Shown one piece after another: positions 1-47,305 of a stretch of DNA of 47,305 nucleotides. Every line of letters starts with the position of its first letter. Position 1 is the first letter of the stretch. Origin of the DNA: Clostridiaceae bacterium JG1575 (lineage in GTDB: Bacteria; Bacillota; Clostridia; Clostridiales; Clostridiaceae); NCBI GenBank assembly GCA_002838815.1, contig LQGW01000050.1:1-47305 (forward strand), read 5' to 3'. Below the pieces are notes generated by a model. It had not been told where the DNA came from. It ran no database searches and saw only the letters and a program-made list of their open reading frames with translations. The position numbers were made by a program, and so were the translations under genes.

Positions 1-9
1 TTGTACTAG

Positions 10-183
10 GAACTTTTACACAAGATTTTGGACTTGACTACTTATTTTAGATATTTAAATAAGGCGACAGAAGCTTTTGGGAATATGCTTTTTGGATATG
101 CCTTGCCAGATGTCATTGAAGCATTACAAGCCATACAGGAACTGCCTATGGTAGCTAAGATGGCTCAACCTTATGAGACTTGA
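10..183 (+). other. Short open reading frame fragment, unknown
   Basis: An open frame of 57 codons follows an in-frame TAG at 7-9 and ends at TGA 181-183. Its residues look protein-like (for example GNMLFGYALPDVIEAL), but it has no convincing start or ribosome site. A second frame at 3-48 is also open to a stop. It may be the tail of a frameshifted element gene whose body lies to the left. I do not recognise it. Between 184 and 426 there is no gene, only a small hairpin at 271-287 and a terminator. Confidence 0.3.
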
Positions 184-302
184 TTGAGACTATAATGGGA
201 CAAACTTGGGACGAGCTTGGAACTTAGTTGCTACTGTAATGGGACTTCATCTAATTTAATCTAATATCATAAGGCAAGTTTTGCCTTAAATATTATGGAA
301 TG

Positions 303-329
303 GCCACGGATTACTTCGTGGCTTTTTTT
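303..329 (+). terminator. Rho-independent terminator
   Basis: An 8-bp stem (303-310 with 315-322, one G-U pair) and a four-base loop are followed by seven T. It probably ends transcription of element genes to the left, ahead of the sigma-like gene at 427. Confidence 0.7.
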
Positions 330-426
330 ATTCCCAAAATTAGGTGAAAACAAATGAATAAAGCAAGAGCTCCACCAGCCTCCTTGAATTTCAGAACACA
401 AAAAGAAATTTAAGGAGGTTTTTTTA

Positions 427-840
427 ATGGTAAAGAAAGAATATTTTATTTTTGTAAATGGTGACAAGGTGATGGTAAGTAAGGAAGTATATCTGGCTTA
501 TTGGCAACATACGAATAGAGAGAATTATTTAGAGCGACTTGATAGGCAAAACAAGTTGCTCTTTTTCTCTGACGTAGATCATGATGGAAATTTTGTAGAC
601 AACTTGGCAGATAAAAGTGTTGATGTTGAAAAGCTAGTCGAGACGAAAGAAGCCATTGAAGCTTTAAATACTGCCTTGTCTGAACTAAATGATGAAGAAA
701 GAGAAATTATTAATGCTTTGTATTTTCGGGAAGAAACTACAAGAGTAGTGGCTAATAGATTTGGATTGCCACAGACAAATTTAATTAGAAGAAGAAATAA
801 GATACTAAAGAAATTAAAAGAAGTTTTAGAAAACATATAA
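427..840 (+). CDS. Sigma-70-like regulator of the integrative element
   Basis: This 137-residue protein has a C-terminal region typical of sigma-70 region 4. The stretch LSELNDEEREIINALYF (about residues 86-102) is followed by a helix-turn-helix with VANRFGLPQTNLIRRRNKIL. There is no clear region 2, so it is more likely an element-specific transcription regulator than a full sigma factor. Small sigma-like proteins of this kind are common in Tn916-type and Tn1806-type elements. The ATG at 427 follows a perfect AAGGAGG with about eight bases of spacing. It lies about 0.4 kb upstream of the TnpW-like ORF and the recombinases and may control element genes; that role is inferred. Confidence 0.7.
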   Translation: MVKKEYFIFVNGDKVMVSKEVYLAYWQHTNRENYLERLDRQNKLLFFSDVDHDGNFVDNLADKSVDVEKLVETKEAIEALNTALSELNDEEREIINALYFREETTRVVANRFGLPQTNLIRRRNKILKKLKEVLENI

Positions 841-855
841 AAAAAGTGGTTCAAG

Positions 856-905
856 AGGGACGAATTTTCACTCTATAAGGTGAGGGGGAATTTGTCCCTT
901 GTTTT
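856..905 (+). terminator. Probable terminator after the sigma-like gene
   Basis: An 11-bp stem (856-866 with 889-899) encloses a smaller inner hairpin, followed by TGTTTT. It sits just after the stop codon at 840. Confidence 0.55.
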
Positions 906-1276
906 ATACCAAAACAAGCAACTAAGAAATGACCTCTCATGTTTGACATAAACATTGATCCTTGACAAGTGAATAGACCAAGACGAGACGTTATCCATTT
1001 AAGGAGCACAAGCTTATTTACGCCTAGACCTTCCTGCTGAGAAATGGTTCAAATGAATACTAGAAAATTCTATGGATAGAAGGAAGCGAGCGATAAATAG
1101 ATGAGTTTAATTAAGACCTGGAAATCTTAAGCGATGAATTAAATGGTGATAATGATACTTCTAAAGTTGACGCTGGCCCATCTTGAACAGGGGCAGAGGT
1201 GAGATGCCTATGTAGCAATTCCATTGCACTCGTTTATGTCATAAAACTAAATTTTATTTTAAGAGAGGACAAAACT
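906..1276. other. Gap with no intact gene, possibly decayed coding sequence
   Basis: No frame on either strand stays open long enough to support a gene. Several short in-frame stretches broken by stops (for example around 1021-1075 and 1165-1200) suggest decayed coding sequence of the element, but I cannot name a parent gene. Confidence 0.4.
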
Positions 1277-1435
1277 ATGAATGAAAAAAACATAGATAAA
1301 AGTATAGAAAATAAGGACTATGAAAAGCAAATAGATACGAAAGAGAAGCCTTATACAATTGAGGTTAACAGGGGTTCAAAAGTTGACCTTTTAGAAATTC
1401 TGGAACTCTTCTTATGTCCAAGCATTACAATTTAA
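1277..1435 (+). CDS. Small TnpW-like element protein
   Basis: This is a 52-residue charged protein whose core reads PYTIEVNRGSKVDLLEIL, ending at TAA 1433-1435. I chose the ATG at 1277 because AGAGAGGA lies seven to eight bases upstream; a longer frame from 1199 has no ribosome site. Its position just before large serine recombinases and its size recall the TnpW/TnpV-type small proteins of TnpX transposons. The similarity is weak and no function is established. The C-terminus may have been altered by a frameshift. Confidence 0.45.
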   Translation: MNEKNIDKSIENKDYEKQIDTKEKPYTIEVNRGSKVDLLEILELFLCPSITI

Positions 1436-1525
1436 AGCTGACATTTCATAGAAGATGAGATAGAATATAAGCAGTAGAGATTCACTCGTTACTATTTGCC
1501 GAAATAATAATGAGGAGGAATCTCA

Positions 1526-3193
1526 ATGACTACAGCATGTATGTATCTTCGTCTATCAAGAGAAGACGGAGACAGCATGGAAAGCAATTCAATTTCCAAT
1601 CAAAGACAAATTATTCAAAATTACGCCAAGGTGAACGGCTTAAAAATTGCCTACGAATATGTAGATGATGGTTATAGTGGTTCTAATTTTGAGCGTCCAG
1701 ATTTCAAGAAAATGATTCAAGATTTAGAGGAAGGGAAGTTTTCTACGATTATCGTAAAAGACCTTTCTCGTTTTGGTCGTGATTATATTGAGTCTGGAAA
1801 ATATCTTCAAAAAATATTTCCTGAAAAAGGTGTTCGCTTTATTTCTGTAAATGATAGCTATGATAGTGAAAATGCAGATATGAGCGACACTCATTTAATT
1901 CTACCTATTAGAAATTTCATTAATGACAGTTATTGTCGAGATATTTCCATGAAAGTAAAATCTGCAAAAGATGTTAAGCGAAAGAACGGTGAATTCATCG
2001 GTGCTTTCGCTCCTTTTGGTTACAAGAAAAGCGTGGCTGATAAACATCAATTGGTAGTAGATGAAGAAGTATCTCATATAATCAAAAGAATTTTTCAAAT
2101 GAAGATTGAAGGTTATTCTTCTAAAGCCATTGCTGATTTTCTAAATAATATTGGTGCGACAACTCCAGCAAAACATAAAGAAAATAAAGGTAAGAAGCAT
2201 GCCACTGGCTTTATTATTAAAGACGGTAAGTGGGATGCCAAGATGATTAACCGTATCATCGAAAACAAAGTCTATACTGGCGTATTAGAGCAAGGTAAAA
2301 CTATGAAGCTCAACTATAAGTCCAAGAAGGAAATAGACGTGCATGAAGATGATTGGGTTGTTATTGATGATGCTCATGAGGAAATTATCAGTAAATCGAC
2401 CTTTGCCCTTGCTAATAAAATGCTAGCAAGAGATTTGCAAACGTCCAAGGATAAGCCAAGCCTATTTGCTGGGATGTTATATTGTGCTGATTGTGGAAGT
2501 GCCCTAGTAAGAAGGACAGTAAAAACGAAAAAAGGGGTTAACATCTACTACATCTGCTCTAATTACAACCGAACAGGTGATTGTAGCAGGCACAGTATTA
2601 AAGAAGATGAAATTAAACTTCAAGTGAAAGACTCCTTGAACCATTATCTTGAAAGATACAGAAATGTATTAGAAAAGATTTCAAGACTGGATTTAAAGGA
2701 CATCACCATTAATGCAGACTTTAGCTCTTTAGAAAATGAGAAGGCTAAGTATGAGCGTTTAAGAAAGTCTCTTTATTTAGATTTAGAAGATGAGCTAATC
2801 ACAAGCGAAGAGTTTGAACGCTATCGCAGAAATTATCTTTTTAAGATCAAGCAAATCGAAGAGCAAATTACGACAAAACAAGAAGTTGTAAAAGAGCTTG
2901 AGAAACGCTTAAAGGATAAAGAAAGCTTTATTTCTAACGTTATTCCTTCTAAAGATTTAGATGAAGTAACAAGAGCTATGCTCATCACTTTTATCGATAA
3001 GGTAGAAGTATTAGAGGATAGGCAAATTAATTTTGTCTTTAATAACATTGATACAGTCAATCTACTTGAAAAATTGGCGGATAAGAATAAAGCAACAAAT
3101 GCTAAGAAATTGGCTAAGCCTATCTCTCTCCACCAAGCTTATTCAAAAATCGATCCAACTCCTAGATATGTTTCAGTAGGAGGTGGTATGTAA
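1526..3193 (+). CDS. Large serine recombinase 1 (TnpX-type integrase)
   Basis: This 555-residue site-specific recombinase would cut and rejoin attachment sites to integrate or excise the element. The N-terminal catalytic domain (about 1-150) has YLRLSRED with the nucleophile Ser11, the DDGYSG motif, and KDLSRFGRDY with the conserved arginines. The Recombinase domain (about 155-290) follows. A zinc ribbon contains C320-x2-C323 and a second pair in ICSNYNRTGDC, and the long coiled-coil region comes after about residue 390. The ATG has a good GAGGAGG site. The stop overlaps the next start as TAATG, which implies translational coupling with recombinase 2. Length and architecture are normal for the family. 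Confidence 0.93.
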   Translation: MTTACMYLRLSREDGDSMESNSISNQRQIIQNYAKVNGLKIAYEYVDDGYSGSNFERPDFKKMIQDLEEGKFSTIIVKDLSRFGRDYIESGKYLQKIFPEKGVRFISVNDSYDSENADMSDTHLILPIRNFINDSYCRDISMKVKSAKDVKRKNGEFIGAFAPFGYKKSVADKHQLVVDEEVSHIIKRIFQMKIEGYSSKAIADFLNNIGATTPAKHKENKGKKHATGFIIKDGKWDAKMINRIIENKVYTGVLEQGKTMKLNYKSKKEIDVHEDDWVVIDDAHEEIISKSTFALANKMLARDLQTSKDKPSLFAGMLYCADCGSALVRRTVKTKKGVNIYYICSNYNRTGDCSRHSIKEDEIKLQVKDSLNHYLERYRNVLEKISRLDLKDITINADFSSLENEKAKYERLRKSLYLDLEDELITSEEFERYRRNYLFKIKQIEEQITTKQEVVKELEKRLKDKESFISNVIPSKDLDEVTRAMLITFIDKVEVLEDRQINFVFNNIDTVNLLEKLADKNKATNAKKLAKPISLHQAYSKIDPTPRYVSVGGGM

Positions 3194-4854
3194 TGGCAAG
3201 AACATCAAGAAGATTTGAAGAAAAGAAAGAAATTACCAACAATAGAACTCAATATAGGGCTGGTATCTATACTAGGCTTTCAAATGAGAGAACGGAGAGC
3301 TGGAGGGATAAGTCATCTTCAATTGAAACGCAAACTTTGACTTGTCAAGAATATGCTTTAAAAGAAAATATACAAGTAGTTGAAGTTTATACGGATTATG
3401 AGTATTCGGGAACGAACTTTAATCGTCCAGAATTCCAAAACATGATGCAAGCAATAAGGGAGCGAAAAATTAACTGTATCATCATTAAAGACCTTTCAAG
3501 GCTTGGTCGTGAATATTTGGAAATGGGTAGGCTTATTGATAAAGTCTTTCCTTTTCTAGGAGTTCGTTTTATATCGGTTAATGACAACTTGGATACCATA
3601 AAGGAAATGGATAGTAAAAAATCTTTTGAAGTAACAATCAAGAATATTATCAATGATATGTATGCGAAGGACATTTCTGTAAAAATAAAGTCCACTAAGA
3701 TAAGTCGAGCTAAAAATGGTTATTTTATAGGGTCAGTACCACCGTATGGCTATAAGGTAATAAAGGAAGAAGGTGGACAAAGGCTTGAAGTGGATGAGAA
3801 TGTACGTTTTATTGTAGAAGAAATGTTTTCTCTAACTTTGGCTGGGAAAAGCCAATTAGAAGTAGCGAAATGTCTTAATGAAAAAAGATATGCTACTCCA
3901 ATGACCTATTACAGAACAGAAAGAGTCTTTAGAAAAGATGGAGATCCTCAATGGCATGTTGGCTCACTAGCCAAAATGCTAACCAATCAGTCCTACGCTG
4001 GCGATATGGTTCAAGGAATCAGATCACAATTCTTAGCAGAAGGAAAGGCACAAAAACATACTGATAAGAAAGACCGTATTGTTGTTTTAAATACTCACGA
4101 GCCGATTATTTCCAGAGAAGATTTTGAGAAGGTTCAAATTGGTCGTAAGAAAAGACACGAAGAATCTGTCTTTTCTTCAAAGGAGCATAATATTAAGCGA
4201 GAGCCTGAAAACAGGTTTCTAGGCTTAGTATTTTCCTATAATGGTGAAGAACTTTACCGAAGATATCGTTTCAGTAGCCACAAGATAAGGCAATTACAAT
4301 ATCTCTACCGAAATGAGAGATTCAATGGAAGCATTGGCGAGAAAGAATCCTTGTTTATTTTGGAAGCAGACTTGGATAAAAGGATAGCTACTGATATTAG
4401 TAAAGCTATTCAATCAATTACTAACAAAACTAGCTTCAGTAAAAGAATTCGATTTAAGTATGACCAGGTCTTGAAAGAAGGGAATAGCAAATTAAGTGAG
4501 TATGATGATCTGCTTCAAAAAGAGGAAGTAACTCTTCAAAAAAACTATGAGAAGTATAGTCTAGGGAAAATAGATAGAAATACTTATCTATTAGAAAGGG
4601 ACATAACTCAGGGGCGTATAGAAACGATAGAAAGAGAAAAACAAGCTCAGGAAATCAAAATATCTAATCTAAAAAAAGACAAGAGAAAGGCTCTAAGGTG
4701 GATTAAAGATATTTTTTCAGCGAAAGGGCTTGAAAAGCTACCAGCAGAACTAATTGCTAGCTTAGTAGAAAAAGTAATAGTTTACGCTAAACATGAGTTT
4801 GAGGTGGTTTATAAATTTAATATGGAAAGCCTGAAGGAGGAAAGTAATGAGTAA
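3193..4854 (+). CDS. Large serine recombinase 2, zinc-ribbon cysteines missing
   Basis: A 553-residue member of the same family. The catalytic domain has YTRLS with Ser30, then DYEYSGTNF and KDLSRLGREY; the Recombinase domain follows (about residues 180-320). Where the zinc ribbon should lie (about 343-385, starting FLGLVFSYNGEELYRRYRF) there is no CxxC pair, although the surrounding pattern is kept. A C-terminal coiled coil is present. The start overlaps the previous stop by one base and is preceded by TAGGAGG. The last 8 bases overlap recombinase 3. It probably works with its two neighbours. Whether it recombines DNA itself or acts as a partner subunit is unknown. Confidence 0.9.
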   Translation: MARTSRRFEEKKEITNNRTQYRAGIYTRLSNERTESWRDKSSSIETQTLTCQEYALKENIQVVEVYTDYEYSGTNFNRPEFQNMMQAIRERKINCIIIKDLSRLGREYLEMGRLIDKVFPFLGVRFISVNDNLDTIKEMDSKKSFEVTIKNIINDMYAKDISVKIKSTKISRAKNGYFIGSVPPYGYKVIKEEGGQRLEVDENVRFIVEEMFSLTLAGKSQLEVAKCLNEKRYATPMTYYRTERVFRKDGDPQWHVGSLAKMLTNQSYAGDMVQGIRSQFLAEGKAQKHTDKKDRIVVLNTHEPIISREDFEKVQIGRKKRHEESVFSSKEHNIKREPENRFLGLVFSYNGEELYRRYRFSSHKIRQLQYLYRNERFNGSIGEKESLFILEADLDKRIATDISKAIQSITNKTSFSKRIRFKYDQVLKEGNSKLSEYDDLLQKEEVTLQKNYEKYSLGKIDRNTYLLERDITQGRIETIEREKQAQEIKISNLKKDKRKALRWIKDIFSAKGLEKLPAELIASLVEKVIVYAKHEFEVVYKFNMESLKEESNE

Positions 4855-6337
4855 GATTGCACTTTATATAAGGCTTTCTGTTGAAGACCAAATCAAACAT
4901 AAAGAAAGCGTAAGCATCATTAGCCAAAGAATGTATCTTAATGACTATTTGAATCAGAATACTGAATTAAAGCATTTAGAAAGAGTCGAATATGTAGACG
5001 ATGGCTATTCAGGAACTAATGAGAATAGACCATCCTATCAGAGGCTATTAGAAGATGTTAAGTCAGGGAAAGTTAGCAATATTATAGTGAAGGATATGTC
5101 TCGTTTTTTAAGAGATTACATTACTTTAGGTGATTATCTAGAAAATATTTTTCCCTTTCTTGGTATACGATTTATAGCGATTAATGATGGCTATGATAGT
5201 TCAAAAGAAGTGGGAAATGGTGTTGAACTTGATGTGCAATTCAAGAATCTTATGTATGACTTTTATGCAAAAGACGCTTCAGCTAAAGTTAAAGCTGTTA
5301 AGAAAACTCTAAATGAGCAAGGAAAAATACAATCATGGAATCCACCATATGGCTATATGAAAGATCATGAGAACAAATACAAGATTATTACTGATGAGGA
5401 AACATCTTGGGTAGTGAAGAAGATTTATGAACTTTATTTAGAAGGTCTCTCAACAAGGAAGATTAGGGATTATCTCAATGAACATAGGATAATTACACCA
5501 GCTCAAAGAAAGCTACAGTTAACCAAAATGGACTACTCGAAAAGATACACAACAATCAAGGACAATCCATCGTGGAATTTCTCTTCCGTAGTAGATATTC
5601 TGGCTGATGAGATTTACACAGGAACTTATATCTATAGCCGAGTAGATAAGTCATTAGTTAATGGAACAAAAGAAAAGAACAGGTATCTCCCTAAAGAAAA
5701 CTGGGGAAGAATCCTCAATAATCATGAAGCTATAATATCTCAAGAAGTATTTGATGAGGTTCAAGAGTTAAAAGCCAGCAAGACTTTTAAAGGCAAGAAT
5801 ACAGATTATAAATGGCATCAACATTCTCCGTTACAAGGATTCTTGTATTGCCCAGAGTGTGGACATTTACTTTCTTGCCAAAAGACTACTAAGAAGAGAA
5901 ACGGCAAGCCTGACAAGATACATCGATACTTTAGGTGTCGTTACTGTAAGAACGATGGAGTAAAGGTAATAGGGTCTAATGCGGATAAAGTTGAACCGTT
6001 GGTATTAGAAGCAATAAGAGCGAAATTTGATATTTCTTCTGGAATAAATGAGCAGGAGAAGGAGAATATCAATCACGAAGTTCTAATACAAGATTTGGAA
6101 TCTAAAAAGCTTGCTTCTTATGAGAAGTATAAACTAGGGAAAATGACAAGGCTTGATTTCATAGAGGAAAAGAAAAAACTTGATGATGAAATTGAAACAT
6201 TGAAAAAAGAGCAATCAAAAAAAGTTGTTCAACAAGCAAATATTCAAGAAGAAAAGCTGACCAGGGAATTGATGGGAAAACAAATAGAATCGATCATAGT
6301 TAGAGGGAATGAAATACTGAAAATTGAATGGAAGTAA
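4847..6337 (+). CDS. Large serine recombinase 3
   Basis: A 496-residue large serine recombinase. The catalytic N-terminus has YIRLSVED with Ser11, VDDGYSGTNENRP, and KDMSRFLRDY (where the usual Gly after Phe is Leu). The Recombinase domain lies at about 150-290. The zinc ribbon has C335-x2-C338 and CRYCKNDG, and the end is a shorter coiled coil. The ATG overlaps recombinase 2 and has GAAGGAGG six to seven bases upstream. It is the last gene of the element: a terminator follows within six bases, and the element boundary about 90 bases later. The three recombinases differ strongly in sequence, so they are not recent duplicates. Confidence 0.92.
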   Translation: MSKIALYIRLSVEDQIKHKESVSIISQRMYLNDYLNQNTELKHLERVEYVDDGYSGTNENRPSYQRLLEDVKSGKVSNIIVKDMSRFLRDYITLGDYLENIFPFLGIRFIAINDGYDSSKEVGNGVELDVQFKNLMYDFYAKDASAKVKAVKKTLNEQGKIQSWNPPYGYMKDHENKYKIITDEETSWVVKKIYELYLEGLSTRKIRDYLNEHRIITPAQRKLQLTKMDYSKRYTTIKDNPSWNFSSVVDILADEIYTGTYIYSRVDKSLVNGTKEKNRYLPKENWGRILNNHEAIISQEVFDEVQELKASKTFKGKNTDYKWHQHSPLQGFLYCPECGHLLSCQKTTKKRNGKPDKIHRYFRCRYCKNDGVKVIGSNADKVEPLVLEAIRAKFDISSGINEQEKENINHEVLIQDLESKKLASYEKYKLGKMTRLDFIEEKKKLDDEIETLKKEQSKKVVQQANIQEEKLTRELMGKQIESIIVRGNEILKIEWK

Positions 6338-6342
6338 AAATG

Positions 6343-6371
6343 AGAGGGCGACTAGATGGTTGCCCTCTTTT
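6343..6371 (+). terminator. Terminator of the recombinase operon
   Basis: A 10-bp stem (6343-6352 with 6359-6368, one G-U pair) and a six-base loop are followed by TTTTA, six bases after the last recombinase stop. It insulates the interrupted hsdM from element transcription. Confidence 0.8.
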
Positions 6372-6389
6372 AAAATCTAGAAGCACTTA

Positions 6390-7847
6390 TTGTTACATAT
6401 TATTTCGGAAACATTTTTTATCACAGACTTGACACGAGAGGGCACAGGCGGGATTCTAACCGTTGCAGAGCAAAGGATGAAGTCCATCGCTGATGAGTGC
6501 GGCAAACGGGTGTCCATATACCTCTTTGGGCAGGAACTTCAGCCTGAAACGTATGCCATCGCCCGCTCCGATATGATGATTAAGGGTGAGGGCAAACAGG
6601 CAGAGCGCATTGCCTATGGTTCGACTATCTCAAATGACGCATTCCCGCGTGAGACGTTCGACTTTATGATTTCGAATCCGCCCTTCGGGACGCCGTGGAA
6701 GAAAGACCTTGAGGCTTGGGGCTATAAAGACAAGAAGGAAATCACGGACAGCCGTTTTGTGTTCTCCTTTAACGGAGATGCCGAGTATAGCATCATCCCG
6801 AACATCGGCGACCCGCAGATGCTCTTTCTGGCCAACAACATCAGCAAGATGAAGACAGGAACGCCCCTCGGGAGTCGTATTGTCGAAGTGCATAATGGTT
6901 CATCTCTTTTCACGGGAAGTGCGGGTCAGGGCGAGAGTAATCTGCGCCGCTACATTATCGAGCGGGACTGGTTGGAGGCTATTGTCGCCCTGCCTGAGAA
7001 CATGTTCTACAATACAGGCATTGGCACTTACCTCTGGATTGTGACAAACAAAAAATCCAAGGAGCGCAAGGGTAAAGTTCAGCTTATCGATGCAACTTCA
7101 ATGAAATCCACAATCCGCAAGAACCTCGGCGAGAAGAATGGCGAAATAACGCCAGAAATAACGGCGCAAATCCTGCTGCTTCATGAAGATTTTGAGCAAG
7201 CTGACCCTCAATACAGCAGGGTATTCAATAACAACGAGTTTGGTTATTGGGAAGTCCCGATACTGCGACCGTTGAAATATAACTACATAACGGCGGAGGA
7301 GCGGCTCGCTCGGCTATCTGAAGAAGGCAAATTAGCATCGACTAAGGGTATTACTATTGAAATGATTCAAACGGTTCTCAGAACCATTAACCAAACAGCC
7401 TTGTATAAAAACACGACTTCTTTCCGTGAACTGGTCATCAAAGCCCTCCAAAAACTTGATGCCTGGAAATCTCTTAAAACCACTCAGCGAAACGGAGTGG
7501 CAAACGCGGTCATGAGTGCTTTGTCAGAGAAAGATGCAACAGCTGACCCCGTTCTGGATAGAGATGGAAACCCAATTCCGGACAAGACATTATCAGACAA
7601 AGAAATCGTTCCATTTACCCACAGCGGTGGGATAAAGGCATACTTTGAAACTGAAATCAAACCCTATGTACCAGACGCTTGGGTTGATGAGGATGGGATA
7701 AAAGTTGGATATGAAATTAGCTTTGCGAAGTACTTTTATAAGCCAGCCGAGCTACGTTCGATTAATGACATGATAGCTGATATTGAGCAAATTGAGCATG
7801 ATACAGATGGCCTACTTGCGGGTATCATCAGGGAGGTCAGAGGATGA
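6390..7847 (+). CDS. hsdM: Type I methyltransferase HsdM, N-terminus removed by the element
   Basis: HsdM transfers a methyl group from SAM to adenine and, with HsdS, forms the modification enzyme. The open frame starts inside the element (ATG 6390). Recognisable HsdM begins at GTGGILTVAEQRM (from 6441) and continues through the catalytic NPPF motif in ISNPPFGTPW to a normal C-terminus. What is missing is the N-terminal helical domain and the first half of SAM motif I, about 190 residues by comparison with the family. The protein is therefore almost certainly inactive as a methyltransferase. Its stop overlaps hsdS as ATGA. The missing 5' part should lie beyond the far end of the element, outside the window. 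Confidence 0.88.
   Translation: MLHIISETFFITDLTREGTGGILTVAEQRMKSIADECGKRVSIYLFGQELQPETYAIARSDMMIKGEGKQAERIAYGSTISNDAFPRETFDFMISNPPFGTPWKKDLEAWGYKDKKEITDSRFVFSFNGDAEYSIIPNIGDPQMLFLANNISKMKTGTPLGSRIVEVHNGSSLFTGSAGQGESNLRRYIIERDWLEAIVALPENMFYNTGIGTYLWIVTNKKSKERKGKVQLIDATSMKSTIRKNLGEKNGEITPEITAQILLLHEDFEQADPQYSRVFNNNEFGYWEVPILRPLKYNYITAEERLARLSEEGKLASTKGITIEMIQTVLRTINQTALYKNTTSFRELVIKALQKLDAWKSLKTTQRNGVANAVMSALSEKDATADPVLDRDGNPIPDKTLSDKEIVPFTHSGGIKAYFETEIKPYVPDAWVDEDGIKVGYEISFAKYFYKPAELRSINDMIADIEQIEHDTDGLLAGIIREVRG
6426..6444. other. Probable attachment-site junction, element/hsdM
   Basis: In frame, the sequence reads Asp-Leu-Thr-Arg-Glu-Gly-Thr-Gly-Gly. Type I methyltransferases have Asp-Pro-(Thr/Ala)-x-Gly-Thr-Gly-Gly here (motif I), so host sequence resumes at or just before 6441. 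GAGAGGGC occurs at the junction (6437-6444) and also at the terminator (6342-6349); this may be chance. The true core sequence needs the empty site or the other end. Confidence 0.55.
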
Positions 7848-9211
7848 AAGGATACACGGAGTATCGAGTGCCATCACAAGTATGGCTTGATAGTATTCCA
7901 TCCCATTGGCACGAGGTTAGGTTTAAGCGAATTGCAACAAAACTCATCAGAATACCTTCAGAGGATGCCGAGGTTTTGATTTGTTCAAATAAAGGCGAAG
8001 TGTTTTTTAGAGGTGACAAAAGAATCGGTTTGGTCGCGGCTAACGATGACGGCTATCAGGGAGTGAATGTAGGTGATTTGCTTATTCACGGTATGGATAC
8101 TTGGCATGGTGCAATTGCCATTTCAAGATATTCCGGCAAATGCACTACAGTAGTCCATGTTTGTGACAGCATACAAAATAAGCGTTATTATGCGTATTTT
8201 CTTCGTATGTACGCTTTTAGGAAGCTCTATAAAGCAATAACTAATGGAGTACGGCAAAACACGAGCGACCTCCGGAGCTGGAGTAAAGCGGCCAATATAG
8301 CTGTCGCACTTCCACCGCGTGAAGAACAAGATCAGATAGTCCGCTTCCTTGATTGGAAGGTATCGGAGGTCAACCATTTTATACGGCAGAAGCGGCGCGA
8401 AATAGCCTTGCTGACAGAACTGATGAATACGAGGATAAAGGAAGCCGTGTTCGGCGGACTTAATCCGTCTGCCGCCAAACAAGACAGCGGCATCCACTGG
8501 GTTGGTGACATACCCGCCCACTGGAAGGAAAAGGTGCTGTTCGAGGTTGCGGCCGAGCAGTCCAACTCAAACAAGACCGTGCATAACCAGAACTTACTGT
8601 CGCTGAGTTACGGCAAAATCGTAAACAAGGACATCAATACCACCGAGGGATTGCTGCCAGCCTCTTATGACACTTATCAGGTGGTGGACGATGGGAACAT
8701 CATTCTTCGGCTGACGGATTTGCAGAACGATAAGCGGAGTCTGCGGGTTGGAATCGCGACCCAGACGGGAATCATCACTTCGGCGTATACCTGCCTCAAG
8801 GCTCGTGGCGACGATATGCTTCCCCACTACCTATATCTGCTTCTGCACTCGTATGACATCTGCAAGGTGTTTTACAGCATGGGCGGTGGCGTTCGCCAGA
8901 GCATTGGTTACGGTGAGATTAAGAGGATGTCCCTTCCGATACCGCCGACTGACGAACAACAGGCAATCATCAACTACTGCTACGCTTTGAGGGCAGATAC
9001 AGACAAGATGATTGCCGAACTGAAGCGTGAAATTGCATTAATCACCGAGTACCGCACACGGATGATTTCAGACGTGGTCACGGGCAAAGTCGATGTCCGA
9101 GACATTGCAGTACCGGACGTTGTGACTGAAGAGGTTATCGAAGAATCTTCGGACGATGAGGAATCAGACGACATTACCGATGAGGAGGTAGAGGAAAATG
9201 CTGACGACTGA
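7844..9211 (+). CDS. hsdS: Type I restriction specificity subunit HsdS
   Basis: A 455-residue protein that recognises the bipartite DNA target for the HsdM/HsdR complex. It has the usual two-fold layout. A first target recognition domain opens near SIPSHWHEVRF (about residue 18), with a conserved helix after LPPREEQDQIV (about 156). A second domain starts at VGDIPAHWKEKV (about 218), with a matching helix after IPPTDEQQAI (about 365). The last 25 or so residues form a very acidic Glu/Asp tail that is not typical of the family. It overlaps both hsdM and hsdR. Without functional HsdM it should be idle unless another methyltransferase subunit pairs with it. Confidence 0.93.
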   Translation: MKGYTEYRVPSQVWLDSIPSHWHEVRFKRIATKLIRIPSEDAEVLICSNKGEVFFRGDKRIGLVAANDDGYQGVNVGDLLIHGMDTWHGAIAISRYSGKCTTVVHVCDSIQNKRYYAYFLRMYAFRKLYKAITNGVRQNTSDLRSWSKAANIAVALPPREEQDQIVRFLDWKVSEVNHFIRQKRREIALLTELMNTRIKEAVFGGLNPSAAKQDSGIHWVGDIPAHWKEKVLFEVAAEQSNSNKTVHNQNLLSLSYGKIVNKDINTTEGLLPASYDTYQVVDDGNIILRLTDLQNDKRSLRVGIATQTGIITSAYTCLKARGDDMLPHYLYLLLHSYDICKVFYSMGGGVRQSIGYGEIKRMSLPIPPTDEQQAIINYCYALRADTDKMIAELKREIALITEYRTRMISDVVTGKVDVRDIAVPDVVTEEVIEESSDDEESDDITDEEVEENADD

Positions 9212-12164
9212 TACCAGCGAAAAGGGTTTAGAAGTCATCATAACCGATTGGCTCGTTGAACAGAACGGCTACGAACGCGGCGCAATGTATGGCACAGGCG
9301 AGTACAATAAAGACTATGCCGTTGATGAGTCGCGTCTTTTTCGCTTTCTCGCAGATACGCAGCCGACCGAACTGGCGAAGCTGCGCCTTGACGAGCAGCC
9401 CAATGAGCGTAAGGCTTTCCTCAACTACCTGAGCGAGAAACTCAGCAAAGAAGGCGTTATAGAACTTCTGCGTAAAGAGTTTCGCTATAAACAGGCGCGG
9501 TTCTATCTGTTCTATGTCCTGCCCTCAAAGGGGAATACGACCGCTGAGGAACTCTGGGGCAAGAATATATTCAGCGTGACTCGCCAGTTGCAGTATTCCA
9601 AAGAGAACTCCAAACTGGCTGTGGACTTCGTGTTATTTCTGAACGGGCTGCCGATAGCTACGTTTGAACTCAAGAATCGGCTCACAAAACAAAACACCGA
9701 GGATGCAGTTTACCAGTACAAAACTGACCGTGACCCGAAGGAACTGCTTTTCTCTTTCAAGCAGTGCATTGTCCACTTCGCTGTGGATGATAATGAAATA
9801 AAGATGTGTACCGAGTTGAAGGGCAAAGCATCATGGTTTTTGCCGTTCAACAAAGGTCATAATGACGGAGCGGGTAACCCGCCTAATCCAAATGGCATTA
9901 AGACCGATTACCTCTGGAAGCAGATTCTTGTCAAAGAGGAACTGGCAAATATCATCCAGAACTATACGCAGGTTATCGTCGAGGTGGACGAGGACACAAA
10001 GAAGAAATCGGAGAAGCAAATTTTCCCGCGATACCACCAGCTTTCGGTCGTGGAGAGCCTTCTCGCCGACGCTGCCCACGAGGGTGTGGGGCATCGCTAC
10101 CTCATTCAGCATAGTGCGGGCAGCGGAAAGTCAAACTCCATCGCTTGGCTCGCCCATCAGCTTGTTACCTTGCAAAACAGTGGCAAGACGGTGTTTGACT
10201 CCGTTATCGTAGTCACCGAGCGAGTGAACCTCGACAAGCAGATTAAGAACACTATCCGCAAATTCATGCAGGTGCAAAGTACAGTCGGGTGGGCGGTGAA
10301 CTCCGGCGACCTCAAAAAACTGCTCGCCGAAGGAAAGAAAATCATCGTAACAATCGTCCACAAATTCCAGTACATACTGGAGGACATCGGCTCGTTTCAT
10401 CAAGGGCAGAAATTCGCCATCATAATCGATGAAGCGCATTCGAGCCAGAGTGGACGCCTGTCAGCGAAAATGAACATCGCCCTCTCTGGCACGACCGGCG
10501 AGGAAGACGATGATTTTGAAGATAAAATTAACACCATTATTGAAGGCAAGAAAATGGTTAAGAACGCCAGTTATTTTGCTTTTACAGCCACACCTAAAAA
10601 CAAAACCCTTGAGATGTTCGGTACCCCGCGCCAAGAGGGCGATCAGATAAAATACCACCCCTACCATATATACACAATGAAGCAGGCCATCGAGGAAGGC
10701 TTTATCCTTGATGTGTTGCGGAACTATATGCCAATTCAAAGCTACTACCGTATTGCCAAGACGGTGGAGAATGACCCGATGTTTGATCGCAAGCGTGCGC
10801 AAAAGAAGCTGCGTTTGTTCGTGGAATCTAACGAATACGCAATAAAACAGAAGGCAGAAATTATTGTCGAACATTTTCATACTGATGTGATATCGAAAGG
10901 AAAGATCGGCGGCAAGGCTCGGGCGATGGTCGTGACAAGCAGTATTCAAAGGGCGATTGAGTATTATTACGCCATCTGCGACTGCCTGAAAACCCGTAAG
11001 AGTCCCTACAAGGCAATCGTCGCATACTCTGGCGAAAAGGATGTAGGCGGCCAGTCTGTCAAGGAATCCGACATTAACGGATTCCCCAGCACACAGATTG
11101 AGAAGAAGTTCAAAGCCGATCCTTATCGTATCCTCGTGGTGGCAGATAAATTCCAGACTGGCTTTGATGAACCTCTGCTCCACACAATATACGTGGATAA
11201 AGTGCTGTCAGACATCGCAGCGGTGCAGACCCTGTCACGGTTAAACCGCGCGGCGCCCCAGAAGAACGATACTTTCATCCTCGACTTCGCAAACCGCGTT
11301 GAGGATATACGGGAGGCCTTTTCCCGTTATTACAAAACTACTATTCTCTCGGCGGAGACCGACCCTAATAAGCTGAATGACCTAATCGGAACATTATCCG
11401 GGCTTCAGGTTTACACCAACGAGCAGGTTCGTCAGCTTGTGGAATTGTACCTTGCCGATGCACCGCGTGATCAGCTTGATCCTATTCTGGATGCTTGCGC
11501 GGAGAATTATAACGGGCTTGAGGTTGAGGAACAGATTCTGTTTAAGAGTTCGGCTAAGACGTTTGTGCGGACATACAATTTCCTTGCAGCCATTTTGCCT
11601 TATGGTTCCATCGAATGGGAAATGCTTTCCATCTTCCTGACATTGCTCATTCCGAAGTTACCATCCCCGCGTGGTGACGACTTTTCAGAGGGGATTCTTG
11701 AAACGATTGATTTGGAGAGCTACCGTGCCGAGGCACAGACAATGGTTTCGATTGCTCTCGAGGACAGTGATGCAGAAATCGACCCCATTCCAGTAAGAAC
11801 TGATGTTGGCATTCCTGTTCCGGAGATGGATCATCTGACTGCTATCCTTGCCACCTTTCATGATCTCTTTGGGAACATAGAATGGACAGACGCAGACAAG
11901 GTACGTAGGCAGATTGCCGAACTTCCTAACATCGTCAATCGGGATGAGGCGTACCAAAACGCCAAAAAGAACTCCGATGCTCAAAATGCTCGTGACGAGA
12001 GCGATCGAGCTACAATGGAAGCGATCATGGGTACGATGTCAGCGGGGATCGAACTCTATAAGCACATCAGCAGTAATCCCTCTCTCAAAAAGTGGGTTTT
12101 GGACATGGTGTTTAACACAACATATGACACCCCGCCGAGCGGAGACGTTGAAAGTCATGAATAA
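9198..12164 (+). CDS. hsdR: Type I restriction enzyme HsdR, nuclease and translocase
   Basis: A 988-residue restriction subunit that translocates DNA using ATP and cuts unmodified DNA. The N-terminal nuclease has the PD-(D/E)xK pattern: VDFVLFLNG, then ATFELKN, around residues 135-160. The motor has Walker A SAGSGKS near residue 305, IIIDEAHSSQSG near 407, the TATPKNKTLEMFG motif, and the helicase motif VQTLSRLNRA. The C-terminal helical region completes a normal length. The ATG follows GAGGAGGTAGAGGAAA and overlaps hsdS by 14 bases. The gene looks intact, but restriction needs a working HsdM, so the system is probably silenced by the insertion upstream. Confidence 0.94.
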   Translation: MLTTDTSEKGLEVIITDWLVEQNGYERGAMYGTGEYNKDYAVDESRLFRFLADTQPTELAKLRLDEQPNERKAFLNYLSEKLSKEGVIELLRKEFRYKQARFYLFYVLPSKGNTTAEELWGKNIFSVTRQLQYSKENSKLAVDFVLFLNGLPIATFELKNRLTKQNTEDAVYQYKTDRDPKELLFSFKQCIVHFAVDDNEIKMCTELKGKASWFLPFNKGHNDGAGNPPNPNGIKTDYLWKQILVKEELANIIQNYTQVIVEVDEDTKKKSEKQIFPRYHQLSVVESLLADAAHEGVGHRYLIQHSAGSGKSNSIAWLAHQLVTLQNSGKTVFDSVIVVTERVNLDKQIKNTIRKFMQVQSTVGWAVNSGDLKKLLAEGKKIIVTIVHKFQYILEDIGSFHQGQKFAIIIDEAHSSQSGRLSAKMNIALSGTTGEEDDDFEDKINTIIEGKKMVKNASYFAFTATPKNKTLEMFGTPRQEGDQIKYHPYHIYTMKQAIEEGFILDVLRNYMPIQSYYRIAKTVENDPMFDRKRAQKKLRLFVESNEYAIKQKAEIIVEHFHTDVISKGKIGGKARAMVVTSSIQRAIEYYYAICDCLKTRKSPYKAIVAYSGEKDVGGQSVKESDINGFPSTQIEKKFKADPYRILVVADKFQTGFDEPLLHTIYVDKVLSDIAAVQTLSRLNRAAPQKNDTFILDFANRVEDIREAFSRYYKTTILSAETDPNKLNDLIGTLSGLQVYTNEQVRQLVELYLADAPRDQLDPILDACAENYNGLEVEEQILFKSSAKTFVRTYNFLAAILPYGSIEWEMLSIFLTLLIPKLPSPRGDDFSEGILETIDLESYRAEAQTMVSIALEDSDAEIDPIPVRTDVGIPVPEMDHLTAILATFHDLFGNIEWTDADKVRRQIAELPNIVNRDEAYQNAKKNSDAQNARDESDRATMEAIMGTMSAGIELYKHISSNPSLKKWVLDMVFNTTYDTPPSGDVESHE

Positions 12165-12184
12165 ATCTAAGGAGGCAACCGAGC

Positions 12185-14677
12185 ATGAACGCTGCTATTG
12201 GAGTTGAGCAATTAAATAATCTGAAGGATGAGTTCAAGACCTATCTGCGCGAAACGAACCCTCAATGGGCCGAACGCACGATTTCTACCATTGGCTCAGA
12301 TGCCTTCTTTGCGCTGAATAATAACGTGGGAGTGGACTTCTGGTCAAGCCTTGTAAGCGAAGAAGCTCTTCTTGTTGCCCGCGATAAAATTCGTGATTTT
12401 TTGGCAGGCACTAAAGGCGCAGGCAATGCTGACGAACGTGCTAACGGCTATCTGTCGGCGTTGAAACAACTGAAAACTTTCCTCGATACAAAACATCCGA
12501 CTCTCCCTGCCGAATGGAGTGGAAAATCTATCAGCGATGTAAATCTGCGGTCAGATTTTCAAGTGTGGATGAAGAAGCAAAAGAAATCCAACGGGGAAAG
12601 TTACAGCCCCAACACCATTAACGCTTATACGACAGCCTTAAAAAATGCCACAGCCAAGTTAGGCTTGGGCGATGCCGTCCTGACTGATCTGTTCTTCTAC
12701 ACAACCGCTGACGAATTTGAGGCAGCCCGCAAGACGATATTGGCTGCACCAAATTTTGAGGAAGTCGATTCTGCTGCAGGCAACAAAGCGTATTCAAACG
12801 GTATGGTAATATATGCCTGTTTTCTGAAGGAACTCGGAGAGCCGTCAGCTTGGATATTCCAAGGCAACCCGAAATATTACGACGTCATCGGAGCGGTAGA
12901 GGCTCTCGACAAACTAACTTGGGCGGTGAACCAGTATCCCAAGCAAATCAAGAAAGACGATAAAGCGTACATTTGGGTATCTGGTTCGGACGGCGGCATT
13001 ATCGCGTCTGGCACTATTATTTGCGATCCCGAAATAAGAAAACCAAATTTAAGCGACCCATATAATCGTGGCGATGCTTTGAAAAACAAGCCGTACTTGG
13101 CCGTCGATATCAGCGTAGAGCGTAAACTCACCCTTGAAAAAGTGCCACGCGCCGTATTGCTTGTGGATGAGCGCACGAAACAGCTTGAAATTCTGACCTA
13201 CCCCGGCGCGACGAACTTCCGCGTGACGAAAGCACAGGAAGAAGTCATCGAAAGCATTATTGACGGTAGTTACGAGCGCATTCCAGCGGTAGATGAGCCA
13301 AAAGTGGAGGTTGTAAGCAAACGTCGCTATTGGCTGTATTCGCCCGGTGAACAGGCCAAGTTCTGGGAGACGTTCTATAAAGACGGCATTATGGGTATTG
13401 GCTGGGACGACCTTGGTGACCTCTCGCAATATGATTCAAAAGCGGATATCAAGGCTGTTATGAAACAAAAGTATGACGATGATAAATCGTACAAAAATGA
13501 CGGCCACGCCCTATGGCAGTTTGCCAATGAAGTTGCGGTCGGTGATATCGTGTTCGCCAAGCGCGGAATGGGTGTCATCGTCGGCCGTGGTGTAGTCGAG
13601 TCTGATTATATCTATGATACAAACCGTAGCGAATTCAAACACATCCACAAGGTGAACTGGACTCAAAAAGGAGACTGGGAACATCCGGGTCAGGCGGTTA
13701 TGAAAACCTTGACCGATATTACGCAGTACACCGAGTACGTTGAAAAGCTGGAGGCATTGGTCTTGGGTGAATCGGATTTGCCCGAAACCGACGATGAACC
13801 CGAAATCCAATATCCCGATTACTCCGAAGCTGATTTTTTAAGCGAGGTATATATAGGCACAGAACGCTATGCAACCCTTAAAGGCTTGTTGCTCCGCAAG
13901 AAAAACGTGATTCTTCAAGGTGCGCCGGGCGTCGGCAAAACATTCGCTGCCCAGAGGCTTGCGTTCTCCATTATGGGTGAGAAGGATACGAGCCGCGTTA
14001 AAGTCGTCCAGTTTCACCAAAGCTACAGCTACGAGGACTTTGTGATGGGATATCGTCCAAACGAGAGTGGAGGTTTCACGCGCGCCGAAGGACCCTTTTA
14101 CAAGTTCTGCAAGACCGCCGAAAGTGACGACGAACGCCCATACTTCTTTATCATAGACGAAATTAATCGTGGCAACCTCAGTAAGATTTTCGGCGAGCTG
14201 CTTATGCTGATTGAAGGCGACAAACGCGGTGAAAAGAATGCCCTTCGTCTGCTATATAAAGATGAACAGTTTTCTGTGCCGGAGAACATTCACATTATCG
14301 GTATGATGAATACGGCCGACCGTAGCCTTGCGATGATTGATTACGCACTCCGTCGCCGATTTGCCTTTTTCGATATGGAACCGGCATTTCAGTCCGACGG
14401 TTTCAAGGCACGACAATCCGCCATCCAGAATCCAAGGTTTGATGCTTTGGTTTCGACAGTCGAGTCGCTGAACAAGACTATTGGCGAGGACGCTTCTCTG
14501 GGCGTTGGTTTTCGCATAGGCCACAGCTACTTCTGCACGAATGACATTGTAGACGATGCATGGATATCCTCCGTCATCGAATATGAATTGATGCCGCTTC
14601 TGAATGAATATTGGTTTGATGAGCCATCAAAGGTCGAGAGTTGGTCGGCTCGCTTAAGAGGTGTGGTGAATGGCTAA
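12185..14677 (+). CDS. mcrB: McrB-like GTPase of a modification-dependent restriction system
   Basis: An 830-residue AAA+ protein. McrB binds modified DNA and, with McrC, cuts it using GTP. The C-terminal motor has GAPGVGKT (about residue 578), FFIIDEINRGNLSKI (Walker B, about 652) and the McrB hallmark MNTADRSLAMIDYALRRRF (about 707). Upstream lies an EVE-like module (about 379-520, starting RRYWLYSPGEQAKFW), a fold that reads modified bases. The first 370 residues hold a helical segment and a domain I cannot name. The start follows AAGGAGG eight bases upstream and lies 20 bases after hsdR, so it may be co-transcribed with the type I genes. The end overlaps mcrC. Confidence 0.9.
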   Translation: MNAAIGVEQLNNLKDEFKTYLRETNPQWAERTISTIGSDAFFALNNNVGVDFWSSLVSEEALLVARDKIRDFLAGTKGAGNADERANGYLSALKQLKTFLDTKHPTLPAEWSGKSISDVNLRSDFQVWMKKQKKSNGESYSPNTINAYTTALKNATAKLGLGDAVLTDLFFYTTADEFEAARKTILAAPNFEEVDSAAGNKAYSNGMVIYACFLKELGEPSAWIFQGNPKYYDVIGAVEALDKLTWAVNQYPKQIKKDDKAYIWVSGSDGGIIASGTIICDPEIRKPNLSDPYNRGDALKNKPYLAVDISVERKLTLEKVPRAVLLVDERTKQLEILTYPGATNFRVTKAQEEVIESIIDGSYERIPAVDEPKVEVVSKRRYWLYSPGEQAKFWETFYKDGIMGIGWDDLGDLSQYDSKADIKAVMKQKYDDDKSYKNDGHALWQFANEVAVGDIVFAKRGMGVIVGRGVVESDYIYDTNRSEFKHIHKVNWTQKGDWEHPGQAVMKTLTDITQYTEYVEKLEALVLGESDLPETDDEPEIQYPDYSEADFLSEVYIGTERYATLKGLLLRKKNVILQGAPGVGKTFAAQRLAFSIMGEKDTSRVKVVQFHQSYSYEDFVMGYRPNESGGFTRAEGPFYKFCKTAESDDERPYFFIIDEINRGNLSKIFGELLMLIEGDKRGEKNALRLLYKDEQFSVPENIHIIGMMNTADRSLAMIDYALRRRFAFFDMEPAFQSDGFKARQSAIQNPRFDALVSTVESLNKTIGEDASLGVGFRIGHSYFCTNDIVDDAWISSVIEYELMPLLNEYWFDEPSKVESWSARLRGVVNG

Positions 14678-15725
14678 AAACGACAATCATCACATCCGCA
14701 ACATCTACTATATGCTTTCCTATGCTTTTCAAACGCTGAAAGAAACAGGCTATAGCAATGTTGCCACCGAGGATTTCGATAATATACACGACCTCTTCGC
14801 GGCTATCCTTATTAGGGGTATTGGAACGCAAGTAAAGAGAGGTCTGCACCGAGATTATCTTCAGCGAGAAGATGCGCTCGCGGGAGTACGTGGCCAGATT
14901 CTCGTGTCTGAAACCATTAAGCAGCAGGCGAGGCCACAAGGCAGACTTGTATGTTCTTATGATGAGTTTGTGCCGGACTCACCGCATAATCAGGCACTGA
15001 AAAGCACGATGATTATGCTTTTGCGCCACGGCAATGTGAAACCAGAAAACAAAAAGTCGCTCCGAAAACTGCTTCTCTATTTTGCGGAGGTTACCGAGGT
15101 GCCTCCTACATCAGTAAGATGGGATGCTTTGAAGTACCACCGCAACAATGCCTCGTACCGAATGTTGCTGGGGATTTGCCGTCTTGCCGTCAAGGGATTG
15201 CTCTTAACCACAGAAAACGGAGCCAACCGGCTTGCCAGTTGGCTTCAAGACGAGGAAATGCACCGCCTATATGAGCGGTTTTTGCTTAACTATTTCAAAA
15301 TGGAGCACACGGAGTTAGCTGTTAGCGCACCCTATATCGATTGGGACATCGACGGTAGCGAGCGCAGTATGTATTTGCCGATAATGAAAACTGATATTAC
15401 TTTGCAAAGCAGCAACAAGCGGCTGATTATTGACGCAAAATACTACAGTCACACGATGCAGTATAATTCGTTATATGACAGCCGGACGTTTATATCCGGC
15501 AACCTTTATCAGATTTATACCTACGTCAAGAATAGTGATGTTGGAGCGACAGGCAACGTAGCGGGTGTTCTGCTCTATGCCATGACAGACGAAGCCATCA
15601 CCCCGAATGAGGATATGACGATAGGCGGCAACCGTATCAGCCTAAAAACGCTCGATTTGGGGATGGACTGGAATTCAATTACAGCACAGTTGGATAGCCT
15701 TTGCAGTTGGTTGAAGTGCGCTTAG
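14670..15725 (+). CDS. mcrC: McrC-like nuclease subunit
   Basis: A 351-residue protein of the McrC family, the nuclease partner that McrB activates. A PD-(D/E)xK core is visible: MKTDITLQ around residue 238 and IIDAKYY around residue 253, with QIYTYVKN further on. The N-terminus (RNIYYMLSYAF) matches the short-form McrC proteins that pair with EVE-containing McrB. The ATG overlaps the mcrB stop by 8 bases, so the two are coupled. It probably restricts phage or foreign DNA carrying modified cytosines; the exact modification cannot be read from the sequence. Confidence 0.88.
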   Translation: MAKNDNHHIRNIYYMLSYAFQTLKETGYSNVATEDFDNIHDLFAAILIRGIGTQVKRGLHRDYLQREDALAGVRGQILVSETIKQQARPQGRLVCSYDEFVPDSPHNQALKSTMIMLLRHGNVKPENKKSLRKLLLYFAEVTEVPPTSVRWDALKYHRNNASYRMLLGICRLAVKGLLLTTENGANRLASWLQDEEMHRLYERFLLNYFKMEHTELAVSAPYIDWDIDGSERSMYLPIMKTDITLQSSNKRLIIDAKYYSHTMQYNSLYDSRTFISGNLYQIYTYVKNSDVGATGNVAGVLLYAMTDEAITPNEDMTIGGNRISLKTLDLGMDWNSITAQLDSLCSWLKCA

Positions 15726-15748
15726 AATAAGCCAAGGTGGGGTTAAAG

Positions 15749-15922
15749 ATGGATGGATTTGTTTTAACGATAACCATACTCGCTGCAGGGCTTGTACTCA
15801 TCGTAGTGGATGCTTACTATTTCATTAGCACGCTGGCATCCATCCAGCCTCCTAACAATATGCTGGCGTTGGTAGAGAAAATTGAGATGGCCAAAGAACA
15901 GGCATTGCCCAATGGGCAATAG
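15749..15922 (+). CDS. Tiny single-pass membrane protein after mcrC
   Basis: This 57-residue protein has one strongly hydrophobic segment (FVLTITILAAGLVLIVVDAY, about residues 4-23) and a short charged C-terminus. ATG 15749 is chosen because AGGTGG lies eight bases upstream; GTG 15737 in the same frame is an alternative. It starts 23 bases after mcrC and ends before a terminator, so it belongs to the restriction transcript. I recognise no family. It could be an accessory of the defence island or an unrelated passenger. Confidence 0.5.
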   Translation: MDGFVLTITILAAGLVLIVVDAYYFISTLASIQPPNNMLALVEKIEMAKEQALPNGQ

Positions 15923-15989
15923 GGGTGTTCAGATTTAACGATTTGTTTTAGGGGTGTGCATTTTATCAATAGATAAGGTCTTAGCCACA

Positions 15990-16035
15990 AACCACTAGAT
16001 GGGCTCTGTGAGCTACATCCGGTGGTTTTCTTTTT
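15990..16035 (+). terminator. Terminator of the restriction island
   Basis: A 12-bp stem with one mismatch (15990-16001 with 16016-16027) and an inner GCTC/GAGC helix are followed by TTTTCTTTTTG. It closes the hsd-mcr transcript. Confidence 0.75.
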
Positions 16036-16578
16036 GTAAATTCGCGACTAAAAAGCGCTAATAAACGGATCTTTACGCAGCCTGAGCCTTAAGGCCTTTT
16101 GGTTCCTTTCAGGATTGAAAAAGTTCGTTTACGCTTGTGCTTTCCCGTTAAAATAGGTCGGTCGCTCCCTCCCTTGTTCTAAAAGTCTTAAATGACTAAA
16201 AGAGCACCCATCGCCTTAGACTGCCTCAGCGAAAACCGCCTCTTCCATTGCATTCGTTCTACCGGCGGATGGATCCAAGGGCTTCTTCTTTTTAGTTGCT
16301 GAAGTCCTTTTTCAACGGTCGTCGTTTTTTAAGCAAGACTTCAAAATAGATGAATGAGGGAAATAAGGAGCAGACAGAAAACTGATTCAGGCACTGAAGC
16401 TTTAATGGATGATCGTTTCAAGATCCGCTCTGATCTGGTCCCTCATTCTTTTGACTCCATTGAAAACATGGACGGATTGATACAATGATGATTCTAAGCT
16501 AATATAAAGGTAACCACAGCTGGGGGAAGTGTCTCAACCGACCAATCACGCGCAAATTGCGGAATGTGAGGGAAAATA
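16036..16578. other. Long gap without a gene
   Basis: No convincing coding frame is present on either strand. The base composition differs from the flanks and some reverse-strand stretches look protein-like between stops, suggesting decayed mobile DNA. Just before it (15922-15970), two imperfect copies of AGGGGTGT occur. A weak promoter for the next gene may be TTGAAA at 16460 and TACAAT at 16481, with 15 bases between. Confidence 0.4.
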
Positions 16579-17196
16579 ATGAGAAAGCCTTTTCTTATTG
16601 CAATGGCAGGGATATTGTTGTTAGCTGCTTCTGGCTGTCAATCTTCTTCGAATAATAACAATTCCCAAGCGACGACTGGAATGCAACAGAATCAATCCAC
16701 CGAAACAGCGGGAAATTCAGGAGCGGCACCGCAAAAGGATTCGCCCACTGAACCACCAGCAAATGGAGAAGGACAAAAAGTAGTTTTCTTGAACAAGGTC
16801 TCCCTGGAATACCCTAAAGATGAGTTCATTACCAAAATCTATCACGACGGGGTGGAAGATTCCGCGAATCTTTTTGGAGGCAACATGAAAATAGGGGAGC
16901 GAACGCTCAATGTCTATCTCTACGACTATAAGAAAGATACGGCACTGCTCATGGGTGATAGCTTCAAAGAACTGATGGCTTCGTTCAAGGAGTCAATGGA
17001 AACTTATGAAGAAAAAACCATTGCGGGCCGGCCGGCCTTTCTAATCTCGGGTTCAAACCAAGCATCGTTCTACTTGGATATTGACCAAGAGCATGTTCTC
17101 GTATTAGGGATTGGGTCTGATGATGCGAAAAACATTCTAGAAGGAGACATCGTTACCCACATTATCAACAGTGTTAAAATTCTCAATGCCAAGTAA
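16579..17196 (+). CDS. Secreted lipoprotein, unknown function
   Basis: A 205-residue protein with a lipoprotein signal: the basic start MRKPF, a hydrophobic stretch, and the lipobox LAASGC with the lipidated Cys near residue 20. A low-complexity Ser/Asn/Gln linker (about 21-65) leads to a compact C-terminal domain of about 135 residues with no motif I recognise. The domain has the regular look of a small alpha/beta fold. It stands alone between a gap and a strong terminator, so it is probably a monocistronic, membrane-anchored extracellular protein. The ribosome site (GAGGG) is weak. Confidence 0.7.
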   Translation: MRKPFLIAMAGILLLAASGCQSSSNNNNSQATTGMQQNQSTETAGNSGAAPQKDSPTEPPANGEGQKVVFLNKVSLEYPKDEFITKIYHDGVEDSANLFGGNMKIGERTLNVYLYDYKKDTALLMGDSFKELMASFKESMETYEEKTIAGRPAFLISGSNQASFYLDIDQEHVLVLGIGSDDAKNILEGDIVTHIINSVKILNAK

Positions 17197-17246
17197 GGGT
17201 TGAACTGTATTTAGACTGTGCTTATGAGGCACGGATCCCAGCTAAC

Positions 17247-17305
17247 GGGGATGCCACAAAAAACCTACTCAGGTGTTTTGTGGCATCCCCTGTTTGCATT
17301 TTTTC
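17247..17305. terminator. Strong terminator after the lipoprotein gene
   Basis: A perfect 15-bp stem (17247-17261 with 17276-17290) is followed by TGTTTGCATTTTTT. The arms end in AAAA/TTTT, so it could act in both directions. Confidence 0.85.
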
Positions 17306-17383
17306 TGCGCCGTCTCATCATGTTGCATTGCATCTACCTTTCAGCAGATTTACAATATGGAAAAAGGACAAAGGGTGATCCAT

Positions 17384-18334
17384 GTGAAAATTCAAAATGT
17401 TGTAATTGCTGGTGGTGGCGTCCTCGGTAGCCAAATTGCTTTTCAGGCCGCTTACTGCGGGTTTAATGTAACCTTGTGGCTCAGAAGCGAAGGAAGCATT
17501 ACAAGGACGCAACCAAAGCTTGATCATTTGAAACAGGTCTATAGCGATACGATTCGCCTCATGGCAACCGATGAGGGCAAAACACCTCTTCATTGGGCTA
17601 GAGGCATCGCTGATTACCAAGACTTTAACGAGCAAGAGTGTCTGCAACGGGTGGAGACAGCCTATCAAAACATCAAAATTGAAATCGACATGGGGAAGGC
17701 CGTCCACGATGCGGACCTTGTCATTGAGTCCATGGCGGAGAATTTAGAGGATAAGATTGCCTTTTATAAGCAACTCGCAGCGGTTTTGCCCAGTTCGAGC
17801 TTAATTGTCACCAATTCTTCCACGTTCTTGCCCTCGAAGCTGGCAAAATTCACAGGGCGCCCCGATAAATACCTATCGTTACATTTCGCGAATTCCATTT
17901 GGAAGAACAATACCGCAGAAATAATGCCTCATGGGGGAACGGCTCCTGAAAATTTTGACAAAATCATGGAATTTGCTAAAGAGATTCGCATGATTCCTTT
18001 GCCAGTGCGCAAGGAGAAAGCCGGATACCTTTTGAATTCCATGCTCATTCCGCTGCTGTTCTCTGGCATGGATCTTTACGTCAATGGAATCTCAGATCCC
18101 GAGAGTATTGATAAGGCTTGGACGCTGGGAACAGGATCGCCCAAAGGTCCTTTCCAAATTCTTGACACCGTTGGGCTGGTCACTGCGTATAACATCGTGC
18201 AAAACTACGTCAAAGTGCCCTCATTTTTAGCCCCCTACAATTTCAAGGGCATGTCGAAGATGCTGAAAAAATACATTGATGAAGGCAAGCTGGGGGTATC
18301 CTCTGGAGAAGGGTTCTACCGCTACGAACCTTAA
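17384..18334 (+). CDS. 3-hydroxyacyl-CoA dehydrogenase-family protein, atypical subgroup
   Basis: A 316-residue NAD-dependent dehydrogenase. The N-terminal Rossmann fold starts with VVIAGGGVLGSQIA (G-x-G-x-x-G near residue 10); VIESMAEN and TNSSTF follow. The catalytic His lies in SLHFANSIWKNN (about residue 167), the Glu in AEIM, and the Asn in GYLLNSML. In classical family members the His motif is HFFNP, so HFAN marks a less studied branch whose substrate I cannot assign. GTG 17384 is preferred because AAGGGTGAT lies just upstream; ATG 17357 is an alternative. No crotonase, thiolase or acyl-CoA dehydrogenase genes are nearby, so a beta-oxidation or butyrate role is not supported by context. 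Confidence 0.8.
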   Translation: MKIQNVVIAGGGVLGSQIAFQAAYCGFNVTLWLRSEGSITRTQPKLDHLKQVYSDTIRLMATDEGKTPLHWARGIADYQDFNEQECLQRVETAYQNIKIEIDMGKAVHDADLVIESMAENLEDKIAFYKQLAAVLPSSSLIVTNSSTFLPSKLAKFTGRPDKYLSLHFANSIWKNNTAEIMPHGGTAPENFDKIMEFAKEIRMIPLPVRKEKAGYLLNSMLIPLLFSGMDLYVNGISDPESIDKAWTLGTGSPKGPFQILDTVGLVTAYNIVQNYVKVPSFLAPYNFKGMSKMLKKYIDEGKLGVSSGEGFYRYEP

Positions 18335-18396
18335 AAGTTCAAAGGCACCGATCCGCGTGACACCCCATCGCTACTCTTTGCCGAAGATAATCTACC

Positions 18397-18439
18397 GACG
18401 CCGGTCCCCTCAGGGGGATCGGCGTCGTTTTTTCTTTTT
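18397..18439 (+). terminator. Terminator after the dehydrogenase gene
   Basis: A stem of about 13 bp, with one bulge or mismatch, is formed by 18397-18409 and 18413-18426, followed by TTTTTTCTTTTT. Confidence 0.85.
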
Positions 18440-18653
18440 CAGTCCACCAAACAACCAGCAGTGGAGAACGTATTAGATCTTTAACGGTCCCAAATAGGGG
18501 CAAGGGCTCCCCCACCGGATCCGGCCAAAGGGACCAATGGGTTGGGGGGCGTCGAGGAGATTGCCCCTAATTCGAACGATTGCCGTCATCCCCTTATTTT
18601 TAGCGCAACGGAGTGCTTTTTCTTGTTCGTTGGGGACACTTAGCCCCCAACGA
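18440..18653. other. Intergenic stretch between convergent genes
   Basis: No gene is visible. A hairpin with arms CGTTGGGG/CCCCAACG around 18628-18651 lies just after the LysR gene end and may help end its transcript, but it has no T tract. Confidence 0.4.
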
Positions 18654-19538
18654 TTAAGAGGCGACGGTAGAAGGGGTTGAAGCCGCTTGGAACCAATGAA
18701 CCCACTGCTCGATGCCTTCTTTTTTCTTACTTTCTTTTTTATAAATCAAGTAATTGTCCAAGGGCGGTAAGCTCTCGCCCAGGAGCGGGACGGAGAGGAG
18801 GGTTCCGGAGGCAAGTTCCCGTTCAACGAGTTTTTGCGGTAAAAAAGTATAGCGTTCTCCGCGCGTTAAAAAAGGAAGAATTTTCACGCCCACATCGATA
18901 TCCAAGGGAAAATGATGCTGAGCTGGAAAGAGCCAGTGTTCGGTGGTTTTGTCCAGATAGCTGGAATAAAGAATAGGCAGATGCTTGATGTCCTGGATGC
19001 AGAGGCCTTGTGCGTGGATGCGGTTTTGAGCGCCTGTGACTAAGAGCATGGAGTCTGAGGGCAAGGCGTTGCAGATATATTCAGGAGAATCCAGGGGGTG
19101 ATGGGTAAACCCCACATCCAATTGGTCTGCCTTCAGTCGCTGAAGTATGTTTCTTGAATGTAGCAAAATCATACGCACAGCGAGGTTGGGGCATTGAACG
19201 AGAGAATCCTCCAAGTGATGGGCTAAAAAGGAATCGTAATAATAAAAGACGGAACCTACTTGCAGGTGGTCGGAAAAGGTGCTGCTCATACCCACCTGCT
19301 TCATGGCACAGGCTTCCAGTTCAACAATTTGTTTTGCGTAGTCCAACAAGGCGTGACCGGCCATGGTCATTTCGCAGGCTCCATAGCTCCTACGAAATAA
19401 TTCCTTGCCTAATTCTTTTTCTAATTCCTTTATTCGAATGCTGACGGTGGACTGAGAGACGAAAAGGGCCTGGGCGGTCTTTGTAAAACTTCCATTGTCC
19501 GCCAAAGATAAAAATGTTTTCAAATAGTCAATGTTCAA
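18654..19538 (-). CDS. LysR-family regulator divergent from the ABC importer
   Basis: A 294-residue LysR-type transcriptional regulator. The winged helix-turn-helix lies at residues 1-60 (MNIDYLKTFLSLADNGSFT, then AQALFVSQSTVSIRIKELE), followed by the linker helix and an effector-binding domain (about 90-290). It is transcribed away from the importer operon with a 138-base shared promoter region, the classic arrangement for a LysR regulator controlling its divergent neighbour. An ATGAA-C-TTCAT inverted repeat at 19570-19580 in that region is a candidate binding site. The effector is unknown; a metal complex, peptide or related metabolite would fit the context. Confidence 0.9.
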   Translation of the reverse strand: MNIDYLKTFLSLADNGSFTKTAQALFVSQSTVSIRIKELEKELGKELFRRSYGACEMTMAGHALLDYAKQIVELEACAMKQVGMSSTFSDHLQVGSVFYYYDSFLAHHLEDSLVQCPNLAVRMILLHSRNILQRLKADQLDVGFTHHPLDSPEYICNALPSDSMLLVTGAQNRIHAQGLCIQDIKHLPILYSSYLDKTTEHWLFPAQHHFPLDIDVGVKILPFLTRGERYTFLPQKLVERELASGTLLSVPLLGESLPPLDNYLIYKKESKKKEGIEQWVHWFQAASTPSTVAS

Positions 19539-19569
19539 GGGTTTTTAAGGCCTCCCATTAATAAAATGC

Positions 19570-19580
19570 ATGAACTTCAT
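19570..19580. promoter_or_regulatory. Candidate LysR site
   Basis: The perfect inverted repeat ATGAA-C-TTCAT lies in the LysR/importer intergenic region, upstream of the importer -35. Its assignment to the LysR protein rests on position only. Confidence 0.35.
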
Positions 19581-19593
19581 TAAAATAAATCAC

Positions 19594-19622
19594 TTCAATC
19601 ATGGTAGCATGGCCGCTATAAT
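19594..19622 (+). promoter_or_regulatory. Promoter of the ABC importer operon
   Basis: TTCAAT at 19594-19599 and a perfect TATAAT at 19617-19622 are separated by 17 bases. Transcription should start around 19629, inside the inverted repeat described next. The -35 is weak, which fits an activated or regulated promoter. Confidence 0.65.
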
Positions 19623-19628
19623 GGTTCA

Positions 19629-19650
19629 AGGTTAGTTAAGGCTAACCTAA
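19629..19650. promoter_or_regulatory. Operator-like inverted repeat, DtxR-type resemblance
   Basis: AGGTTAG (19629-19635) and CTAACCT (19642-19648) form a perfect 7-bp inverted repeat across the expected transcription start. The 19 bases at 19632-19650 match the classical DtxR/IdeR box at 16 of 19 positions by my count. A metal-responsive repressor of that family is therefore a candidate regulator of the importer. The spacing of the perfect arms (6 bases) differs from the canonical box (1 base), so the fit is not ideal. Confidence 0.5.
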
Positions 19651-19676
19651 AAAATTAACATGAGGGAGTATAGTTC

Positions 19677-21290
19677 ATGAAACGAAAGGGCATTGTAATT
19701 CTTTCTATTCTAATGCTGTCCATGATTGTAGGTTGTTCTCGTACGGGAGACAGCTCAAAAAATGGCACACAGGCCGCCCCATCCAATAAAAAAGAGATGG
19801 TGGTGTCCATCAAGGGGGAACCTTCTAAAGGATTCGATCCGGCGTTTGATTGGCCGGGCCTTGGAGAGCCTCTTTTTCAAAGCAAGCTGATCGTCTTTGA
19901 TCAAAACAACAACCTCGTCAATGATTTGGCTACGGAGCGCACTTTAAGCCCCGATGGGACCAAATGGACTTTGAAGTTGCGCGGGGATGCCCTTTGTTCT
20001 GACGGCAAAAAACTCACCGCCAAGGATGTGGTCTTCACGTTTGATAAGGTTCGAAAAACCACTTCCTATATTGATTTATCCAATTTAAAGTCCGTGATGG
20101 CCAAAGACGATACCACGGTGGAATTTTTGCTCGATCACCCCGATTCCACCTTTTTATACACTGTAGCCCGCATTGCCATTATTCCTGAACATGCCTACGG
20201 CCCCAATTATGCCCAGCACCCCATTGGATCGGGCCCTTACCGCTTTGTGGAATGGAAAAAAGGGGAGAAGCTCATCGTGGAGGCCAACCCTCTCTACTAT
20301 GGGAAAAAACCCAATATGGACCGTGTGACCTTTCTTTACTTGGATTTGGATGCGAGCTTTGCCGGCGCCCAAAGACAGGAAATTGATGTGGCTCGGGTGA
20401 GCATGGCCTACAACCTTCAAGAAATCCCAGGGTATACAAAGCGCAATATTGAAACCATGGATATCGTCTCCTTGAGTCTACCCAGCGTGCCAAGAGGACG
20501 CTACAAAATGGAGGGAGTGCCCATTGGCAATGATGTTACTTCAGACACTGCGCTGCGCCGCGCGCTTTCCTATGCCATGGACCGAGAGGGGATCTGCGCC
20601 AACGCCCTCAACGGCGCGGCTCGCCCCGTATATTCTCATAATCCCGGCATGCCCTGGGACAACGCCAGCAACAAAATTCCCAATGCAGATGTGAACACAG
20701 CGAAGAAAATACTGGAAGAAGGCGGCTGGGCGGATCGAGACGGCGATGGCATCGTTGAAAAAAACGGCGTCAAGGCGCAATTCACCCTTCTCTATACGCC
20801 GGGAGAAGTCGAACGTCAAGCGGTGGTTTTGGGCGCGCAAGAGAGCGCCAAAACCATTGGAGTTCAAATTGATCTGGTCTGCAAGCCTTGGGATGAGATC
20901 GCTCGAGAAAAGGGCATCTACCGAGACGCCTATCTCTTTGGCAAGGGAGCGGACAGCCCTTTTGAAATCTACACCAACTACAGTTCCGACCGAATCGCCA
21001 ACTATAATACCAATTCACCCAGCTACGGCAATCCCAAGACAGACGCCTATCTCAATCAAGCCATACGAACAACGGATACGAAGGAAGCCATGGCGCTTTG
21101 GAAAAAAGCTCAGTGGGATGGCAGCCATGGCGTGAATTCTCTGGGAGATTCGCCCTTTATTCCCATGGTGGCCTTCCATCACACCTTTTTTATTCGCAAC
21201 GGCGTAGATCTTGGATCGTTTCGGCCCGCCCCGCATCGAGGGGCATATTGGATTACCGTTGAAAACATCAAGGATTGGTCTAAAAAGTAG
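19677..21290 (+). CDS. ABC importer substrate-binding lipoprotein (nickel/peptide family)
   Basis: A 537-residue extracellular solute-binding protein of family 5 (OppA/DppA/NikA type). The signal peptide ends in the lipobox MIVGC with Cys near residue 20, so it is membrane-anchored. Family features include the block GDALCSDGKKLTAKDVVFTF (about residues 102-121) and PIGSGPYRFVEWKKGE near 180. It would capture peptides, nickel or another metal chelate and deliver it to the two permeases. The ATG has GAGGGAG eight bases upstream. Family 5 sequences do not reveal the ligand; the operator resembling a metal-regulator box slightly favours a metal or metallophore. Confidence 0.9.
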   Translation: MKRKGIVILSILMLSMIVGCSRTGDSSKNGTQAAPSNKKEMVVSIKGEPSKGFDPAFDWPGLGEPLFQSKLIVFDQNNNLVNDLATERTLSPDGTKWTLKLRGDALCSDGKKLTAKDVVFTFDKVRKTTSYIDLSNLKSVMAKDDTTVEFLLDHPDSTFLYTVARIAIIPEHAYGPNYAQHPIGSGPYRFVEWKKGEKLIVEANPLYYGKKPNMDRVTFLYLDLDASFAGAQRQEIDVARVSMAYNLQEIPGYTKRNIETMDIVSLSLPSVPRGRYKMEGVPIGNDVTSDTALRRALSYAMDREGICANALNGAARPVYSHNPGMPWDNASNKIPNADVNTAKKILEEGGWADRDGDGIVEKNGVKAQFTLLYTPGEVERQAVVLGAQESAKTIGVQIDLVCKPWDEIAREKGIYRDAYLFGKGADSPFEIYTNYSSDRIANYNTNSPSYGNPKTDAYLNQAIRTTDTKEAMALWKKAQWDGSHGVNSLGDSPFIPMVAFHHTFFIRNGVDLGSFRPAPHRGAYWITVENIKDWSKK

Positions 21291-21349
21291 ATGGGGGAGC
21301 ACCGAACCAAAAGAAGGCCCCAAGCGGGCCTGGAGAGGGGAAAATAATC

Positions 21350-22342
21350 ATGAAGAAAGTGGGGAAAGTCGTCGCTAAGCGCTTGTTGCACCTTGTATTG
21401 GTGCTGTTTGCCGTCAGCGTCGTATGTTTCATCTTAATGAAGTTCTCGCCCATCGATCCCATCGTGGCCTATATGGGGGGAGAACATACCTCCCTGCCGC
21501 CCGAGCAGATCGCTTCGCTCAGAGAATACTGGGGGGTGGATGAAGGCTTTGTGCTGCGCTATGTGAAGTGGATTCGCGGACTCTTACAGGGGAATATGGG
21601 CCAAAGCATTCTCTATAATATGCCGGTGAAAGAGGTTATTTTGGAGAAAGCCTCCGCATCGCTGTTGTTAATGATCACCGCATGGACGCTCTCAGGGGGG
21701 TTCGGGTTTCTCCTGGGAGTGGTTTCCGCTATGAACCAAGGAAAATGGCTGGACCAGGCGATCAAGCTTTACTGCCTGACGTTGGCGTCCGCTCCGGTAT
21801 TTTGGGTGGGAATCCTCTTATTGATCGTTTTTTCAGTCAATCTTGGGTGGTTTCCCTTTGGATTGAGTGCGCCCATTCAAACCGCCGCCGTCCAGGTCAG
21901 TTTGGGACAGCGTCTCTACCATTTGATTCTTCCAGCGCTGACCCTTAGCATCACGGGGGTGGCGAGCATCGCCCTGCACACAAGACAAAAGCTTTTGGAC
22001 ATCTTGGAAACAGAATATGCGCTTTTCGCCAAAGCACGGGGAGAATCCAAGTGGATGGTGCTGCGACGGCATGGGTTGCGAAACATTCTTTTGCCCGCTA
22101 TTACGTTGCAGTTTGCCTCTTTGGCTGAAATATTCGGTGGGTCCACTTTGGCCGAAACGCTCTTCTCCTATCCCGGTCTTGGCAATGCGGTGGTGGAGGC
22201 AGGATTAAAGAGCGACTTGTCGCTCTTGGTCGGCATCAGCCTATTTGCCGCGGCCTTTGTGTTCACCGGCAATCTCATCGCTAATTTTCTCTACGCTTTA
22301 GTGGATCCACGAATCCGGGAGGGCTATGCCAATGAACGCTGA
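21350..22342 (+). CDS. ABC importer permease 1 (NikB/DppB type)
   Basis: A 330-residue membrane protein with about six transmembrane helices. The first spans about residues 12-30, a long external loop follows, then a cluster of helices runs from about 100 to 310. The cytoplasmic coupling loop matches the family EAA motif (ETEYALFAKARGESKWMVLR). The N-terminus ending in LMKFSPIDP is typical of DppB/NikB proteins. The ATG follows GGAGAGGGGAAA. It forms the translocation channel with permease 2, whose start overlaps its 3' end. Confidence 0.92.
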   Translation: MKKVGKVVAKRLLHLVLVLFAVSVVCFILMKFSPIDPIVAYMGGEHTSLPPEQIASLREYWGVDEGFVLRYVKWIRGLLQGNMGQSILYNMPVKEVILEKASASLLLMITAWTLSGGFGFLLGVVSAMNQGKWLDQAIKLYCLTLASAPVFWVGILLLIVFSVNLGWFPFGLSAPIQTAAVQVSLGQRLYHLILPALTLSITGVASIALHTRQKLLDILETEYALFAKARGESKWMVLRRHGLRNILLPAITLQFASLAEIFGGSTLAETLFSYPGLGNAVVEAGLKSDLSLLVGISLFAAAFVFTGNLIANFLYALVDPRIREGYANER

Positions 22343-23189
22343 ATCTTTGGAGTGTACCGCCCCAAAAGCCCGTTGGAACAAACGGCAAAAAACCCTGGCC
22401 GTCATTCTCGTTTGTTTGGTCCTTTTATTGACCCTCACCATATGGGGGAATCTTTTGGGGGAGAAGGATATGCCCGTACGCTTTTCACAAAAAGGCCTTC
22501 GCCCGTCCCTGGCGCACCCCTTTGGCACGGATTGGTTCGGCCGCGACATGTTTTTACGTACGGTGAAAGGCCTTTCCCTAAGCATCTTCATCGGAATGAT
22601 CGCCTCCTTAAGCAGTGGGATCATTGCGGTGGTGCTGGGAGTTTCTGCGGCGCTGGGGGGGCGAAAAGTCGATGCCCTCATCGGCTGGCTGACCGATGTG
22701 TTCATGGGCATGCCGCATTTTATCTTTCTTTTACTGATCTCTTTTGTGGCCGGCAAGGGGGCTAAGGGCATCGTTATTGGCATCATTCTAACGCACTGGA
22801 CGCATATTTCCCGAGTGATACGGGCAGAAGTTTTACAGATCCGTTCCAGCCAGTACGTTCAGGCTGCCCGAGGCTTTGGCAAGAGTGGTTGGTTCATCGC
22901 CAAAAACCATATGCTGCCCCACATCATGCCTCAGTTTTTGGTGGGACTGATTTTGATGTTTCCCCATGCCATTTTGCATGAAGCTTCCTTAACCTTTCTA
23001 GGCTTTGGCCTCTCACCGCACCAGCCGGGCATCGGGGTCATTTTATCGGAGTCCCTCAATTACCTGAGTACTGGTCAGTGGTGGATTGCGTTGATGCCGG
23101 GCTTGTCCCTTTTGGGGATCGTACGTCTCTTTGATGTTTTAGGGGAGCACGTTGGTGCCCTCATCGATCCCAAACGCGCCAACGAATAG
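22332..23189 (+). CDS. ABC importer permease 2 (NikC/DppC type)
   Basis: A 285-residue membrane protein of the DppC/NikC family. A first helix lies at about residues 22-40, followed by HPFGTDWFGRDMFLRTVKG, the hallmark of this permease type. Five further helices follow, with a coupling loop containing SSQYVQAARGFGKSGWF. Two in-frame ATGs exist (22326 and 22332). I prefer 22332 because GGGAGGG then sits about eight bases upstream. It overlaps permease 1 by 11 bases. Confidence 0.92.
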   Translation: MNAESLECTAPKARWNKRQKTLAVILVCLVLLLTLTIWGNLLGEKDMPVRFSQKGLRPSLAHPFGTDWFGRDMFLRTVKGLSLSIFIGMIASLSSGIIAVVLGVSAALGGRKVDALIGWLTDVFMGMPHFIFLLLISFVAGKGAKGIVIGIILTHWTHISRVIRAEVLQIRSSQYVQAARGFGKSGWFIAKNHMLPHIMPQFLVGLILMFPHAILHEASLTFLGFGLSPHQPGIGVILSESLNYLSTGQWWIALMPGLSLLGIVRLFDVLGEHVGALIDPKRANE

Positions 23190-23200
23190 GAGGGCAGCAC

Positions 23201-24052
23201 ATGGAAACCCAAAAACCATTATTGGAGGTCCGAGACTTCGCGGTGGGCTTTCACCAGTACGTCAACGGACTGCATCAGCGGGACCTGCGGGTCATTCATA
23301 ACTTTACCTTAACGATCGATCGCGGGGAGATCTTAGCGGTGGTCGGAGCCAGTGGTTCGGGCAAGAGTCTGCTTGCCCATGCCATCATGGGCATTTTGCC
23401 GACCAACGCATACACCAGTGGCTCGATCTACTTTAAAGGGGAAGAACTCACCGAGTCACGACAAGAAGCCTTGCGGGGCAAAAGCATCGCTTTAATTCCT
23501 CAGTCGGTTGCTTATCTTGACCCGCTGATGAAGACGGGAGAGCAAATTCACCGTCCCCTGGATCGTAAAAAGAAATCCCTCGACGGCTTTTTAAAGCGCT
23601 TCCAGCTCTCGGAAAAAACAAGGGATCTTTATCCCTTTCAACTCTCAGGCGGTATGGCAAGACGCGTGCTCATCGGTACGGCGCTTTATTCTGGCGCAGA
23701 GCTTGTTTTAGCGGATGAACCCACCCCGGGGTTGCATCAGTCGGTGGTGGATGAAACGCTGCAGGCGCTCCGCTCCTTAGCAGACCAAGGCTGCGGGATT
23801 CTACTTATTACCCACGACATCGACTTGGCTTTTATTGTGGCCGACCGCATTGCGGTCTTCAACCAAGGCGTTTCCGTGGAGACCGTAGACGCCAAGGCGT
23901 TTGAGCAGTCGCCCGATCACGTTCGGCATCCTTATAGCAAAGCTCTTTGGCATGCCCTGCCGCAAAATGGATTCCATTCCCAGCCAGGGGTAGACTATTC
24001 GACATTCAATGAGCCCCTTCCAGACGAAGCAAGAGGAGATGGAACATGCTAG
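23201..24052 (+). CDS. ABC importer ATPase 1 (NikD/DppD type)
   Basis: A 283-residue ATP-binding subunit. It has Walker A GASGSGKS (about residues 48-55), the signature LSGGMARRV (about 148) and Walker B LVLADEPTPGL (about 168); the usual H-loop is in LLITHDID. The C-terminus is shorter than in many oligopeptide ATPases and lacks the iron-sulphur cysteines found in some. It begins 11 bases after permease 2 with a good AGGAGGG site and overlaps ATPase 2 by 7 bases. Confidence 0.92.
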   Translation: METQKPLLEVRDFAVGFHQYVNGLHQRDLRVIHNFTLTIDRGEILAVVGASGSGKSLLAHAIMGILPTNAYTSGSIYFKGEELTESRQEALRGKSIALIPQSVAYLDPLMKTGEQIHRPLDRKKKSLDGFLKRFQLSEKTRDLYPFQLSGGMARRVLIGTALYSGAELVLADEPTPGLHQSVVDETLQALRSLADQGCGILLITHDIDLAFIVADRIAVFNQGVSVETVDAKAFEQSPDHVRHPYSKALWHALPQNGFHSQPGVDYSTFNEPLPDEARGDGTC

Positions 24053-24657
24053 AGGCAAAAAACATATGGTATCACTATCCGACAAGCCGCCAGTGGATCC
24101 TCTCGGGGGTTTCGCTCAACGTCAGAGCCGGGGAGGTAGTGGGTCTTGTGGGTCCCAGCGGCCGCGGGAAAAGTACTCTTGGGAAGATTCTCGCCGCTCA
24201 AATTCGGCCGCAAAAAGGAGAGGTGCTTTTGGATCAAAACCCTTTACCCCAAAACACATTTTCTCCTGTGCAGCTTATTTTTCAACATCCCGAGCTTTCT
24301 GTAAATCCCAAGTGGCGCATGCAAAAAACGCTGGATGAAGCAGGTCCCTACGAGGAGGAGCTGCGCGTGAGCCTAGGCATCCGAGACGATTTTTTAAAGC
24401 GTTGGCCCAATGAACTCTCTGGCGGAGAGCTGCAGCGCATTTGTGTCCTGCGGGCGTTGAAAAAAGAAACCCGATTCATCATTGCCGATGAAATCAGCAC
24501 CATGCTCGACGTCATCACCCAGTCACAAATCTGGAATCTCCTCTTAGAGTATGCCAAAGCCCACGATATCGGGATCTTGGCCATTACGCACAACCCCCAC
24601 TTGGCCAAAGCCATCTGCCATCGCCTGGTTCATTTGGACGAGCAAGCGAGCGGATAA
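24046..24657 (+). CDS. ABC importer ATPase 2 (NikE/DppF type)
   Basis: A 203-residue ATP-binding subunit, short because it lacks the C-terminal extension of oligopeptide ATPases. It has Walker A GPSGRGKST (about residue 36), the signature LSGGELQRI (about 125), Walker B FIIADEIS (about 145) and AITHNPH with the H-loop His. The usual Pro after DE is Ile, and DEIS-type Walker B is seen in NikE relatives. It is the last gene of the importer operon. An 18-base perfect palindrome follows at 24665. Confidence 0.9.
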   Translation: MLEAKNIWYHYPTSRQWILSGVSLNVRAGEVVGLVGPSGRGKSTLGKILAAQIRPQKGEVLLDQNPLPQNTFSPVQLIFQHPELSVNPKWRMQKTLDEAGPYEEELRVSLGIRDDFLKRWPNELSGGELQRICVLRALKKETRFIIADEISTMLDVITQSQIWNLLLEYAKAHDIGILAITHNPHLAKAICHRLVHLDEQASG

Positions 24658-24664
24658 GGTATCG

Positions 24665-24682
24665 TAAATTGCGCGCAATTTA
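24665..24682. repeat. 18-base perfect palindrome after the importer operon
   Basis: A perfect palindrome centred on GCGC with TAAATT/AATTTA arms starts eight bases after the last importer stop and is followed by six A. It could be a weak terminator or a protein binding site, or mark the left edge of the IS256-family remnant. Confidence 0.5.
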
Positions 24683-24754
24683 AAAAAGACACGGCCGGTT
24701 CAACACTTGGTAAAATTGATTTGAGGAAAAAACATACCAAGGAGGAAGCCGTCC

Positions 24755-25955
24755 GTGTCTGAGAAGAGTATAAAGTTGAAGGAAGAAGCCATAAAGGGCG
24801 AATTAGGTGAAATAGTGCGCCAGAGCGTAGAAGATACGCTCAATGCTCTGTTAGATGAGCAAGCGCTCTCGATGGACGAATGCGAGCCGATCTGAGCGAA
24901 GCGATGGGGGTAAAGATACAAGAGCTGGCAGCCATCGTCGAAAGCTCTTCAGGAAGGCTGGAGAGGTAGATCTAAAAGTTCCTAGACTACGCACGATTCC
25001 CTTCGAGACTGCAATTATCGAGGGGTACAACCGTAGATAAATCAGTGTTGAAGAAGCCCTTGTTGAACTGTACCTGGCTGGCGTTTTTGTCAGACGAGTT
25101 GAGGACATCATCGAAGCTCTTTGGGGCTCCAGCGTAAGTGCAAAAACGGTCAGCAAGCGAAACAAGAAGGTCTGCGTCAAGAACGATGAATGGCGGCAGA
25201 GAAAGCTTTTAGTGGCTTACCCTTATGTCTATTTAGATGGCATCCATCTCAAGCGTGACTGGGGCGGAAGCTATGAAAATATCGCCATTCTAGTCGCTAT
25301 GGCAGTTAATGAAGAAGGGCAGCGAGAAGTGATAGGAGCTTTCGAAGGCATGAAAGAAGACAAGGAAGTCTGGATCAACTTCCGGACAAGGTTAAAAGGA
25401 AGCGGGCTACGGGGACCCCAACTATTCGTAGGCGATTAATATTTGGGGCATCTGGAAGCCTTTAACCAGGTGTATCCAGATGCGAAATACCAGGGTTGTA
25501 CCGTCCACGTTTACCGCAATGTCTTTACGGGCGTCCCTCGTAAAAAGAGCCGTGAAGTCGCAGCCATGCTCAAGGCTATATACGCTCAGGAAAATCAGCA
25601 AGTAGCCTTGGAAAAAGCGAAGAGCGTCGTCCAAAAGCTGAAAGAAATGAGGCTCAAAAAAGCAGTTAAGAAGGCTGAAGCATCCATAGCAGAAACCGCA
25701 ACCTATATGGATTTTCCAAGTCAACAAGGGTTGAAGATCCGAAGCAACAATGCGTTTGAGCGCTGGAACCGTGAGATTCGTAGACGAACAAGAGTGGTTG
25801 GCGCTTTTTTGGATGGAGAATCTGCACTCATGCTCGTCTTTGCTCGATTACGATATATGGAGGATCGCCAATGGGGATGTAAACGCTATTTGAACAGGAA
25901 GCATTTGGAAGCACAAAAGCTTGATGCGTTGTTCGACAAGCAAACGGTGTCGTAA
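24755..25955 (+). pseudogene. IS256-family transposase, broken by one frameshift and two stops
   Basis: The reading starts at GTG 24755 (AAGGAGG upstream) and gives a normal IS256-family N-terminus (EDTLNALLDEQAL). It then ends at TGA near 24892, and the remainder continues in another frame (RKLFRKAGEVDLKVPRLRT, FETAIIEGYNRR). In that frame TAA at 25038-25040 and TAA at 25437-25439 interrupt the protein. Both stops sit where relatives have Glu and Lys, one base change away. The catalytic residues are still readable: Asp in YLDGIHL, Asp in FVGD next to the second stop, and Glu in FERWNREIRRRTR. It cannot make a transposase. Confidence 0.88.
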
Positions 25956-25995
25956 AAGATCCGCCCAGTGAAAATGTCTGCACCCCCGACATCAA

Positions 25996-26044
25996 AGAAA
26001 GCCTACTTAGAGTGTTTGTTTACACTCTGTAGGCTTTCTTCTTT
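25996..26044. terminator. Strong hairpin terminator downstream of the IS remnant
   Basis: AGAAAGCCTAC (25996-26006) pairs with 26029-26039, and an inner AGAGTG/CACTCT helix extends it; TTCTTTG follows. It faces the end of the minus-strand gene at 26143 and may serve both sides. Confidence 0.7.
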
Positions 26045-26142
26045 GTCAACGCTTAAAGGTCATCACTTAAACTTAATTTCGATAAATCCCTAACTGAATG
26101 TCCCTTAGGGTGCCTTTTTTTGCGTGTTTGCAAGGGCAAGGA

Positions 26143-26475
26143 TTATTGCTCTAAAAGAAACTGTTCCAAGGTTCCCTTTTTGTGTGCTTTCTTCATGGCT
26201 TTGATGTCGTGGGGATCCAAATGCACAAACATTTGTATTTCCCCATCGGCGTTGCGGCCCACAATGGCTTCTCCATCTTGAGAGCCCTTATAGTCTCTGG
26301 AAACAGACACACAATATTTTTTAAAGATTTTTGTAGCTTCTTCGGCCAGGTGCTCCCGATCCTTTACGTACTCTTCCACCATGGCATCGGGAATGTAAAC
26401 CGAGTCCACGAGCGTCATGCCGTCCACCTTCACCGGGAAGCGCATTCCATCGATTTCTTCGTATTTTTTCGTCAT
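26143..26475 (-). CDS. Conserved hypothetical cytoplasmic protein
   Basis: A 110-residue charged protein with no signal peptide or membrane segment. It starts MTKKYEEIDGMRFP, has a helical middle (DREHLAEEATKIFKKY) and a short strand-rich part (GEIQMFVHLDPHD). I recognise no family. The ATG has GAGGG nine bases upstream and a perfect -10 (TATAAT on the minus strand, 26509-26514), so it is expressed alone. It is flanked by the IS remnant and the divergent GT39-like gene. Confidence 0.65.
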   Translation of the reverse strand: MTKKYEEIDGMRFPVKVDGMTLVDSVYIPDAMVEEYVKDREHLAEEATKIFKKYCVSVSRDYKGSQDGEAIVGRNADGEIQMFVHLDPHDIKAMKKAHKKGTLEQFLLEQ

Positions 26476-26697
26476 CTGGGGGAGCCCTCGCTTTCTTTAA
26501 TTGACCTCATTATACAAGAAGAGGCTCCGTAGAAAAAGGGAGAACAAAAAAATGGGAGGCCGCCCCTTTAGCCAAGCGGCAATGCAATCAAAAGATGTAA
26601 ACAAGAGGTTAAATGGCCCACAGGCCTCGCTCCTAGCGCTATAATAAAGGGCATGAATCCCCTTTGGCCCGCGTTGACATAAAAGGAGAATGCCCCG

Positions 26698-28287
26698 TTG
26701 AAAAAAACCATCCAGTCTACAGCTCGTTTTTTAGTCTTGGGCTTTCTTTGTTTGATCTTGCCGGGGACAGTCGTAAGATATTTCCTTGTAGGGGCCCTGC
26801 GCCATTCTCTTTTGCCCCTTTTTGCGTTTTTGATCGGCGGACTCTACATTCTTTTTTCTTTTTTTGTGCTGCGTTGGGCGGTGGCGGATCCTCAGCGGGT
26901 AGCTGCACAAGCTGGTTTGAAGCATGAGCAACGTGTTTGGATCCTCATCGGTCTGGGTCTGATGCTTCGGTTGCTTTTTCTCTTTTTTTCCAAGACGGCC
27001 CCGCATTCGGATTTTCTCACGATGTATGAAAGCGCCCGCGTGTCCTTGGGAGGAGATTATCAGGCTTTTTTCGGCAATGGCTATTTGGCCCGTTTCCCGC
27101 ATTTAATTTGGACGGTGCTCTTAGAGCGCAGCCTCATGGGTTTTTTGGGGACGTCCCCGCGAGTGATCCAGCTTTTTTTGTGGGGACTCTCCGGCCTGAG
27201 CTTATGGCTCTTATATTGTGTGGCTCAGCGCATTTGGGGCGCGGCCCGAGCTATGGGCGCTCTGACGTTGTTTGCTCTTTTTCCAGCTTACATTTTTTAC
27301 CCTGCGGTGTTGGCTACGGAAAATATAGCGCTGCCGCTTTATTTGGGATCCCTTTTACTCCTTTTGAAAGCCTTAGGGAACGAAGAAGAACAAGAACCCA
27401 AGAAGAGCTACCTCACGGGTCCTCGTCCCGTGAGATTTCTTTTGGGTTCGGGGGCGCTGCTGGCCCTGGCGAATATGTTCCGTTTTGTCGGATATGTGTT
27501 TTTCATCGCTTGGCTGTTGGTCCTTTGGCTCCACGGGAGTTCCTGGCGCCGAAAAATCGCCGCCACGCTTTTGTTGGGCGCCTCTGCTTTGCTCGTTTCA
27601 GCGGTCATGGATGTGATCCCGCGCACCCTTGGGGTGACCGATCGATGGATTCACGATGGCCGAGAACCGGCCGTCACCTCGATATTAAAGGGCACGAACT
27701 TTTCCTCTGGCGGCATGTATAACGAAGAGGATGCCAACATCTTCGCTGAAATGGGCTTTGATTCGGCGAAAACCAAGAAAGAGGCTTGGGTTCGGATCCA
27801 TGAGAGACTTCGGCAGATGGGTCCGGGCAAAGGGCTTCTCCTGGCCGGGCGCAAACTGCTGAATAATTGGACCAGTGGAGACTTTTTAGCGTTGGACTGG
27901 CTCGCGCACAGCGACAACGAGGGAGGGGCGGTTCTCAAAGGCTCAAAGTGGGTGCTTTGGGGCATGGGAGAAGGTGCCACTCTTTGGTATTTGGGGCTTC
28001 TTATGCTGAGCTTTTATACGCTTTGGCATCAAAAAGCGCCCCGGGACCTGCTGACGGATCTGTGCGTCCTTTTGCTGGCGGGCATCATGCTCTTTTTGCT
28101 ATTGATCGAAAGTCACCCGCGCTATGGGCTCATTGCGGCTTGGATTTTTCCTCTTTTGGCCAGCGGTGCCCCGCTTGAGCGCCTGCTGGGCTCGTCTTCG
28201 GGAAAAAGTGCTCCTTCTGGTCCTGCTCGCACCGTGCTTGCCGAGGAATCCAGTCCCGCTCACTCAGCGCTTAAAAAGCGACCATAA
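26698..28287 (+). CDS. GT39-like membrane glycosyltransferase
   Basis: A 529-residue protein with about 11-12 transmembrane helices, resembling the dolichyl-phosphate-mannose/ArnT glycosyltransferase superfamily (GT-C fold). The first external loop after helix 3 carries KTAPHSDFLTMYESAR, with the acidic residue expected for the GT-C active site. It would transfer a sugar from a polyprenyl-phosphate carrier to an envelope acceptor. The start is TTG 26698, set by AAAGGAG upstream; the only nearby ATG runs into a stop after three codons. A -10 (TATAAT near 26640) precedes it. The tail is Ser/Pro-rich. The acceptor is unknown. Confidence 0.75.
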   Translation: MKKTIQSTARFLVLGFLCLILPGTVVRYFLVGALRHSLLPLFAFLIGGLYILFSFFVLRWAVADPQRVAAQAGLKHEQRVWILIGLGLMLRLLFLFFSKTAPHSDFLTMYESARVSLGGDYQAFFGNGYLARFPHLIWTVLLERSLMGFLGTSPRVIQLFLWGLSGLSLWLLYCVAQRIWGAARAMGALTLFALFPAYIFYPAVLATENIALPLYLGSLLLLLKALGNEEEQEPKKSYLTGPRPVRFLLGSGALLALANMFRFVGYVFFIAWLLVLWLHGSSWRRKIAATLLLGASALLVSAVMDVIPRTLGVTDRWIHDGREPAVTSILKGTNFSSGGMYNEEDANIFAEMGFDSAKTKKEAWVRIHERLRQMGPGKGLLLAGRKLLNNWTSGDFLALDWLAHSDNEGGAVLKGSKWVLWGMGEGATLWYLGLLMLSFYTLWHQKAPRDLLTDLCVLLLAGIMLFLLLIESHPRYGLIAAWIFPLLASGAPLERLLGSSSGKSAPSGPARTVLAEESSPAHSALKKRP

Positions 28288-28293
28288 ACGGCG

Positions 28294-28345
28294 CCCCAAG
28301 GATCCATGGCGAAACGATGGAAAGCCATGAATCCTTGGGGTTTTT
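28294..28345. terminator. Bidirectional terminator between convergent genes
   Basis: A 16-bp stem with one mismatch (28294-28309 with 28325-28340) is followed by TTTTT. It separates the GT39-like gene from yfhO. Confidence 0.8.
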
Positions 28346-28360
28346 GAGGAAGAAAAGAGT

Positions 28361-30667
28361 TTAGCGCGCTGGAGGCTTTGGATTCTTGTGGGACGTCCTT
28401 TTGAACCCCCTTCGGCTGCGGCGGGTGTAATAAAGGAGGAGAATGGTGGAAAAAAGAGAGATGAGGGCGCCCGCCAAGCGACCGGGGGTGCGATAGGAGA
28501 AGGCCACCGAGTGCTCGCCTTTTGGAACATCCAAGGCCATCATGCCCAGGGTTTTTCGGATGGGAACGGGCTCCCCGTCCACTTGGGCCGTCCAGCCACG
28601 ATCCCAGGGGACGCTGAAAAAGTAGGTCGTGGCTTTGGGGGCATTCGCACGGCCGCCAAAGCCGTCCGTGGTGCGCCAGAAATTTTGCACGCTTTGAGTC
28701 CTTTTTTCTTGCGCAAGGGAGAGCGGGTCGGGGGGAAGCGAGGATTTCATGGGCGAGAGGTGCGTGGGCGCTTTCTCTCCCTTAGGCAAAACCAGAGCGT
28801 CCATCAAAAAAGCAGGTCGCTGTGGGAGGGGAATGTCCAGCAGCGCTTCTTTAGTTAAATAATGGGTCAAAGGGAAACCAAGCGGAATAAAGGCAGGATT
28901 TTCAAGAATCCACAAATCGCCGATGCCGCTGGTTCTTTTAGTCACGAGGGAATACCCCGGTTTTAAGTCGGTTTCCACAAGGTAGCGGACGGAAAGAAGG
29001 GTTAAAAGGTCTCGAGGTTCTTCAGGAAAGAGGCTCGCAGCTATTTTTTCAATGCCCACGGCTCGGAAAAACTCATCGGTAGCGGGCGAATTGGTGGACG
29101 TGAAGGAATTGACCGAGGGGACATGACGAATCATGGAAAGATTCCATCCGGGATCAAAGGTATAAAATCGGTAGTTCTCTTCATGGTCTCCGGGAGGAAC
29201 CAAGGGAAGATGCCGAAGATTTTGAAAATAGCCCCGGGCATAGGCGGCCTGCTCCTCAGCGTGAAAGCCACGATAAAGACGGAGGCTCGTTTGCCCCGTG
29301 AACACACTAAAAAGAACCACAAGGCATAAAAATGCCGGCGCCCTTCGGCGCGGCGGCAAGAACAGACAGACCGCCGTTCCTATAAAACCGGACAATGAGG
29401 TCCAGGTCAAAGCGCTCAAGGATTCTGGGTGGATAAGGAAGGGGCGCAAGGGGCCATAGGAAAGCAGCAGCGAGAAAAGGAGCGTCAGGGAGCCTACGAG
29501 AGCTAAGCTTTGAAGGCAAAGGCGACGCGGAGCCTCTTCCAAGGTTTGCATCGTCAAGACGATCATCAAAAGAAGGGGCATATAAAACCAGCGAGCATAG
29601 TAAAAGGCGTTCCCAAGGGTGAAGGAGGCGTTGAGAACGGGGATCGCCATAAAAAGCAACAAGACGCCCAGGGGCTTTCGGAATACGGTGGGCTTTTTGA
29701 GAGCTGCGGGCAAAAGCCCCAGCCCCACGCAGGGGAGGTATAAGGAGGCCGAAGAAAAATCGAAGCCCTCGCCAATGGTTTGGTGAATCATGGCCTCCGG
29801 CGGGAAAAAGAAGGCTTTTAAAATCAGGAGGATCCGTTCTTTGGGATAAAGAAGAAAGTGATCGGCTGCGAGCGTTTGCCCAGCCTTTGGGCTGTTGAAA
29901 ATAAAAAGCGCGGAGGGCAAAAGGAGCACCGCGGCGCAAAGAACGCCCAAAAGAGCCTCGGGAGCGGCCTTTTTTAAGTTCTTCCAAAAGCCCCGCCAGC
30001 CTTTTTGAGGATAACGCAGGAGAAAATAAACGAGTAGGAAGAGGGCCTCTCCGAAAAAGAAAAAGTAGTTGACCAGGGCACAAAGGGCAATGGAGAAGGC
30101 AAAAACACCGCGCCGTCCCTCCAGCAGGAGTTCATCCAAGGCATAAAGAGCCAGGGGGAATAGAGCCATCACTTCATGAAAATGGTAGTACATGAGGTTT
30201 AGGGAATTGAAGCCGGCAAAGGCATAAAGCAGGGCGCCCGCCACGGCCCATAGGGGATTTTTGGCATAGCGTTTGAGCCAAAGAAAGGCCATGAGGGCCG
30301 CCAAAACATACTTGAGCATGTAAAGCCATCCCACGAGGTACGGGAAGGCTTCAGGAGGAAAGAGAAAAGAAATCCAAAAAAAGGGACTTCCCAAGGTATA
30401 AAAGCCAAAGGCGCCCAAAAAGGGGACGCCTAAGTCGGTGTACCAGTCCCAGTTCGTCGCGCCGTGACGCAACGCCCAATTGCTGTGCATGGAGAAGGGA
30501 ATCTGTTGGTGGTTGAAATCAGAAATGAGGGCAAAGCGACCGCCATCTTGCCAAAGAGCCGGCAAAAAAAGCGCCAGTGCACAGCCGGCGGATAAAAACA
30601 GCACCCAGCGTAGCGCTTTAGCGGGGGAGATGTTTTCCGTAGGGGTCAAAAGGGGCATCTTTTGCAT
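28361..30667 (-). CDS. yfhO: YfhO-family membrane glycosyltransferase
   Basis: A 768-residue protein with about 12-14 transmembrane helices, an external acidic motif ISDFNHQQIPF after the first helix, and a C-terminal external domain (about 480-720) closed by a last helix and a basic tail. This is the YfhO architecture. In Bacillus and Staphylococcus, YfhO works with CsbB: CsbB loads a sugar (GlcNAc) on undecaprenyl phosphate and YfhO attaches it to lipoteichoic acid outside the membrane. Its start overlaps the end of the csbB-like gene by 50 bases, so the pair is translationally linked. The acceptor here is inferred, not shown. Confidence 0.88.
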   Translation of the reverse strand: MQKMPLLTPTENISPAKALRWVLFLSAGCALALFLPALWQDGGRFALISDFNHQQIPFSMHSNWALRHGATNWDWYTDLGVPFLGAFGFYTLGSPFFWISFLFPPEAFPYLVGWLYMLKYVLAALMAFLWLKRYAKNPLWAVAGALLYAFAGFNSLNLMYYHFHEVMALFPLALYALDELLLEGRRGVFAFSIALCALVNYFFFFGEALFLLVYFLLRYPQKGWRGFWKNLKKAAPEALLGVLCAAVLLLPSALFIFNSPKAGQTLAADHFLLYPKERILLILKAFFFPPEAMIHQTIGEGFDFSSASLYLPCVGLGLLPAALKKPTVFRKPLGVLLLFMAIPVLNASFTLGNAFYYARWFYMPLLLMIVLTMQTLEEAPRRLCLQSLALVGSLTLLFSLLLSYGPLRPFLIHPESLSALTWTSLSGFIGTAVCLFLPPRRRAPAFLCLVVLFSVFTGQTSLRLYRGFHAEEQAAYARGYFQNLRHLPLVPPGDHEENYRFYTFDPGWNLSMIRHVPSVNSFTSTNSPATDEFFRAVGIEKIAASLFPEEPRDLLTLLSVRYLVETDLKPGYSLVTKRTSGIGDLWILENPAFIPLGFPLTHYLTKEALLDIPLPQRPAFLMDALVLPKGEKAPTHLSPMKSSLPPDPLSLAQEKRTQSVQNFWRTTDGFGGRANAPKATTYFFSVPWDRGWTAQVDGEPVPIRKTLGMMALDVPKGEHSVAFSYRTPGRLAGALISLFSTILLLYYTRRSRRGFKRTSHKNPKPPAR

Positions 30668-31589
30668 GTTGAAATCCTCTCATATCGGCGATGATGTAGT
30701 TGGGACGATCACGGGACTCATCATAAATGCGCCCAATGTATTCTCCGATGATTCCAAGGGAGATCAGCTGAACGCCCGCAAAGAACGTGACCGCCGTCAT
30801 AAGGGACGTCCAGCCCTGATCCGTGTAGCCAAAAAACTTCTGCAAAATGGAGTAGATTAAAACAATAAAGGAGATCAACACCGTAACAAAGCCAAGACCT
30901 GCCACAAGCTTCAAGGGCTTGGTGGAAAAGCTGAGAATTCCATCCAAGGCAAGTTTGAGCATTTTACGCAGCGGGTAGTGGGTTTCCCCGGCAAAGCGTT
31001 CTTTGCGCTCGTACAAAAGCGCTGTTTGCCGAAACCCCACCCAGCTGACCATGCCGCGGATGAATTTGTTTTTCTCAGGCATTTGGCGGAAGGCTTCCAC
31101 GACCGATCGGTCCATGAGGCGAAAGTCCCCCGTGTTTTTGGGGATCTTGGTATCGCTAAGCTGATCCAAAAGCTGATAAAACCAGCGAGCCGTGGCAAGC
31201 TTAAATCGGCGTTCTCCTGCTCTTTTTTTGCGTTCCCCATAGACGACCTCATAGCCTTTTTGCCATGTTTCCACCATCTGAGCGATGAGTTCTGGAGGAT
31301 CCTGAAGGTCGGCATCTATGAGGATGACGGCATCGCCGCAGGCGTTCAAGATGCCCGCGGTGACGGCATTTTGGTGTCCAAAATTTCGGGAGAAATGAAT
31401 GACCCTCACCCGCTCGTCCTCGGCCTGTAGTTCATTTAATATGGTCCCCGTGCCATCGGAACTTCCGTCGTTGACGTAAATGATTTCTGAATCATAGGGC
31501 AAGGGAGTCAGCACTTTTGAAAGACGCCGATGACATTCTCGGGCCACGGCTTCTTCTTTGTACATGGGAACCACAACGGATATTAGCAT
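30618..31589 (-). CDS. csbB: Polyprenyl-phosphate glycosyltransferase, CsbB/GtrB type
   Basis: A 323-residue family 2 glycosyltransferase. The cytoplasmic catalytic domain has VVVPMYKEE at the start, VNDGSSDGT, and the metal-binding IDADLQDPPE near residue 93, with LMDRSV further on. Two transmembrane helices near the C-terminus (about 230-255 and 262-290) anchor it. It would charge undecaprenyl phosphate with a sugar for YfhO. AAGGAG sits eight bases before ATG 31589. Transcription starts from a strong promoter whose first transcribed bases include a ten-C run, a possible expression switch. Confidence 0.9.
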   Translation of the reverse strand: MLISVVVPMYKEEAVARECHRRLSKVLTPLPYDSEIIYVNDGSSDGTGTILNELQAEDERVRVIHFSRNFGHQNAVTAGILNACGDAVILIDADLQDPPELIAQMVETWQKGYEVVYGERKKRAGERRFKLATARWFYQLLDQLSDTKIPKNTGDFRLMDRSVVEAFRQMPEKNKFIRGMVSWVGFRQTALLYERKERFAGETHYPLRKMLKLALDGILSFSTKPLKLVAGLGFVTVLISFIVLIYSILQKFFGYTDQGWTSLMTAVTFFAGVQLISLGIIGEYIGRIYDESRDRPNYIIADMRGFQHAKDAPFDPYGKHLPR

Positions 31590-31617
31590 GAATACGCTCC
31601 TTGATGAGAGTTTAAAC

Positions 31618-31627
31618 GGGGGGGGGG
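31618..31627. repeat. Homopolymer G10 tract in the csbB leader
   Basis: Ten consecutive G (C on the transcribed strand) lie 29-38 bases upstream of the csbB start and about 11-20 bases after the -10. Tracts of this length are prone to slipped-strand changes and could alter initiation or leader folding. Confidence 0.8.
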
Positions 31628-31637
31628 TAATAATTCT

Positions 31638-31666
31638 AATCTATATGCAAACGGGGACTTCGTCAA
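31638..31666 (-). promoter_or_regulatory. Promoter of csbB-yfhO
   Basis: On the minus strand, TTGACG (31666-31661) and TAGATT (31643-31638) are separated by exactly 17 bases. The predicted start lies a few bases before the ten-C run. The rest of the 31590-31888 gap shows no gene. Confidence 0.7.
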
Positions 31667-31885
31667 CGAAGATCCGCCTTCGCCCCAAAGAGAACTCCGG
31701 GTCGAGGGACTGGAACAAAGGAACCTTTGGTAGGCGATGCACTAGAAAATGCCTGCAAGATTTAAATTGAACGGTCCTAAGAATCTAGAGCCGAGGGGCT
31801 GATTTTTCAGCCTGATTTAATGAATTCTTGAGACAATAGGATCCATAGAAGCTCGGGAAAAAGCAACGAAGGCCCCATGCTTTGA

Positions 31886-31894
31886 TGGTATAAT
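31886..31894 (+). promoter_or_regulatory. Extended -10 promoter of the coiled-coil gene
   Basis: TGGTATAAT is a perfect extended -10 about 40 bases before the start at 31934; no good -35 is seen. The same nine bases precede the DUF3867-like gene. Confidence 0.55.
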
Positions 31895-31933
31895 GTGAAG
31901 GGTATAAGGGCTTTTTGAAAGGTGGGATGACGG

Positions 31934-32842
31934 ATGAGAAGCAATTGGCTCCAGGATATGTTGAAAACCTTGGGTCTTGGCCAGCGGGTTCCTGAAGAAA
32001 CGATTGAGCGGCGGCTTGAAAAAACAAAATACAAAATGACCCTTTTAAAACGTGAAATAAGAAGTCTTGAAAAAAGATTGTTGAATTTAAAAACCTTGAT
32101 CAAGATCAATTCCTCAGTGTCGGGCCTTGTCATCTTGTTTAATTTTATTCGCTTTTCGTGGACCGGTATTTTTCTAGCCATCGGCTATAATGTGGTGTCC
32201 AACATCATCCTTAATTCCAGAAAAACCCACCTAAAGCAAAGCATGGATCATTCCGAGGAGGATATGAAAGCCCTCGCGGAATCCCTCGAGGAAATGTTGG
32301 CCCGTCAGGTGACGCCTACGGATCCCGTGCCAGAAGATTCTTACGTGGATGCTGAAATCATTGAAGAAAATGTGGCGCAGGAGTCGGTCCAAGAGCCCTC
32401 GCAAAAGGCCGGTTCCTTTGGGAATTCTTCAGACCCCTTCGGCGTCTTCAATGAAGCTCAAGTCGCCTACGCACGGCTGGAAGAATTGCGCCCCATGGTG
32501 CGTGAAATGGAGCAACACGACCGGGAGATGGCCGTATTGTTTCAAAACGCTTGGCAATCCGCCGTCAAAGTGGGCAATTACATTAAGGACGATCGCGAAA
32601 AGGAAGGCCGATCCTTCCGTTTCTTTAATCAGGTCGAAACGCTCTATGAATGGACGCAAGGTCTTCTTGACCTTGAGCGCAGCGAAGTTTATGACTCTCT
32701 GATGGTCAATGTAAAGGCCAATGCGCAAAAAGCCTTGCCGGTACTTCAGGCCAAAATAGACAATGAGTATTATAAATTGATCAATCCGAAAATCATGGAT
32801 CTGGAAGCTGAGATGGAAGTTATGTCCAAAGAAAACATCTAG
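31934..32842 (+). CDS. Coiled-coil membrane protein, unknown function
   Basis: A 302-residue protein. An N-terminal coiled coil (about 20-60, rich in Lys/Glu/Leu) is followed by one or two hydrophobic segments (about 62-95, SGLVILFNFI and GIFLAIGYNVVSNII). A second helix, a low-complexity acidic linker (about 125-165) and a C-terminal helical domain (about 170-302) come next. The C-terminal domain faintly recalls XpaC-type proteins of toxic-anion-resistance loci, but I would not assign it. GAAAGGTGGGATGA gives a moderate ribosome site. It is monocistronic or runs into the Nudix gene 130 bases downstream. Confidence 0.65.
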   Translation: MRSNWLQDMLKTLGLGQRVPEETIERRLEKTKYKMTLLKREIRSLEKRLLNLKTLIKINSSVSGLVILFNFIRFSWTGIFLAIGYNVVSNIILNSRKTHLKQSMDHSEEDMKALAESLEEMLARQVTPTDPVPEDSYVDAEIIEENVAQESVQEPSQKAGSFGNSSDPFGVFNEAQVAYARLEELRPMVREMEQHDREMAVLFQNAWQSAVKVGNYIKDDREKEGRSFRFFNQVETLYEWTQGLLDLERSEVYDSLMVNVKANAQKALPVLQAKIDNEYYKLINPKIMDLEAEMEVMSKENI

Positions 32843-32974
32843 CGAACCGGCTTTTGGGTTGAAAACACCGTGCAATCTGCGAGGAACCCGCAAAAAGTGC
32901 GGTGTTTGTCAATAAAGAGCCAAGGACTTTTGCAAAGAGAGCGCAAGCGGCGCAACAATCGAAGGAGGCAGACC

Positions 32975-33476
32975 ATGAAGCGGGATTGCTGTTTTGAAGA
33001 AGCGGGAAAGTGGTTTCGCTATCGAGCGGCAGCCATCATCGTTCAAAAGGGCTGTGTGCTTTTGGCGCAAAACGATCATGCGGATTATCTTTACTCCGTG
33101 GGCGGTGGCGTCCACCACGGAGTAAAGCGCTCAGGAGGCTGTTCAACGAGAGGTGCTTGAAGAAACCGGCATTTGCTATGAAGTGGATCGCCTGGCCGTC
33201 ATTCATGAAAATTTTTTCACCGAAAGCGACGGACTTTTGGCGCAGAAAGTCTGTCATGAGGTTGCTTTCTATTTTTTGATGCGCCCGAGCGAAGGCGAAG
33301 ACCTCCTTTTCAAGACGGGGGTGACGTCTTTCGGCGCCCAGGAGTGGGTGCGTTGGGTTCCCATTGCGGATTTGGGCCAGTATAAGCATTATCCTTTATT
33401 CTTAAAGGAATATCTCGAGTCCATGCCAAGAGAGGTCGTGCATCTTCTAAGCGATGAACGAAAGCAAAAAAAGTAA
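32975..33476 (+). pseudogene. Nudix hydrolase, frameshifted inside the Nudix box
   Basis: Starting at ATG 32975 (GAAGGAGG upstream), the frame gives RAAAIIVQKGCVLLAQND and then GGGVHHG, the start of a Nudix box. It then leaves frame. The other frame supplies AQEAVQREVLEETGI, the rest of the box, and continues to TAA 33476 with a normal C-terminus. One extra T at about 33123 explains the break: without it the box reads G-x5-E-x7-REVLEETG. The intact enzyme would hydrolyse a nucleoside diphosphate-linked substrate. It may be a real mutation, a contingency event or a sequencing error. Confidence 0.85.
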
Positions 33477-33532
33477 GGCCTTATGGGCTCCTCTTGTCCT
33501 GGCCGCTCAAGCGCCTCTTCCAGGCGGCAAGG

Positions 33533-34156
33533 TTAGGGGGCGGATGCATGGGTCAAGGCCGCATAACTTGCCCATAAGGCCCGCTGCAGCGCATTCACGT
33601 AGCGATCGAAGGCTTCTTTATGACCCGCTCGCAAGAGAGGATCCAGCGCACGGCGCTGCAGCGTGGTGATTTCCAGCTGAATGCCTGCGCTTCGAAGGTT
33701 TTGATTGACGAGGTTGTCCTGGCGCATGCCGCTAAGGTGCTCTGGGGCGTCCAGAACAGCAAATCCTGCTCCTTGGAGCTCCCGCTGGACCATGTTGCGG
33801 CCCATGAGATCGCGGCCCCCAAGGTAGGTCCTGGCATTTTGCGAATCTTTGCAGCCATGAATCGCAAGGGAGAGCACTGCTCTTTGATTGAGGTGTTCAA
33901 GATCCGGGCAATCATAACAGTGGGACGTCACATGGAGACGTTCAAAGGCCTTCGTGGGGGAATGGCCTGAAAAGACAAATAACGAAAAGGCTTCGCCCGC
34001 CACACCGCGAGCCAATTCCTCGGTGAGGTACTCAATGGAGCCTCCGTGGGGGGCAATAACCAAAATTTCCGGATGCGTCCCCAGGACCTGACTTTTGGTG
34101 TAATGCTCTGGGGCTTCTTTGGATAAGAGCTCACTCATTTTCTGGTATTGACTCAT
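33533..34156 (-). CDS. Poly-gamma-glutamate hydrolase family protein
   Basis: A 207-residue protein resembling PghP-type poly-gamma-glutamate hydrolases (zinc enzymes first known from Bacillus phages). Three expected metal or catalytic motifs are present: IAPHGGSIE near residue 34 (His and Glu ligands), LAIHGC near residue 97 (His), and IQLEIT near residue 160 (catalytic Glu). There is no signal peptide, so it would act in the cytoplasm or be released by lysis. ATG 34156 has AAGGAGG six to seven bases upstream. No phage genes surround it. Substrate could be poly-gamma-glutamate or another gamma-linked peptide. Confidence 0.8.
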   Translation of the reverse strand: MSQYQKMSELLSKEAPEHYTKSQVLGTHPEILVIAPHGGSIEYLTEELARGVAGEAFSLFVFSGHSPTKAFERLHVTSHCYDCPDLEHLNQRAVLSLAIHGCKDSQNARTYLGGRDLMGRNMVQRELQGAGFAVLDAPEHLSGMRQDNLVNQNLRSAGIQLEITTLQRRALDPLLRAGHKEAFDRYVNALQRALWASYAALTHASAP

Positions 34157-34262
34157 GGAGGACCTCCTTGGGAGAACTGATGACGATAATAAAGGGGACG
34201 GGCTTTCCCCGTTGCCTTTATTGTAGCATAGGCCCAGGGAGCGTATGGGCCCGTGCGTGCTT

Positions 34263-34302
34263 AAAAAAAGAACCCCGGCGAGGGGGCTGACCGCTCGCCG
34301 GG
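34263..34302 (-). terminator. Terminator of smpB
   Basis: On the minus strand a 9-bp GC-rich stem (34302-34294 with 34282-34274) is followed by GTTCTTTTTTT, 12 bases beyond the smpB stop. Confidence 0.85.
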
Positions 34303-34314
34303 CATGGACCTTAG

Positions 34315-34776
34315 CTAATATTTTTGACGCTGACGCAGGGCACGAGCCATTTCCCGCTCATGGGCCTTTTCCAAAAGGGCGTCCCGCTTGTCGTAGTTTT
34401 TCTTTCCTTTGGCGATGGCGAGGGACACTTTCACTTTGCCGCCTTTAAAGTAGAGACGGATGGGAACCAGGGTTGCGCCTTCTTGGGCGGAGGCTTCCTC
34501 TAGTTTTCGGATTTCCACCTTGTGAAGCAACAACCGACGGTCCCTTAACGGATCCACATTGAAGATATTCCCTTGCTCATAAGAGCTGATGTGCATTTGG
34601 TGCAGATAGCATTCCCCGTTGACCACGTCCGCATAGCTGTCTTTGAGGTTGACGCGGCCGGCGCGGATGGATTTGACTTCCGTTCCTTTTAATTCAATGC
34701 CAGCTTCAAACTGCTCCAAAATGAAATAATCGTGAAAGGCTTTGCGATTCTCCGAGATGGTTTTGGTGGAAGTCAT
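34315..34776 (-). CDS. smpB: SsrA-binding protein SmpB
   Basis: A 153-residue RNA-binding protein that delivers tmRNA to stalled ribosomes. Family features include the start [47 protein letters not shown], and the C-terminal basic tail [15 protein letters not shown] that enters the mRNA channel. An open frame extends further upstream to 34899. I place the start at 34776 because AAGGAGGTGG lies just before it, and this gives the standard length. A strong promoter is present. The ssrA RNA gene is not next to it. Confidence 0.95.
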
Positions 34777-34807
34777 GGCAAACCACCTCCTTTGTCTTAG
34801 TAGACCA

Positions 34808-34836
34808 ATTATAGAGCCTAATGCAGGGATAAGCAA
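34808..34836 (-). promoter_or_regulatory. Promoter of smpB
   Basis: On the minus strand, TTGCTT (34836-34831) and a perfect TATAAT (34813-34808) are separated by 17 bases, about 30 bases before the start codon. The remaining gap to 35150 shows no RNA gene or further coding frame. Confidence 0.75.
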
Positions 34837-35150
34837 ATGAGCGCCTTCTCCTTCACAAATGTGAAAGATGCAAAAAGCCAGTGACAACTTACTGGGCATC
34901 CTCAGGTGGTTATTTCAATTTCATAATGGGAGATCGATTCCCATAGGAACTCAGAATACAAAATCTGTCCATCGCAGAAAAACAATATTGTAAACATTTA
35001 TGAGTTGAAAACTTGCAAATGGATTTTTGGATTGCAAGAACACTTGCATAACCGTTTAGGAAGGGGTAAGATAGGATTGTAGGAAGGCGGAGGACAAAAG
35101 AAGCTTCCCCCAACCTTTTGATAATGATCTTAATGTATGAGGTGATAGAC

Positions 35151-35306
35151 ATGATTAAAAACTTGGTAAACTTGTTCACTGGAAAAAATGGTGCAATGGA
35201 CGATGCTCGCATTCGCGAAATCAACCGCATGGAAATGGAACTTGAAAAATCGGAAATCGAGCGGGAACTCTCCTTCCTCACCGACCGCATGATTCACAGA
35301 ATCTAA
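35151..35306 (+). CDS. Small conserved-looking hypothetical protein
   Basis: A 51-residue protein. A hydrophobic start (MIKNLVNLF) is followed by a strongly amphipathic, Glu/Arg-rich helix (NRMEMELEKSEIERELSFL). ATG 35151 is chosen because GAGGTGAT lies five bases upstream; a longer frame from 35118 lacks such a site. It could be an amphipathic peptide binding a membrane or a partner protein. I recognise no family. Confidence 0.5.
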   Translation: MIKNLVNLFTGKNGAMDDARIREINRMEMELEKSEIERELSFLTDRMIHRI

Positions 35307-35429
35307 CCCAATACGATCCTTTTCGAAACTTTAGAATACAGAAGCTCTCTTCCTAGGAGAGACGCTCTTTTGAAAGAAAGAGATCCTTGAACTCTCCCCC
35401 TTAAATGAGTTCATAATGAGTTGGTAGTG

Positions 35430-35470
35430 CACAGGCAACGTATGATCAGGCGTTGCCTGTGTCGTTTTTT
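35430..35470 (+). terminator. Terminator
   Basis: A perfect 11-bp stem (35430-35440 with 35451-35461) with a ten-base loop is followed by TCGTTTTTT. It ends the small gene's transcript. Confidence 0.85.
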
Positions 35471-35525
35471 GGGTGAAATGGTCATGAATTTCTAATGTTC
35501 TTTTCATGAGGCGGTTTCAAAGCGT

Positions 35526-35534
35526 TGGTATAAT
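35526..35534 (+). promoter_or_regulatory. Extended -10 promoter
   Basis: TGGTATAAT, identical to the motif at 31886, lies about 45 bases before the DUF3867-like gene. Confidence 0.55.
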
Positions 35535-35577
35535 GAAAGGGAAGAATTAAAAAACAACAAAAGAGGAGGGGATTTTC

Positions 35578-36105
35578 ATGAGTGATGTCATCGACATTAA
35601 CGAATTTAAAAAGCGGGTTCGCGATAAAGAAGTGGATCAACTCGAAGAGTATGTTTACTCGTTATATTATGAGGTCGCGCAAGGCAAGATGACCCTGGCC
35701 CAGATGAATCGTGAAATACTCGCATACAATAAAGAACACGATATCTCCCAAGAGAAATTCATGGAGTTGCAGAAAAAATTGGTGGAACGCTACGGCTATG
35801 ACCCCGATGAATTGGAGAAACAGCTGTTGGGGGCGGCGGGCCCATTGAATCTACCTCAAAACAACCTTTTGGGAAAATACGGCGCCTCCATTGAAGAGCA
35901 GGCGGGCTATCGCAAGGTAATCCGCAATGCGACCAACCAGGTGGTGATTTTTTGCTTGGGGCAAAACATTGTGCTGTTATCGGAAAACACCGTGGATTTA
36001 TCGGATTCCGAGCTCAATGAGTTTTTGGTGTCCTATAAGCGCCAGCTGGGCGAGAAGCCCTTGCAGGTGGAATTGGCCGAAGGAATTCGACGGTTTCAGT
36101 ACTAA
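35578..36105 (+). CDS. DUF3867-like conserved protein
   Basis: A 175-residue cytoplasmic protein. The N-terminal half is helical and closely follows the DUF3867 pattern of clostridia: DVIDINEFKKRVRDKEVD, EEYVYSLYYEVAQGK, then HDISQEKFMELQKKL and ERYGYDPDELE. The C-terminal half is strand-rich and ends with DLSDSELNEFLVSYK. Function is unknown. GAGGAGGGG precedes the ATG and a terminator follows, so it is a single-gene unit. The family match is from memory of the consensus. Confidence 0.7.
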   Translation: MSDVIDINEFKKRVRDKEVDQLEEYVYSLYYEVAQGKMTLAQMNREILAYNKEHDISQEKFMELQKKLVERYGYDPDELEKQLLGAAGPLNLPQNNLLGKYGASIEEQAGYRKVIRNATNQVVIFCLGQNIVLLSENTVDLSDSELNEFLVSYKRQLGEKPLQVELAEGIRRFQY

Positions 36106-36150
36106 CAAACAAAAAAAGGCGCTTTTACGCCCAAAGACAATACAAGAAGA

Positions 36151-36199
36151 GCACCCGAAGCCTTCGCCCGTTTGGGGGAATGCTTCGGGTGCTGTTTTT
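36151..36199. terminator. Bidirectional terminator
   Basis: A perfect 11-bp stem (36151-36161 with 36182-36192) is followed by TGTTTTT on the plus strand. On the minus strand it overlaps the end of the acylphosphatase gene. Confidence 0.8.
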
Positions 36200-36476
36200 A
36201 AAAGCTAGCGCGCACTTCAAAGGTTTTTTCTTCGGGATGGGGCGACAAGGTCTTTTGTTCCAGAGAGCGAACCTTGGCAAAGGGAGCATCGTTTCGAACC
36301 GCCTGGGTGAAAAGGTCCAAGAAGCCTTCATCTCCCTGGGCTTCGATGAGCACCGAGCCGTCGGGTGCATTTTGTACAAAGCCCGTGATTTGGTAGCGCT
36401 GAGCCATTTTTCGCACCTGATAGCGGAATCCAACGCCTTGGACCCGGCCTCTCGCACGTAGGGAACGGCGGATCAT
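36198..36476 (-). CDS. acyP: Acylphosphatase
   Basis: A 92-residue enzyme that hydrolyses acyl phosphates. The signature RGRVQGVGFRYQV (about residues 9-21) contains the phosphate-binding loop and catalytic Arg. ITGFVQNAPDGSVLIEAQG (about 30-48) contains the catalytic Asn. The C-terminus ends in FEVRASF, close to the family norm. Its ATG overlaps the stop of the upstream exonuclease-like gene by 4 bases, so both are read from one transcript. Confidence 0.93.
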   Translation of the reverse strand: MIRRSLRARGRVQGVGFRYQVRKMAQRYQITGFVQNAPDGSVLIEAQGDEGFLDLFTQAVRNDAPFAKVRSLEQKTLSPHPEEKTFEVRASF

Positions 36477-37480
36477 AGGAACGGCACCTCTTCGCTCGTT
36501 GACTCGAAAGAGGCAGGGCCCGAATCGTGAATGGCGTAGCCTTCTTCATCCAAAGGAGTGAAGGGTCCAATGTAATGGGTTTGGGGCTCGAGATCTGCAG
36601 GGGCGGTCACTTTGTAAGCATAGGCCGCTTCCCCCTCCCGCCAAAGTTCTTGGGAGGACTCGCTGGGGGAGGCCTCCATGACCTTTTGGCCGGGCTGAAT
36701 TGGTAATAGATCTGAGGTTTTTGCCCAAGGCTCCCGAGTGAGGGTGGTTTTGTAGTCTTGGGTGCGCAGATAGTCCAAGTAGATGGCGGCTGTGATCTTT
36801 GCCCCATAGACGGGATCTTCTTCATCCACCTCGAAGCGATAAAAGTCATTCATGGCCTCAATGTCGAATTCTTTTTGCTTTGGGTAGAGCATGCGGGCCA
36901 AGTCCTCGGTATCGATGGCATCCATTAAAAAGGGCCAATGATGGAGGTCGCTAAACCAGGTGTGCGCGTACATTTTTTCATGCACGATCAAGGGAAAGTC
37001 CTTGGTGTAGGTTTTTAAAAAGCGGAAAGCATCCTCTAAGGGCAACCGGATGCCTCTTTTTTTATCCCCTTCTTGCAAGAGGGGAAGGAAGAGTCCATCG
37101 GTGAGCACTCCCTGCTCATAACGCACGGCTTGAAGCGAGAGGACTTTGGATTCATAGGGATCCGCTCCGTCATGATCCACATAAAGGGCGATAAAGCGCG
37201 GATACAGAGCATACTTCATAGGCACCTCTTTTCCCTTGGCTTTGGGGTTGAAGAGGGGGCGCTCCATGATCATGGTCCGATAGCTGTTGCGGTGTTGCAT
37301 GGTCAATAGTTTAAACACATCAAAGAAGACCACGATGAGTAGGGCGGCAAAAAGCAACCGAACCGCAAGCGCGGTGATGGCGGATGATTGGTTGGCATTG
37401 ACGGCAAGCAGCCAGATGATGCCGCCAAAGAGCACCAAGAAGCTAAAAATGTATTTCTTTTTTAATAGTTTCATACCCAT
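36473..37480 (-). CDS. Membrane-anchored exonuclease-like protein without catalytic residues
   Basis: A 335-residue protein with two N-terminal transmembrane helices (about 8-27 and 36-58). A soluble domain at about 92-240 follows the DnaQ-type 3'-5' exonuclease pattern: RFIALYVDHDGADPYESKVL, then PLIVHEKMY, then DTEDLARMLYPKQ. The acidic ligands are not kept: the D-x-E of motif I has become Y-x-D, the Asp of motif II is absent, and the His/Asp of motif III are replaced. The C-terminal 90 residues have no recognisable domain. It would be a binding rather than cutting protein. The assignment is by eye and needs a profile search. AAGGAGG and a TATAAT (37501-37506) precede it. Confidence 0.6.
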   Translation of the reverse strand: MGMKLLKKKYIFSFLVLFGGIIWLLAVNANQSSAITALAVRLLFAALLIVVFFDVFKLLTMQHRNSYRTMIMERPLFNPKAKGKEVPMKYALYPRFIALYVDHDGADPYESKVLSLQAVRYEQGVLTDGLFLPLLQEGDKKRGIRLPLEDAFRFLKTYTKDFPLIVHEKMYAHTWFSDLHHWPFLMDAIDTEDLARMLYPKQKEFDIEAMNDFYRFEVDEEDPVYGAKITAAIYLDYLRTQDYKTTLTREPWAKTSDLLPIQPGQKVMEASPSESSQELWREGEAAYAYKVTAPADLEPQTHYIGPFTPLDEEGYAIHDSGPASFESTSEEVPFL

Positions 37481-37541
37481 AATGCAAGCCTCCTTTTGCC
37501 ATTATACTAAAAATCCAGGTAAGAGGCTATGAAGGGAGGAA

Positions 37542-37900
37542 GTGGGATCGGGTCAACGTACGGTCGGTTCAGATATCGAGGGGGCCCGAAACCTGGGCAG
37601 CAGCAGTAGCCTGTTGGATCGTTGGCGTCATAAGGATGCGGCCGAAGGCGACAAGCCCCGGTTTGCCATCCTAGAGGCGGAGAACAAAGCGCTGAGACTG
37701 AAAAATGCAGAGCAGGTCCTTGAGATTGACCTGCTAAAAAAAGCCAGCGCCTACTTTGTAAGTCTCCACAAGGGATCTACGCGTTCATTCAAGCGCATAC
37801 AGAACATGGCGTGGCAAGGGGGACGTCCTTTTTTGTGGGGTCCAGCAGCGGCTAAGTCAAATCCATATTTGTGTGTAAAATCGACACTGGTCTACTAAAC
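37542..37900 (+). pseudogene. IS3-family transposase remnant (OrfA/OrfB)
   Basis: The open frame encodes an OrfA-like leucine-zipper part (LLDRWRHKDAAEG, ILEAENKALRLKNAEQ, LLKKASAYF). Just after it, a different frame reads YAFIQAHTEHG, the start of an IS3 OrfB. The helix-turn-helix start and the whole DDE domain are missing. It is a degraded fragment lying between the exonuclease-like gene and the pbp operon. From 37900 to 38194 no gene is seen, and no clear promoter could be fixed. Confidence 0.7.
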
Positions 37901-38194
37901 AGCACTTGAGTTGGTCGAACCGGCAGCAGGAACAGGTTGGAGGAGAAGTGGGGTGGGCCTTTTTGCTAGGCTGATTCTTGGAAGTGTTTCCCCATGGCGC
38001 GCCCCAGGCCCTTTTGGGCGTCGGATGCCGCCAGATCCACTCTCTTTTAAAGACTCAATCGCTAGAGTCTTCACCTTGTAAGAATATAAGCTTGTTTTTT
38101 GTTGTACAATGGAAGCTGAGATGGTTTTGGGAGCTTTAAGGACTCAAAACCCCAGTTGCCGGGGAAGGTCCCGGTGAACGAGGGAGGAATCACG

Positions 38195-41100
38195 ATGAAT
38201 TCAGAAAATCAAAAGCCCAAGCGGCGCATTTTCAATCGATATACGGCGTTGGGTCTTTGTTTGGTGCTGGTGATGGGACTCATCACGAAAACCCTCTTTG
38301 ACATGCAGATTGTCAAAGGAGAGGAATATCAAAACAAAGCGGATGCCTATTCTGTGCGGGATATGTCGGATCCTGCGCCCAGGGGCGAGATCCTAGACCG
38401 CAATGGGGCGGTTTTGGCCACCAATTTGATGTCTTATGACGTGATCTACAATGAAACCAGAGAGTCTTCGCTTGAATTTTACAGCACCATGAAGGAGTTT
38501 TTACGCCTCTTGGATCAAACCAAGGAGCCGCTTCATGATGTCTTTGAAATCAAAGCGGAGCCGGACTTTGCCTTTGATTTTCATACGACCAACCGGGACG
38601 CCATGCGTTTTCGGGAACTACGCTTCAAAAAAGATCGCAACATGGACGAATGGATTTTGGCCCAGGGCTATGGCAAAACCATTGGAAAATCACAGATCAA
38701 GGATTTGAGCGATGCGCAGTCTAAGGAATTGGACGCCATGCTCATGGCGGTCAGCGCCAAAGAAACCTTTGAATACCTTGTGCGCTACCATGGGCTCTAC
38801 CGCATGCTGAGGCTTCCCAAGGAGCAGCAGGAGGAGCTTTTGAAAAAAAACGATGCGCAGCTCACCCAGGCCATCTTGAACACCGTTCCCTTGAAGGAAC
38901 TTAGGCGCTATCTTTTGGTCCGCGACCAGGTGCGCATGAAGGTTTACCAATCCAACAAAGCGGTGACCCTCGCCAAAAACCTCAATAAAAAAAGCGCCTT
39001 TGTCTTCATGCAGCGTTCCAATTTGCTCTCGGGGATTGATGTGCAGTTAAATCCCACGCGGATCTACCCCTATGGTCCCTTGGGATCCCATGCACTGGGC
39101 TATTTGTCCACCATCAGCGAAGGCAGTCGAGAACGCTATGAATCTCGGGGCTACGATGTCAATCAGGACATGGTGGGGGTTTACGGTATTGAAGAAGCCT
39201 TTGAGCAGGAACTGCGAGGCACCAAGGGGGTGTCTACGGTGAAAGTGGACCTCCAGGGCCGCACGGTCAATGAGCTTTTTAAGCTGGAGGGCTATCCGGG
39301 CTCCAGCGTACAGCTGACGTTGGATAAGGATTTGCAGTACACTGCCGAGCAAGCGCTTTCTGCGACGCTGGAAAACCTTCGAACGAACTTTGTGAATCAT
39401 CGCCAAGGAAAATCCCACAATGCGACCCGGGGCGCGGTGGTGGTGCTGGACGTCAAGACGGGCAAAGTGCTCGCCATGGCCTCCAATCCCTCCTTCGACC
39501 CCAACGTCTTCATAACCCCTGGCGCGCTGACGCAGGATCTGTACCGTCGATATTTTGATCCGGATTTGGAGGCCTTTGGCAAGGATCTGATTGCCCGCTT
39601 GGGAATTGCGAATAAGACGGTGGACGACCTCTTCCCCAAAAACAAAAAAGGAATTCGTCAGGATTTTTACGACAACTATCCCAAGCCCTTTTTTAACTAT
39701 GCCACCCAGGGGCTTTCGGCGGTGGGCTCGAGCTATAAGCCGTTTACAGCCCTTGCGGCTTTGGAAGCAGGGGTTTTGGATCCGAACACCATCATCGACG
39801 ACAAGGGCATTTTCCAAAAGCCGGAGCTGCCCAACTATTCCGCCACCAACAACAATAAAGTAGTGATGGGGCCGTTGAATTTTAACCGAGCTTTGACGCG
39901 CTCCTCCAACGTTTTTTTCCTGGAAACCGCCTGGCGCCTCTACAACAAAGAAGGTCTGGATTCCTTGGCGCATACGGCCTGGAAATTCGGTCTGGGCCAT
40001 GATCCCAAGGAAGGGATTCATTCCACTACGGGCATCGAGATCAACGAAAATATCTTTGGCAATGTCTTTAACTATGAATCTCGTAAACGCCTCATCGGGA
40101 TCGGCGCCTACGCCGACATGGCGGCGCTTTTGCGCAGTGGGGTGGGCCGGGACGGGAAGAAGTTCCAACCGCTGGAAATATCTTTGCAGGATTCCGATTC
40201 TGAAAAGGTCAAGGCCTTGAAACTGGAAATGGATGAGCGCTTGCGTAAGTTCTGGACCGAAATGCCCGCCAAGGATTCTAGAACTCTCGATGAGAAATTT
40301 AACGCCATTCGGGACATTGTGGATTATAGCCTCGATGCCATTATGGATACCTATCCCAAGGAGGCGCGCAAAAACCTGCCGGATTCCTCCTACCTAGCCG
40401 ATCAGGTAGCGGCCATGCTCCTCTACGATCGGGGCGGAGAACTCAATTCCCCCGTCAACATTCTAAACGCCGCCTTAGGACAAGGGGATACGGAGCTGTC
40501 CCTTCTTCAGATGGCCAATGCCGCAGCGACGCTGGCCAACGGAGGCATCCGTTACCGCACGAGTTTGGTGGATCGCATCATCAACCCAGAAGGGCAGGTG
40601 GCCAAGGTCATCGAGCCTGAAATTTTGGGCAAGGTGGATTTGAAGCCCGAGCATTTGGCCCAGGTCAAGGAAGCCATGATCAACGTCAACAACAACGACG
40701 AAGGCACCGGATTTAGCTACATGGAGGGCTTTCCCATACAAACCGCCGGCAAAACGGGAACGGCTCAGTATCAGATGACCTCCACCGACAGCGACAACGT
40801 CGGCCGGCATCAATACGGAACCTATATTACCTACGCGCCGGCCAACGACCCTCAAATTGCCATTGCCGTCATCGGTTATGACGTGGTCTATGGATCCTAT
40901 ATGATTCCCGTCGCTCGTGCCATTTATGAAAAATACTTTGAGAAGGAAATTGCCCGAGATTTTCCCGATTATCGTCCATCCTTTGATTTTCAGCTCAAGC
41001 CGGTGCTGAACGTCGAGCCTTCGCTATTGAAGCTGAAGAACCCCACGAAGGAACTGACGGCCCCCGTGATGCCCAATTACGTTCCCGGACGACCCATTCC

Positions 41101-41209
41101 ACCCTCCATGCGACAGCCCATCAACACGGTGCCCTCAGGCGCTCCAGGGCCGACCAGCAAAAAGGATCCGGACGCCCCCAAGGAGCCCCCGGTGGAAGCC
41201 CATGACTGA
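38195..41209 (+). CDS. Class B penicillin-binding protein (PBP2/FtsI type)
   Basis: A 1004-residue transpeptidase that cross-links peptidoglycan. A short cytoplasmic basic N-terminus and one membrane helix (about 15-35) precede the dimerisation domain (RGEILDRNG near residue 65) and the transpeptidase domain. Active-site motifs are complete: SSYK with nucleophile Ser512, SSN at 570-572, and KTG at 853-855. It is longer than the usual 650-750 residues because of helical insertions at about 95-240 and 600-720, and it ends in a Pro-rich tail. The ATG follows GGGAGGAA; an upstream in-frame start at 38156 lacks a site. The stop overlaps the Ndh2-like gene by 8 bases, making it the first gene of the operon. 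Confidence 0.92.
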   Translation: MNSENQKPKRRIFNRYTALGLCLVLVMGLITKTLFDMQIVKGEEYQNKADAYSVRDMSDPAPRGEILDRNGAVLATNLMSYDVIYNETRESSLEFYSTMKEFLRLLDQTKEPLHDVFEIKAEPDFAFDFHTTNRDAMRFRELRFKKDRNMDEWILAQGYGKTIGKSQIKDLSDAQSKELDAMLMAVSAKETFEYLVRYHGLYRMLRLPKEQQEELLKKNDAQLTQAILNTVPLKELRRYLLVRDQVRMKVYQSNKAVTLAKNLNKKSAFVFMQRSNLLSGIDVQLNPTRIYPYGPLGSHALGYLSTISEGSRERYESRGYDVNQDMVGVYGIEEAFEQELRGTKGVSTVKVDLQGRTVNELFKLEGYPGSSVQLTLDKDLQYTAEQALSATLENLRTNFVNHRQGKSHNATRGAVVVLDVKTGKVLAMASNPSFDPNVFITPGALTQDLYRRYFDPDLEAFGKDLIARLGIANKTVDDLFPKNKKGIRQDFYDNYPKPFFNYATQGLSAVGSSYKPFTALAALEAGVLDPNTIIDDKGIFQKPELPNYSATNNNKVVMGPLNFNRALTRSSNVFFLETAWRLYNKEGLDSLAHTAWKFGLGHDPKEGIHSTTGIEINENIFGNVFNYESRKRLIGIGAYADMAALLRSGVGRDGKKFQPLEISLQDSDSEKVKALKLEMDERLRKFWTEMPAKDSRTLDEKFNAIRDIVDYSLDAIMDTYPKEARKNLPDSSYLADQVAAMLLYDRGGELNSPVNILNAALGQGDTELSLLQMANAAATLANGGIRYRTSLVDRIINPEGQVAKVIEPEILGKVDLKPEHLAQVKEAMINVNNNDEGTGFSYMEGFPIQTAGKTGTAQYQMTSTDSDNVGRHQYGTYITYAPANDPQIAIAVIGYDVVYGSYMIPVARAIYEKYFEKEIARDFPDYRPSFDFQLKPVLNVEPSLLKLKNPTKELTAPVMPNYVPGRPIPPSMRQPINTVPSGAPGPTSKKDPDAPKEPPVEAHD

Positions 41210-43082
41210 TCCCCACAACACGATAGGGAAAAAAGAGCAGCCACAAAAGGACTGCTCCTTTTTCCCCGAAGGAACTGAGAACCTTTCTCAAAGGGAAGAC
41301 GCTGGGCCGCGCATTATTGTAGTGGGTGGCGGGTATGCAGGATGGCGCGCCGCCAAGCGCCTCGCTCAAAAAGTCCAAGGGCCGGTCCGCATCACGCTGA
41401 TGGATGAATCCGAGCAACTTTTTATGAAAACCCAGCTGGTGGAGGTGGCCTCGGGCTCGTTGCCTTTGGGGGCAATCGCTCTGACGCGTCGGGAACTAAG
41501 CGAGCCTCAGGAGATCTTTTTTTTGCAAGACCGCTTAGAACGAGTGGATTTAGAAAAACAGCTCCTCCACGGGCGGCAACAAAGCTATGCCTACGATTAT
41601 TTGATCTTGGCTTTGGGCAGCGGGCCGGTGGTGCCCCCTGGGCTAAACCTTCGTTCCGTTGCCTTTTTCCCCATGGAGCCCAAATCGGCTCAGGAGGCTG
41701 GACTGCGTCTTAGAGCCATGAAGGAAGGGCAAATTACCATCTGTGGTGGCGGCGCAGTGGGAGTGGAACTTGCCTTGGAGGTCGCCGCGCGGTACCCCAA
41801 GCTGCGGGTTCGCCTAGTTACCCGCGGCGATGGGATTTTGCTGGAATACTCCGAGCGGGTTCGAAGATCCGCCATGAAGGAATTCAAAAAACGAAACGTG
41901 GCGCTCTATGTTGGTCATACCGTCACACAACTCGTGGCGGGCGGCCTGAGCGCAACGGGCCCCGACGGAGCCTGCTGCTTTTCCTCGGACCTGACTTTTT
42001 GGGCGGTAGGGGGAGCACCAGAGCACTCCGTAGAAGGGCTCTGGCGTGCCGCGGACGGTCGCTTTTTAGTAGATGATACCCTTCGGATGGGGCCCAATGG
42101 GACGGTGTTTTGCATCGGAGATTGCGCCTTTGGCAGTGAGGGATCCGTTCCGTCCGCCCACCATATGGCGGATGTTTGCGCTGACAATGTGCTATTGATG
42201 ATGGAAGGCAAGCCATTAAAGACCCATCACCCCCAAAAATCAATCAAGCTGTTGTCCCTGGGGCCGCATCAAGGAGCCGTTCAGGGCCCCATCCTTCTCT
42301 TTGGCTGGCCGGCCCGAGCCTTGAAGAGCTTGGTGGAGTGGCTTCATCTGTTGCTGGTGGGGGGATGGGTTGCGGCCCTGCGTTCCTTTTTGGCGCAGTG
42401 GGGCACCCCGGGGCGTCGCAATCTTTTCGGACCTCTTTTTTCCACGAGGGGGCCGCTTTTGTGGCTGTTGCCGCTGCGCTTTGCCGTGGGGTTTTTATGG
42501 GCCAAGGAAGGACTCTCGAAAATTGTGGGCCCCTCGGTGTGGGCCGCTGCGCAATCTCCCTTGGATCTTTTGACCCTGGGCCCAGACTCTTGGCTTCGTC
42601 CGGGAACCCTTCATATGCCTTTTTCTTGGCTCCAGGGAGCAGACCTTCAAACCTCTGCCACCCTGGGCTCCGCCAATGGACCGGTGTTGACGTCGTTGCC
42701 TGGATGGTATGAAGCCCTCATGCGTACCCTCATGCCTACTCCGGGCGTTGCCCAGTTCTTCCAAAGTCTTTTGGGGCTTACCGAGGGGACGGTGGGTGTT
42801 TTGCTCCTTTTGGGCCTTTTCACCTGGATGGCTTCCCTCGTCAGCGCCGCGATGACGGTGAACTTTATATTGGCGGGCGTTGCCGGCACGGGCGTACTGT
42901 GGCTGATTCCGGCATCCTTGGCCCTTATGGCGGGATCGGGGAACCTTTTGGGCTTGGACGGGCTGCGCCATCGACGCTTTCTTAAGAAGGTTCTCGAGCC
43001 GCTTCAAGAGCCCCCAATCCTTCCTCAATCTGCGCCCCGCCCCAGAGCCTCACAACAAGATCCCCCTGCAGCGACCCCTTAA
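41202..43082 (+). CDS. ndh2: Type II NADH dehydrogenase fused to a DoxX-like membrane domain
   Basis: A 626-residue flavoprotein. Two Rossmann motifs are visible: IIVVGGGYAGWRAAKRL (FAD, about residue 38) and ICGGGAVGVELALE (NADH, about 180). CIGDCAFG (about 305) completes the FAD site. From about 380 to 600 there are several hydrophobic helices resembling a DoxX-type four-helix domain (FAVGFLWAKEGLSKI, LLLLGLFTWMASLVSAAMTV). Ordinary NDH-2 enzymes lack this. The Ndh2 of the Listeria extracellular electron transfer locus has a similar membrane tail and feeds NADH electrons to a dedicated quinone. An unusual extension of about 35 residues precedes the FAD fold. Confidence 0.85.
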   Translation: MTDPHNTIGKKEQPQKDCSFFPEGTENLSQREDAGPRIIVVGGGYAGWRAAKRLAQKVQGPVRITLMDESEQLFMKTQLVEVASGSLPLGAIALTRRELSEPQEIFFLQDRLERVDLEKQLLHGRQQSYAYDYLILALGSGPVVPPGLNLRSVAFFPMEPKSAQEAGLRLRAMKEGQITICGGGAVGVELALEVAARYPKLRVRLVTRGDGILLEYSERVRRSAMKEFKKRNVALYVGHTVTQLVAGGLSATGPDGACCFSSDLTFWAVGGAPEHSVEGLWRAADGRFLVDDTLRMGPNGTVFCIGDCAFGSEGSVPSAHHMADVCADNVLLMMEGKPLKTHHPQKSIKLLSLGPHQGAVQGPILLFGWPARALKSLVEWLHLLLVGGWVAALRSFLAQWGTPGRRNLFGPLFSTRGPLLWLLPLRFAVGFLWAKEGLSKIVGPSVWAAAQSPLDLLTLGPDSWLRPGTLHMPFSWLQGADLQTSATLGSANGPVLTSLPGWYEALMRTLMPTPGVAQFFQSLLGLTEGTVGVLLLLGLFTWMASLVSAAMTVNFILAGVAGTGVLWLIPASLALMAGSGNLLGLDGLRHRRFLKKVLEPLQEPPILPQSAPRPRASQQDPPAATP

Positions 43083-43102
43083 GAATACGAAAGGATCGAA
43101 TC

Positions 43103-43513
43103 GTGAAATACCTTAAAATGAAATGGCTGGACGTGGTGCTCATCGCGCTCTTGGTCTTGGCCTCCTTTATTCCCAATGCCGTATTTGCCTATCAGACCAT
43201 GCGCGCTCCGGCGGCCCCTAAAGAGAAAAAAGTAGCCGTGATCCGCGTGGACGCCAAAGAGGTCCGGCGCATTGAACTCACCGGCAACACCAAAACCTAT
43301 GATGTTCCCATTGCCACATCGGCGGGAGAAAACGTCCTCCGGGTGGAGCGGGAGACGGTGAAGATGATTCGGGCGGACTGTCCCGATCAAGTCTGCGTGA
43401 CCTCCTTTCCCACCATCTCCCAAAAGGGGGAGCAAATCATCTGCCTGCCCCATAAGCTCATTGTGGAAATTGAGGGCGGCTCATCCGGGGAAGGAGATCT
43501 GAACGCACATTGA
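43103..43513 (+). CDS. eetA: NusG domain II membrane protein, EetA-like
   Basis: A 136-residue protein with an N-terminal membrane helix (about 9-30, VVLIALLVLASFIPNAVFAY) and an external NusG-II beta domain. It carries DCPDQVC and ICLPHKLIVEIEG, both typical of this family. Such proteins are EetA in the Listeria/Lactobacillus electron transfer locus, required for electron passage but with unknown chemistry. The start is GTG 43103, seven bases after AAAGGAT, 20 bases downstream of ndh2. The stop overlaps the next start as TTGA. Confidence 0.85.
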   Translation: MKYLKMKWLDVVLIALLVLASFIPNAVFAYQTMRAPAAPKEKKVAVIRVDAKEVRRIELTGNTKTYDVPIATSAGENVLRVERETVKMIRADCPDQVCVTSFPTISQKGEQIICLPHKLIVEIEGGSSGEGDLNAH

Positions 43514-44049
43514 AGAAGAAAAATCGAAACATCTATCGCATGATCTACATCGCTTTATTGGTCGCTCAAGCCATGGTGGTGTTTAAATTGGAGGAATTGA
43601 TTCCGGTGCCCTTTCCGGCGGTTCCGGGAGCAAAGCTTGGCTTGGCCAATATCTTTACCTTGGTGTCCTTATACACCCTCGATCCCTTCTCGACCTTTGT
43701 GGTGGTGGCGCTGCGCAGCATTCTCTCCATGGTTATCGGCAGCAACCCCGCGGCATTTCTTTATTCCATCTCTGGCGTCGTCTTGGCCTTTTTATTCATG
43801 TGGGGCTTAAAGAGCACCCTTGGCGATCGGCTCTCACGCATCGGCATTTCAGTGGCGGGGGCCTTTGCCCATAATTTGGGCCAGCTTTTGGCAGCGGCAA
43901 TTTTGGTGTCGGCTCCAAGAATTCTTGTTTGGTTGCCCGCCTTGACCCTTTTGGCGATCCCCACAGGCTTTTTTGTCGGGGTTACAGCCAACTTTATGCT
44001 GGAGCATCTTTCTCGAATGAACATCATGAAGGAGTTGAAAAGGGGATGA
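43510..44049 (+). CDS. eetB: Gx-family membrane protein, EetB-like
   Basis: A 179-residue membrane protein with about five helices, often annotated as Gx transporter or heptaprenyl diphosphate synthase component I. Family features include FKLEELIPVPFPAVPGAKLG near residue 21, TLVSLYTLDPF, and the later AHNLGQLLAA. In Listeria this is EetB, needed for flavin-based extracellular electron transfer. TTG 43510 overlaps the eetA stop, and an AAGGAG lies about 13 bases upstream. The stop overlaps the next start as ATGA. Confidence 0.85.
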   Translation: MKKKNRNIYRMIYIALLVAQAMVVFKLEELIPVPFPAVPGAKLGLANIFTLVSLYTLDPFSTFVVVALRSILSMVIGSNPAAFLYSISGVVLAFLFMWGLKSTLGDRLSRIGISVAGAFAHNLGQLLAAAILVSAPRILVWLPALTLLAIPTGFFVGVTANFMLEHLSRMNIMKELKRG

Positions 44050-44963
44050 CCCAGTGGCGCATGCCAGAGTGCATGGAGAAGAAAATTGAGGAGGTTCACC
44101 AGCGGATGCTTCGTTGCATCCCCTCCGAGGGCCGCCTGGCCCAAATTGCCAAGGAAGTCACGGTGCGCCGGGGCAAGATGCTGCGTCCGGCACTTTTGTT
44201 GGCGGTGGCGGGGGCTGATGCCGAGGAAGAAGACACCTTGGCGGTGGGGGCGGCCATTGAATACCTGCATATGGCGAGTCTCATCCATGACGACATCATC
44301 GATGGGGCGACGCAACGACGATCGGCCCCCTCCGTCGTCGCACGCCACGGCTTGGCGATGGCCCTGTACTGCGGGGATTACCTCATCTGCCTTGCGCTGC
44401 GTTGCCTGAGCGAAGTGGACCGGAGCCTGGTGCCTGAGAAGCCCTGGGACTTTATGACCCCGCTTTTGGAAGCGGAGGCTGAGCAACTGTCCTCGCGTTT
44501 TTTTCAAAATATTACAAAAGAACACTACTTAGAGCGAATTGAAGCCAAAACAGGGGCGCTTTTTGCTTTGGCTTGCGCTGCGGGCGGGACCCTTCGTCGG
44601 GCAACCCCTAAGGTGTTAAGGGACCTTCGCAAAGGGGGGCTGGCCTTTGGCATCGCTTTTCAGCTGCGCGATGACGTCTTGGACTTATTGCAAAATCCCG
44701 GGGAAGACCTTCAAAGCGGCACCTATACGCTGCCCGTTTTTTTGGCCTTGGAGGAAGACCCTCGATTGAAGGATCGGCTGTCGAGCGCCTCCCCTGAGGA
44801 GGTTTCATCGGCGATCCAAAAGACCCGGGCCATTGAACGGACGAAAGGCATCATGCAGGAGCAGTGGGCGCTGGCTCTTAAGTATTTGAGGCCTCACCTG
44901 GCCCCAGAGAATGCTGTTTTTTTGGCGGACTTAATCGCCTTTTTGGAGGACACATGCACGTAA
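44046..44963 (+). CDS. dmkB: Polyprenyl diphosphate synthase, DmkB-like
   Basis: A 305-residue long-chain prenyl synthase that builds the side chain of a (demethyl)menaquinone. Both aspartate-rich motifs are present: HDDIIDGATQRR near residue 81 and QLRDDVLDL near residue 207; RGKMLRPALLL near residue 40 binds the allylic substrate. I place the start at ATG 44046, overlapping eetB as ATGA; an open frame reaching back to 43929 lies inside eetB. Its position next to Ndh2, EetA and EetB matches DmkB. The MenA-type partner DmkA is not in the window. Confidence 0.88.
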   Translation: MTQWRMPECMEKKIEEVHQRMLRCIPSEGRLAQIAKEVTVRRGKMLRPALLLAVAGADAEEEDTLAVGAAIEYLHMASLIHDDIIDGATQRRSAPSVVARHGLAMALYCGDYLICLALRCLSEVDRSLVPEKPWDFMTPLLEAEAEQLSSRFFQNITKEHYLERIEAKTGALFALACAAGGTLRRATPKVLRDLRKGGLAFGIAFQLRDDVLDLLQNPGEDLQSGTYTLPVFLALEEDPRLKDRLSSASPEEVSSAIQKTRAIERTKGIMQEQWALALKYLRPHLAPENAVFLADLIAFLEDTCT

Positions 44964-45826
44964 AAGCCTTCGCTAAAATTAATTTGTTTCTCCACGTAGT
45001 GGGCCGTCGCCCCGACGGCTATCATCTGTTGGATATGGTGATGCAGGAGGTGGATTTATGCGATGAACTGACGCTGAACTTGCAACCACCTAAAAAACGC
45101 CGAAAGGACCAAGAAGCGTCTCGCATAACGGTGTATTCTTCCGAGAAATTTCTGAAAAAGGGAGAGGAAAATTTGGTGCTGCGAGCCGCCCAGGCTTATT
45201 ACAGCGTGCAGGAAGAGACGGGGGAAGGGCGCATCGATCTTTATAAGGCGATTCCCGTGGCGGCGGGCTTGGGCGGCGGATCCGCAGATGCTGCGGCAGT
45301 CCTTCGGGCGTTGAATGAACAATCAGAGCATCCCTTATCGGACGAGGATCTTTCGAACCTTGCCTGTCATTTGGGCGCAGATGTCCCATTTTTTTTGCAA
45401 GGGGGAACGGTTCGCTGTCAGGGCATCGGGGAAATCCTAACGCCCCTTACGCCGTTTTCCGGCCATCGCTGCCTTTTGGTAAACCCCGGCTTTGCCGTGG
45501 AGACCCCCAAGGTCTTTGGTCGGCTCCAACGAAGCGATTGGCAGAAAAAGGGGTGCATTGAGCCTCTTTTGGCGGCGTTGGCGCGTCAATCTTTGGAGGA
45601 AGTTTCGGCCCTAATGGCCAACGATTTAGCGCGCCCCACCTTCGAAGAGCATCCGGAGCTTCAAAAAATCGAAGAAGCCTTGTTGCGCGAAGGCGCACTT
45701 GGCGCTGCCATGAGCGGCTCAGGTCCGACGATGTTCGGGTTTTTTGACAAAGAAGAGCCTTTTCAGGCCGCATACGAAGCCTTGAAAAAAGACTATCCCT
45801 TGACTTTTCGTACGAGGACCCGCTAA
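44954..45826 (+). CDS. ispE: 4-diphosphocytidyl-2-C-methylerythritol kinase IspE
   Basis: A 290-residue GHMP kinase of the MEP isoprenoid pathway. It phosphorylates CDP-methylerythritol. Motifs include AKINLFLHVVGRRPDGYHLL at the N-terminus, the ATP-binding PVAAGLGGGSADAAA (about residues 98-112) and MSGSGPTMFGFF near the C-terminus. It overlaps the polyprenyl synthase gene by 10 bases and is the last gene of the operon. Its presence ties isoprenoid precursor supply to polyprenyl and quinone synthesis, and also to the lipid carrier needed by the PBP at the start of the operon. Confidence 0.95.
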   Translation: MHVKAFAKINLFLHVVGRRPDGYHLLDMVMQEVDLCDELTLNLQPPKKRRKDQEASRITVYSSEKFLKKGEENLVLRAAQAYYSVQEETGEGRIDLYKAIPVAAGLGGGSADAAAVLRALNEQSEHPLSDEDLSNLACHLGADVPFFLQGGTVRCQGIGEILTPLTPFSGHRCLLVNPGFAVETPKVFGRLQRSDWQKKGCIEPLLAALARQSLEEVSALMANDLARPTFEEHPELQKIEEALLREGALGAAMSGSGPTMFGFFDKEEPFQAAYEALKKDYPLTFRTRTR

Positions 45827-45877
45827 GGGGTGGATGGCTCAGGAGTCTTCTTGAAAGACACCTCGATGTTACGAACG

Positions 45878-45926
45878 AAAGACCGCTGCAGCTTTGCCCA
45901 TAAAGGGCTAGTGCAGCGGTCTTTTT
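45878..45926 (+). terminator. Terminator of the pbp-ndh2-eet-ispE operon
   Basis: A perfect 13-bp stem (45878-45890 with 45912-45924), preceded and followed by A and T runs (CTTTTTGG). It is the only terminator seen between 38.2 and 45.9 kb. Confidence 0.88.
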
Positions 45927-45999
45927 GGAGATGTGATGGGGAATTTGTAAGCGATAAATGGAAGGACATACCAATGCCTTAAAGACCGTGAGACAATTG

Positions 46000-46165
46000 C
46001 GGCATTAAGACTTGGAGGTGCTGCCTTATCAGTAATTATCACGGATATAAACCAGAGTCCCCCATATTTCTGATTTGTGCCCCGGTAGATTTCAGAAAAT
46101 CCATCGACGGACTTACTGCATTGATTCAAGAAGAATTCAATCATAGTCCCATGGAGAATGGATAG
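46000..46165 (+). pseudogene. IS66-family TnpB fragment
   Basis: From about 46025 the sequence reads PIFLICAPVDFRKSIDGLTA and then LIQEEFNHSP before TAG 46163-46165. This is the conserved N-terminal motif of the IS66 Orf2/TnpB protein (D-x-RKSIDGL). GGAGGTG upstream resembles its ribosome site, but no start codon remains, and the C-terminal NRxRD part is lost where the next IS begins. Confidence 0.75.
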
Positions 46166-46255
46166 AGTCCATATAATGGTGTAAATTGAATAAGCCAAAA
46201 AACAAGCCCCTGGTATAATTAAGTTGTACACATAACTACCTGGAGGATTTGTTTG

Positions 46256-47269
46256 ATGGCTCAACTTAATATTACACTGGACACCAATCTTTTGAAAGCC
46301 CTTTTCTCTCTTGAGGGCAGGGATCAAGCCTACGCAAAGCTTATGGAATCCATCTTGAACCAGGTCCTGGAACATCAAGCCATGGAGCAAACCGGTGCCA
46401 GCCTCTACGAGCGCAGCGAAAAGCGGCAGGCCTACCGCAACGGCTACCGAGGTCGCACCTTAAAAACACGGGTCGGCACCCTGACTTTGACTGTCCCGCG
46501 CCTGCGGGACGGACACTTCAGCACCGAGCTCTTCTCGCGCTATCAGCGCAATGAGCAGGCTCTGGTGCTCGCCGTGATGGAGATGGTGGTCAACGGCGTA
46601 TCCACCCGCAAGGTCTCGGCCATCACTGAAGAATTGTGTGGCACCGCCTTCTCCAAGTCCACTGTATCCTCGCTCTGCGAGCAGCTCGATCCCGTGGTCA
46701 CGGCGTTCCGTGAGCGTCCGCTGGAGAAAATCTACCCCTACTTGATCGTCGATGCCATCTACACTATAGTACGGCAGGCAGGCGCCGTGCGCTCCAAAGG
46801 GCTGCTTGTGGCCCTCGGGGTGAACGGGGACGGCTATCGCGAGATTCTTGGCTTCATGGCGGCGGACACGGAGTCCGAAGGATCCTGGGGCGATTTCTTC
46901 TCGTCCCTCAAAGACCGGGGGCTTATGGGCGTGGACCTGGTCGTGTCCGACGCCCATAAGGGCCTCGTTCGCGCCATCGGGAAACACTTCCAGGGAGCAG
47001 CCTGGCAAAGGTGCCAGACCCACTTCTCCCGCAACCTGCTCGATGTGTGCCCGAAAAAGCATCAGCCCACGGTCAAGGCGCACTTGAAGTCCCTGTATGA
47101 GTCCGTAGACCACGAGGCGGCCCGCGCTGTTAAGGAACGCATCCTCACTGAATACGGTCAGAACGCCCCAAAAGTCTGCGCTCTGCTAGAGGAGGCTTTT
47201 GACGATGTGACACAGGTTCTGCGCCTGCCCATGGCCATCCGTAGGAGGCCTACACAAATAGGGAATTGA
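46256..47269 (+). pseudogene. IS256-family transposase, 3' end lost
   Basis: A mutator-type transposase reading of 337 residues. It has the family pattern: YRNGYRGRTLKTRVGTLTL, then LIVDAIY (first Asp) and VVSDAHKG (second Asp), then RCQTHFSRNLL. It stops six residues after LRLPMAIRRR, where intact relatives continue for about 60 residues containing the catalytic Glu (ERLNREIRRR). The foreign tail PTQIGN begins at the AT-rich sequence near 47250, so the gene is cut by another insertion or a deletion. CTGGAGG precedes ATG 46256, and an extended -10 (TGGTATAAT) lies at 46211. It is distinct from the IS256 remnant at 24.7 kb. Confidence 0.85.
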
Positions 47270-47305
47270 CTCTTGGAAGTCAATCTACTAATAAATATTA
47301 TATTA
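47246..47305. mobile_element. AT-rich sequence truncating the transposase
   Basis: Composition changes abruptly after AGGAGG at about 47245. A TTGACT/AGTCAA inverted repeat with a six-base loop lies at about 47258-47276, which could be an element end (for example a subterminal hairpin). Too little is visible to classify. Confidence 0.35.

What the first reader, a model, noticed from the sequence alone, without database searches (positions are those of the whole stretch)
38195..45826. Penicillin-binding protein, extracellular electron transfer genes and ispE in one overlapping operon
Seen: six genes with overlaps or short gaps, no internal terminator, one strong terminator at the end. Known: Ndh2 with a membrane tail, NusG-II protein (EetA), Gx protein (EetB) and polyprenyl synthase (DmkB) make up the membrane and quinone part of the flavin-based extracellular electron transfer locus (Listeria, lactobacilli). 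Inference: this organism has a reduced or split version, with FmnB/ApbE, PplA and DmkA elsewhere or replaced. It is co-expressed with a cell-wall transpeptidase and with the MEP kinase that feeds both quinone and lipid carrier. Coupling a PBP to electron transfer is not something I know to be described.
Basis: partly seen in the sequence, partly recalled or inferred. Interest (0 to 1): 0.68.

Follow-up and report, generated by a model that had tools for sequence, protein, structure and literature searches.

The report
Electron-transfer genes beside a cell-wall gene
A standard set of genes for moving electrons and flavins across the membrane sits next to an ordinary cell-wall enzyme gene in a few related Clostridia, but a transcription-stop signal probably separates the two, so the supposed link between wall building and electron transfer is most likely just gene order.

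Summary
The six genes are real and well named: PBP2-type class B PBP, NDH-2 with a DoxX-like tail, NusG-II (EetA), PF07456 (EetB), polyprenyl synthase (DmkB), IspE. "No internal terminator" is wrong: a terminator-like hairpin starts 25 nt after the pbp stop (41235-41263), and hairpins with the same core lie between pbp and ndh2 in both other genus genomes held. The rest of the electron-transfer set is elsewhere in the genome: one ApbE beside a PplA-like lipoprotein, and a MenA-like protein. This is a split Listeria-type locus. The PBP is the family's housekeeping PBP2, which in this clade has left the mreBCD cluster. Four loci from three sister genera have pbp-eetA-eetB-veg-ispE without ndh2 or dmkB; in three of them a convergent lipoprotein gene separates pbp from eetA. 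So the pbp~eetAB~ispE neighbourhood probably predates ndh2 there. One distant Clostridia locus has eetAB just before mreBCD-pbp2, an unexplained lead. Functional PBP-electron-transfer coupling is unlikely but not excluded. Ordinary system, clade-specific arrangement.

The parts
38195..41209 (+). pbp: class B penicillin-binding protein, PBP2 type, 1004 aa; the housekeeping PBP2, moved out of the mre cluster
   Evidence: PBP_dimer and Transpeptidase; SxxK, SxN, KTG residues kept in 3 genus members (motif names recalled); a match in 146 of 146 family genomes; tree
41235..41263 (+). terminator-like hairpin with T run (also terminator-like on the - strand), inside the annotated start of ndh2
   Evidence: same core in G001 and G002
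41202..43082 (+). ndh2: type II NADH dehydrogenase with membrane DoxX-like C-terminal part (about residues 511-593); first 36 residues not conserved
   Evidence: Pyr_redox_2, solved NDH-2 matches; DoxX/DoxD matches just under their cut-offs
43103..43513 (+). eetA: NusG domain II protein, GTG start
   Evidence: PF07009, 100.4 bits
43510..44049 (+). eetB: Gx/ECF-S-like FAD export subunit, TTG start
   Evidence: PF07456, 136.3 bits; function from Listeria homologue (PMC9973259)
44046..44963 (+). dmkB: trans-polyprenyl diphosphate synthase
   Evidence: PF00348, 161.9 bits
44954..45826 (+). ispE: CDP-ME kinase of the MEP pathway
   Evidence: TIGR00154 and NF011202 over their cut-offs
45877..45926 (+). 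strong terminator after ispE
36473..37480 (-). conserved upstream neighbour of unknown function; present beside pbp in G001 and G002 and near it in G104 and G082
   Evidence: no Pfam family
36198..36476 (-). acylphosphatase gene overlapping the neighbour above
   Evidence: PF00708

Best explanation
This is the membrane and quinone half of an ordinary, split flavin-based EET system. Ndh2 oxidises NADH and reduces (demethyl)menaquinone; DmkB, a MenA-like protein encoded elsewhere and IspE serve quinone synthesis; EetB, with EetA and an ECF module encoded elsewhere, exports FAD, which the single ApbE uses to flavinylate the PplA-like lipoprotein and other FMN-binding proteins outside the membrane. 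The PBP is the housekeeping elongation PBP2. It lies upstream because in an ancestor of a small clade of Clostridiaceae the PBP2 gene came to lie next to eetAB-ispE; it ends at its own terminator and takes no part in electron transfer. Shown: gene identities, neighbourhoods, hairpins, presence of the other components. Inferred from homologues: enzyme activities, EET itself, separate transcription.
For: Gene families. PplA-like/ApbE pair, one ApbE, MenA-like protein, three EcfT in the genome. dmkB matches in 19 of 21, eetA and eetB in 13 of 21, the exact collinear order in 10 of 21 ndh2 loci outside the genus, pbp and ispE in 0 of 21. Hairpins between pbp and ndh2 in 3 of 3 genus genomes. 16 of 20 fetched family PBP loci lie directly after maf-radC-mreBCD. 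Sister-genus loci have pbp, eetA, eetB, ispE but no ndh2, with a convergent gene and hairpins in 3 of 4. PBPs of these loci and of the genus form one group, 100/100.
Against: pbp and eetAB stay neighbours over four genera, which chance alone need not preserve. A distant Clostridia locus has eetA-eetB just before mreBCD-pbp2 (L109). In the window itself ndh2 starts inside pbp and no promoter was listed between them, so at least some read-through is likely. No transcript data. In G061 no terminator-like hairpin was seen after pbp.
Confidence: 0.75

Rival explanations
1. One reading: PBP and EET genes form one operon because wall synthesis and electron transfer are coupled, for example through the shared isoprenoid pool.
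For: Close spacing in the window; pbp next to eetAB and ispE in 7 genomes on one contig and in G001 over two contigs, of 146 (compared by eye); eetAB before mreBCD-pbp2 in L109.
Against: Hairpins between pbp and ndh2 in 3 of 3 genus genomes; convergent gene in 3 of 4 sister loci; sister genera with the neighbourhood lack a full Ndh2 (6 genomes); 0 of 21 other ndh2 loci have the PBP; PBP is the family's PBP2.
Confidence: 0.08
2. EetAB here mainly supply FAD for ApbE substrates other than a PplA-type EET protein: RnfG, an NqrC-like protein and secreted FMN_bind flavocytochrome-c-type reductases; Ndh2 then feeds these reductases rather than metals or electrodes.
For: Seven FMN_bind places and one ApbE in the genome; Rnf, Nqr-like and FAD_binding_2 plus FMN_bind proteins; sister genera have eetAB without a full Ndh2 and a small FMN_bind-type lipoprotein beside them; eetB often sits with Rnf in Clostridia, and FmnB also serves a secreted fumarate reductase (PMC9973259).
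Against: A PplA-like lipoprotein is paired with the ApbE gene and is found in genomes with the full Ndh2 in 6 of 7 cases. The two roles do not exclude each other.
Confidence: 0.25
3. In this genome the hairpin is a translation-sensitive attenuator: ndh2 starts inside the end of pbp, so ribosomes leaving pbp re-initiate and cover the hairpin, and ndh2 is expressed only while pbp is translated.
For: ATGACTGA overlap; the hairpin lies within the first 21 codons of ndh2; no other ATG, GTG or TTG in frame before the conserved start.
Against: The overlap is absent in both other genus genomes, where the hairpin is in an untranslated gap; it may be a relic of a deletion.
Confidence: 0.07

Closest known systems
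Flavin-based EET (FLEET) locus of Listeria monocytogenes and Lactiplantibacillus plantarum
   Same: Ndh2, EetA, EetB and DmkB together; FmnB/ApbE, PplA-like and MenA/DmkA-like proteins in the genome
   Different: Split over several contigs; PBP2 and ispE beside the core instead of pplA, fmnA, fmnB and dmkA
ECF-type FAD exporter EetB (PMC9973259)
   Same: PF07456 protein next to a NusG-II protein, three EcfT proteins in the genome
   Different: No ECF-T or ECF-A gene among the six genes; the partner is unknown
maf-radC-mreBCD-pbp2-minCD-rodA cluster (Clostridium ganghwense, L102)
   Same: Same long PBP2; the PBP tree joins both
   Different: In the window's genus PBP2 is elsewhere; in G000 and G002 no PBP and no minCD match was found in the 16 kb around mreBCD-rodA

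Membership tests
Listeria-type EET locus | Ndh2, EetA (PF07009), EetB (PF07456) and DmkB encoded together | tested here: met
Listeria-type EET locus | PplA and FmnB/ApbE present | tested here: met
   ApbE; PplA-like lipoprotein by alignment and neighbourhood only, no Pfam family
Listeria-type EET locus | DmkA/MenA present | tested here: inconclusive
   UbiA over its cut-off; best NCBIfam MenA model 208 bits, under its cut-off of 289
Listeria-type EET locus | All EET genes in one cluster | tested here: not met
   pplA-like/apbE on C37, MenA-like on C35, core on C50
Listeria-type EET locus | Electron transfer to ferric iron or electrode | not testable with these tools
   needs an assay
Housekeeping PBP2 (MrdA) | PBP_dimer plus transpeptidase domains; groups with the mre-cluster PBPs of the family | tested here: met
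Housekeeping PBP2 (MrdA) | NCBIfam pbp2_mrdA score over its cut-off | tested here: not met
   398 bits against 455; the family's long PBP may be outside the model
PBP-EET operon | No terminator or promoter between pbp and ndh2/eetA | tested here: not met
   sequence evidence only

The most novel reading that the evidence does not exclude
EetAB (FAD export, perhaps another lipid- or isoprenoid-linked substrate) has a selected tie to the cell-elongation machinery: PBP2 lies beside eetAB-ispE over four Clostridiaceae genera, and eetAB lies directly before mreBCD-pbp2 in a distant Clostridia (L109). In the window's species the compacted pbp/ndh2 junction, with the hairpin inside the ndh2 leader, would then act as a translation-coupled attenuator tying NADH-to-quinone flux to PBP2 synthesis.
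Probability: 0.08. Interest if true: 0.55.

Novelty: new member of a known kind. Interest (0 to 1): 0.27.

Why it matters
It adds a split flavin-based EET system in a Clostridiaceae genus known here from three genomes and suggests how such a locus is put together: eetAB-ispE beside PBP2 appears older than ndh2 and dmkB at the site. It also cautions against reading close gene spacing as an operon: the hairpin was not listed by the standard terminator scan and stood out only when the junctions of relatives were compared. If the EetAB-elongasome neighbourhood were functional, it would point to an unknown link between flavin export and wall growth.

Tried and rejected
Broken or recoded ndh2 in G002 (a TGA flagged): rejected, the alignment runs upstream of the ATG at L039 9073.

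A later start for the window's ndh2: no ATG, GTG or TTG in frame before the conserved start, so 41202 stays the only standard candidate.

Named genomes: the scan with Ndh2 alone confirmed no relative. The scan with the PBP alignment kept the best 80 of 166 loci. L109 first looked negligible; on rechecking it has eetA-eetB-mreB-mreC-mreD-pbp2 on one strand. A more sensitive profile search of the 80 plus the 20 family PBP loci found eetAB only in L109 and the four sister loci, all of which were in the profiles; 24 of the 80 are shorter than 15 kb. As a rough inference, one hit within 10 kb in 80 loci is near what chance gives.

Trees: 23 EetB rows; 22 PBP rows of 24 asked for (G066 and G108 dropped out, probably for frame breaks). 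EetB did not resolve: the pbp-linked rows need 3 changes on the best tree, and 14% of bootstrap trees give one origin.

PBP universality: a match in 146 of 146 family genomes, but weak in G102 (7.7e-9) and G017 (3.5e-32), which may be other PBPs. PBP-EetB adjacency was read by eye; the PBP list is truncated. Seven genomes have both adjacent on one contig (G000, G002, G061, G007, G082, G104, G119), G001 by inference. 113 of 146 have an EetB match; G133, a fourth species of g60 (82% complete), is not among them.

Literature: five searches. No paper held all of penicillin-binding protein, extracellular electron transfer, operon and Ndh2; the listings of the others showed no PBP-EET operon; only listings were seen. 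Papers seen: PMC9973259 (abstract, sections 3, 7, 11), PMC9888254 (passages). No structure prediction was run.
Full report
OBSERVATION. The window (G000, contig C50) holds six same-strand genes at 38195-45826. Solved type II NADH dehydrogenases are among the best matches to the ndh2 N-terminal part. Junctions are -8, +20, -4, -4 and -10 nt. The terminator after ispE is strong.

INTERNAL TERMINATOR. At 41235-41257, 25 nt after the pbp stop, lies GAGCAGCC-ACAAAA-GG-A-CTGCTC followed by CTTTTT, with an A run on the other side, so it looks like a terminator on both strands (rank 4 on +, rank 5 on -). In that call the window has 9 and 7 sites at -10 kcal/mol or lower on its strands, against a mean of 1.4 in 20 order-1 Markov sequences. 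The simple scan did not list it, probably because of the bulge. G002 and G001 have hairpins between pbp and ndh2 with the shared core AGCAG...CTGCT; their T runs are weaker than the window's. There ndh2 begins after the hairpin behind its own ribosome-binding site, 98 and 202 nt after the pbp stop. In the window the hairpin lies inside the first, non-conserved codons of ndh2. Stability alone is not exceptional; the argument rests on the T run, the position and the conservation. Upstream of eetA, G001 and G002 share a GGAACTGnTATAAT element that the window lacks; the promoter scan did not list it in G002, so it is a lead.

CONSERVATION. All 3 of 3 genus genomes have pbp followed by ndh2. G002 keeps the whole order from DUF3867 to ispE; in G001 it is spread over two contigs that both end inside ndh2. 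Outside the genus I fetched 21 loci from the top hits: 19 of 21 have a dmkB match, 13 of 21 eetA and eetB, 10 of 21 the exact collinear order, 0 of 21 pbp or ispE; several are cut by contig ends. The PBP query has a match in 146 of 146 family genomes, weak in two. Of 20 PBP loci fetched from the family (20 of 146 genomes, chosen by me), 16 lie directly after maf-radC-mreBCD, as in Clostridium ganghwense L102. The other four (G061, G007, G104, G082; three genera) have pbp followed by eetA, eetB and ispE without ndh2 or dmkB. In G007, G104 and G082 an opposite-strand FMN_bind-type lipoprotein gene lies between pbp and eetA (Pfam over the cut-off in G007 and G082, under it in G104), with hairpins in the convergent gap; in G061 a gene that looks like an EamA-type transporter (by eye) takes its place and no terminator-like hairpin was seen. 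A Veg-like small protein lies between eetB and ispE in all four (Pfam tested for G007 only). Six sister-genus genomes (G061, G007, G082, G104, G119, G133) have no match over both parts of Ndh2-DoxX, and all six have ApbE. The PBPs of these loci and of the genus form one side of a branch, 100/100. The simplest history is that PBP2 came to lie beside eetAB-ispE in a common ancestor and ndh2 and dmkB joined in the window's genus; loss in the sisters is the alternative. No PBP match lies in the 16 kb around mreBCD-rodA of G000 and G002.

A RESULT THAT CUTS THE OTHER WAY. Of 80 named loci brought in by the PBP, one (L109, a rumen-type Clostridia MAG, PBP 26% identical) has eetA-eetB-mreB-mreC-mreD-pbp2 on one strand, confirmed by Pfam. 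A profile search found eetAB in no other of the 80. One case in 80 is near chance for a 20-kb neighbourhood (inference), but it is the same pairing in a different arrangement and keeps the novel reading open.

THE REST OF THE SYSTEM. The genome has one ApbE, beside a two-repeat lipoprotein. The pair stands together in 6 of the 7 genomes with a match to the lipoprotein; in the seventh, G038, the contig ends just past it. The lipoprotein has no Pfam family but aligns with a lipoprotein adjacent to ndh2 in G043, both repeats ending in a related S[SGT]V[ST] motif. In G038 its homologue lies in the ndh2 cluster. 7 of 58 genomes searched (own included) have it, and 6 of these 7 also have the full Ndh2-DoxX. 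A UbiA/MenA-like protein and three EcfT proteins are present. The same ApbE probably also serves RnfG, an NqrC-like protein and FMN_bind flavocytochrome-c-type reductases.

MECHANISM. In Listeria EetB is an FAD-binding ECF-S-like subunit needed for FAD export, FmnB flavinylates PplA at two sites, and the eetA deletion lacked an EET phenotype (PMC9973259). In L. plantarum EET is proposed to start at Ndh2 (PMC9888254 passages). By homology, Ndh2 passes electrons from NADH to quinone; the PplA-like protein or secreted reductases accept them; EetAB with an ECF module supplies FAD to ApbE; DmkB, the MenA-like protein and IspE serve quinone synthesis. All these steps are inferred. The PBP keeps its catalytic motifs (motif names recalled).

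VERDICT. The genes and the split-EET reading stand. The PBP coupling is not supported: separate units are likely, the PBP is the family's PBP2, and the neighbourhood seems older than ndh2 there. What remains of interest is the persistence of PBP2 next to eetAB-ispE over four genera, the L109 arrangement, and the hairpin-in-leader geometry of this genome.

Noticed in passing
L109 6321-11992: eetA-eetB directly upstream of mreB-mreC-mreD-pbp2 on one strand in a distant Clostridia MAG (RGIG9057); unexplained second pairing of eetAB with PBP2.
   Followed up: partly
L195 6319-6783, L196 6429-6890, L197 6429-6890: Small FMN_bind-type lipoproteins with an SGATT motif, convergent to PBP2 and divergent from eetA in sister genera: likely further ApbE substrates.
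   Followed up: partly
L059 6496-8840; homologues L216, L217, L218, L219, L221, L062: Two-repeat lipoprotein without a Pfam family, paired with apbE; looks like a PplA-type flavinylated protein, perhaps an unlisted family.
   Followed up: partly
L032 and L035 (own genome, contigs C53 and C55): The genome has both an Rnf cluster and a second NqrB/NqrC-like cluster.
   Followed up: no
L037 and L038 (own genome, contigs C28 and C33): Identical 3207-base stretches with an FMN_bind flavocytochrome-type lipoprotein on two contigs: recent duplication or assembly redundancy.
   Followed up: no
window 37542-37898, 46037-46165, 46253-47269: Transposon remnants on both sides of the gene set: weak HTH_Tnp_1 match (E 0.013), IS66 Orf2 fragment, Mutator-family transposase.
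   Followed up: partly
window 6390-15725: Type I restriction-modification genes (methylase, specificity, restriction subunits) followed by an AAA_5/McrBC pair.
   Followed up: no
window 1149-1213: pemK RNA (RF02913) match, 50.4 bits, the only Rfam hit of the window.
   Followed up: no
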